38,347 bases of DNA, taken from positions 1-38,347 of the forward strand of contig VFYY01000018.1 of assembly GCA_016871375.1 (NCBI GenBank), read 5' to 3'. The position numbers and the translations under genes were made by a program. Below are positions 1 to 38,347 of this stretch, piece after piece (the first letter of the stretch is position 1; each line of letters begins with the position of its first letter). Under the pieces are notes generated by a model. It saw only the letters and a program-made list of their open reading frames with translations, had not been told where the DNA came from and made no database searches. Source of the stretch: Acidimicrobiia bacterium (lineage in GTDB: Bacteria; Acidobacteriota; Vicinamibacteria; Vicinamibacterales; UBA2999).

Positions 1-269
1 GACCGCGATCGGATCGTGCAGGCGATCCTCAACATCGTGAACAACGCCTTCGAGGCGACGCCGCCCGAAGGCAGGGTCACGGTCACCGTCGAGCGCCAGC
101 ACGACGCGAGCGTCGTGAAGGGGACCATGGCGGCGAGATCGAGGTCCGCAGCTCACGAGAAGAGGGGACCGAGTTCGTGCTGCGCTTCCCCGATCAGGCG
201 ACGGTGTCCGACACGGGTCAGCCGCCGATCGGGTCCCCGATGGCGGCCGACGGCTTCGCGCGCCGGTAG
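1..269 (+). pseudogene. Decayed sensor histidine kinase, C-terminal ATPase remnant
   Basis: The window opens inside a histidine-kinase ATPase domain. Frame 1 (from base 1) gives an N-box, QAILNIVNNAFEATPPEGR, followed by a beta strand TVTVERQ. The next recognisable piece, GGEIEVRSSREEGTEFVLRFP, is the conserved end of the same domain (after the G2 box), but it reads in frame 3 from about position 126 to the TAG at 267-269. The G1 (DxGxG), F and G2 boxes, normally 40-50 residues, are missing between them. A deletion of about 130 bp with a frame change explains this. Without G1/G2 the protein could not bind ATP, so I call it a pseudogene; a local assembly error is the alternative. It lies just upstream of the pseudopilin cluster and may once have partnered a sigma-54 response regulator. 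Confidence 0.7.
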
Positions 270-449
270 GCCAGCCATGACCGGGAAATTCTTCAGCCCA
301 ACTGTCGGGCTTTCAACAGTTCCCCCCGTAAATTGTCGTTTGTCTGGTCGGGACGAAGTGGCTATTTCGGCCGGAATCCGCAATCTCCCTCGCAAATTCG
401 AAGAATTGCCGGATGGGCTCGAATCTTGAATATCCGCATAAGACTTTAG

Positions 450-477
450 CTGACAATAAGCTCATCCCTAGGATATT
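450..477 (+). promoter_or_regulatory. Possible sigma-70-type promoter of the first pseudopilin
   Basis: CTGACA (450-455) and GATATT (472-477) are separated by 16 bp, matching 5 of 6 and 4 of 6 consensus bases, and end 22 bases before the ATG at 500. The surrounding 270-499 segment is visibly more AT-rich than the genes and holds no convincing ORF. This is pattern matching only. Confidence 0.3.
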
Positions 478-499
478 CTCGGACTCGCGAAAGGCACTT

Positions 500-1171
500 A
501 TGAGACGCGGCGCCGCTGGACAACACGGGTTTACACTGCTGGAGATCATCGTCGTGCTTGCAGTGCTGGGCGCCCTTGCGGCCATGCTCGGCCCGATTGC
601 GTTCGGATACATCGAGCAGGGCAACGTCCGGCGCGCACAGGGCGACGCCCAGCGTCTGGCGGTGGCGATCAACAAGATGTATGTGGACACCGGCCGGTGG
701 CCGTACCTGGCCGACGGAGACGGTGCGAACGGCTACACCTCCGGGACAGACGCGGCCCTCCTCACGAGCAACGCCGCCTGCGCGGCAGGGACCTGCACGG
801 ATGCGACGCTGCCTGCGGACGGCACCAGCGGCTCGGCCTGGGCCCTCGGGTCGAGCAAACTCGAAAACATCGCCAATCAGCTGATTACGAACACGCCGCT
901 TGGCTCGACGGACGCGGACAAGGACTACAACATGAGCGGCCGTAAGGCATGGAGCGGCCCTTATGTCGAACAGCTGCCGACGACTGATCCGTGGCAGAAC
1001 AGCTATCTCGTCAGCGTCCGCAATCTTGACCCGTCGGTAGCGTATTCCTCGCTGAAGTGGGTCATCGTGATCTCGGCGGGGCCCAATGGCACACTCGAGA
1101 CGAGCCCCGAGCTGCTGATGACGTCGAACCCGGTGCCGGCCGGCGATGACATCGTCGGCCGCGTCAGGTAA
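500..1171 (+). CDS. GspG-like pseudopilin 1
   Basis: A 223-residue type IV pilin-like protein, probably processed by a prepilin peptidase and assembled by a type II secretion or type IV pilus machine in the inner membrane. The leader MRRGAAGQHG is followed by FTLLE (Glu at +5) and a hydrophobic helix of about 20 residues. The globular part has GspG hallmarks: DTGRWPY after the helix, WSGPYVEQLPTTDPW, and SAGPNGTLETS near the end. The ATG at 500 was chosen because it gives a normal short leader and has AAAGG about 5 bases upstream; the frame stays open upstream to 413. Six related genes follow on the same strand. No ATPase, platform or peptidase gene is present here. The C-terminal DDIVGRV recurs as DDIIAR in genes 2 and 5. 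Confidence 0.88.
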   Translation: MRRGAAGQHGFTLLEIIVVLAVLGALAAMLGPIAFGYIEQGNVRRAQGDAQRLAVAINKMYVDTGRWPYLADGDGANGYTSGTDAALLTSNAACAAGTCTDATLPADGTSGSAWALGSSKLENIANQLITNTPLGSTDADKDYNMSGRKAWSGPYVEQLPTTDPWQNSYLVSVRNLDPSVAYSSLKWVIVISAGPNGTLETSPELLMTSNPVPAGDDIVGRVR

Positions 1172-1182
1172 GAGCCGCTCGA

Positions 1183-1692
1183 TTACCGCTGCAGCAGGAT
1201 GAACGTGCCCGTGGGCCACAGCCACACTGTGCCCATGAGCACCGCTGCGATCACCACCGTCGTAATCAGCACGAGACGCGGCAGGTGCGTTTCGGCCGGC
1301 GCGCCAGCCGCAGTGGCGCGCGGCTTCATGAATGCGGCAACGAAGAGGAGCAGCGTTCCCACGGCGAGCACGGCCAGCCCCCAATCCAGTTGAACCGGCG
1401 GCGGCGCCTCCGCGATCCCAACGGCGTTCGGCGGCCCCGCGATGACCAGCGACCGGGCGGAGCGCACCGTGGTGATGATGGTCGCCATCGCCGTCAGGCC
1501 GACCGGCAGCAGCCATGCCGCGTGATTGCGGAGCGAGAGAGCGAGCGCGATCAACCCGATCGCCAGCATGACCCCGTTTCCGCTACGTACGTAGGTAATC
1601 CCGCCCACTTCCGGCAGGCTGACAACGGGCGCGAACGCCCCGACAGCAAGGCAAAAAGCTCCCAGAACTCCGAGCGTCTGGCGTGGCTGCAT
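1183..1692 (-). CDS. Small polytopic membrane protein, unknown function
   Basis: A 169-residue protein with about four predicted membrane helices (near residues 5-25, 40-60, 105-125 and 140-160) and a short proline-rich stretch (APPPVQLDW) between helices. I do not recognise a family. The ATG at 1692 is preceded by a clear GGGAG ribosome site; the frame remains open another 27 codons upstream but that part looks non-coding. It lies convergently between pseudopilin genes 1 and 2, with only 11 bases between the two stop regions, so it interrupts the pilin array on the opposite strand. Its 5' side faces the sigma-54 promoter region of pilin 2. An envelope role is possible but is only guilt by location. 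Confidence 0.7.
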   Translation of the reverse strand: MQPRQTLGVLGAFCLAVGAFAPVVSLPEVGGITYVRSGNGVMLAIGLIALALSLRNHAAWLLPVGLTAMATIITTVRSARSLVIAGPPNAVGIAEAPPPVQLDWGLAVLAVGTLLLFVAAFMKPRATAAGAPAETHLPRLVLITTVVIAAVLMGTVWLWPTGTFILLQR

Positions 1693-1899
1693 CGATTCTC
1701 CCTCAGAGGTCTTGCGCTGAACGGCTGCGCCACGTAGGATGCCACTCCCGGCTCGTCGGGACAAGACAATCACGCCGCGTGTAGGACGGCCTCGTATTTC
1801 GAGGGCTCTTCGTTTTTGGTAGCTTTCCCGCGGCTCGGAGCGACCGCGAGGGAAGTCGCAAAATGCTGTTATTAAACGACTTATATGCCCATCACGCGT

Positions 1900-1915
1900 T
1901 GGCCCATGGCTTGCT
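1900..1915 (+). promoter_or_regulatory. Sigma-54 (RpoN) promoter upstream of pseudopilin 2
   Basis: TGGCCCATGGCTTGCT carries the invariant GG (1901-1902) and GC (1913-1914) exactly 10 bp apart, with the flanking TGGC and TTGC of the -24/-12 consensus. The predicted start is near 1925, leaving a leader of about 50 bases with AGGAG at 1961-1965 before the ATG at 1976. The 1693-1899 upstream segment holds an imperfect inverted repeat (1822-1855) that could be an activator or structural site. Sigma-54 control is well known for pilin genes in other bacteria. Confidence 0.65.
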
Positions 1916-1975
1916 CATGTGCCCGGCGAGCTTCCGGGAATCCCCCCCGGATAGAGTTTCAGGAGCGGATGGGCA

Positions 1976-2635
1976 ATGACGAACGTGATGAAGAATCAGA
2001 AGGGTTTCACGCTGTTGGAGATCATCGTGGTGCTGGCCGTGCTCGGCGCCCTGGCCGCGATGTTGTCGCCCGTCGTGTTCCGGTACATCGACGACGCCAA
2101 CCGGGCGCGCACGCAGGCTGACGCGCGGACGATCGCGACGGCGATCCAGCGCATGTATGCGGATACCGGCCGCTGGCCGTTCTATGCGGACGGCAACGGC
2201 CAGACGGCGTACCAGACCGGCGTTGACGCCGACTACCTGGTGAGCGGCACCTGCCTGTTGGCGACGGGCTCGACCGACACGCTCGGCGAGTGCGGCGTTA
2301 CCGCGGCCATGATCGGCAGCGCTGCGGGATGGACCGCCGCGAACAAGGCTGATGGACTCACCCGGCAGCTTGTGACCAACGAAGGCGCCGCCGGAATCCA
2401 GTACAACGCGAGCTCGACCTTCCCGCGCGCCTGGAAGGGGCCGTACACCGACGCGATTCCGTCGGTTGACGCGTGGGGCAACCCGTACGTCGTGAACATT
2501 GGCGACGCGGCCGGTACGCAGGCAGTCTTCGTGGCGTCCGCGGGATCGAACGGAATCCTCGAGACATCCGCCGACACCACCTCGACGACGAACCTGACGC
2601 CCGGCGGCGACGACATCATCGCGCGCGTCAAGTAA
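1976..2635 (+). CDS. GspG-like pseudopilin 2
   Basis: A 219-residue prepilin-like protein. The leader MTNVMKNQKG is followed by FTLLE (Glu at +5) and the same helix start as gene 1 (IIVVLAVLGALAAML), so genes 1 and 2 are close paralogues. Downstream motifs are DTGRWPFYADG, WKGPYTDAIPSVDAWGNPY, SAGSNGILETS and a C-terminal GGDDIIARVK. Acidic residues in the C-terminal turn resemble the calcium loop of GspG, but I cannot confirm metal binding. It is the first gene after the sigma-54-type promoter at 1900-1915 and probably heads the transcript for genes 2 and 3; a hairpin terminator follows gene 3. ATG 1976 is preceded by AGGAG at 1961-1965. Its function is probably as a structural pseudopilin subunit. 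Confidence 0.88.
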   Translation: MTNVMKNQKGFTLLEIIVVLAVLGALAAMLSPVVFRYIDDANRARTQADARTIATAIQRMYADTGRWPFYADGNGQTAYQTGVDADYLVSGTCLLATGSTDTLGECGVTAAMIGSAAGWTAANKADGLTRQLVTNEGAAGIQYNASSTFPRAWKGPYTDAIPSVDAWGNPYVVNIGDAAGTQAVFVASAGSNGILETSADTTSTTNLTPGGDDIIARVK

Positions 2636-2696
2636 GAGCGCTGCGCGCATGCGGATGTAGAGCAAGTTGCGTTATAGCAAGGCATCTAGGAGAACG

Positions 2697-3503
2697 ATGA
2701 TGAGGTTCATCAAGAAGGTCACCCAGCGCCTTCTGGACATGCGCACCGGCCGGTTCGGCAGGGAAGACGGTCTGATCAACACGACCGACCTGCTCGTGGC
2801 CACGGCAGCGACGGTGGTCCTCGCGGCGGGCGTTGGCGGCACGGTCCTGAGCACCCTGGACGAGTCGAAATACGGCAAGGCGCAGCCCGACGCGCAGGCC
2901 ATCGGCCAGGCGATCATGACGTTCTACAAGGACACGGGAAAGTGGCCTGGTCAGAACGAGGACGCTGCGGATGAAGATAGCGTCACGCTCCTCGCCACGG
3001 GCAACATCGCAGATGAGTATCAGCTTCCCGCGGTCGCCAACGGCGGCCTCGAGTGGCCCGGCTTCACCGGTGCGACGGTCTGCGGCGCGAACAGCGGCCA
3101 GGGCTTCGTCAACGGTACGGTCGGCGCGGGCGAGTTCTACAACGGCACCGCGACGTTGCAGCTGGAGTCGGACGCCGCGTCGTTCCTCAATCTGAACGAC
3201 TTCCTCGTGCGCCGTCCGCTGCCGGAAGCGGCGTATCCGAACTGGCAGGGGCCGTACGTGCAGGAGATCACCAACGACCCGTGGGACCGCTCCTGGATTG
3301 CCTACCTCGCGCCGCTGTATTGCGCGGAGGCGGTGAGCAACGGCGGCGGCGCGCCGATCAACAACGGCGCCGGCTACCTCGGGTTCGCGTGGCTGCTCTC
3401 GGGCGGCACGAACCGCACGATTACGACCGACGCGATCGACTCGAACCTCGATCCGTTCGGTGACGACACGGGCGTTCAGCTCGGCAAGCTGACGGTCCAG
3501 TAA
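2697..3503 (+). CDS. Divergent GspG-like pseudopilin 3 without canonical Glu5
   Basis: A 268-residue protein whose globular part matches the cluster: DTGKWPGQNED, YPNWQGPYVQEITNDPWDRSW and a C-terminal LSGGTNRTITT. The N-terminus is atypical. After a 25-residue basic leader ending REDG comes LINTTDLLVATAATVVLAAG, so the +5 residue would be Thr, with Asp at +6, instead of the usual Glu. Minor pseudopilins of the GspK type also lack Glu5, but GspK is larger and differs elsewhere. Start ATG 2697 (or the adjacent ATG 2700) follows AGGAG at 2688-2692. Two Cys (in VCGAN and LYCAE) are shared with gene 4, which is clearly its closest relative. It may be a tip or initiating subunit, or may be uncleaved; neither can be decided here. 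Confidence 0.83.
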   Translation: MMRFIKKVTQRLLDMRTGRFGREDGLINTTDLLVATAATVVLAAGVGGTVLSTLDESKYGKAQPDAQAIGQAIMTFYKDTGKWPGQNEDAADEDSVTLLATGNIADEYQLPAVANGGLEWPGFTGATVCGANSGQGFVNGTVGAGEFYNGTATLQLESDAASFLNLNDFLVRRPLPEAAYPNWQGPYVQEITNDPWDRSWIAYLAPLYCAEAVSNGGGAPINNGAGYLGFAWLLSGGTNRTITTDAIDSNLDPFGDDTGVQLGKLTVQ

Positions 3504-3522
3504 GTCCCCAGCCCAATCCGCG

Positions 3523-3555
3523 GCGGGGCACCCGCACGGGTGCCCCGCTGATTTT
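3523..3555 (+). terminator. Rho-independent terminator after pseudopilin 3
   Basis: GCGGGGCACCC (3523-3533) pairs with GGGTGCCCCGC (3538-3548) over 11 bp, with a GCAC loop and TGATTTT downstream. It separates genes 2-3 from genes 4-7, which therefore need their own promoter or readthrough. Confidence 0.75.
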
Positions 3556-3597
3556 GCCCGGGACATGCGGATCGTCGAGAATGACAGAGGCCAGCGC

Positions 3598-4302
3598 ATG
3601 GACCGCCCCACGACACTCACCCGCAATGCTTCAGGATTCAGCCTCGTTGAAGTGGTCGTGGCGGTGGCGGCCGCGGTCATCCTGGCCGCGATCCTGACGC
3701 CGATGGCGTTCACGTGGATCGACGAGAGCCGGATCGCGCGGGCACACGCCGACGCGGCCACCGTCGCGGCCGCCATGGCGCGGTTCTTCCAGGACACCAA
3801 GAAGTGGCCCGGCCAGGTCGAGATTCTCGACAGCCCCGCCATTCGCTTCCTGACCGTGGGCGACGCCACGCCCGACTCGTTGCCGACGCTGGTCGGCACG
3901 ATCGGGATCGGCGCGGCAACGTGCGTGGACGGGCTCGGCGGCGTGCAGCCAGGTGTCACCTCGTTTGCCTCCGCGACGCCGACGACCGTGAACACGCTGA
4001 ATGTCACCGACCTGCTTCAAGTGCCGCCGCCGGCGGCCGATTACCCGAACTGGAAGGGCCCGTACCTGTCCAGCGAGGTCCAGAGCGACCCGTGGGGGAG
4101 TGTGTATCTCGTCAACGTGATTCCGCTGTTCTGCGGCGAAACGGTGACGCAGGCGGCGCCGGGCGGGTCGCTCGGGTTCGGCTGGATCATGTCCGCCGGC
4201 CCGAACCGGACGCTGCAGACCCCGTTCACCGCCGTGCGGGTTGCCGTGGACTCGGATGACGCAGGCGTCCCCCTCAGCAAACGGGTCGTCCAGGGCTCAT
4301 AA
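3598..4302 (+). CDS. GspG-like pseudopilin 4
   Basis: A 234-residue prepilin-like protein with leader MDRPTTLTRNASG followed by FSLVE (Glu at +5) and a hydrophobic helix. It resembles gene 3 in its globular part: FFQDTKKWPGQVE, YPNWKGPYLSSEVQSDPWGSVY, a shared Cys pair (TCVDG and LFCGE), a LGFGWIMSAGPNRTLQT ending and a similar C-terminal LSKRVVQ. Genes 3 and 4 thus form a second pair within the array. The ATG at 3598 has AGAGG upstream; an in-frame ATG at 3565 would give a leader 11 residues longer. It follows the terminator at 3523-3555 and is separated by about 30 bases from gene 5. Confidence 0.86.
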   Translation: MDRPTTLTRNASGFSLVEVVVAVAAAVILAAILTPMAFTWIDESRIARAHADAATVAAAMARFFQDTKKWPGQVEILDSPAIRFLTVGDATPDSLPTLVGTIGIGAATCVDGLGGVQPGVTSFASATPTTVNTLNVTDLLQVPPPAADYPNWKGPYLSSEVQSDPWGSVYLVNVIPLFCGETVTQAAPGGSLGFGWIMSAGPNRTLQTPFTAVRVAVDSDDAGVPLSKRVVQGS

Positions 4303-4331
4303 AGTCCGTTAGAATCAACTTGAGATCTCAG

Positions 4332-4991
4332 ATGCAACGTCTCCGGGCGGCGCGCGGCTTCACGATGATCGAGATGGCGCTCGTCCTGGGCGTCATCGCG
4401 GCGATTCTTGCCGCGCTGGCGCCGGCGGCGTTCACCTATATCCGCGACGCGCAGATCACGCAGGCGCAGAACGACGCCAACCAGATCGGCCGGGCGGTGC
4501 ACACGTTCATGGAGCACACCGCGCTCCAGCCGTACAAGAACAACACCTCCAACCCGAAGGTGAGCGCCAGGCAGTCCGGCGATTTCGACTGTCTGTACGG
4601 ACCGGGCAATGCCTTTTCGACCACCAACGACAGCACGGCCAGCGACTCGTGGACGAGCGCGGCGGGCGTGCAGTGCCAGTCCGGCAGCACGACCCGCGAC
4701 ACGCTGGAGAACCACCTGATTCTCAACACGCCGGGCGGCAGCGGCACGAAGGCGTACGTGACGACGGGCAAGATTGCGTGGCGGGGTCCGTACCTGCCCT
4801 CGATCTCACAGGATCCCTGGGGCAACGCGTTCCTCGTGAACATCGGCAAGGGCGACCCCGCCGCGACGACGAAGAAAGCGGTGTTTGTCATCTCCGCGGG
4901 GCCCGATGGCCTGCTCCAGACCAGCTCCGACGCCGCCCGCAGCGCCGTGGTCACCGCGAGCGGCGACGACATCATCGCGAGGATTCAGTGA
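4332..4991 (+). CDS. GspG-like pseudopilin 5
   Basis: A 219-residue prepilin-like protein: leader MQRLRAARG, then FTMIE (Glu at +5) and a helix rich in Ala and Ile. The globular part has IAWRGPYLPSISQDPWGNAF and SAGPDGLLQTSSDAAR, ending SGDDIIARIQ as in gene 2. The DTGxWP motif is replaced by HTALQPYKNN. Its start is uncertain: ATG 4332 has only a weak ribosome site, and a TTG at 4320 in frame would add four residues. Its TGA overlaps the GTG of gene 6 by four bases (4988-4991), showing translational coupling, so genes 5 and 6 are made together. A Cys pair (DCLYG and VQCQSG) lies in the middle region. Confidence 0.86.
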   Translation: MQRLRAARGFTMIEMALVLGVIAAILAALAPAAFTYIRDAQITQAQNDANQIGRAVHTFMEHTALQPYKNNTSNPKVSARQSGDFDCLYGPGNAFSTTNDSTASDSWTSAAGVQCQSGSTTRDTLENHLILNTPGGSGTKAYVTTGKIAWRGPYLPSISQDPWGNAFLVNIGKGDPAATTKKAVFVISAGPDGLLQTSSDAARSAVVTASGDDIIARIQ

Positions 4992-6301
4992 CCGCCGGGC
5001 GACGGCCGCTCCGGCGGCAGCACGGCTTTTCGTTCCTCGAGATGGTGGTCGCGCTCGCGGTTCTTGCGGCGATCGTCGCGTTCATGGCGCCCACGCTGCT
5101 GACGTCGCTGAGCGCGTCGCGTGAGGACGCGACGCTCGCCGAGATGGCGCAGATCTACCAGGCGATCCTCGGTGATCAGCGCGAGAACTTCGCCTACGCG
5201 GGCGACGTCGGCGATTACCCGTCCAGCCTGGACAAGCTGGTGAGCGACACGGCCACCGGATGGCGCGGCCCGTATCTGGGCAACGTCAACCGCGTCAACA
5301 GCATGCTGACGGACGGGTACGGGCAGCCCTACGAGTACTACCTCCTCACGGGCGTGTCCGGTTCCGATCGGCTGGCGATCATCAGCCGGGGTGCGGACGG
5401 GCTCTCGACGAACACGGCCATGAATCCGAATGTCGCCGCGAACTTCACGGGCGTGGCGCCGACTGACTCCGCCTATTTCGAGGGCACGAACAACGCCGAC
5501 AACATCGTCTACCCGACGCCGAGCTCGACGAACACGAACGCGCTCAACGTGAACATCACCGGTACGCTGGCGCTCAACATCCAGAACTTCGACTCGAACA
5601 GCCTGGTGAACGCGTTCGTCCCGGCGTGTCCGAATCTCTATCGGGTGACCGTCACCTCGCAGGCGCGCGGCACGGCCGTCGTCAGCAGCCTCGGGTACGC
5701 TCCCGGCTTTCAGGTCGACCTGCCGCAGGGGGTCTATCAGGTGCTCATCACGGCGCAGAACCTCACGGCCGCGCCGTTCAACGAGAGGCTGACCGTCATT
5801 CCCGGGCAGACGCTGACGCGTTCGCCCAACATCACCGGCCTCGACTCGAGCGGCACGGACAGTTTCGTCTTGACCGTTGTCAACAAGCAGCCGACCGAGT
5901 CGCTTCGCGTGTATCAGTTCGCCACGCAGCTCACGGCGCAGACCGGCAACACCGTGATTGCCGCCGGTGGGACGTCCACGTTCTCCGTGCGCGCGTGCGC
6001 GCAGGTGTTCATCAAGTCGGGCACGACGACGGCCATCCGCGATCAGGTGGTGATGCCGTGGAGCGCGGTGACGAAGAACGTCGGCGGGTCCGCCGCGACG
6101 CTGGCCGTCACGAACAACCGCGCCGACACGATCCGCCTCTACAACAGCGACATCTTCTTCGGCGAGGTCCGGAAGGGCAAGAGCCAGACGTTCACCGTCG
6201 GGCTCCTGGCCGGCGACGTTGTCCAGTCGCGCACCACGACTGGAACCGTGCTGACCACGCTGACGCTCAACACGGGCGCCAATACCCTCACTCAGAACTA
6301 G
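4988..6301 (+). CDS. Large pseudopilin 6 with C-terminal extension
   Basis: A 437-residue protein. Residues 1-150 are a GspG-like pseudopilin: leader ending QHG, FSFLE with Glu at +5, WRGPYLGNVNR, GYGQPYEYY and ISRGADGLSTN. Residues about 190-437 form an extra domain not found in ordinary pseudopilins, rich in Asn, Thr and Val with beta-strand character. It includes NFDSNSLVNAFVPACPN (Cys214), GYAPGFQVDLPQGVYQV, NITGLDSSGTD, VRACAQVFIK (Cys337) and VRKGKSQTFTVGLLAGDVV. The two Cys are conserved in gene 7 and could form a disulfide. The alternating PEGA- or Ig-like strands suggest a surface-exposed binding module on a pilus or pseudopilus tip; that is inference. Start GTG 4988 overlaps the stop of gene 5. 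A longer upstream frame exists but is shadow sequence. Confidence 0.82.
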   Translation: MTAGRRPLRRQHGFSFLEMVVALAVLAAIVAFMAPTLLTSLSASREDATLAEMAQIYQAILGDQRENFAYAGDVGDYPSSLDKLVSDTATGWRGPYLGNVNRVNSMLTDGYGQPYEYYLLTGVSGSDRLAIISRGADGLSTNTAMNPNVAANFTGVAPTDSAYFEGTNNADNIVYPTPSSTNTNALNVNITGTLALNIQNFDSNSLVNAFVPACPNLYRVTVTSQARGTAVVSSLGYAPGFQVDLPQGVYQVLITAQNLTAAPFNERLTVIPGQTLTRSPNITGLDSSGTDSFVLTVVNKQPTESLRVYQFATQLTAQTGNTVIAAGGTSTFSVRACAQVFIKSGTTTAIRDQVVMPWSAVTKNVGGSAATLAVTNNRADTIRLYNSDIFFGEVRKGKSQTFTVGLLAGDVVQSRTTTGTVLTTLTLNTGANTLTQN

Positions 6302-6305
6302 GCCG

Positions 6306-7609
6306 GTGCTCAACGTGGCCCACACCCCGGAGCGGCGCGGCCAGGGCGGATTCGCCCTCTTCGGCCTGCTCGCGCTGCTGGCCATCGTCGCCATGGGCCT
6401 GAGCGTCATGGTCGTCTTCGCGAACCGCGTGCTCGACGAGGATCGCGTGGACGTGGTCACCGACGAGCTCCAGGAGATCTACCGGGCGGTCGTCGGCGAT
6501 CAGCGCGACACCTTCGGCTACATCGGCGAAGTCGGCACGTATCCCGCGAGTCTCATTGATTTGACCGTCAACCCCGGCAATGCCGGCTGGCGTGGGCCGT
6601 ACCTCCGCGACCCGCGCGTCGGCAACAACATGCTGCTGGATCCGTGGGGCCAGCCGTACGAGTACTGGGTCATTGACGGGGTGTCCGGGTCAGACCGCCT
6701 GGCCATCATCAGCAGGGGACCAGATGGCCAGTCGACCAATACGGCCGCCGATCCCAACATCCGCACGTCCTTCACCGGGACGACGCCGGTCGACGCCGCC
6801 TATTTCTCGACCGCCGCGAACGCCGACAACGTCGTGTTCCCGCGGCCGGACGCGAGCCTGGCGGACACGCTGAACGTCAACACGGACAGCATCCTCAACA
6901 TCACGCTCAACAACTTCGACTCGAACAGCGTCGTCAACGCGTTCGTGCCGGCGTGCCCGAACCTGTTCCGCATCACCGTGCAGAACACCGATCGCGGCTC
7001 CAACGAGGTGAACAACATCGGCTACGCGCCGGGATTCCAGGTGACGCTCCCGCAGGGGACCTACCGCGTGTTCATCACGTCCTCGCTGCTGCCAACGGCC
7101 GTTGTCAACGATCGCATTGTCGTCTTTCCTGTCGTGCCGGTGTTCCGGACTTACAACACGACCGGACTCGACAGCAGCGGCACCGACCTGTACAACCTGC
7201 AGTTGACCAACTCGTATCCGCTCGACAGCGTGAGCATCTACGAGTTCGACACCTCGAAGGCACCGTGGCATCGGGCGGCATGGCCACGTTCGCGATCAAG
7301 GCGTGCTCGACGGTGAACGTCAAGATCAGCGGCACGACGGTCGAGTCGTTCACGATGCCGTATGGCGCGACCTTCTCGAAGATCGTCGGCGCCACAGCGG
7401 CATCCATCACGGTGAACAACAACCTGAGCGTGACCGTGAACGTCTACAACGACGGGCTGTTCATCGGCGACATCAAGAAGAACAAGAGCGACACCTTCTC
7501 GACCGGACTCGTCGCCGGCAACGTCATCACGGTCCGCCGCGCCGACACGAACGCGCTCGTGAGAACAGTGACGCTGGTCGCCGGGAACCAGTCTACGAGC
7601 GTTCCCTAA
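6306..7609 (+). pseudogene. Large pseudopilin 7, paralogue of gene 6, frameshifted
   Basis: The first frame (GTG 6306 to about 7259) and a second frame (about 7259 to TAA 7609) together give some 434 residues that align along their whole length with gene 6 (437): GWRGPYL, DPWGQPYEYW, SGSDRLAIISRGPDG, FDSNSVVNAFVPACPN, GYAPGFQVTLPQGTYRV, GLDSSGTD, then IKACSTVNVK and IKKNKSDTFSTGLVAGNV after the shift. At 7251-7265 the frame drops by one base with about five residues missing relative to gene 6. Uncorrected, translation would stop at 7316. The leader ends QGG and is followed by FALFG, so +5 is Gly and not Glu. No slippery heptamer is visible. It is either a recently broken gene or a sequencing or assembly error; the uniform coding quality of both halves favours a very recent event. 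Confidence 0.8.
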
Positions 7610-7688
7610 GGCGCCACTGACGACGGCTTCAAGAAGACGACTCAGTGTCTGACCTTGCTCGATCCGCTCGCCCGCCTCGTGTTCGCGT

Positions 7689-7775
7689 TGGACCGCGGCC
7701 GACGCCGTGCGCCTGAAGGACAAGGCCGACGCCGAGCTGCTGCGCCCGCGATTCGGGCTGAAGGACGAGCCGTGA
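7689..7775 (+). pseudogene. Possible C-terminal remnant of an unknown gene
   Basis: A short frame ending at TGA 7773-7775 reads WTAADAVRLKDKADAELLRPRFGLKDEP. Its charged, helical look resembles a real protein C-terminus, but upstream it meets a stop at 7650-7652 and no start is visible. The next small frame starts at GTG 7772, overlapping this stop by four bases, which is the usual geometry of coupled genes. I read it as the tail of a gene whose body has been lost. Chance coding-like sequence is possible. Confidence 0.3.
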
Positions 7776-8008
7776 CGCCAGTACGTCGCTTCCGATCGGT
7801 GGGGGACATGGAGCAGCCCGTGTGGCGCCAGCCAGGCGATCCGCAGCTCTATCGCGCCATCGCCCGCATCTGGGCGTTCGGCCGCCGCAGCGTGCCGCGG
7901 CGCTTTCCGCCCGGTGTGCACCGCGATCGATCGATCGCGGACCTGGACCGGCAGGTGGACGTGTGGGCGGCCGAGGACTTCCAACGATCGAGGCGCCCGA
8001 ACGGCTGA
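7772..8008 (+). CDS. Small protein of unknown function
   Basis: A 78-residue frame from GTG 7772, or 66 residues from ATG 7808, which has GGGGGA directly upstream. The core, EQPVWRQPGDPQLYRAIARIWAFGRR, followed by RRFPPGVHRDRSIADLDRQVDVWAAEDF, has a balanced composition and looks like a genuine compact, basic helical protein. I do not recognise a family with certainty. The GTGA overlap with the preceding remnant suggests that it was the second gene of a two-gene unit whose first member has decayed. It lies between the pseudopilin array and the convergent HDOD gene. No signal peptide or membrane helix is seen. Confidence 0.45.
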   Translation: MTPVRRFRSVGDMEQPVWRQPGDPQLYRAIARIWAFGRRSVPRRFPPGVHRDRSIADLDRQVDVWAAEDFQRSRRPNG

Positions 8009-8039
8009 GGGGGCCCCCGCCGCCTCGTTCCGCGAGGCT

Positions 8040-8906
8040 TCAGTGCCGGACCTTGCGGGCGAGCTCGAAGAGCACCGGCGCCTGCAGGTCGAGCCGCGCG
8101 ACGGCGTTGGCGTCGAGCCGCAGCTTCTGGAAGACGGGATCGGTGAGCGGATCGAAGTCGTCCATCAGGCACGCGAACCCGTAGCGGTGCGCCAGCCGGT
8201 TGGCCGCGTAGTTGACGGCCGCCGCCTGCGGGCGATCCACGGCCTGCTCCGGCGCGTGATGGAACACCACGGCATCGTGGAGCCGCGCGGGCAGGCCCCA
8301 CTGGCGCAGCAGGTAGCCGCCGAGCTCCGCGTGCTGCTCGCCCATGACCTCGACGAGGTCCTCCTCAGCGGGCGGGACCACCCCATAGCGCTCCGCCTGG
8401 CGCGCGAGCTTGATCACGAGCAGCTTGCCCACGTCGTGCAGCAGCCCGTAGAGGAACGCCTCCGGCGGATGCTCGCCCGCGTTCTCCGCGATGAGCCACG
8501 CCAGGTACGCCGTGCCGACGCTGTGGTCGATGTAGTCGCGGCCGCGCCGGCCGTAGATCTGCGGGTCCGTCGCCAGCGCGCTGAGGCACGTGGACGTCAT
8601 CACCGTGCGCACCAGCCCCGTGCCGAGCCGCACGACCGCCTCGTTGATCGAAGCGATCTCCTTCGACGAGGCGCTGAACGCCGAGTTCGCGAGCTGGATG
8701 ACGCGCGTCGCCAGGACCGGGTCCCTGGAGATGATCGCCACGATGGGGGCGACCGCCACCTCGGGGTCGAGCGCCAGGCTGACGATCTCCTGCGCCGAGG
8801 CCGGCAGCATCGGGATGGCGGTATCGGTGCCGTCCTTCCAGGCGCCTGAGCGCATCCAGTCGGTCCAGGCCGTACGAGCGGGAGCTGCGGTTGACGCGGG
8901 CGCCAT
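8040..8906 (-). CDS. HDOD domain signalling protein
   Basis: A 288-residue cytoplasmic protein dominated by an HDOD domain (about residues 30-230): IPMLPASAQEIVSLALDPEVAV at the start, then DPVLATRVIQLANSAFS and INEAVVRLGTGLVRTV, followed by the HD-like segment EAFLYGLLHDVGKLLVIKLA and VVFHHAPEQ. HDOD proteins are relatives of HD phosphohydrolases, usually without enzymatic activity, that act in two-component, c-di-GMP and motility signalling. This one keeps an HD pair (LLHDVGK), so catalytic competence is not excluded. The ATG at 8906 has a strong AGGAAGG site; the frame extends 17 codons further upstream without one. It is divergent from the 2OG oxygenase at 8986, with a repeat in the 80-base gap. 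Confidence 0.87.
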   Translation of the reverse strand: MAPASTAAPARTAWTDWMRSGAWKDGTDTAIPMLPASAQEIVSLALDPEVAVAPIVAIISRDPVLATRVIQLANSAFSASSKEIASINEAVVRLGTGLVRTVMTSTCLSALATDPQIYGRRGRDYIDHSVGTAYLAWLIAENAGEHPPEAFLYGLLHDVGKLLVIKLARQAERYGVVPPAEEDLVEVMGEQHAELGGYLLRQWGLPARLHDAVVFHHAPEQAVDRPQAAAVNYAANRLAHRYGFACLMDDFDPLTDPVFQKLRLDANAVARLDLQAPVLFELARKVRH

Positions 8907-8946
8907 TTGCCTTCCTAATCGGCACGTGCCGCAGGACCTTGAAGGC

Positions 8947-9000
8947 GGGCGAGGCACCTGTCCGCCGAAGCCTCGGCGAAGGCGGATGCCTCGCCCCTAC
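8947..9000. repeat. Split copy of the GGGCGAGGCA palindrome
   Basis: Arms GGGCGAGGCA (8947-8956) and TGCCTCGCCC (8987-8996) match the intact palindrome at 36457-36488, but here 30 bases (8957-8986), themselves a TCCGCC/GGCGGA hairpin, separate them. The element fills the gap between the divergent HDOD and 2OG-oxygenase genes, and its right arm overlaps the oxygenase ATG. Confidence 0.75.
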
Positions 9001-9522
9001 CTGGAAACGGGGTTTCTCGAGCCGGCGGCGTGCGCGCGCGTGCGGGCCGCGATGGACCGCGGTGCGCTCGAGCCGGCCGAAATCCTGCGCGGCGGCACCG
9101 CCCTCGACGTGCGGGTCCGGCGTGCCGCGCACGTGGACGTGGACGCCCCGACGCTGGCGTTCGTCGAATCGCGGCTGGACGCCCGCCTGGCGCGCCTGGC
9201 CGCCTGGTTCCGCCACCCGCTCGTCGCCCGCGAAGGCGCGGGCTTTCTCCGCTACGGCCCGGGCGGCTTTTACCGCCCTCATCGCGACCGGGCCTTCGAG
9301 CCGTCCTGGCCCGAGGCCGCGCGGCGGCGGATCGCGATCGTCGTGTTCGTGACTGCCTGCAGCGGCGGCGCCCTGCGGCTGCTGCACGAGGACGACGAGC
9401 GCGGCGACGTCGAGGTCCGGCCGGTCGAAGGGTCGCTGGTCGCCTTCGCCGCCGACACGCTGCACGAGGTCGCGCCCGTCGAGTCGGGCACCCGCGACGT
9501 CGTCGTGGACTGGTTTTATTGA
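8986..9522 (+). CDS. 2OG-Fe(II) oxygenase (prolyl 4-hydroxylase-like)
   Basis: A 178-residue protein with the double-stranded beta-helix signature of 2-oxoglutarate/Fe(II) dioxygenases: the iron ligands His99 and Asp101 in FYRPHRDRA, the distal His160 in DTLHEVAPV, and Arg170 in GTRDVVVDWF, placed to bind the 2-oxoglutarate carboxylate. Such enzymes hydroxylate proteins or small molecules using O2 and 2-oxoglutarate; the substrate here is unknown. The N-terminus (FLEPAACARVRAAMDRG) matches P4H-type proteins. The start is uncertain because ATG 8986 lies at the edge of a palindromic repeat, so the first residues (MPRPY) may be repeat-derived; a frame is open upstream but lies in the antisense of the HDOD gene. 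It is convergent with the sigma-54 regulator. Confidence 0.82.
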   Translation: MPRPYLETGFLEPAACARVRAAMDRGALEPAEILRGGTALDVRVRRAAHVDVDAPTLAFVESRLDARLARLAAWFRHPLVAREGAGFLRYGPGGFYRPHRDRAFEPSWPEAARRRIAIVVFVTACSGGALRLLHEDDERGDVEVRPVEGSLVAFAADTLHEVAPVESGTRDVVVDWFY

Positions 9523-9524
9523 TC

Positions 9525-9577
9525 GGCGGGTCCGCCTTCGGCGGGACCCGCCCTACGTACGTAGGCCGGGTTCCGCC
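9525..9577. repeat. Palindromic repeat between convergent genes
   Basis: The arms GGCGGGTCC (9525-9533) and GGACCCGCC (9544-9552) form a hairpin, followed by the perfect 12-bp palindrome CTACGTACGTAG (9553-9564), which itself centres a larger imperfect palindrome (about 9540-9577). It fills the 60-base gap between the 3' ends of the 2OG oxygenase and the sigma-54 activator and may end transcription in both directions. The same 12-mer occurs at 1583-1594, and a related hairpin at 37072-37092. Confidence 0.65.
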
Positions 9578-9582
9578 GGTGA

Positions 9583-10773
<1,191 letters not shown>

Positions 10774-10789
10774 GCGGTGAATCGTCTTG

Positions 10790-10807
10790 GTCCGGCTGAA
10801 GCCGGAC
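10790..10807. repeat. Short hairpin repeat in the leader of the regulator gene
   Basis: GTCCGGC and GCCGGAC flank the loop TGAA. The palindrome lies in the 90-base gap between the propeller gene and the sigma-54 activator, both on the - strand, 17 bases upstream of the activator ATG. It could reduce readthrough or fold in the leader RNA. Confidence 0.55.
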
Positions 10808-10863
10808 ACTACGCTCGTTGAAGTACATCGGCGAACGTGCGCGGCGCGCTATCGGCGTCTGTC

Positions 10864-12549
10864 CTACGGGAGCCAGTTGATGATGATCCCGGCGGACGGC
10901 TCCTGCGTGCGCGCGGTGGGAATGATGGCCAGCAGGCGGTCGGTGTGGTTCGCGAGCGCGTAATCGCGGACATCAGCGACATCGCCCACCTGTGCGGCGG
11001 GCCGCGCGTCGAGGCCCGCGCGCATCACGCGGCCGTCGCGCAGGAAGAAGATCGTGCGTCCGTCGCGCGACCACTGCGGACGCGTGCCGCCGCCGAAGGA
11101 GACGCGCACGCGGCTGCCGTCGGGCGGCGACGGCTCCACGTAGATGTCGGGGCGGCCCGATTCGTCGGAGACGTAGACGATGCGGCGGCGGTCGGGCGAC
11201 CAGCGCGCATCGTAGGTGCTGAAGCCGCGGCGCGTGGCCGGCTGCGGCACGCCGCGCGCCGTGTCGAGCGCGAAGACCTCGAGGCCCGTGGCCCCTGGCA
11301 CGTGGAAGAGCACCATCGTGCCGCGCCAGTCCGACGGCGTTTCGTCCCGCTCGGAGCGGTAGAGGGCCGCGGCCGGCGTGTCGGGTGCGTGGACCTGCCG
11401 CACGAACAGGTTCGGCTGGCCATCCTGAAACGAGCGAAACAGCACGCGGTCGCCGCGCGGCGACCAGACCGGATCCGTGTCGGCCGCGAGCGCGAGCGTG
11501 AGCTGCTCGCGCGGTCCGCCGGTGAGCGGCAGCACGAAGATGTCCAGCGTGCGGAGCAGCGGGTCGAGCAGCGTGACCGCGGCGCGGCGATCGTCGGGCG
11601 CCAGCCGCACCTGCCAGTAGTCGGCGGGATCGCCAGCCGTTCCCGTGCGCGCGCCCGAGAAGTCGAACCACGCGAGCTCGCGGGCGCGCGGCGCGGAGGA
11701 CGCCCAGGCCACGACCTGCGGCGACGCCGCGTAGAACGCCTTGCCGGTGGACGAGACGCCGATGTCGAACGCCAGCGGCGTGGAGCGCGCGTCGAGCGCG
11801 CCGCGTTCCGCGTTGAAGCGCTGCACGAGCAGCGTGCCGTCGCGGACGTGCACGAGCACGCCGTTGAGCAGGGAGGCGTGGCCGGAGGTCAGCGTGAGGT
11901 CGCGCTCCATGCCGCCCGCGAGGAGGCGCGCGATCTTGCGCCCCTCGCCGAGCGTGGCGACGTAGGTGAAGCCGTCCCCGTCGGTGGCGGCGGGGAACCC
12001 GTGGCCCTCGTCTTCCGCGCGCAGCTGTGTGGCGTCGGTCACCACGCTGTTCGCGAGGCGGCGTACCGGCCCGCGGGCGTCCGGCACGAACAGGATCGAG
12101 CCGTCGGGCAGCCAGGCGGCGCCCGCGGGCGCGGGCGCATCCGCGAGCTCGCGCACGGCGCGCTCGTCACGTGAAAGGCCGTCAATCGACACCTGCTTGA
12201 GTTTCCCGCCCGCGAAGAACGCCACCACGCCGCCTGTCGCCTTCCACGCCGGCATGGCCGCGCCTTCGGTGCCGGGCAGCGGCTCCGCGCGATCGGTGCC
12301 CAGGCGGCGGCGCCACAACTGCGGCACGCCGTTGGTCGTGGCGACGAACGCAATCTGTCGTCCGTCGGCCGAGATCGCCGCATCGAGCAGATCGTCGCCG
12401 GCGCCCAGCTCGGCGCCGAGCGGCGCGAGCAGTGACAGGCGAATCGGCGGCGGCGGAGCGGGCGGCACCTCGCGGACGTGCCGCAGCGCCGGCGGCACCG
12501 CGAGCGCCAGCAGCAGCACGCTCGCCACGAGCGCGAGGCGCAGCATCAT
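10864..12549 (-). CDS. Membrane-anchored TolB/WD40-like beta-propeller protein
   Basis: A 561-residue protein with one N-terminal hydrophobic helix (about residues 3-22, LRLALVASVLLLALAVPPAL), then a large periplasmic part made of TolB/PD40-type repeats: ISADGRQIAFVAT, AAWLPDGSILFVPDA, PVWSPRGDRVLFRSF, ARWSPDRRRIVYVSDESGRPDIYV and PQWSRDGRTIFFLRDG. In many Acidobacteriota such propellers form the sensory C-terminal half of Ser/Thr protein kinases; here there is no kinase domain, so it is a standalone version. Its ATG (12549 or the adjacent 12546) overlaps the TGA of the methyltransferase gene, so the two are translationally coupled. The ligand is unknown. A periplasmic scaffold or substrate-sensing role is inference. 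Confidence 0.8.
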   Translation of the reverse strand: MMLRLALVASVLLLALAVPPALRHVREVPPAPPPPIRLSLLAPLGAELGAGDDLLDAAISADGRQIAFVATTNGVPQLWRRRLGTDRAEPLPGTEGAAMPAWKATGGVVAFFAGGKLKQVSIDGLSRDERAVRELADAPAPAGAAWLPDGSILFVPDARGPVRRLANSVVTDATQLRAEDEGHGFPAATDGDGFTYVATLGEGRKIARLLAGGMERDLTLTSGHASLLNGVLVHVRDGTLLVQRFNAERGALDARSTPLAFDIGVSSTGKAFYAASPQVVAWASSAPRARELAWFDFSGARTGTAGDPADYWQVRLAPDDRRAAVTLLDPLLRTLDIFVLPLTGGPREQLTLALAADTDPVWSPRGDRVLFRSFQDGQPNLFVRQVHAPDTPAAALYRSERDETPSDWRGTMVLFHVPGATGLEVFALDTARGVPQPATRRGFSTYDARWSPDRRRIVYVSDESGRPDIYVEPSPPDGSRVRVSFGGGTRPQWSRDGRTIFFLRDGRVMRAGLDARPAAQVGDVADVRDYALANHTDRLLAIIPTARTQEPSAGIIINWLP

Positions 12550-13805
12550 CTGCGGAGGGTGACCACGGTTTCGACGTGCTCGGTGTGCGGAAACATGTCC
12601 ACGGGCTGCAGCGAGCCAATCGTGTACCCGCGGGCGGCGATGGCGGCGAGGTCGCGCGCCAGCGCGTCCGGGCTGCACGAAATGTAGATCGCGTTCGGCG
12701 GCCGCAGGCGCCCGAATATACGGTCGATGACCTGCGGCGTGCACCCCTCGCGCGGCGGGTCGAGGATGACGACGTCGGGCGCCGGCGCGCCGCGGCCGGG
12801 CCGCCACTTCTCGACCGGCGACGCGATGAACGTGCACCGCGCGGCCGGAATCCTGTTGAGGCGTACGCTCGCCTCGCCGTCGCCGACGGCCTGACGGTGC
12901 TCTTCGACCGCGGTGACGGTATGTCCGGCGCGCGCGAGGGGCAGCGCAAACAACCCCGCGCCCGCATAGAGATCGAGGATCGAGAAACCGGAGCGACCGG
13001 AGGGAACGGTTTCACACGGAGACACGGGGGAACGGAGATGTTCTCTTGAAGAGGAATTCTCCGTGACTCTGTGTCTCCGTGTTGAACCGTCGCCTCCGAT
13101 TCCTCCGTTCTCTCCCACCGCGTCGAGCACCAGCCTCACCAGGATCTCCGCCGCGGCGATGTTCGTCTGGAAGAACGCGGTCGGCGAGATGAGGAACGAG
13201 ATGCCCGCGACCTCCTCGCGCATCCGTTCGGGTCCGGTGATGCGGCGCGTCTCGGGGCCGAAGACGAAGCCGTCGCGCTTCGGGTGGACGTTGACGTGAA
13301 ACGAGGTCGGTTGCGCGTCAGCAACAGCCTCACGCGAGGCGGCCCGGACGCGCGTGTCGCTGTCGCGCGTGACGACGAGCGTCGCCATCGTTTCACCGGT
13401 GGTCGCGCCGACGCGTATAGCGATGCCCTGCACCGGCGACGCGTGTCCTCGCGGCAGGGGCGACGCATGCGTCGCCCGCAAGGCATCGCGGAAGGCGAAC
13501 GCCACCTCGTTGCCGCGCGGATCGTGAACGGGGCACTCCCGCACGGGAACCACCCGCCGCGACCCGCGCGCGTAGTGCCCCATCGCTCCGCCGCCGAACA
13601 CGAAGTGCACCCTGTGCCGGTACCCCCACGGATGGTCCAGCGGGGTGGAGGGCAGCATCGGCTTCGCCGCGGGCGCGGCCGGCACCGCCGCGCGCACCAT
13701 CCGATCGACGAGCTCGGTCTTGAGCCGGAGCTGCTCGGGATACGCGATGTGCTGCCACGTGCAGCCGCCGCACTCGCCGAAGTGCTGACAGCGCGCGATC
13801 GCTAT
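12546..13805 (-). CDS. TrmA/RlmD-family RNA uracil-5-methyltransferase
   Basis: A SAM-dependent enzyme that makes 5-methyluridine in rRNA or tRNA. Visible features are the iron-sulfur Cys set [10 protein letters not shown] with a fourth Cys in [19 protein letters not shown] motif [26 protein letters not shown]; the catalytic Cys in [12 protein letters not shown]; and [14 protein letters not shown]. The fold is complete except that no TRAM domain precedes the cluster. No ATG, GTG or TTG exists near the 5' end in this frame. The best candidate is ATA 13805-13803, whose ATAG overlaps the stop of the FKBP gene by four bases, giving 419 residues. Two palindromic repeats lie inside the frame: residues about 110-116 (ATHASPL region) and about 239-267, just before the SAM motif. 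Both keep the frame. It is the second gene of the FKBP operon. Confidence 0.85.
13006..13090. repeat. 85-bp inverted repeat inside the methyltransferase gene
   Basis: Outer arms 13006-13025 and 13071-13090 match at about 18 of 20 positions (core ACACGGAGACAC / GTGTCTCCGTGT). Inner arms ACGGAGA (13032-13038) and TCTCCGT (13058-13064) flank a centre of 19 bases. The element encodes a Ser/Thr/Arg-rich segment (roughly [16 protein letters not shown]) between the last strand of the insert region and the SAM-binding motif. Confidence 0.75.
13458..13477. repeat. 20-bp perfect palindrome inside the methyltransferase gene
   Basis: GGGCGACGCATGCGTCGCCC reads identically on both strands and belongs to the same family as 15944-15963 and 36457-36488 (core GGGCGAnGCATGCnTCGCCC). 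It contributes the ATHASP segment of the protein. Confidence 0.75.
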
Positions 13806-14224
13806 TTCACACCCAGCAGCTCGACGTCGAAGACGAGCGTGGCATTCGGCGGGATGACGCCGCCCGCCCCGCGCGCGCCGTACCCGAGCTGCGGCGGAAT
13901 GGTCAGCGTGCGCTGCCCGCCGACTTTCATGCCGGCGACGCCCTGGTCCCAGCCCGGGATGACCTCGCCCGCGCCGAGGCGGAAGGAGAACGGCTCGTTC
14001 CGGTCGCGCGAGCTGTCGAACGTGGTGCCCTTCCTGTCCGTCGCCCCCTCGTTGTACAGCCAGCCCGTGTAGTGCACCGTGACCACGCGTCCCGACGTGG
14101 CCTCCGTGCCCTCGCCGGCGCGCACGTCGGTCTTCATCAGTTCCGTCACGCTGCTGCTCCCTTCTCCGCCGCCGCACGCCGCGCAGGCCGCAACGACCAG
14201 CACCACCATCGCGCTTCGCATCAT
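13802..14224 (-). CDS. FKBP-type peptidyl-prolyl isomerase lipoprotein
   Basis: A 140-residue protein that accelerates cis-trans isomerisation at proline, probably in the periplasm. The N-terminus [22 protein letters not shown] is a lipoprotein signal peptide with cleavage before Cys17 (lipobox AAC or CAAC). The FKBP domain fills the rest: [63 protein letters not shown] and [16 protein letters not shown], with the active-site aromatic residues in place. Its stop overlaps the start region of the methyltransferase gene, and it heads the - strand operon FKBP, methyltransferase, propeller. A TATAAT box sits 7 bases upstream of the ATG, suggesting a leaderless or very short-leader mRNA. Confidence 0.93.
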
Positions 14225-14231
14225 GGGGCCA

Positions 14232-14237
14232 ATTATA
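14232..14237 (-). promoter_or_regulatory. Consensus -10 box upstream of the FKBP gene
   Basis: On the - strand this reads TATAAT, seven bases before ATG 14224, so transcription would begin at or next to the start codon. No -35 hexamer is visible because the upstream bases are a 7-bp tandem array. Confidence 0.4.
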
Positions 14238-14302
14238 GGTGGTAGATGGTAGGTGGTAGGTGGTAGGTGGTAGGGAGTAGGGGTTAGGGGGTAGCTTGTA
14301 GG
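14236..14302. repeat. 7-bp tandem array (TAGGTGG)
   Basis: About six to eight degenerate copies of TAGGTGG/TAGATGG/TAGGGGG fill the space between the divergent FKBP (-) and sppA (+) genes. The array ends just before the GGAGG ribosome site of sppA. Confidence 0.85.
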
Positions 14303-14313
14303 CGGAGGCAGTC

Positions 14314-16080
14314 ATGCGACGTGGCGTTGCGTTCGTGCTCGGTTTCATCACGGTGGCGGTGATTGTCTCGTTCGTCGCCATGGTGGCCATGTTCTTCGTC
14401 GTCTCGCGCGGGCCCTCGGTGCCCGATCGCGCGACGCTGGTCGTCCGCCCCGGCGGCGAGCTCGTCGAGCAGGCGCCCGACGACGTGTTCGGCCAGGTGC
14501 TGGCGCGCGACACGGTGACCGTGCGCGCCCTGGTGAACAGCCTGCGGCGCGCGGCACGCGACGAGCGCATCACCAGCGTCCTCCTGCTGCCGACGACGCT
14601 GCAGTCGCCGTTCTGGGCCAAGGTCCAGGACGTGCGCGACGCGGTGCTCGAGTTCCGCCGCTCGGGCAAGCAGGTGATTGCGTTCCTCGAGTACGGCGGC
14701 GACCGGGAGTACTACCTCGCCAGCGCCGCCGACCGGGTGTTTCTGCTGCCGACCAGCCCACTCGACCTCACGGGCGTCGCCTCCTACGAAGTCTTCCTCC
14801 GCGGCGCCCTCGACAAGATCGGCGCCGTGCCCGACTTCGTCCGCGTCGGGGACTACAAGACGGCCGTCAACACCTTCACCGAGAGCGGCTTCACGCCCGC
14901 GCACCGCGAGATGACCGAGTCGCTCAACCGCGACATGTACGACCAGCTCGTGCGGGCAATCGCCGAGTCCCGCCGCATGACGGAGGCCGAGGTCCGTACG
15001 CTCATCGATCAGGGGCCGTTCACGCCGCGCGCGGCGCTGCAGGCCGGCCTCGTGGACGACCTCGCCTACTTCGACCAGCTCGACGACCGCGTGCCGGAGC
15101 TGCGCGGCGACGACGACGACCCCCGGCGCCTCGAAGGCGCCGACTACGCGCGCGGCGGCGGGTTCGGCGGCGGCCGGAACCGCGTCGCGGTGCTCCTCGC
15201 CTCCGGCGTGATCGCGTCCGGCCGCAGCGCCTTCGACACCGTCAACGGCAACATCGTCGGCTCCGACACGATGGTCGAGCAGATCCGGCGCGTGCGCGAC
15301 GACGAGTCCGTCCGCGCCGTCGTGCTGCGCGTGGACAGCCCGGGCGGATCGTCGGTGGCCTCGGACGTGATCTGGCGCGAGCTGGCGATCACGCGCGATC
15401 AGAATCCCTCGCGGCCGCTGGTGGCGTCGATGTCCGACCTCGCCGCGTCGGGCGGCTACTACATCGCGATGGCGGCGCCGACGATCGTGGCGCAGCCGGC
15501 GACGCTCACCGGATCCATTGGCATCTTCGGCGGCAAGATCGCCCTCGGCGGGACGGCGGGGAAGCTGGGCGTGACGACCGGGACGGTGGCCGCCGGCCGC
15601 AGCGCCGCGATGATGTCGCCCTTCGACACCTTCACGCCCGACCAGCGCGCGAAGCTGCAGAACTACATGAACGGCTTCTACGACCATTTCGTCGCCACGG
15701 TCGCGGAGTCGCGCGGCAAGACGCCCGCGGAGATTCACGCCGTGGCCCAGGGACGCGTCTGGACCGGACGTCAGGCGCGCGAGCACGGGCTCGTGGACGC
15801 GCTCGGCGGCCTGGATGCCGCGATCACCCTGGCGAAGGAGCGCGCGGGCATCCCGGCCGACGAGGACGTGGACGTCGTCTTCTATCCGCCGCGGCGCACG
15901 CTGTTCGAGGCGCTGCGGGAGCAGTTCGGGTCCGCAGGCGTACGGGCGATGCATGCATCGCCCCTACGCGCGCTGGTTGGGGATGTGGATGCGCGGGCGC
16001 TGGCGGCGCTCACGGCACCCGCCCGGCTGTTCCGTCGCGGGGAACCGCTCGCGCTGATGCCGTTCGCGTTTGTTCGTTAG
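14314..16080 (+). CDS. sppA: Signal peptide peptidase SppA, 67K type
   Basis: A 588-residue inner-membrane serine protease that degrades cleaved signal peptides and possibly membrane proteins. A single N-terminal helix (about residues 5-30) is followed by two tandem peptidase S49 domains, the long form (E. coli protein about 618 residues). The Lys of the Ser/Lys dyad is Lys182 in RVGDYKTAVNTFTESGF, in the first domain, and the nucleophile is Ser379 in DLAASGGYYIA, in the second; their spacing fits the family. Other signatures are VVLRVDSPGGSS, GSIGIFGGK and VWTGRQAREHGLVDALGG. ATG 14314 is preceded by GGAGG. Near the C-terminus the segment GVRAMHASPLRA is encoded by a palindromic repeat (15940-15967), beyond the conserved domain. 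It faces the ppiD-like gene convergently. Confidence 0.93.
   Translation: MRRGVAFVLGFITVAVIVSFVAMVAMFFVVSRGPSVPDRATLVVRPGGELVEQAPDDVFGQVLARDTVTVRALVNSLRRAARDERITSVLLLPTTLQSPFWAKVQDVRDAVLEFRRSGKQVIAFLEYGGDREYYLASAADRVFLLPTSPLDLTGVASYEVFLRGALDKIGAVPDFVRVGDYKTAVNTFTESGFTPAHREMTESLNRDMYDQLVRAIAESRRMTEAEVRTLIDQGPFTPRAALQAGLVDDLAYFDQLDDRVPELRGDDDDPRRLEGADYARGGGFGGGRNRVAVLLASGVIASGRSAFDTVNGNIVGSDTMVEQIRRVRDDESVRAVVLRVDSPGGSSVASDVIWRELAITRDQNPSRPLVASMSDLAASGGYYIAMAAPTIVAQPATLTGSIGIFGGKIALGGTAGKLGVTTGTVAAGRSAAMMSPFDTFTPDQRAKLQNYMNGFYDHFVATVAESRGKTPAEIHAVAQGRVWTGRQAREHGLVDALGGLDAAITLAKERAGIPADEDVDVVFYPPRRTLFEALREQFGSAGVRAMHASPLRALVGDVDARALAALTAPARLFRRGEPLALMPFAFVR
15940..15967. repeat. Palindromic repeat inside sppA
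   Basis: The perfect core GGGCGATGCATGCATCGCCC (15944-15963) is flanked by GTAC and CTAC. It is a member of the family at 13458, 36457 and 8947 and encodes the MHASPL part of SppA in frame. Confidence 0.8.
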
Positions 16081-16188
16081 CCGGCAGCCGGCAGCCGGCA
16101 GCCGGCAGTAGCTGGCAGTAACCAAGCCGGCAGAAAAAGTTTTGCTGCCTGCTTCCTACTGCCGGCACTGCCTGCTGCCTGCTGCCAG
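16081..16188. repeat. 7-bp tandem array and bidirectional terminator-like structure
   Basis: Four copies of CCGGCAG start directly after the sppA stop. GCCGGCAGTAG (16101-16111) pairs with CTACTGCCGGC (16156-16166). Inside, GGCAGAAAAA (16129-16138) faces TTTTGCTGCC (16140-16149), a hairpin with A and T tracts on both sides, suited to ending transcription of both convergent genes (sppA and the ppiD-like gene). Confidence 0.7.
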
Positions 16189-18129
16189 CTACGTGGCGGG
16201 GACGAGCGTCCGCCGCACGACGTCGTTGTTGACTTCGATGCGCATGCGGCCCTTGGCCTTGGTCATGTAGGCGCTGAAGAAGCGGCCGCGGCGCTCGTTG
16301 AGCAGCTCGGCGCGGAACGCCTCGCGCCCCTGCCGCAGCTCCTCGGGCGTCACCGGATCGCGCTCGACGACGCGCACGATGACGGTCGCGTCGCTCGTCG
16401 TGATCGGCTCGCTGACGGTCCCTGGCGCCAGCGTAAAGGCGACCCTGTCCACCTCGGGGCTCACGCCGACATCCGGCAGCGGCGACTCGCGGGCGATGAG
16501 CTCGGTGTCCTTGGCTTCGAGCCCCTGCGCCTTGGCGGCGGCGGCGAAGTTCGGCGCCGACCGGAGCGAGGTGGCGATCTCGTTGGCGCGCTGGCGGCTC
16601 AGCTCGGTGGCGCGCGCGCGGATCACGTCCTCACGCACGCGCTCCTTCACCTCGTCGAGCTGCGGCACGTACGGATCGCGCGTGCCGGTCACGGCGATGA
16701 ACACCGGGCCGCGCGGCGACGTGATCGGGTCGCTCACCGCGCCGTCGGCAAGCTGGAACGCCGCGCTGGCCACCTGCGGCGCCACGCCAAGCCCCGGAAC
16801 GGGATCGTCGCGCTGGAAGAACGCCGACTCGGTCACGGGGAAGCCGGTGTCGCGCGCCACGGTATCGAGGTCCGCGGGATCGTCGATCCTGCCGGCGAGC
16901 TCCGCCGCGCGCGTGGCAATCTGCTGGTCCGTCCGTTCCCACTTCAACTGGTCCTCGAGCTGCGGCCGCACCTCCTCGATGCTGCGTGTCACCGCGGCGC
17001 GCTTGTCCACGACCGTGATGATGTGGAAGCCGTACTGCGAGCGGACGAGATCGCTGATCGTGCCCGGCTCCAGCGCGAACGCCGCGTTCTCGAACTCCGG
17101 CACCATGCGCCCGCGGCCGAAGTAGTCCAGGTCGCCGCCGTTCGCCTTCGAGCCTTCGTCCTCGGAATGCTGCGTGGCGAGCGCGGCGAAATCCGCCCCG
17201 GCCTTCGCCTTGGCGAGCACGTCTTCGGCCTGCTTGCGCACCGCGGCTTCATCCTTGCCGGCGAGGTTGAAGAGGATGTGGCTGGCGCGGATCTGTTCCG
17301 GCGTCTGGTACTGGTTGAGGTTGTTGTTGTAGGCGCGCTGCACGTCTCCCGGCGCGACGTTCATCGTCTTGTGCACCTGGTCGCGATCGAGCAGCAGCAT
17401 CTTCACCTTGCGCTGCTCGCCGACGCGGTACTCGGCCGTGCGCGACTCGAAGTACGCGGCCACGTCGGCATCGCCCACCGTGACCTTGTCGCGGAACGCG
17501 TCGGCGGTGAGCGCGACGACCTGGAGCTTCACCTTCTCGTTGCGCTCGGTGAACTCGCGCGCCACGTCGGCGTCGGACACCGACATCCAGTCGGTGAGCG
17601 CGCCGCGCAGCTTGTCGATCATCATGCTGCGGCGGAGGTTCGCCTCGAAGTCGCCCGGCGTCATCGGCGGCACCTGGCTGCGGAGCAGCTGCGCGTAGCG
17701 CTCCTCGCCGATGAAGCGCCCGTTCTCCTGCAGGCCGGGGATCGAGAGAATCTGCTGGGCGAGCTCCTCGTCGCTGACCGTGATGCCCTGGCGCTCGGCT
17801 TCACGGAGCGCCGCCTGCTCGTCGATCATCTGCTGCAGGATTTGCTGCTCGATCCCGAGCTGGCGGAGGAGCTGGTCGCTCATGCCGCCGCCGTAGGCCT
17901 GGCGGTAGGCCTGAAGCTGGGCGTTGTAGCGGCGCCGGAACTCGGCCACCGTCAGGTCGCTGCCGTCGACCTCGGCGATGACCTCGCCCGGGGCGGCGAT
18001 GCCGGCCCCGACAATCATGGGATCGTCGAGAAAACTCGGGATATAAAAGACGATGAACGCGAGCACCACGAGCGCAAGGCTCCACTTGAGCCAGCCCTTG
18101 TGCCGACGCATCCGGTCCAGCATGGTCAT
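16189..18129 (-). CDS. PpiD/SurA-like membrane-anchored peptidyl-prolyl isomerase
   Basis: A 646-residue periplasmic foldase. Its N-terminus, MTMLDRMRRHKGWLKW then a hydrophobic helix (about 16-33), matches PpiD, which is anchored in the inner membrane near the Sec translocon and helps exported proteins fold. A SurA_N-like region follows (VIAEVDGSDLTVAEFRRRYN). The parvulin domain spans about residues 278-375: QIRASHILFNLAG, ATQHSEDEGSKANGGDLDYFGRGRMVPEFENAAFAL and VRSQYGFHIITV. Two further regions (residues about 430-500 and 560-620) resemble the degenerate parvulin part of PpiD. The ATG at 18129 follows GAGGAT; an internal ATG lies two codons later. It is divergent from the GGDEF gene at 18224. 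Confidence 0.9.
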   Translation of the reverse strand: MTMLDRMRRHKGWLKWSLALVVLAFIVFYIPSFLDDPMIVGAGIAAPGEVIAEVDGSDLTVAEFRRRYNAQLQAYRQAYGGGMSDQLLRQLGIEQQILQQMIDEQAALREAERQGITVSDEELAQQILSIPGLQENGRFIGEERYAQLLRSQVPPMTPGDFEANLRRSMMIDKLRGALTDWMSVSDADVAREFTERNEKVKLQVVALTADAFRDKVTVGDADVAAYFESRTAEYRVGEQRKVKMLLLDRDQVHKTMNVAPGDVQRAYNNNLNQYQTPEQIRASHILFNLAGKDEAAVRKQAEDVLAKAKAGADFAALATQHSEDEGSKANGGDLDYFGRGRMVPEFENAAFALEPGTISDLVRSQYGFHIITVVDKRAAVTRSIEEVRPQLEDQLKWERTDQQIATRAAELAGRIDDPADLDTVARDTGFPVTESAFFQRDDPVPGLGVAPQVASAAFQLADGAVSDPITSPRGPVFIAVTGTRDPYVPQLDEVKERVREDVIRARATELSRQRANEIATSLRSAPNFAAAAKAQGLEAKDTELIARESPLPDVGVSPEVDRVAFTLAPGTVSEPITTSDATVIVRVVERDPVTPEELRQGREAFRAELLNERRGRFFSAYMTKAKGRMRIEVNNDVVRRTLVPAT

Positions 18130-18223
18130 GGATGAGATCCTCTGTACAGACCGGTAATGATACCCTGTTCCGTGGTATATTTGTAGAGTTTAGAAGCACT
18201 TAGCGGCTTCTGCCGTGCGCCAC

Positions 18224-19306
18224 ATGTCCGAGCGTCCCCCGCCCCAACACGCGGTGACACCTCTTTCGACCAAGTCTGACTTCGCTGGCCGCCTCAAGGG
18301 ACGGGTGCGTGCGCTTCGTGCACGCATCGAGCACCCCGGCGCGATCATCGACGCCGTTCGTCAATCCAACGCCACGCTCGATCCGCAGAAAGTCGCGACC
18401 TGGCTGGTCCATCAGGCCGACGAGTGGATCCCCGCGCCCTGCTGGGCGGTCATCGCGCACGACGTCAACGGACAACTTGCCGTTCTGTCCGATCACGGAT
18501 TGACGCCCGCGCTGGGCCCCTCGCTCTGGGCCGCGGCGAACTGGGTGATGCGCAACGGCAGGGAGCTGCTCGTCGCCGACATGTCCGCGGACGAGCGCGG
18601 CGGCGCCAACGCCGTCGGCACCGTGATGGCATTCCCGCTGGTGTGCCGCCAGCACACCACGGGCGTGCTCGTCGCGATCGATCCGGAGCCCTCGACCGCC
18701 GCGCCTGGTCTCTCGCCTGCACTGATTCAGGCGATGCTGACCTGGCTCGAGCCGGCGGGCATCGCGCTCGACAACGCGCTGGCCCTGCAGAAGGCCGAGG
18801 CCCTGTCGGTCACCGACGACCTGACCCGGCTCTACAACCCCCGGTATCTCCACCTGGTCCTGCGGCGGGAGGCCAAGCGCGCCTCGCGCAGCGGCCGGCC
18901 CCTCTCGATGCTGTTCATCGACATGGACGGCTTCAAGAACGTCAACACCCTCCACGGCCACATGATGGGCAGCCAGGCCCTGGTCGAGGCGGGCGCCATC
19001 ATCCGCGGGAGCGCCCGGGAAACGGATGTGGTGGCCCGGTTCGGCGGGGACGAGTTCTCGGTCATCCTGCCCGATACGGGGCGGGACGGGGCCGTGGCGG
19101 TGGCCGAGCGCATCCGCGACCGCGTCCGGGTCTTCCCGTTCCTGGCCGAAGAGGGGCTGTCGGTCCAGTTGACGGCGTCCATCGGCGTCGCCACCCTGCC
19201 GGACGTGGCTGGATCGGCCGAAGAACTATTACGAGCGGCGGATAAAGCCATGTACCGGGTCAAGGACGGGGGCAAGGACGGGATTCACATTGCGGAAGAA
19301 GAATAG
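18224..19306 (+). CDS. Diguanylate cyclase with GAF-like sensor domain
   Basis: A 360-residue soluble protein that should make cyclic di-GMP from GTP. Residues about 30-195 look like a GAF-type sensor (ATWLVHQADEWIPAPCWAVI, VGTVMAFPLVCRQHTTGVLVAID). Residues about 200-358 are a GGDEF domain: LSVTDDLTRLYNPRYL, SMLFIDMDGFKNVNTLHGHMMG, the intact active site RFGGDEFSVILP (GGDEF at 274-278), TASIGVATLP and ADKAMYRVKDGGKDG. RETD (265-268) sits five residues before GGDEF, the position of the RxxD inhibitory site, so product inhibition is likely. The ATG at 18224 lacks a clear ribosome site; a GTG at 18215 is possible. A 7-bp array directly follows the stop, before mreB, so coupling to the shape operon is uncertain. 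Confidence 0.92.
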   Translation: MSERPPPQHAVTPLSTKSDFAGRLKGRVRALRARIEHPGAIIDAVRQSNATLDPQKVATWLVHQADEWIPAPCWAVIAHDVNGQLAVLSDHGLTPALGPSLWAAANWVMRNGRELLVADMSADERGGANAVGTVMAFPLVCRQHTTGVLVAIDPEPSTAAPGLSPALIQAMLTWLEPAGIALDNALALQKAEALSVTDDLTRLYNPRYLHLVLRREAKRASRSGRPLSMLFIDMDGFKNVNTLHGHMMGSQALVEAGAIIRGSARETDVVARFGGDEFSVILPDTGRDGAVAVAERIRDRVRVFPFLAEEGLSVQLTASIGVATLPDVAGSAEELLRAADKAMYRVKDGGKDGIHIAEEE

Positions 19307-19378
19307 CGGGCAGCGGGCAGCGGGCAGCAGGCAGGATGTTCGTGGTTCTGCCGGCTGCCGGCCGCTGGCTGCCGGCTG
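19307..19378. repeat. Two 7-bp tandem arrays between the GGDEF gene and mreB
   Basis: CGGGCAG is repeated three to four times at 19307-19334, directly after the GGDEF stop. A CCGGCTG-type array (CCGGCTG, CCGGCCG, CTGGCTG, CCGGCTG) follows at about 19350-19378. The two units are near complements of each other, so the RNA can fold into a long GC stem just upstream of the mreB ribosome site. Confidence 0.8.
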
Positions 19379-19390
19379 AAGGAGACGCCG

Positions 19391-20416
<1,026 letters not shown>

Positions 20417-20422
20417 CCGGAC

Positions 20423-21310
20423 GTGGCTCTTCTCGACATCCGCCAGCGCACCGGCTACCTGTTCATCGCGGTCATCGTCGCCCACATCATCCTGATCTCG
20501 GCGCAGGTGAACACGCGCCGCGGTGTGCCCGTGCTCGAGGCGGTCACCTTCGGCGTCTTCGCGGAAGTGCAGCGCGCCGCGTCGCTGGTGATCAGCGGCG
20601 TCCGCGCGTCGTGGTCCGATTACTTCGCGCTGCAGCAGGTTCGGCAGGAGAACGAGCGGCTGCAGCAGGAGCTCGCGCGGCTCCGCATCACCCTGCAGCA
20701 GGAGCGCGCGCTCGCGCAGCAGTCGCGGATGCTGCAGGACCTGCTCACGCTCAAGTCCGGGACGCCGCTGGCGACGACGGCGGCCGCCGTCATCGGCAGC
20801 GGCGCCAGCCCGGATTTCCGGACCATCACCATCGACAAGGGGACCGCGGAGGGGCTTCGGCCCGACATGTCCGTGGTGGCGCCGGCCGGTGTCGTGGGAC
20901 GCGTCATCACGCCAAGCGCCCGCGCCGCCAAGGTCCAGCTGCTCATCGACCGGAACGCCGCCGCCGCGGCGGTCGTCGAGCGGTCCCGGGCACAGGGGGT
21001 TGTGGAGGGAACGGGGGGCAACCTTCGCCTGAATTACGTGTCCGGCACCGCGGACGTGAAGGTCGGCGACCGGCTGGTGACGTCCGGCATCGAAGGGATT
21101 TACCCTAAGGGCTTTGTTATAGGTCAGATAGAATCAATACAGCGCGGCGCGGGCGAATTCAGCGCCATCGTGGTGACACCCGCGGTGGATTTTTCGTCGC
21201 TCGAGGCCGTGCTGGTTGTCCTGACGCCGCCGTCGAGCGATGTCGAAGAATCGACCACGCCGGCTGACAGTGAGGGTGCCGCCGACACCACCGCACAGGG
21301 TCGAGAGTGA
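20423..21310 (+). CDS. mreC: Rod shape-determining protein MreC
   Basis: A 295-residue bitopic protein linking MreB to periplasmic wall enzymes, including PBP2. One N-terminal membrane helix (about residues 11-27, GYLFIAVIVAHIILISAQV) is followed by a coiled coil (about 70-110, LQQVRQENERLQQELARLR) and the beta-rich MreC core: SPDFRTITIDKGTAEGLRPDMSVVAPAGVVGRV, VQLLIDRNAAAAAVVERSRAQGVVEG, VKVGDRLVTSGIEGIYPKGFVIG and VTPAVDFSSLEAVLVV. The acidic, Thr-rich tail (about 30 residues) is not conserved. Start GTG 20423; its stop overlaps the start of mreD by four bases (GTGA at 21307), so the two are coupled. Confidence 0.95.
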   Translation: MALLDIRQRTGYLFIAVIVAHIILISAQVNTRRGVPVLEAVTFGVFAEVQRAASLVISGVRASWSDYFALQQVRQENERLQQELARLRITLQQERALAQQSRMLQDLLTLKSGTPLATTAAAVIGSGASPDFRTITIDKGTAEGLRPDMSVVAPAGVVGRVITPSARAAKVQLLIDRNAAAAAVVERSRAQGVVEGTGGNLRLNYVSGTADVKVGDRLVTSGIEGIYPKGFVIGQIESIQRGAGEFSAIVVTPAVDFSSLEAVLVVLTPPSSDVEESTTPADSEGAADTTAQGRE

Positions 21311-21807
21311 AAGCGGTCGGCGTGTTCGTCGCCATCGCTCTGGCGCTGGCGTTGCAAACGACGCTGGCGCGATTTCTGGTTGGCGGCATTGCCGCCCTCG
21401 ACCTGGTGCTCGTCGTGGTCGTCTACGTGGCGCTGACGACCGGGCCTGTCAGCGGAATGCTGGCCGGAAGCGCGGCAGGGATCATCCAGGACGCGCTGTC
21501 GAGCGGACTGATCGGGGTCGGGGGGCTGGCGAAGTCGATCGTCGGGTTCTGCGCGGGCGTCGTCGGCCAGCAGTTCATCGTCACCGCGGCGCTGCCGCGG
21601 TTCCTGATGTTTCTCGGCGCCACGGCGGTGCACTCGGGGATCTCGATGGGACTCTACGTGCTGCTGGGGTTGCGCAGCTTTCCGTCGCCCTGGGCGGCCG
21701 TGGTCAGCCAGGCGCTCGGCAACGCGGCGGTCGGGATGATCGCGTTCACGATCATCGAGGCCGTGCCCGGGGTGATTGAGCGGCGTCGGATGCGGAGACG
21801 ATTGTAA
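21307..21807 (+). CDS. mreD: Rod shape-determining protein MreD
   Basis: A 166-residue polytopic inner-membrane protein of the elongasome, with about five hydrophobic segments and little sequence conservation, as usual for MreD. Recognition rests on position between mreC and the PBP2 gene, on size (MreD is about 160-170 residues) and on hydrophobic pattern: ALALQTTLARFLVGG and LDLVLVVVVYVAL at the start, GMLAGSAAGIIQDALSS (a typical MreD segment) and a basic C-terminal tail RRRMRRRL. GTG 21307 overlaps the mreC stop. The PBP2 gene begins 4 bases after its stop. Confidence 0.9.
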   Translation: MKAVGVFVAIALALALQTTLARFLVGGIAALDLVLVVVVYVALTTGPVSGMLAGSAAGIIQDALSSGLIGVGGLAKSIVGFCAGVVGQQFIVTAALPRFLMFLGATAVHSGISMGLYVLLGLRSFPSPWAAVVSQALGNAAVGMIAFTIIEAVPGVIERRRMRRRL

Positions 21808-21810
21808 GAG

Positions 21811-23775
21811 ATGGCAGCTGGCGAAGATCGCAGGCGGATTACGACACGGCTCACCGTGCTGCAGGTGTCCGTGGTCGTGGCCTTTGCGGCGCTGACCATC
21901 GGCTTCTGGTACCTGCAGATCGTGCAGGGCGACCGCTTCGCCGAGATGGCGGAGAACAACCACCAGCGGACGCTCGCGCTGCGCGCGCCGCGCGGCGTGC
22001 TCTTCGACCGCAACGGCAAGGTGATGGTCGAGAGCCGCAACTCCTACACGATCTCCATCGTCCGGGAGCACACCAAGGATCTCGATCGCACGATGCGGCT
22101 GCTGGCGGCCGTCGCGGGCCTCAACGTCGAGGACGTGCGGCAGGTCGTCGCGCGTCACCGGAGCGAGCCCACCTACCGTCCCATCGTCATCGTCGAAGAC
22201 GCCTCGCTCGCGCAGGTGGCCGCGATCACGGCGCGCCGGCTCGACTTCGAGCTGCCGGACGTTGTCGTGGAGGAAGTGCCGACGCGGCAGTATCCGACCG
22301 ACGGCCTGGCCGCGCATCTTTTCGGCTACGTCGGGGAGGCGAGCGACACCCAGATCGGCAACGGCATCGCGAAGGGCGCGATCGTCGGCCAGTCGGGCAT
22401 CGAGCGCGTCTACAACAACCTGCTGCAGGGCCAGGACGGCGCGCGCCGCGTCGTCGTCAACAGCATGGGGCGCGAGATCCGCACGCTCGACGAGAGTCCG
22501 CCCGTCGAGGGGCGCCGCGTCCAGCTCACGATCGACTACGACCTGCAGAAGGCGGCCGAGGACGGCTTCCGGCACGCCGGGTTCAACGGCGCGGCGCTCA
22601 TCATGGACCCGCGCAACGGCGAGGTGCTGACCTACGTCAGCCTGCCCGCCTACGACCCGAATGACTTCGCGGCCGGCATCGACCGCGCGACGTGGGCGTC
22701 GCTCAACTCCGACGCGCTGCGGCCGCTGCAGAACCGCGCCATCCAGGGCCGCTACTCGCCCGGATCGACGTTCAAGATCGTCGTCGCGACCGCGGGGCTC
22801 GAGGAAGGGATCATCGACGACGACTTCCGCGTGAACTGCGGCGGCGGCGCGAACTTCTACGGCCGCTTCTACCGGTGCCACCTCGCGGGCGGGCACGGGC
22901 TGATGGACGTCCGCCACGCGATGGAGAAGTCGTGCAACGTCTTCTTCTACACGGTCGGCAACATGCTCGGCGTGGACAAGATCCACAAGTGGGCGGAGAA
23001 GCTCGGCCTGACCGGCAAGACCGGCATCGACCTCCCCAACGAGCAGGAGAGCCTCGTCCCCAGCACCGAGTGGAAGATGCGGCGCTTCGGCGAGAAGTGG
23101 TACGCGGGTGAGACGATCTCGGTCGCCATCGGCCAGGGCCAGGTGTCGGTGACGCCGGCCTCGCTGGCGCTGATGATGGCGACCGTCGCCAACGGCGGCA
23201 CGAAGGTGACGCCGCATCTGGTGCGCGCCGTGGACGAGGGCAGCGGCTGGAAGATGGCCACGCCGCCGGCGGTCGCCAACGCGGTCGTGTTCAAGCCGAG
23301 CACGCTCGCCGCGCTGCACGACGGCCTGTGGATGGTCGTCAACGCGGCCGGGACGGCCGGACGCGCCCGCGTGCCGGGCCGGGACGTCGCCGGCAAGACC
23401 GGGACGGCGCAGGTGATCTCGAACGAAGGCCGCGCGCGCGCGCGCGGCACCACCCGCGACCTGCGCGACCACGGGTTCTTCGTCTTCTTCGCGCCGAAGG
23501 ACAACCCGGAGCTCGCCGGCGTCATCTTCGGCGAGCACAACGAGCACGGCTACCTGGGCGGCCCGATCGCCAGGCACATCATCGAGACGTACTACGCGAA
23601 GAAGGACGGGCGGCCGCTGCCGGTGCTCGCGCCGAAGCCGGCGCCCGCTCCGGCGCCGCGCGAGACCGTGCCGGATCCGGACAGCCCGCCCGTGCTGGAA
23701 GACGCCGCGCCCGTGGCCGCCGCTTCACTGCCGGCAGCCGGCAGCCGGCAGCCGGCTGAACTGGGAACGCGCTAG
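21811..23775 (+). CDS. mrdA: Penicillin-binding protein 2 (elongation transpeptidase)
   Basis: A 654-residue class B penicillin-binding protein that cross-links peptidoglycan in side-wall growth. One N-terminal helix (about residues 17-35) precedes the dimerisation/pedestal part (RAPRGVLFDRNGKVMVES) and a transpeptidase domain with all three motifs: STFK (Ser319 nucleophile, Lys322), SCN (374-376) and KTG (529-531). GQGQVSVTPASLALMMATVANGG and FFAPKDNPELAGVIFGEH are also typical. The C-terminal 55 residues are low-complexity and proline-rich, and include PAAGSRQPAE encoded by a 7-bp tandem array (23729-23757), so the tail is partly repeat-derived. The short linker from the array to the TAG at 23773 is not conserved in the family. 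rodA follows 2 bases after the stop. Confidence 0.96.
   Translation: MAAGEDRRRITTRLTVLQVSVVVAFAALTIGFWYLQIVQGDRFAEMAENNHQRTLALRAPRGVLFDRNGKVMVESRNSYTISIVREHTKDLDRTMRLLAAVAGLNVEDVRQVVARHRSEPTYRPIVIVEDASLAQVAAITARRLDFELPDVVVEEVPTRQYPTDGLAAHLFGYVGEASDTQIGNGIAKGAIVGQSGIERVYNNLLQGQDGARRVVVNSMGREIRTLDESPPVEGRRVQLTIDYDLQKAAEDGFRHAGFNGAALIMDPRNGEVLTYVSLPAYDPNDFAAGIDRATWASLNSDALRPLQNRAIQGRYSPGSTFKIVVATAGLEEGIIDDDFRVNCGGGANFYGRFYRCHLAGGHGLMDVRHAMEKSCNVFFYTVGNMLGVDKIHKWAEKLGLTGKTGIDLPNEQESLVPSTEWKMRRFGEKWYAGETISVAIGQGQVSVTPASLALMMATVANGGTKVTPHLVRAVDEGSGWKMATPPAVANAVVFKPSTLAALHDGLWMVVNAAGTAGRARVPGRDVAGKTGTAQVISNEGRARARGTTRDLRDHGFFVFFAPKDNPELAGVIFGEHNEHGYLGGPIARHIIETYYAKKDGRPLPVLAPKPAPAPAPRETVPDPDSPPVLEDAAPVAAASLPAAGSRQPAELGTR
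23729..23757. repeat. 7-bp tandem array (CCGGCAG) inside the PBP2 gene
   Basis: Four units, CCGGCAG three times and CCGGCTG once, lie within the last 16 codons of mrdA. The unit is identical to that after sppA (16081). Confidence 0.85.
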
Positions 23776-23777
23776 CC

Positions 23778-24863
23778 ATGTTCGAGCGACGGCTGTATCA
23801 CCACATCGACTGGGGCCTCATCACGGCCGTGGCCGCGCTGTGCGGCCTCGGGCTCGCCAATATCTACAGCGCCACGGGCGGGTGGACGGGCATCGTTCAG
23901 ACGCAGATCTCCGGGATCGTCCTCGGGACGATTGCGCTGATCGTCTGCCTGAGCCTCGACTACCGGTCGCTGGCCGACAAGTCGCACTTCATCTACATCG
24001 CGATCGTTGCGCTCCTGATCTACGTGCTCTTCTTCGGCGCCGTGCGCGGCGGTTCGCGGCGCTGGATCGATCTCGGTCCCGTCAACCTGCAGCCGTCGGA
24101 GTTCGCGAAGGCGGCGCTGGCCCTCGTGCTGGCGAAGTTCTTCGGCGAGAGCCGGCGCTGGAGCGTGACCCGCGTCGACCTGCTGATCGCGGGTGCGCTC
24201 ACCGCCGTCCCTGTGCTCATCATCGCGCGGCAGCCCGACCTCGGGACGGCGGTGACGCTGATCCCGGTGGCGCTTGCCATTGCCTACGTCGCCGGCATGC
24301 CCATGCGGCTCCTCGGCACCCTCGCGGTCGTGGGGGTGCTCGCCGCGCCGGTGGCGTGGAAGTTCGCGCTCCAGGACTACCAGAAGGAGCGCGTCGAGAC
24401 GTTCCTGAACCCCGAGCAGGACGCGCGGGGGGCGGGGTATCAGCAGATTCAGGCCCGTATCACGGTGGGATCCGGCGGGCTGTGGGGGAAAGGGTTCAAC
24501 GAGGGGACGCAGGGCCAGCTGCGGTTCCTCCCGGTGGCACACAACGACTTCATCTTCTCGGTGCTGGCCGAGGAGCATGGGTTCGCCGGCGTCCTCGTGG
24601 CGCTGGGGCTGTACCTGTTCGTCATCCTGCGCGCGCTCGAGGCGGCCCGGCTGGCCAAGGACCGGCTCGGCGCGTACCTGGTGCTCGGGGTCCTCGCGAC
24701 CTTCACGTTCCAGGTCATCTACAACATCACCATGTCGGCCGGCCTCGCGCCGGTCAAGGGACTGACGCTGCCGCTCATGAGCTACGGCGGATCCTCCATG
24801 ATTGCCACGCTGGCGGGATTCGGCCTCATCCTCAACGTGCGGATGCGTCGTTTCACCAATTAG
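23778..24863 (+). CDS. rodA: RodA, SEDS-family peptidoglycan glycosyltransferase
   Basis: A 361-residue membrane protein with about ten helices that polymerises glycan strands from lipid II together with PBP2. SEDS hallmarks are RRWIDLGPVNLQPSEFAKAALALVLAKFF, IIARQPDLGTAVTLIPVA, GSGGLWGKGFNEGTQGQLRFLPVAHNDFIFSVLAEEHGF (holding the catalytic Asp of the family) and the C-terminal GLTLPLMSYGGSSMIATLAGFGLILNV. The ATG at 23778 follows the PBP2 stop closely. It is the last gene of the mre cluster; the RNase E/G gene follows after 51 bases, an arrangement (mre-rod-rng) seen in several phyla. Confidence 0.96.
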   Translation: MFERRLYHHIDWGLITAVAALCGLGLANIYSATGGWTGIVQTQISGIVLGTIALIVCLSLDYRSLADKSHFIYIAIVALLIYVLFFGAVRGGSRRWIDLGPVNLQPSEFAKAALALVLAKFFGESRRWSVTRVDLLIAGALTAVPVLIIARQPDLGTAVTLIPVALAIAYVAGMPMRLLGTLAVVGVLAAPVAWKFALQDYQKERVETFLNPEQDARGAGYQQIQARITVGSGGLWGKGFNEGTQGQLRFLPVAHNDFIFSVLAEEHGFAGVLVALGLYLFVILRALEAARLAKDRLGAYLVLGVLATFTFQVIYNITMSAGLAPVKGLTLPLMSYGGSSMIATLAGFGLILNVRMRRFTN

Positions 24864-24914
24864 GGGTGGCGATGATCCTGCGGTCCGCGGCCGCCGCCCC
24901 TCGGAGCTTCGGGC

Positions 24915-26543
24915 ATGACCAAGGAGATGATCATCTCCTCGAGCGCCCACGAAACGCGTGTCGCGATCCTCGAGGACGATCAGGTCGCCGAGATATTCAT
25001 CGAGCGCGAGCGCTCGCGCGGCGTCGTCGGCAATCTGTACAAAGGCCGGGTCTCGAAAGTGCTGCCCGGCATGCAGTCGGCGTTCGTTGACCTCGGTCTC
25101 GAGCGCGACGGCTTCCTCTACGTCACCGACGTCGTCCCCGCCTTCGAGGAACTGGACCGCTTCGAGACGGACGAAGAAGTAGAGGGTCGTGGGGCGACCC
25201 CTTCGGGTTCGCCGGGCGCGCCTGACAAGGCGCGCCCCACAGGACGAGGGGGCCGCGACCGCGACCCTTCGACAGGCTCAGGGTCGCCCCGGGCAACGTC
25301 GAGGGGCGAGAAGGGCCCCGAGCCGAAGATCGAAGAGCTCCTGAAAGCGGGGCAGGAGATCATCGTCCAGGTGGCGAAGGAGCCGCTCGGCACCAAGGGC
25401 GCCCGGCTGACCTCCCACGCCACGATGCCGGGCCGCTTCCTCGTCTTCATGCCGACGGTGGACCACGTCGGCGTCTCCCGCAAGATCGAGTCGCGCGAGG
25501 AGCGCAGCCGCCTGCGCGGCATCGTGCGCGAGTTCCGCGAGCAGCACGGGTTCACCGGCGGCGTCATCATCCGCACGGCGGCGGCCGGGCGTGCCAAGGA
25601 AGACATCGTCGCCGACCTGAGCTACTTCCATCGCGTCTGGACCGAGATCCGGCAGAAGTCGGAGACCTCGCGGGCCCCGGGCGTGGTCTACCGCGAGCAA
25701 AGCCTCGTCGCCAAGCTCCTGCGCGACCTGCTCACGGAGGACTTCACCGCCATCCGCATCGACAACGAGATCGAGTACCGCCGCATCGTCGAGCTGGTGG
25801 AGCGCATCATGCCGGCGCTGGCGGCCAAGGTGAAGCTCTACGACAAGGAGTACCCGATCTTCGAGGAGTACGGCGTCCAGGCGGAGATCGACCGCGCGCT
25901 GCGCAGCAAGGTGTGGCTGAAGTCGGGCGGCTCGATTGTCATCAACCAGACCGAGGCGCTGGTGGCGATCGACGTCAACACCGGGCGCTACGTGGGCAAG
26001 AAGACCGCGGGCCGGCTCGAGGACACGATTTTCAAGACGAACCTGGAGGCGGTCAAGGAGATCATCCGGCAGATCCGCCTGCGCGACCTCGGCGGCATCA
26101 TCGTCCTCGACTTCATCGACATGGAGGAGAAGAAGAACCGCCAGAAGGTCTTCCAGACGGTCGAGCAGGAGCTGCGGAAGGACCGCGCGCCGTCGAAGGC
26201 GCTGCAGGTGTCGGACTTCGGGCTGGTCATCATCACGCGCAAGCGCGTGAAGCAGAGCCTGGAGCGCGTGCTCACCGAGCCGTGCCCCTACTGCGCGGGC
26301 AGCTCGGTGATCAAGTCGAGCAGCACGATCTGCTACGAGATTCTCGCCGAGGTGAAGAAGATCAGCGGCGACCTCAACGGCCAGAGCCTCGTGCTGCGCG
26401 TCAACCCCGACATCGCGCGGGCGCTGCGCGACGAGGAGCGCGCGGTGTTCAAGGACCTGAAGCAGTCGCTCGGACGCGACATCGCCGTGCGTCCCGACGC
26501 GCAGCTCCATCACGAGCAGTTCGACCTGATGGCCATCGGCTAG
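24915..26543 (+). CDS. rng: Ribonuclease E/G family endoribonuclease
   Basis: A 542-residue endoribonuclease processing rRNA and mRNA. The N-terminal half has the S1 domain (GNLYKGRVSKVLPGMQSAFVDLGLERDGFLYVTDV), the 5'-sensor region, then the DNase I-like catalytic part with metal-binding Asp353 (LVAIDVNTGRYVG) and Asp399 (IIVLDFIDME), and the zinc-link CPYCAG (457-462). The length is near RNase G (about 490) plus an insert. Residues about 90-137 are an S1-domain insertion encoded by palindromic repeats (25189-25287), reading Gly/Pro/Arg/Asp-rich low-complexity sequence before KIEELLKAGQEIIVQVAKEP. Such a loop in S1 is probably tolerated. It sits downstream of rodA. ATG 24915 matches the family start. 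Confidence 0.94.
   Translation: MTKEMIISSSAHETRVAILEDDQVAEIFIERERSRGVVGNLYKGRVSKVLPGMQSAFVDLGLERDGFLYVTDVVPAFEELDRFETDEEVEGRGATPSGSPGAPDKARPTGRGGRDRDPSTGSGSPRATSRGEKGPEPKIEELLKAGQEIIVQVAKEPLGTKGARLTSHATMPGRFLVFMPTVDHVGVSRKIESREERSRLRGIVREFREQHGFTGGVIIRTAAAGRAKEDIVADLSYFHRVWTEIRQKSETSRAPGVVYREQSLVAKLLRDLLTEDFTAIRIDNEIEYRRIVELVERIMPALAAKVKLYDKEYPIFEEYGVQAEIDRALRSKVWLKSGGSIVINQTEALVAIDVNTGRYVGKKTAGRLEDTIFKTNLEAVKEIIRQIRLRDLGGIIVLDFIDMEEKKNRQKVFQTVEQELRKDRAPSKALQVSDFGLVIITRKRVKQSLERVLTEPCPYCAGSSVIKSSSTICYEILAEVKKISGDLNGQSLVLRVNPDIARALRDEERAVFKDLKQSLGRDIAVRPDAQLHHEQFDLMAIG
25189..25287. repeat. Composite palindromic insert in the RNase E/G S1 domain
   Basis: An outer GTGGGGCG (25189-25196) and CGCCCCAC (25233-25240) enclose a 9-bp hairpin (GGGCGCGCC 25214-25222 with GGCGCGCCC 25229-25237, loop TGACAA). 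A second palindrome follows: GCGACCCT (25261-25268) pairs with AGGGTCGC (25280-25287) around TCGACAGGCTC. The frame stays open across both. Confidence 0.8.
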
Positions 26544-26572
26544 GTCGTCGGTGGTAGGTCGTAGGTCGTAGC
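26541..26572. repeat. 7-bp tandem array (TAGGTCG) including the rng stop codon
   Basis: Units TAGGTCG, TCGGTGG, TAGGTCG and TAGGTCG; the first TAG is the stop of rng. The array leads directly into the promoter at 26573. Confidence 0.8.
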
Positions 26573-26602
26573 TTGACAGCGCTGTTGGCGCTGCATTACA
26601 AC
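26573..26602 (+). promoter_or_regulatory. Promoter of the first TonB-dependent receptor gene
   Basis: A perfect TTGACA (26573-26578) is followed 18 bp later by TACAAC (26597-26602), 4 of 6 matches to TATAAT. The predicted start is near 26609, leaving a leader of about 58 bases with AAGGA before ATG 26667. Confidence 0.5.
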
Positions 26603-26666
26603 CCGCTACGTCGCAACTGCCATTTCACATTCTTCGGTCCCGCGACCGAGCCAGAAGGACATTCCT

Positions 26667-29600
26667 ATGACGTTCCTGCGGAGAGTCGCGCTCTCTCTCC
26701 TCATCGTGTCGCTGCCGCCTGCCGCCCTGTTCGCGCAGGGGACGGCGCAGCTCAATGGCCGCGTCACGGACGAAAGCGGCGCGATCCTGCCCGGCGTGAC
26801 CGTCACGGCGACGCAGACGGACACCGGATTCACGCGCACGGTCGTCAGCGACGAGTCGGGCGCCTGGCTGATGCCGAACGTGCCCATCGGGCCCTATCGT
26901 CTGGAGTTCGCCCTGCAGGGGTTCCGCACCTCCGTGCAGACCGGCGTCGTGCTGCAGATCGGGGCCTCTCCCGTGTTCAACACGACGCTGGCACTGGGGA
27001 GTCTCGAAGAAACCGTGCAAGTCGAGGCCGCGACGCCGCTGGTGGACGTCCGCAGCGCCGGCATCAGCGAGGTGGTGGAGCAGGAGCGCATCGTCGAGCT
27101 GCCCCTGCAGGGGCGGCAGGTCACCGACCTGATCACGCTGGCCGGATCGGCGGTCAATACCGGCCGGGTGACGCAGCTCGGCATCGCGCAGAGCGTGGCG
27201 ATCTCGGTGGCGGGCGGCCTTCGCAACGGCGTCGGGTTCACGCTCGACGGCGCGATGCACAACAACACCTACGACAACTCGAATCTGCCGTTCCCGTTCC
27301 CGGACGCGCTGCAGGAGTTCCGCGTCGCCACCAGCGGCCTCTCGGCCGAGAACGGCATGCACTCCTCCGCCGCGGTCAACGCGGTGGTGAAGTCGGGCAC
27401 CAACGTCTTTCACGGCAATGCGTTCGAGTTCCTGCGGGACCGCCGGTTCAATGCCACCAGCGCGTTTGCGCCGATCGGGCCCGACGGCAGCAAGCTCGAC
27501 GACGGCCTGAACCGCAACCAGTACGGCGGCACGTTCGGCGGACCCGTCCTGCGGGACCGGCTCTTCTTCTTTGCCGGGTACCAGCGCACGCGCACGCGCG
27601 AGACACCGCCGGACAACCTGGCGTTCGTGCCGACGGCCCAGATGCTGGCGGGTGATTTCACGACGGCCGCCTCGCCGCTGTGCAACAGCGGCCGGCAGGT
27701 GACGCTGGCGGCGCCGTTCGTCGGCAACCGCATCGACCCCTCGCGCTTCAGCCCCGCCGCCGTTCGCATCGCGAACCACGAGCTGTTCCCGAAATCGACG
27801 CACCCCTGCGGCGAGATCCGCTACAAGCTGCCGTCGAATGTGGACGACGGGCAGCTGGTGACGCGCGTGGACTTCCAGCGCAGCGCCGAGCACACCATCT
27901 TCGGCCGGTTCATGGACACCATGGAACGCGTGCCGGGCAGCCTGGCGCGCACCGGCAACGTGCTGACGATCCAGGGAACGCCGAATATTTCCAAGCGCGC
28001 GCAGACGGCCGCCTTCGGCGATACGCGCGTGCTCGGCGCGAACACCGTGAACGCGTTCCGCGCGACGTGGGTGAACACGTCCACCAAGTCGAACCAGCCG
28101 CCGGAGACGTTCTTCGACGCGCAGTCGCTGGGGATTCCGGTGCACACGTACATCCCCGGGCTGATGGCGATGTCGGTCACCAGTGCGTTCTCCTTCGGCG
28201 GCGGGCCGTCGGTCGGCGCGGTGTCCGACAACCGGGCCTACCAGGCGCAGAACGACTTCTCGCGCGTCATGGGCCGCCATCAGACGTCGGTCGGCGTCAA
28301 CGTGTCGTACGACGAACTCGATCAGATGAACGCCGCGCTCGCCGTCGGCGACTTCATCTTCAACGGCCGCGCCACGGGACTCGGGCTCGCAGACTTCCTG
28401 ACCGGTCAGGTGTCCCAGTTCCGTCACGGCGCGCCCGGGCTGCTGGAGAACCAGCACTGGTATGTCGGGGTGTACGGCCAGGACACGTGGACGGCGACCA
28501 ACCGCCTCACGCTGAATGTCGGGCTGCGGTGGGAGCCGTACCTCGGACACTCGTTCCCGACCGGCACGGTCTCGAACTTCCTCCGCGAGAACTTCGACCG
28601 CGGCATCAAGAGCACGGTCTTCGTGAACGCGCCCGCCGGCCTCATCTATCCCGGCGACCCCGGGTTCCCGCCGGGACAGACCGGCATGAAGAAACAGTGG
28701 TGGAACCTGTCGCCGCGCGCCGGCGCCGCGTGGGACGTGCGCGGCGATGGACGCCTGGCCGTACGCGCGTCCTACGGGATCAACTATGACTTCCCGGGCG
28801 CGGTGTTCCAGAACACCGCCGTGCAGGCGGCGCCGTGGAACAACCGCATCGACCTGATCGGCAACTTCGCCTTCGACAACCCGTATCGCAGCGTGCCTGG
28901 CGGCCAGGTGCACCCGGTCACCGGCGACCCGCCGCGTACCGTCGCCTATCCGGGCCTCGGCTCGTACGCGGTGATGGATCCCGACGTCAACTCGATGCGC
29001 GTGCAGTCGTGGAACGTGACGGTCGAGCAGCAGGTCGGCGCCGTGTGGCAGGTGTCGGCGAGCTACCTCGGCAACTACATGGACCGCCTGTGGGGAACGG
29101 TGCAGCTCAATCCCGGCGTGTTCCTCGGGCTCGGCCCGTGCGCGCTGCAGGGCGTCACCTATCCCGTCTGCACCACGACCGCCAACCTCGAGGTCCGGCG
29201 GGAGTTTTCGCTGCAGAACCCGCAGGAAGGCCGGCTGCTGTCGAACGTGTCGCGCTACGACGACGTGGGGACGCAGAGCTATCACGGTCTCAAGCTGTCG
29301 TTCCGGCGGCGGTCGGCGACGGGCGTGAGCCTCAGCGGCAACTACACGCTGTCCCGCTGCCTGACCGACACGCAGGTCACCGGCAGCTTCATCCAGTTCA
29401 GCGTCGGCTACGCCGATCCCACGAACCCCGCCTACGACCGCGGCAACTGCAACCACAATCAGCGTCAGATCGGGAACATGACCGTGGGCTACCTGACGCC
29501 GCAGGTGGCCTCCCCGCTGCTCGGCGCCATCGTGTCCGAGTGGCGGGTGTCCGGCATCGTGAACGCACGGTCGGGCAGCTGGCTGACCGTGACCACCGGC

Positions 29601-29975
29601 CGCGACCCGGCGTTCACCGGCATCCCCGGACAGCGCCCGAACCAGGTGCTGGAGGACCCGTACACCGAGGGCAGGTCGCTCACCAGCTATCTCAATCGCG
29701 ACGCGTTCGTGCTGCCGGCGCCGGGTACGCTCGGCAACCACCCGAACCGGAGCATCGAGGGGCCGGGCTTCTGGACGATCGACCTGTCCCTGGCGCGGCT
29801 GCTGACGGCCGGGGCCGGGCGCACGCTGGAGCTGCGGGCCGAGGCGTTCAACCTGGTGAACAACTTCAACTGGGGCAACCCCGTGACGAACTTCGACGCG
29901 GGCACCTTCGGCCGCATCACGTCCCAGGCCGGGACGCCGCGAATCCTGCAGTTCGCGGCCAAGTACGCGTTCTGA
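26667..29975 (+). CDS. TonB-dependent receptor, Oar-like, with carboxypeptidase-regulatory-like N-terminus
   Basis: A 1102-residue outer-membrane transporter. It has a signal peptide (about 1-23, ending ALFAQG), a carboxypeptidase regulatory-like domain (about 25-105: LNGRVTDESGAILPGVTVTATQ, SGAWLMPNVPIGPYRLEF), a plug domain (about 125-235: RIVELPLQGRQVTDLITLAG, FTLDGAMHNNTYDNSN, VKSGTNVFHGNAFEFLRD) and a long beta-barrel with tyrosine-rich strands ending in LQFAAKYAF (terminal Phe). The length fits the Oar-like class common in Acidobacteriota. A TonB-box is not obvious. The substrate is unknown. It starts a module of six exported proteins and is preceded by a plausible promoter (26573-26602); AAGGA lies before the ATG. 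The DUF6152 gene begins 12 bases after its stop. Confidence 0.92.
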   Translation: MTFLRRVALSLLIVSLPPAALFAQGTAQLNGRVTDESGAILPGVTVTATQTDTGFTRTVVSDESGAWLMPNVPIGPYRLEFALQGFRTSVQTGVVLQIGASPVFNTTLALGSLEETVQVEAATPLVDVRSAGISEVVEQERIVELPLQGRQVTDLITLAGSAVNTGRVTQLGIAQSVAISVAGGLRNGVGFTLDGAMHNNTYDNSNLPFPFPDALQEFRVATSGLSAENGMHSSAAVNAVVKSGTNVFHGNAFEFLRDRRFNATSAFAPIGPDGSKLDDGLNRNQYGGTFGGPVLRDRLFFFAGYQRTRTRETPPDNLAFVPTAQMLAGDFTTAASPLCNSGRQVTLAAPFVGNRIDPSRFSPAAVRIANHELFPKSTHPCGEIRYKLPSNVDDGQLVTRVDFQRSAEHTIFGRFMDTMERVPGSLARTGNVLTIQGTPNISKRAQTAAFGDTRVLGANTVNAFRATWVNTSTKSNQPPETFFDAQSLGIPVHTYIPGLMAMSVTSAFSFGGGPSVGAVSDNRAYQAQNDFSRVMGRHQTSVGVNVSYDELDQMNAALAVGDFIFNGRATGLGLADFLTGQVSQFRHGAPGLLENQHWYVGVYGQDTWTATNRLTLNVGLRWEPYLGHSFPTGTVSNFLRENFDRGIKSTVFVNAPAGLIYPGDPGFPPGQTGMKKQWWNLSPRAGAAWDVRGDGRLAVRASYGINYDFPGAVFQNTAVQAAPWNNRIDLIGNFAFDNPYRSVPGGQVHPVTGDPPRTVAYPGLGSYAVMDPDVNSMRVQSWNVTVEQQVGAVWQVSASYLGNYMDRLWGTVQLNPGVFLGLGPCALQGVTYPVCTTTANLEVRREFSLQNPQEGRLLSNVSRYDDVGTQSYHGLKLSFRRRSATGVSLSGNYTLSRCLTDTQVTGSFIQFSVGYADPTNPAYDRGNCNHNQRQIGNMTVGYLTPQVASPLLGAIVSEWRVSGIVNARSGSWLTVTTGRDPAFTGIPGQRPNQVLEDPYTEGRSLTSYLNRDAFVLPAPGTLGNHPNRSIEGPGFWTIDLSLARLLTAGAGRTLELRAEAFNLVNNFNWGNPVTNFDAGTFGRITSQAGTPRILQFAAKYAF

Positions 29976-29987
29976 GAGGACAACCAC

Positions 29988-30398
29988 ATGCGTACCATTC
30001 ACGCACTGCTCGCCGCCGCGTCCGTCGTCGCCGCCACCCCCGTGGCGGCGCACCATTCGTGGCAGGCCGAATACGATCCGAAGAATGTCGTGCAGCTGAA
30101 GGGAACGGTCTCCAAGATCGACTGGACCAACCCTCACGTGCGCATCTATCTCGACGTCAGGGACGAGCGCGGCGCCGTCGCCACGTGGGATCTCGAGCTG
30201 CAGAGCGTGAACACGCTCGTGCGGGCCGGCTGGGATCGCAACTCGGTGAAGGTGGGCGACGTCATGACGGTCTCCGCCTGGGTGTCGCGCGACCGCCCGC
30301 GCCGCGGCAACGCGCGCGAGAACATCACGCTCGCCGACGGCCGGAAGATCTTTGCCGGCGAGCGCGACCGCGGCGCCGACGAGGAGATCAGCCGATGA
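29988..30398 (+). CDS. DUF6152-type exported protein 1
   Basis: A 136-residue periplasmic protein. The signal peptide ends ATPVAA and the mature protein would start HHSWQAEYDPKNVVQLKGTV, the conserved HH-plus-acidic opening of DUF6152. Further motifs are KIDWTNPHVRIYLDV, TWDLELQSVNTLVRAGW and VGDVMTVSAW, giving an all-beta, OB-like fold. The function is unknown. If the signal peptidase cuts right before HH, the N-terminal His could bind copper as in CopC or LPMO histidine braces; this is an inference. The stop overlaps the next ATG (ATGA at 30395), so it is coupled to the PDGRPD-type protein. A paralogue lies at 32230, with a parallel partner at 32687. Confidence 0.85.
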   Translation: MRTIHALLAAASVVAATPVAAHHSWQAEYDPKNVVQLKGTVSKIDWTNPHVRIYLDVRDERGAVATWDLELQSVNTLVRAGWDRNSVKVGDVMTVSAWVSRDRPRRGNARENITLADGRKIFAGERDRGADEEISR

Positions 30399-31093
30399 CC
30401 GCCCGGCGACTTGGCACCGCCGCGGCGCTCGTTGCGGCCCTGACCGTCGCGCTGCCGGCGCAGCAGGCGAAGCCCGCGCCGCGCCTGCCCGACGGGAGGC
30501 CGGATTTCTCCGGCGTGTGGTCGGGCGGCGGCGGCTTCAACCCGAGGAACGTCAAGCCCGGCGACACGATCGAGCTGCTGCCGGCCGCCAAGACGCTCAT
30601 GGACTCCCGGACAGGCAAGTGGGCGGAGGATCCGGAAGCGCACTGCCTGCCGACGGGCGTCCCGCGCATGGCGCCGTACCCCTGGCGCATGGTGCAGAGC
30701 GTCGACGGGAAGTACGTCTTCATCCTGTTCGAGGGCAACATCCACAGCTACCGGCAGATCTTCCTCGACGGGCGCACGCACCCGAAGGATCCCGACCCCA
30801 CGTGGTACGGCCATTCGACCGGCTGGTGGGAGGGCGACACGCTCGTGGTGGACACGATCGGCTACAACGACAAGTTCTGGTTCAGCGCCGCCGGGTGGCC
30901 GCACACCACGCAGCTCCACACCGTCGAACGGTTCACGCGAACCGACGTCAACACGCTCTCCTGGGACATCACCATCACCGACCCCGGCGCGTACGCGAAG
31001 CCGTTCACGCTGCAGACACGCGCGCGCCTGGAGCCGACGTGGGACCTGATGGAGTACATCTGCCAGGAGAACAACACCAACATCGTGCGATGA
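30395..31093 (+). CDS. Exported PDGRPDFSGVW-type protein 1
   Basis: A 232-residue exported protein of unknown function from a family widespread in Acidobacteriota. The signal peptide (about 1-23) ends near LPAQQ. Signature stretches are RLPDGRPDFSGVWSGGG, HCLPTGVPRMAPYPWRM, ILFEGNIHSYRQIFLDGR, YGHSTGWWEGDTLVVDTIGYNDKFW and HTVERFTRTDVNTLSWDITI, ending EYICQENN. Two Cys (in AHCLP and YICQE) are conserved in the paralogue at 32687 and could pair. Many Trp, His and Tyr suggest a ligand-binding beta-sandwich. Its ATG overlaps the stop of the DUF6152 gene, and its stop overlaps the ATG of the cytochrome gene at 31090. Confidence 0.85.
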   Translation: MTARRLGTAAALVAALTVALPAQQAKPAPRLPDGRPDFSGVWSGGGGFNPRNVKPGDTIELLPAAKTLMDSRTGKWAEDPEAHCLPTGVPRMAPYPWRMVQSVDGKYVFILFEGNIHSYRQIFLDGRTHPKDPDPTWYGHSTGWWEGDTLVVDTIGYNDKFWFSAAGWPHTTQLHTVERFTRTDVNTLSWDITITDPGAYAKPFTLQTRARLEPTWDLMEYICQENNTNIVR

Positions 31094-32205
31094 CACGGAG
31101 CGTGACGGCGGCCATCGTGGTGCAGGTGTGCGTCCTGACGGCGCTGTGCGTCCAGCGGACGACGGCGCAGGAGCAGATGGCCGAGCAGGTGTTCAAGAAC
31201 GTCCTCGTGCTGAAGGGCATTCCCGCCGATCAGTTCATGGACACCATGGGCATGTTCGCCTCGTCCCTGCTCTACGACTGCACCGGCTGTCACGTGGACG
31301 AGATCCTGGTGGACCGCAGCGCGTTCGCGATCGCCACGCCGCGCATTCAGCGGGCGCGGCAGATGGTGGCGATGGTGAACGCCCTCAACAAGACCTACTT
31401 TGCCGGGCAGCCGCGCGTGACCTGCTTCACCTGCCACCGCGGCAGCGGGGTGCCCGACGTGGTGCCCGACCTCGGCCTTCAGTACGGCGAGGTCTCGTTC
31501 GACAACCCGAACGCGATGCGGATCTTCCCGGAGCCCGCGCCGTCGGCCGGCCAGGTATTCGAGCGCTACCTGGCGGCGCTCGGCGGACGCGAGCGGCTGG
31601 CGGCGCTCGGCAGTGTCGTCGCCGCCGGGACCTACGTCGGCTTCAACACCAACGACCTCGAGGTGCCGATCGAAATCCATGCGCGGGCACCGGATCAACT
31701 CGCCACCGTGGTTCGACTGCCCACGGGCGATGGGGTGCGCGTGTATGACGGACGCAGTGCCTGGGCGGCGGAAGAGTGGAGACAGCTGCCCCTGATGTCG
31801 TTGACGGGAGGCAATCTCAGCGGCGCGCGCTTCGAGGCGCTGACGTGGTTCCCCGTCGGACTGGAGAAAGCGTATCCGCAGTGGCAGGTGGGCACGCGGC
31901 TCATCGACGATCGGGAGCTCGTCATTCTGCAGGGCACGAGACCGGGCGAGCTGCCCGTGAACCTCTACTTCGACGAGGGCGGCCTGCTGGTGCGGTCGAT
32001 GCGGTGGAGCAGCACGCCCGTGGGCACGGTGCCGACCCGGACCGACTACGCGGACTACCGCGACGTCGATGGCGTTAAGATACCGTTCCGTCTGGTGGTG
32101 ACGTGGACCAACGGCCGCAACACGATCGTGCTGCGCGAGGTCCGTCCGCGCGCGCCGATTCCCGCCGGACGCTTTGCGAGACCGGCGCCCTTCACGCCCC
32201 GTTAG
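31090..32205 (+). CDS. Diheme c-type cytochrome-like protein with a beta-rich C-terminal domain
   Basis: A 371-residue exported protein. The signal peptide (about 1-26) ends near TTAQ. Two heme-binding motifs, CTGCH (64-68) and CFTCH (112-116), lie in a helical N-terminal domain (FKNVLVLKGIPADQFMDTMGMFA, YDCTGCHVDE, RVTCFTCHRGS) that resembles the photosynthetic reaction-centre cytochrome family often found outside phototrophs. Residues about 155-371 form a second domain with many beta strands (YLAALGGRERLAALGSVVAAGTYVGF, VNLYFDEGGLLVRSMRW, RTDYADYRDVDGVKIPF), similar to outer-membrane lipoprotein-sorting-like folds. Electron transfer to or from a periplasmic partner is inferred from the hemes. 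It overlaps the preceding gene by four bases, and the next DUF6152 gene follows after 24 bases. Confidence 0.87.
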   Translation: MTRSVTAAIVVQVCVLTALCVQRTTAQEQMAEQVFKNVLVLKGIPADQFMDTMGMFASSLLYDCTGCHVDEILVDRSAFAIATPRIQRARQMVAMVNALNKTYFAGQPRVTCFTCHRGSGVPDVVPDLGLQYGEVSFDNPNAMRIFPEPAPSAGQVFERYLAALGGRERLAALGSVVAAGTYVGFNTNDLEVPIEIHARAPDQLATVVRLPTGDGVRVYDGRSAWAAEEWRQLPLMSLTGGNLSGARFEALTWFPVGLEKAYPQWQVGTRLIDDRELVILQGTRPGELPVNLYFDEGGLLVRSMRWSSTPVGTVPTRTDYADYRDVDGVKIPFRLVVTWTNGRNTIVLREVRPRAPIPAGRFARPAPFTPR

Positions 32206-32229
32206 AGGCACGCACACAGGAGAGAGGTC

Positions 32230-32658
32230 ATGGCACGAACTCGACTCGCGCTCGTGGCGGCAATCCTCGCCGGACTGGCCGGCCCGGCGCTCGCACACCA
32301 TGCCGTCGGCGGTGAATACGATCCCAACAAGCCCGTGGTGCTCACCGGCGCCGTGACGAGGGTCGAATGGGTGAACCCGCATGCCCGCGTCTACTTCGAC
32401 GTCACCAGCGCGGACGGCACCGTGACGAACTGGAGCGTCGAGCTTGCCGCGCGCGTCGTGCTCGAGCGCATGGGCTGGAACGGCCGCTCGCTCAGGCCCG
32501 GCGACAAGGTCACCGTCAGGGGCGACCAGGCGCGGTCCGGTGCGCCCATGCTGAACGCCCGCGCGCAGGAAACGCGCACGCTGCGCGAGAGCGGCGGCAA
32601 GCCGCAGGTCTACCCGATCACGCGCGACGACGGTACGCCTGTGCTGAACGAACGCTAG
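32230..32658 (+). CDS. DUF6152-type exported protein 2
   Basis: A 142-residue paralogue of the protein at 29988. The signal peptide MARTRLALVAAILAGLAGPALA is followed by HHAVGGEYDPNKPVVLTGAV. It also has RVEWVNPHARVYFDV, NWSVELAARVVLERMGW and RPGDKVTVRG. The HH after the signal peptide and the WVNPHARxYFDV motif are the family signature. It differs from paralogue 1 in having a longer C-terminal tail (TLRESGGKPQVYPITRDDG). A good ribosome site (GGAGAGAGG) precedes ATG 32230. The gene starts 24 bases after the cytochrome gene and lies 28 bases before the second PDGRPD-type gene, so order and pairing repeat the first unit. Confidence 0.86.
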   Translation: MARTRLALVAAILAGLAGPALAHHAVGGEYDPNKPVVLTGAVTRVEWVNPHARVYFDVTSADGTVTNWSVELAARVVLERMGWNGRSLRPGDKVTVRGDQARSGAPMLNARAQETRTLRESGGKPQVYPITRDDGTPVLNER

Positions 32659-32686
32659 GCCGGCTGCCACGAAGGGGAGGAGCGAC

Positions 32687-33448
32687 GTGAGAACCCGCCT
32701 TGTCGTCTGTACGACCGCCGTTGTGTGCCTCGCGCTGACCACGCCGTCGGCGTCCACGCAGACCGGAACGGCTCCCACCATCTCGCAGCTGCGCCGGCAG
32801 GGGCCCCCGAAGGGGCCGGTCCCGCGGCTGCCCGACGGCAGGCCCGATCTCTTCGACGTGGCATGGCTGGCCAGCGGCGGCAATTTTCGCGAGCACGACC
32901 ACCTGCTGCTGCCGCACGCGAAGGAGATCCTCGCCAAGCGCGACGTGACGCAGGATCCGCACAACTTCTGCATGCCCGACGTCGTCCCGCGCACGACGCC
33001 GTTTCCGTTCCGCTTCGCCCCGAACTACACGCACAAGGCCGCGACGCATCTTTTCATCGTCTACGAGGGGAACATTCACAGCTTCCGCCAGATCTTCATG
33101 GACGGCCGCACGCATCCGCCCGAGCTGGATCCGACGTGGTATGGGCACTCGATCGGCTGGTGGGAAGGCGACACGCTGGTGATCGACACCGTCGGGTTCA
33201 ACGACAAGGCGTGGTTCGACGGCCGCGGAACGCCGCACAGCGAGAGGCTGCACACCGTCGAGCGCTATACGCGGCTCGATCTCGGGCGCCTGCAGCTGCA
33301 GGTGACGATCGACGATCCCGGGATGTACTCGAAGCCCTTCACCGTCACCATCAACGCGACCACGACCATCGGTGACGAGGTGAAGGAATACATCTGCCAG
33401 GAGGGGAATCAGTACGGAATCGGCACGTTGACGGCGCCCAATCGATAG
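32687..33448 (+). CDS. Exported PDGRPD-type protein 2
   Basis: A 253-residue paralogue of the protein at 30395. The signal peptide is about 1-24 (GTG start at 32687, with GGAGG and GAGCGAC upstream). Shared stretches are RLPDGRPDLFDVAWLASGG, FCMPDVVPRTTPFPFRFAP, IVYEGNIHSFRQIFMDGRTHPPELDPTWYGHSIGWWEGDTL, VIDTVGFNDKAWFDGRG and HTVERYTRLDLGRLQL, and the C-terminal EYICQEGNQ. The conserved Cys positions match paralogue 1. It differs in a longer C-terminal tail (YGIGTLTAPNR). The unit DUF6152 plus PDGRPD protein therefore occurs twice, with the cytochrome between. The enzymatic activity, if any, is unknown. Confidence 0.85.
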   Translation: MRTRLVVCTTAVVCLALTTPSASTQTGTAPTISQLRRQGPPKGPVPRLPDGRPDLFDVAWLASGGNFREHDHLLLPHAKEILAKRDVTQDPHNFCMPDVVPRTTPFPFRFAPNYTHKAATHLFIVYEGNIHSFRQIFMDGRTHPPELDPTWYGHSIGWWEGDTLVIDTVGFNDKAWFDGRGTPHSERLHTVERYTRLDLGRLQLQVTIDDPGMYSKPFTVTINATTTIGDEVKEYICQEGNQYGIGTLTAPNR

Positions 33449-33466
33449 GTGTTGTACCTACAGACA

Positions 33467-33486
33467 TTACGCGAGCCGCCGCGTAA
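33467..33486. other. Hairpin upstream of the second TonB receptor gene
   Basis: TTACGCG and CGCGTAA pair around AGCCGC, in the 64-base gap between the PDGRPD gene and the receptor. No T-tract follows, so an operator or leader structure is as likely as a terminator. Confidence 0.4.
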
Positions 33487-33512
33487 CGTCCCGCCACAAC
33501 CAAGGAGGCCAC

Positions 33513-36449
33513 ATGCGCGTTGCTCGGGTGCTGGTCCTCGGCGTTCTCGGCGTCTTCCTCACGGCCCTTCCCGCCGCTGCCCAGCAGCGGGGTTCCATCA
33601 GCGGTGCCATTACCGACGCTGATGGACTTGTCCTGCCCGGCGTGACCGTCACGGTCACGGAACAGGGAACCGGCTTCAGCCGCACCGTCATCACCGCTGA
33701 GACCGGCGCCTACACCATTCCGAACCTCGATCCCGGCATGTACACGATGACCGCGGAGCTCCCGGGCTTCGCGCCGATTCGCCAGACCAATGTCACGCTG
33801 ACGGCCGGGTCCGCCCTCACCTTCGACGTGCGCATGCAGGTGGCCACCATCACGGAAGACGTGGTCGTGACGGCCGAAGTGCCGCTCATCCAGACGACCA
33901 GCAATCAGCTCGGCGGGAGCCTGTCGAGCCGCGAGATCGAGGAGATTCCGTCGAACTTCCGCAACTTCACCGCGCTCACGCAGCTCGTGCCGGGCATCAC
34001 GCCCAACCCGGCGGCCTCGACCTTCGAGGGCGGCCAGGTGGTGGCCAACGGCACGCCGTCGCAGCAGAACGTCTATCTGATCGACGGCATGTACAACAAC
34101 GACGACCGCCTCGGCGGCAGCCAGGGCACGCAGGTGCGCGTCGTGCTCGACAACATCGCCGAGTACCAGGTGCTGTCGAACCAGTACAGCGCGGAGTTCG
34201 GCGGCGGCGCCGGCGCGATCATCAACATGATCACGCGCGGCGGCGGCAACGCCTTCTCCGGCCGCGCCTACACCTACTTCCGCGACGACCGCTTCAACGC
34301 GCGCGGCCACTTCCTGCCGGCGGGCGCGCCGAAGCCGCAGGAGCGCACGCTGCAGGCCGGCTTCGCCGTGGGCGGCCCCATCATCCGCAACCGCGCCCAC
34401 TTCTACTTCACGATGGAGAAGGACCACGAGGATCTCGCCGGGCAGAAGCGGTTCCCGGCCGCGGCGGCGCCGCTGGCGCGCGACATGATCGGCGCCTTCA
34501 CCGTGCGCGCCACCAACTACTTCGCGCGCGGCGACGTGCAGTTCAACCCGTCGAACATCGTCAACGTGCGGTGGGTGCTCGAGACGGCGCCGACCCGCGG
34601 CGAGGGGTTCAACACCAATGCGGAGACGATCGACGCGCAGGGATGGGAGAGCGACTGGGATCATCTCGTGAGCGGCAGCTACACGACGATCTTCAGCAGC
34701 CGGGCGTCCAACGTCATGCGCTTCGGCCGCATCGGCGAGGAGCTGGGCACCGGCGCCCAGGCGTTCTTCGACGACAACGTGAAGCAGGTCGGGTTCGACG
34801 GCCGTAACCCGTTCTCGATCGGCCAGCGCAACGTGCACCCCAGCTACATCACGGGGAAGGGGGGCGAGGGGCTGAATACGAGGATCCGCACCTACGTGTT
34901 CGACGAGGCGTTCAGCTACTTCGCGCCGCGCCTGTGGGGCCGCGAGCACAACTTCAAGACGGGCTTCGGCGTCAGCTTCAACGAGATGCCGCCGCGCACC
35001 ACCTTCAGCTCCGGCACGTTCCAGTTCCGGACCGACGCGCCGTACGACCCGGCGAACCCGGCCACGTTCCCGTTCCAGTTCAACGTCACCGTCGGGCCGC
35101 CGAGCGAATGGGGCTACGAGGTGTTCTCGCGCGACCGCCGCTACTACGCGTTCCTCGAGGACAAGATGGCGGTGTCGAGCAACCTGACCCTGAACCTCGG
35201 CCTCCGCTACGACCACCAGCAGCAGACGCCGGCCAGCAAGGACGACGTGGCGCCGCGGGTGGGGTTGGCATGGGACGTGAACGGCAGCGGCAACACGGTG
35301 GTGCGCGGGGGTGTCGGCAAGTTCTACGCCTACCCCCCCGTGGTCCTCGACCTGACGCTGCAGCAGAACGCGGTGCGCACGCGGTTCCCGAGCATCGCCG
35401 TCAACGAGGCGCACCCGCTCGCGTCGGTGGTCCTGCGGCCTGATGTGATCAGCGACTCGCAGGGCAACCGCGGCGTCGCGCATCTCAGCCAGGCGGGGCA
35501 GGCCGCGCTCAACCAGCTCCGCGACCAGATCCTCGCGGGCGCGACGTTCAACCCGAACCCGTGGGTGGACAGCCCCGATCGCCAGCTGCCCTACACGTGG
35601 TCCTGGAGCGTCGGCGTCAACCACCAGTACTCGGCGAACGCGGCCATCGCCGCCGACTACGTGGGCAACGTGTCGCGCGACCAGCTCGGCGTCATCGACA
35701 TCAACGAGCCGGTCAACCGCGTGCGGCCGGGGATCAACACCATCGACCCCACCGGCCGGCTGATCCCCGCCGCGGCGCGCAACACGACGTTCGCGCGCGT
35801 GCTGCAGGTGCAGACGAGCCCGCTCTTCGACGGCGACTACAAGTCGCTGCAGGTGTCCTGGCTGCGGCGCATGGCGAACCGCTGGAGCGGCCGCCTCGCC
35901 TATACGCTGCAGCAAAGCCACTACGTCGGCCTCGGCAACCCCGACGCGCGCCGCGTCTGGCTCGACGCCGACCCGCGCGCCGACTACGGGCGCTTCGCGT
36001 CCGACCGCCGGCACGTGCTGGCGGCCAGCGGCACGCTCAATGTCTGGCGGGCGCTGAACGTCGCCGCGGTCGCCAGCGCGATCTCGGGCGCGCCGATCAA
36101 CGAGACCGTCGGCAGCGACGTCAACGGCGATCTCGACACCAACGATCGCCCGATTCGCGGCGTCAACGACCTGACCCTGCCGATCCGGTCCGAGCTCGAT
36201 GCGCAGGGCCGTGCCGTCATCAACGGCCTCCAGGGTCCGGGGTCGTTCCTGCTCGACGTCTCGTTCCGCTACTCGGTGCCGCTCGCCGCGGGACTGGAGA
36301 GCGTGGACCTCTTCTACGACATCTTCAACATCCTCAACCGCGAAAACCTCGTGGCGCCGACGGGCAACCGCGCCTCGTCGTCGTTCATGGTGCCGACGGC
36401 CGCGCAGTTCCCGCGGCAGATGCAGTTCGGCATCCGCGTGCGGTTCTAG
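33513..36449 (+). CDS. TonB-dependent receptor 2, Oar-like
   Basis: A 978-residue outer-membrane transporter. The signal peptide (about 1-24) ends LPAAAQQ. A carboxypeptidase regulatory-like domain follows (about 26-105: ISGAITDADGLVLPGVTVTVTEQ, TGAYTIPNLDPGMYTMTAEL), then the plug (about 115-250: REIEEIPSNFRNFTALTQLVPG, YLIDGMYNNDDRLGG, FGGGAGAIINMITRGGG) and the barrel, ending LQFGIRVRF with terminal Phe. It is shorter than receptor 1 and distant from it in sequence, so the two probably carry different ligands. AAGGAGG lies directly before ATG 33513, a near-perfect ribosome site. It closes the module on the 3' side; the repeat palindrome at 36457 follows the stop. Confidence 0.93.
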   Translation: MRVARVLVLGVLGVFLTALPAAAQQRGSISGAITDADGLVLPGVTVTVTEQGTGFSRTVITAETGAYTIPNLDPGMYTMTAELPGFAPIRQTNVTLTAGSALTFDVRMQVATITEDVVVTAEVPLIQTTSNQLGGSLSSREIEEIPSNFRNFTALTQLVPGITPNPAASTFEGGQVVANGTPSQQNVYLIDGMYNNDDRLGGSQGTQVRVVLDNIAEYQVLSNQYSAEFGGGAGAIINMITRGGGNAFSGRAYTYFRDDRFNARGHFLPAGAPKPQERTLQAGFAVGGPIIRNRAHFYFTMEKDHEDLAGQKRFPAAAAPLARDMIGAFTVRATNYFARGDVQFNPSNIVNVRWVLETAPTRGEGFNTNAETIDAQGWESDWDHLVSGSYTTIFSSRASNVMRFGRIGEELGTGAQAFFDDNVKQVGFDGRNPFSIGQRNVHPSYITGKGGEGLNTRIRTYVFDEAFSYFAPRLWGREHNFKTGFGVSFNEMPPRTTFSSGTFQFRTDAPYDPANPATFPFQFNVTVGPPSEWGYEVFSRDRRYYAFLEDKMAVSSNLTLNLGLRYDHQQQTPASKDDVAPRVGLAWDVNGSGNTVVRGGVGKFYAYPPVVLDLTLQQNAVRTRFPSIAVNEAHPLASVVLRPDVISDSQGNRGVAHLSQAGQAALNQLRDQILAGATFNPNPWVDSPDRQLPYTWSWSVGVNHQYSANAAIAADYVGNVSRDQLGVIDINEPVNRVRPGINTIDPTGRLIPAAARNTTFARVLQVQTSPLFDGDYKSLQVSWLRRMANRWSGRLAYTLQQSHYVGLGNPDARRVWLDADPRADYGRFASDRRHVLAASGTLNVWRALNVAAVASAISGAPINETVGSDVNGDLDTNDRPIRGVNDLTLPIRSELDAQGRAVINGLQGPGSFLLDVSFRYSVPLAAGLESVDLFYDIFNILNRENLVAPTGNRASSSFMVPTAAQFPRQMQFGIRVRF

Positions 36450-36456
36450 GCGTTTC

Positions 36457-36488
36457 CGGTAGGGGCGAGGCATGCCTCGCCCCTACCG
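36457..36488. repeat. 32-bp perfect palindrome
   Basis: Arms CGGTAGGGGCGAGGCA and TGCCTCGCCCCTACCG meet without a loop. It is the most complete copy of the GGGCGAnGCATGCnTCGCCC family and sits between the receptor stop and the TerB-like gene. An ATG at 36472 inside it is in frame with that gene. Confidence 0.85.
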
Positions 36489-36504
36489 CGATAAGATCGT
36501 CCCC

Positions 36505-37071
36505 ATGACCGACAAGGACATCTTTGCCGAGCGCGGGCGCTCGCTCGAGGAAGACTATTTCCGGAAGAAGGATCGCGAACTCATAGAGAAGATGCGGAAG
36601 GCTGCCGCCGCCGAGCAGGCGCGCGGCGAGATGGGGCAGAAGGTCGGCATCACCGACCCGGCGCTCCTGGCCGAGCTGGAGGCGCTCGGCTTCACGCCCG
36701 ACACCGTCGTGCTGCTGCCGCTCGTGCCGCTGCTGCAGATGGCGTGGGCCGAAGGCGGCGTGACCGCCGCGGAGCGGACGCTGCTCCTGAAGCTGGCGCG
36801 CAGTCGCGGCATTGGCGAGGGCAGCGCCGCGGACAGCGCGCTGGCCGGGTGGATGGACAGCAACCCGGGGGAGCGCGTGTTCGCGCCGGCGATGCGCCTG
36901 ATCCGCGCGATGCTCGACGCGCCCGGCCGGGGCGACCTCACCGCGGACGATCTGGTGAAGCAGGCCGAGGCGATTGCCGCCGCGTCCGGCGGCATCCTCG
37001 GCATCAACAGGATTTCCGCCGAAGAGCGTCAGCTCCTCGCGTCGCTCGCGGCACAACTCAAGCATACGTAG
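36505..37071 (+). CDS. TerB-like cytoplasmic protein
   Basis: A 188-residue soluble protein, mostly helical. The charged N-terminus (MTDKDIFAERGRSLEEDYFRKK) precedes a TerB-like domain: PLVPLLQMAWAEGGVTAAERTLLLKLARSRGI, then helices to GGILGINRISAEERQLLASLAAQL. TerB-type proteins have been linked to metal or stress responses, but no tellurite operon is present here, so a specific role is not assigned. ATG 36505 is chosen because the conserved sequence begins there; the in-frame ATG at 36472 lies in a palindromic repeat and would add repeat-derived residues (MPRPYRDKIVP). A hairpin follows the stop before the Rieske gene. Confidence 0.75.
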   Translation: MTDKDIFAERGRSLEEDYFRKKDRELIEKMRKAAAAEQARGEMGQKVGITDPALLAELEALGFTPDTVVLLPLVPLLQMAWAEGGVTAAERTLLLKLARSRGIGEGSAADSALAGWMDSNPGERVFAPAMRLIRAMLDAPGRGDLTADDLVKQAEAIAAASGGILGINRISAEERQLLASLAAQLKHT

Positions 37072-37092
37072 GGCGGGCCCTGCGGGCCCGCC
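37072..37092. repeat. Hairpin repeat before the Rieske gene
   Basis: GGCGGGCCC (37072-37080) and GGGCCCGCC (37084-37092) pair with a TGC loop. The hairpin fills the 24-base gap from the TerB-like stop to ATG 37096, covering the place of a ribosome site, and resembles the element at 9525. Confidence 0.7.
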
Positions 37093-37095
37093 GTT

Positions 37096-38208
37096 ATGTT
37101 TCAGAAGACCGCATCCTCGTACCGGCAGGGCGCGAAGACGCTCCCTGGCGAGTTCTACACCTCGCCGGACGTCTTCGCGCGCGAGCGCGAGGCGATCTTC
37201 GCCCGCCAGTGGCACTGCGCCGGGCGCGCCGTCCGGCTCGCCGCGCCTGGCGACTACCTCCTCCGCGATGTCGCCGGCGAGTCGGTCATTGCCGTGCGCG
37301 GCCGCGACGGCGTGGCGCGCGCGTTCTTCAACGTCTGCCGCCACCGCGGCACGCGGCTGTGCGAGCAGGCGTCCGGCCGGTTCGCCGACGCCATCCAGTG
37401 CCCCTATCACGCGTGGACCTACGCAACCGACGGGCGGCTGATCGGCGCGCCGCACATGCAGGACGTCGAGGATTTCGACACGGCCGACTATCCGCTCCAC
37501 CAGGCCGCCGTCGCCGAGGCGCACGGGTTCCTGTTCGTCAACGTGGACACCGGTCCGCAGCCCTTCGACGAGTGGTTCCGGCCGGTGGGGGAGCGGCTGG
37601 CCAGGTTCGGCCTGGCATCGCTCGAGGCGGGGCATCGCGCCGAGTACGAGGTCGAGGCCAACTGGAAGCTGGTGTTCCAGAACTACTCCGAGTGCCTGCA
37701 CTGTCCGATCATCCACCCCGAGCTCGCCTCGCTCCTGCCGTACCAGAGCAGCGCCAACGACCTCGTGGAAGGACCGTTTCTCGGCGGCTACATGGACCTC
37801 ACCGCGCCGCACGAGAGCGTGACGATGACGGGGCGCGCGTGCGCGCGGCCAATCGCGCACGGCGACGACCGCCGCCGGGCCTACTACTACTCCGTGATGC
37901 CGAACCTGCTGCTCAGCATCCACCCCGACTACGTGAACTACTACGTGGCGACGCCGCTGGCCGCCGATCGCACGCGGATTGAGTCGGAGTGGCTGTTCGC
38001 GCCCGGGAGCCGCGACGACGGCGGCTTCAATCCCGCCGACGCCGTCACGTTCTGGGACATCGTCAACCGGCAGGACTGGCGCATCATCGAGCAGAGCCAG
38101 CAGGGGATTGCGTCGCGGCGCTACACGCCGGGGCCCTACTCGCCGCGGGAAAGCGTTCCCGCGGCCTGGGACCGCGAGTATTTGCGATTGATGAATTGTG
38201 ATCTGTGA
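37096..38208 (+). CDS. Rieske non-heme iron oxygenase, alpha subunit type
   Basis: A 370-residue oxygenase that would use an external reductase to hydroxylate or demethylate a small substrate. Residues about 35-140 hold the Rieske [2Fe-2S] site: CRH (Cys81, His83) and CPYH (Cys102, His105). The catalytic domain has the mononuclear iron motif NYSECLHCPIIHPEL (His202 and His207) with a later Asp/Glu ligand in NRQDWRIIEQSQQG. It resembles the choline monooxygenase and betaine demethylase (GbcA) branch, which the Pro-rich end (TPGPYSPRE) supports; the substrate is not proven. No reductase or ferredoxin gene is adjacent. No Shine-Dalgarno site is visible because a hairpin sits there. The last codons (LRLMNCDL) lie within an inverted arm of the downstream repeat. 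Confidence 0.92.
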   Translation: MFQKTASSYRQGAKTLPGEFYTSPDVFAREREAIFARQWHCAGRAVRLAAPGDYLLRDVAGESVIAVRGRDGVARAFFNVCRHRGTRLCEQASGRFADAIQCPYHAWTYATDGRLIGAPHMQDVEDFDTADYPLHQAAVAEAHGFLFVNVDTGPQPFDEWFRPVGERLARFGLASLEAGHRAEYEVEANWKLVFQNYSECLHCPIIHPELASLLPYQSSANDLVEGPFLGGYMDLTAPHESVTMTGRACARPIAHGDDRRRAYYYSVMPNLLLSIHPDYVNYYVATPLAADRTRIESEWLFAPGSRDDGGFNPADAVTFWDIVNRQDWRIIEQSQQGIASRRYTPGPYSPRESVPAAWDREYLRLMNCDL

Positions 38209-38247
38209 TGTGAAATCACAAATCACAAATCACAAATCGCAAATCGC
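38191..38247. repeat. 7-bp tandem array (AAATCAC) with inverted arm in the Rieske gene
   Basis: Three AAATCAC units and two AAATCGC units occupy 38213-38247, starting five bases after the Rieske stop. TTGTGAT (38196-38202) and neighbouring bases in the gene end are the inverse of the units, so a long stem is possible. Confidence 0.8.
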
Positions 38248-38263
38248 AAGGTAATTAGCGCGT

Positions 38264-38347
38264 TCACAAACCCAACTTAAGCTGTCGCGGACCCCACGCA
38301 CGGTTCCACTTTTCACGGTCTGCCTTCGCTAGTTCACGCTGGCTGCT
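38264..38347 (-). CDS. C-terminal end of an unknown gene (partial)
   Basis: On the - strand a frame enters from the window edge and ends at TGA (38266-38264): about 27 residues, including RELAKADREKWNRAWGPRQL. Its composition looks protein-like and it is convergent with the Rieske gene. It is too short to identify and could be chance. Confidence 0.3.
   Translation of the reverse strand, partial: SSQRELAKADREKWNRAWGPRQLKLGL

Follow-up and report, generated by a model that had tools for sequence, protein, structure and literature searches.

Most described type IV filaments are built from one dominant major subunit, or from very few. In MshE, the MshEN domain binds c-di-GMP, and in the cyanobacterial hormogonium polysaccharide (Hps) system pseudopilin clusters are linked to polysaccharide genes. 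The mandatory genes of the MSH pilus are mshA, mshE, mshG, mshL and mshM, and MSHA-like systems are known mainly from Gammaproteobacteria, with detection in a few other groups (PMC6668835). Filaments of Streptococcus sanguinis combine two major pilins (PMC10628169), and both modular pilins and tip caps lacking Glu5 have precedent (PMC10191384). We found no description of multi-GspG or Acidobacteria arrays in the open-access literature. Here we analyze seven consecutive + strand genes for GspG-like prepilins (g1 to g7; positions 500-7609) from an uncultured Acidobacteriota genome, which a first-pass annotation had read as an array without machinery genes, possibly borrowing a machine from elsewhere. 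Comparison with relatives suggests that the array likely forms the pilin section of a single MSHA-like type IV filament locus, with the machinery genes situated immediately beyond the contig edge; the system looks like a variant of a known machine with unusually many subunits, and not like one that has no machine.

The array genes and their subunits

The window, meaning the whole stretch of DNA that was analyzed (38347 bases), is contig C18 in full, and its first letters lie inside a histidine-kinase gene (Table 1).

Table 1. Features at the array end of the window, with identities to genes of other genomes (G014, G048) where available.
Feature	Position	Strand	Remarks
Sensor histidine kinase, C-terminal tail (HATPase_c part)	1..209	+	Truncated at contig start
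g1, GspG-like prepilin, 223 aa	500..1171	+	10-aa leader, FTLLE, Glu5 present; 53% to G014 g2
Membrane-protein ORF, antisense, between g1 and g2	1183..1773	-	No family over cut-off
Sigma-54-type promoter TGGCCCA-TGGC-TTGCT	1900..1915	+	Exact match to TGGCNCRNNNNTTGCW; 76 bp 5' of g2 start
g2, GspG-like prepilin, 219 aa	1976..2635	+	FTLLE; opens tight block g2-g7
g3, GspG-like, 268 aa	2697..3503	+	25-aa leader, LINTTD; 58% to G014 g3
g4, GspG-like prepilin, 245 aa	3565..4302	+	FSLVE; 63% to G014 g4
g5, GspG-like prepilin, 219 aa	4332..4991	+	FTMIE; G048 ortholog 60% identity over 216 aa
g6, modular prepilin, 437 aa	4988..6301	+	FSFLE; 4-bp overlap with g5
g7, modular prepilin	6306..7609	+	FALFG: Gly at position 5, without Glu5

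All seven proteins lie above the curated cut-off of PF08334 (T2SSG), at 25.5-31.5 bits against 21. The profile search of each protein that the first-pass annotation had proposed returned TIGR01710 GspG as the best NCBIfam match in every case (26-68 bits), always below the equivalog cut-off of 88.85 bits, and the subunits are therefore GspG-like, not GspG proper. The shared GPY...DPW...SAGPxG pattern noted earlier is indeed the GspG motif region: GPY...DPWG...SxGPxG is common to the array, and Klebsiella PulG (5wda), reached via a related pilin, aligns weakly over the same GGY/DPWG/SLGPDG stretch. For an AF2 model of g2 (pLDDT 75), the best six PDB fold matches are all T2SS major pseudopilins, PulG/EpsG being closest; the top match is itself weak (probability 0.93, TM (target) 0.63, E-value 0.12). 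D212 and D213, invariant in alignment A5, mark a candidate calcium site in the C-terminal loop. A solved MshA chain was reached by profile search through the N-terminal helix only. PHROGs matches were likewise mostly to N-terminal pilin helices, and Ig-like fold matches of the g6 model were set aside, the model being too poor (pLDDT 43).

The family assignment thus upholds seven consecutive prepilin genes, with corrections. In the assembly g7 is not one open frame, being split into frames 6306-7316 and 6953-7609 by one frameshift near 7262. The 804-bp spacing between g1 and g2 contains the - strand ORF, which is an interruption and not a member of the system. A prepilin leader ending in Gly together with Glu5 is found in g1, g2, g4, g5 and g6; the exceptions are g7 (Gly5) and g3, where Thr at position 5 is kept in orthologs. 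The g6 product joins a GspG-like domain to ~270 additional residues, predicted to be beta-rich. Both large genes have paralogs on contig C57 of the same genome, one 68% identical to g6 and one an intact counterpart of g7.

The subgroups suggested at the outset (1+2, 3+4, 5 and 6+7) are recovered in a tree, and ortholog groups spanning genera were found for g3, g4, g5, g1/2 and g6/7. A Nei-Gojobori count, which ignores codon bias and here draws on partly saturated synonymous sites, gave dN/dS values of 0.18-0.56 for the array genes, all below 1, indicating that the array is real and under purifying selection. The earlier proposal that one array holds many GspG-type subunits is borne out by relatives, in which subgroups and order are conserved. 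Relatives, surveyed for copy number as had been advised, carry not one or two genes but 3 to ~14 per array, such arrays occurring in several of the order's genomes as well as in further Acidobacteriota families; the distribution is patchy, with arrays in 18 of the 146 genomes of the order. Neighbourhoods were read outside the low-GC genomes G251, G362 and G167, on which the GC-based gene caller fails.

Sigma-54-type sites precede 24 of 66 array genes and 7 of 293 other genes (Fisher p=4e-14). In three related metagenome-assembled genomes (G014, L089 and L090), similar sites lie 68-82 bp 5' at the position equivalent to the g2 promoter.

Machinery beside orthologous arrays

In these same three relatives a GspF platform gene is followed by a kinase gene and then by the same pilins. 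The two longer loci (L089 and G014) additionally carry NtrC, ExeA and secretin genes, and one of them (G014) an MshEN-type ATPase. The order is secretin-ExeA-TPR-NtrC-GspF-kinase-g1-g2-g2'-g3-g4 in L089 and ExeA-isomerase-ATPase-...-secretin-ExeA-NtrC-GspF-kinase-g2-g3-g4 in G014, with identities between the two of 77% (secretin), 68% (ExeA), 73% (NtrC), 70% (GspF) and 61% (kinase); L090 has GspF-kinase plus two g1/g2-type genes. In G080, G098 and G100 the locus lies on a single contig and reads secretin-ExeA-(4 to 10 GspG-like genes)-PilM/O-NtrC-ATPase-GspF.

The machinery domains in relatives are MshEN+T2SSE, Secretin+Secretin_N_2, AAA_22 (TIGR03015), T2SSF, Sigma54_activat and HATPase_c. 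With MshEN and T2SSE together, the G014 ATPase ortholog is mshE-like, and the platform protein of G014 and other relatives, of the T2SSF family, corresponds to mshG. The secretin, seen in relatives only, matches TIGR02519 MshL best, at 217.5 bits against a cut-off of 250.2, and reaches 170 bits against the 351-bit cut-off of the GspD model. Adjoining it is an ExeA-type AAA protein, a member of the AAA_22 and TIGR03015 families; this protein gave no match to an MshM-specific model. Visual inspection of the loci read revealed no GspC, GspL or GspM.

The window begins inside this arrangement. In relatives the ortholog of its kinase gene lies directly 5' of the pilin array, and by tblastn the tail at 1..209 shows 57.5% and 69% identity with its G014 counterpart and 65% and 83% with that of L090. 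About 40 residues are absent between bases 120 and 123, where the frame changes; this deletion and the g7 frameshift could be genuine decay. The array looks machine-less because the contig breaks off beside it. The observation that machinery genes are missing is therefore correct for contig C18 only, and a machine borrowed from elsewhere is not what the closest relatives show, their arrays lying within the locus of an MSHA-like type IV filament.

Contig C57 of the source assembly (G000) carries the second g6/g7 pair, GspH/PilV/PilW/PilX-like minor pilins and, at its edge, the N-terminal 197 aa of a cut-off ATPase, 69% identical to the G014 ATPase and with the same two neighbours. Judged by synteny, C57 probably abuts the window across a gap of ~12 kb, the junction being absent from the assembly. 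G000 yielded no secretin or GspF for this system; the secretins and platforms that it does encode occupy other loci. A single prepilin peptidase was found, on contig C1. A first scan of the genome contigs with g6 as query returned nothing. The GspF-GspE-PilMNO genes on C44 were rejected as a direct partner, since their ATPase is 38% identical to that of G014 as against 69% for the C57 fragment; a secretin on C221 has unrelated neighbours and showed no link to the array.

Weighing the alternatives

Had the machine been lost in the source genome, an orphan array could borrow the PilB-PilT-PilC type IVa pilus on C1 or the C44 system. The lack of a matching secretin or GspF in the assembly fits such a loss, as do the broken kinase tail and g7; with the middle genes missing from G000 and the C18-C57 join unassembled, we accordingly leave room for true loss. 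An array in G150 has only kinase and NtrC genes nearby, and the ~40 kb fetched contains no core machinery; arrays distant from such genes therefore do occur. The G150 lineage lies outside the closest relatives of the window array. We nevertheless reject an orphan array as improbable, because the window, a complete contig, starts in the kinase gene and orthologous arrays adjoin machinery. C57 and C18 both end inside genes of one system, at the position of the block missing relative to G014, which is what a gap in the assembly would produce; the assembly comprises 295 contigs with a completeness of 91.7%, and purifying selection persists on the array genes. That selection and the ortholog groups also led us to discard functionless tandem duplicates in decay, with which the g7 frameshift, kinase deletion and patchy distribution would agree: six genes are intact, orthologs and order are kept across genera, and promoter positions are conserved, leaving decay highly improbable.

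The subunits themselves, with GspG as their best match and a g2 model nearest PulG/EpsG, would suit a T2SS with a multi-subunit pseudopilus, in which a short periplasmic GspG-like piston exports proteins or polysaccharide. Polysaccharide genes adjoin the G041 array, a Wzy_C ligase follows g4 in L089, and NF038301 HpsA gives a weak match (29 bits against a 400-bit cut-off, over a short stretch) to the PilX-like protein on C57. We consider this unlikely, however, as the secretin has Secretin_N_2 and fits MshL better than GspD, the ATPase has an MshEN domain, the ExeA and TPR genes agree with the MSH set, and GspC, GspL and GspM were not seen by eye.

For an MSHA-like filament, the best reading of the gene content is several pilins of the shaft type, a pair of large modular pilins and two subunits without Glu5, and a pilus of mixed subunits is plausible. 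The C1 prepilin peptidase would trim the array subunits, and the kinase and NtrC-type regulator would turn on the sigma-54 promoters. The C57 GspH/PilV/PilW/PilX-like minor pilins, with g7 and perhaps g3, may prime the tip; the MshEN-type ATPase and GspF could then polymerise a shaft, mixed or switchable, from the Glu5-bearing g1, g2, g4 and g5, and the filament would exit via the MshL-like secretin, with g6 and g7 displaying beta-rich domains for adhesion or cargo. A broader proposal, which we offer tentatively and think rather unlikely, is a class of type IV filament not described before, found in Acidobacteriota and in one or more further phyla, with 4 to ~14 distinct GspG-type pilins per filament, many under their own sigma-54-type promoter, and a composition programmed or switched by the resident kinase/NtrC pair. 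Conserved blocks of this size served by a single MSHA-like machine would make it testable how one filament copes with many similar subunits, and would extend MSHA-like systems to Acidobacteriota. The array is also an example of a contig edge creating an apparently machine-less system.

Comparison with known systems

Like an MSHA locus, the system combines an MshEN-type extension ATPase, a GspF/PilC-type platform (MshG role), an MshL-like secretin, an ExeA-type AAA protein (MshM role) and a TPR protein (MshN role), with several pilin genes in a single block and minor pilins nearby. It differs in that the secretin falls under the MshL equivalog cut-off, the pilins are GspG-like and not MshA-matching and number 4 to ~14, kinase and NtrC genes are built into the locus, and sigma-54-type promoters stand before many pilin genes. 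With the T2SS it shares the DPWG...SxGPDG motif region, GspF, a GspE-family ATPase, a secretin, GspH-like and PilV/PilW-like minor pilins and, probably, the subunit fold class. A T2SS has one G-type gene, whereas here there are many, including two without Glu5 and two of roughly double the usual size, and the secretin/ExeA/TPR set points to MSH and not to GspC-GspD-GspL-GspM. Unlike Hps pseudopilins, the pilins have core filament machinery in the same locus in relatives. The heteropolymeric type IV pilus of S. sanguinis is a precedent for one filament from two major subunits (PMC10628169), although it belongs to a monoderm and has two major pilins only, and mixed assembly of the present subunits is a proposal.

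Subunits of the pilin array

The window, an end-to-end complete contig of 38347 bases (C18), carries a pilin array that is real, conserved and unusual. The seven plus-strand pseudopilin-like genes described in the first-pass annotation are present at 500-7609, with two corrections to that picture: g7 is frameshifted, and an antisense ORF splits g1 from g2. The two genes are 804 bp apart, and the successive spacings from g2 to g7 are 61, 61, 29, -4 and 4 bp. A single frameshift breaks g7 near 7262; past it (window 7250-7270) the frame is intact and 72% identical to a paralog on C57, another contig of the same genome, and the frameshift is therefore either a recent event or an assembly error.

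Genes of the pilin array and the intervening ORF
Feature	Position	Strand	Description
g1	500-1171	+	GspG-like prepilin, T2SSG match
Antisense membrane ORF between g1 and g2	1183-1773	-	
g2	1976-2635	+	GspG-like prepilin, T2SSG match
g3	2697-3503	+	GspG-like, T2SSG match
g4	3565-4302	+	GspG-like prepilin, T2SSG match
g5	4332-4991	+	GspG-like prepilin, T2SSG match
g6	4988-6301	+	GspG-like prepilin, modular, T2SSG match
g7	6306-7609	+	GspG-like prepilin, modular, T2SSG match, frameshifted

All seven proteins exceed the Pfam T2SSG cut-off, and the best NCBIfam match of each is GspG (TIGR01710), yet 20 to 60 bits under the equivalog cut-off. The shared GPY...DPWG...SxGPxG motif, noticed in the first pass, is therefore the GspG signature; over this region the alignment with PulG is weak and runs via a related pilin. 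The AlphaFold2 model of g2 (mean pLDDT 75) is weakly consistent with a GspG-type fold, its top six PDB matches all being type II secretion system (T2SS) major pseudopilins (best probability 0.93, E-value 0.12). Modelling of g6 gave a poor result (pLDDT 43), in which only the last beta domain (residues about 370-437) is confident. Position 5 of the mature protein is Glu in g1, g2, g4, g5 and g6, Thr in g3 and in both g3 orthologs examined, and Gly in g7 and its C57 paralog.

Linked machinery in relatives and a probable second piece of the locus

The earlier claim that the array has no machinery genes holds for this contig alone: the contig starts within the kinase gene that precedes the array there, where machinery is linked, and the absence of machinery beside the array is a contig-edge artefact. 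Window bases 1-209 encode a histidine kinase tail matching, in two blocks of 57-83% identity, the kinase tails of the related genome G014 and the MAG contig L090 (GspF, kinase, two g1/g2-type genes). Compared with its orthologs, the tail is about 40 residues short in the ATP-binding region and changes frame between bases 120 and 123, so that either the kinase is broken or the assembly is faulty at this end of the contig.

The G014 locus, on a 97717-base contig (the same contig as JAHFUO010000001.1), runs ExeA, opposite-strand isomerase, ATPase, PilM/N/O-like genes, secretin, ExeA, NtrC, GspF, kinase, g2, g3, g4, contig end. An Acidobacteria groundwater MAG (L089, JACPZW010000023.1) has secretin, ExeA-type ATPase, TPR protein, NtrC-type regulator, GspF and kinase, then five pilins (three of g1/g2 type, g3 and g4); its identities to G014 are 77% (secretin), 68% (ExeA), 73% (NtrC), 70% (GspF) and 61% (kinase). 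Domain searches confirm the relatives' machinery (MshEN with T2SSE, Secretin with Secretin_N_2, AAA_22, Sigma54_activat, T2SSF, HATPase_c, TPR).

On contig C57, a paralog of g6 (68% identical) and an intact one of g7 (77% in the N-terminal part) are followed by a LuxR-type gene and by minor pilins resembling GspH, PilV, PilW and PilX. Next come an ExeA-type ATPase and, on the opposite strand, an isomerase; the contig then breaks off within an assembly ATPase, of which it holds the first 197 residues. This fragment and the G014 ATPase share 69% identity and the same two neighbours; the ATPase on contig C44, considered as the counterpart, reaches only 38% and was rejected. From this synteny we infer a single locus that runs from C57 across a gap of about 12 kb into C18; searches of the assembly did not recover its middle genes, and the one prepilin peptidase found in the genome is on contig C1. 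C57 also encodes a protein with a GspG-like C-terminal motif (L017 9876-10667, +, opposite in strand to the g6/g7 paralogs), which in the pilin tree joins modular pilins of genome G048 on a long branch. The PilX-like protein, of 975 aa (L017 3799-6726, -), weakly matches the cyanobacterial hormogonium polysaccharide protein HpsA.

Conservation, selection and promoters

Searched with a profile of the array, 18 of the order's 146 genomes gave strong homologs, as did 18 of 396 genomes sampled across the phylum. The survey of related genomes that the first pass had called for returned multi-gene arrays of, for example, 4, 10 and about 14 G-like genes. In G080, G098 and G100, where one contig spans the locus, the gene order is secretin, ExeA, (TPR), 10 or 4 G-like genes, PilM/O, NtrC, ATPase and GspF. 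In G041, secretin and ExeA precede about 14 G-like genes; a polysaccharide locus with a Wza-like exporter flanks them on the other side, and the ATPase, GspF and PilM/O set lies at another place on the contig. In a MAG labelled Proteobacteria, six G-like genes surround machinery of this kind. The ten-gene array of G150 has kinase and NtrC genes upstream, but the 40 kb retrieved around it contain no core machinery, so separation of array and machine does occur.

A maximum-likelihood tree built from 66 pilin domains places g3, g4, g5 and g1/g2 each beside their orthologs in other genera and sets g6/g7 apart in a deep clade shared with modular pilins from other genomes; the g1-g2 split may be a lineage-level duplication. 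Values of dN/dS between orthologs or paralogs are 0.18-0.56 by a simple Nei-Gojobori count, which is rough given codon bias and saturation. The suggestion of decaying duplicates is rejected on these grounds: ortholog groups across genera and these ratios speak for constraint, and the array paralogs are old and constrained.

A sigma-54-type promoter site matching TGGCNCRNNNNTTGCW lies at 1900-1915, 76 bp before g2, as the sole zero-mismatch match in the window, and sites at the corresponding position precede g1/g2-type genes of L089, G014 and L090. Over all the loci, good sites lie within 200 bp upstream of 24 of 66 G-like genes and 7 of 293 other genes (Fisher p = 4e-14); the score weights were set after the general sigma-54 consensus, the positions of gene starts are approximate, and common descent means that the genes do not count as independent. 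The loci's NtrC-type regulator has a sigma-54 activation domain.

Two opposite-strand genes directly follow the array, encoding an HDOD-domain protein (8040-8957, -) and a second NtrC-type response regulator with a sigma-54 activation domain (9586-10809, -). Genes for ppiD-like, mreB, mreC, PBP2, rodA and RNase E/G lie within about 20 kb of the array (16189-26543) and also in G150 (L182 1-11150), of another family of the phylum, in similar order, possibly by ancestral synteny. Two large genes with similar starts and a carboxypeptidase regulatory-like domain follow: that at 26667-29975 has a Pfam outer-membrane beta-barrel domain, and that at 33513-36449 is assigned from sequence alone.

Proposed working and comparison with known systems

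The prepilins would be processed by the shared peptidase. Because the subunit that caps tip complexes has no Glu5 (PMC10191384), the tip might be primed by GspH/PilV/PilW/PilX-like minor pilins and the Glu5-less subunits. The shaft would comprise several Glu5-bearing G-type pilins, a mixture with precedent in the S. sanguinis filament, where two major subunits are stochastically arranged (PMC10628169); alternating use of subunits fits equally well. The grafted beta-rich domains of g6/g7 may be adhesive or cargo-binding modules.

We found no description of such arrays in the open-access literature. The subunits belong to the GspG class, as in a T2SS, but the secretin, ExeA and TPR genes make a T2SS the less likely reading; inspection of the loci by eye showed no GspC, GspL or GspM. 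Compared with the mannose-sensitive haemagglutinin pilus (MSH) gene set of Denise et al. (PMC6668835), the ATPase and platform of the relatives' loci fit; the secretin has MshL as its best match, at a score under the MshL cut-off, ExeA has no specific model to match, and the array pilins match GspG, not MshA. We therefore call the system MSHA-like rather than a member of MSH.
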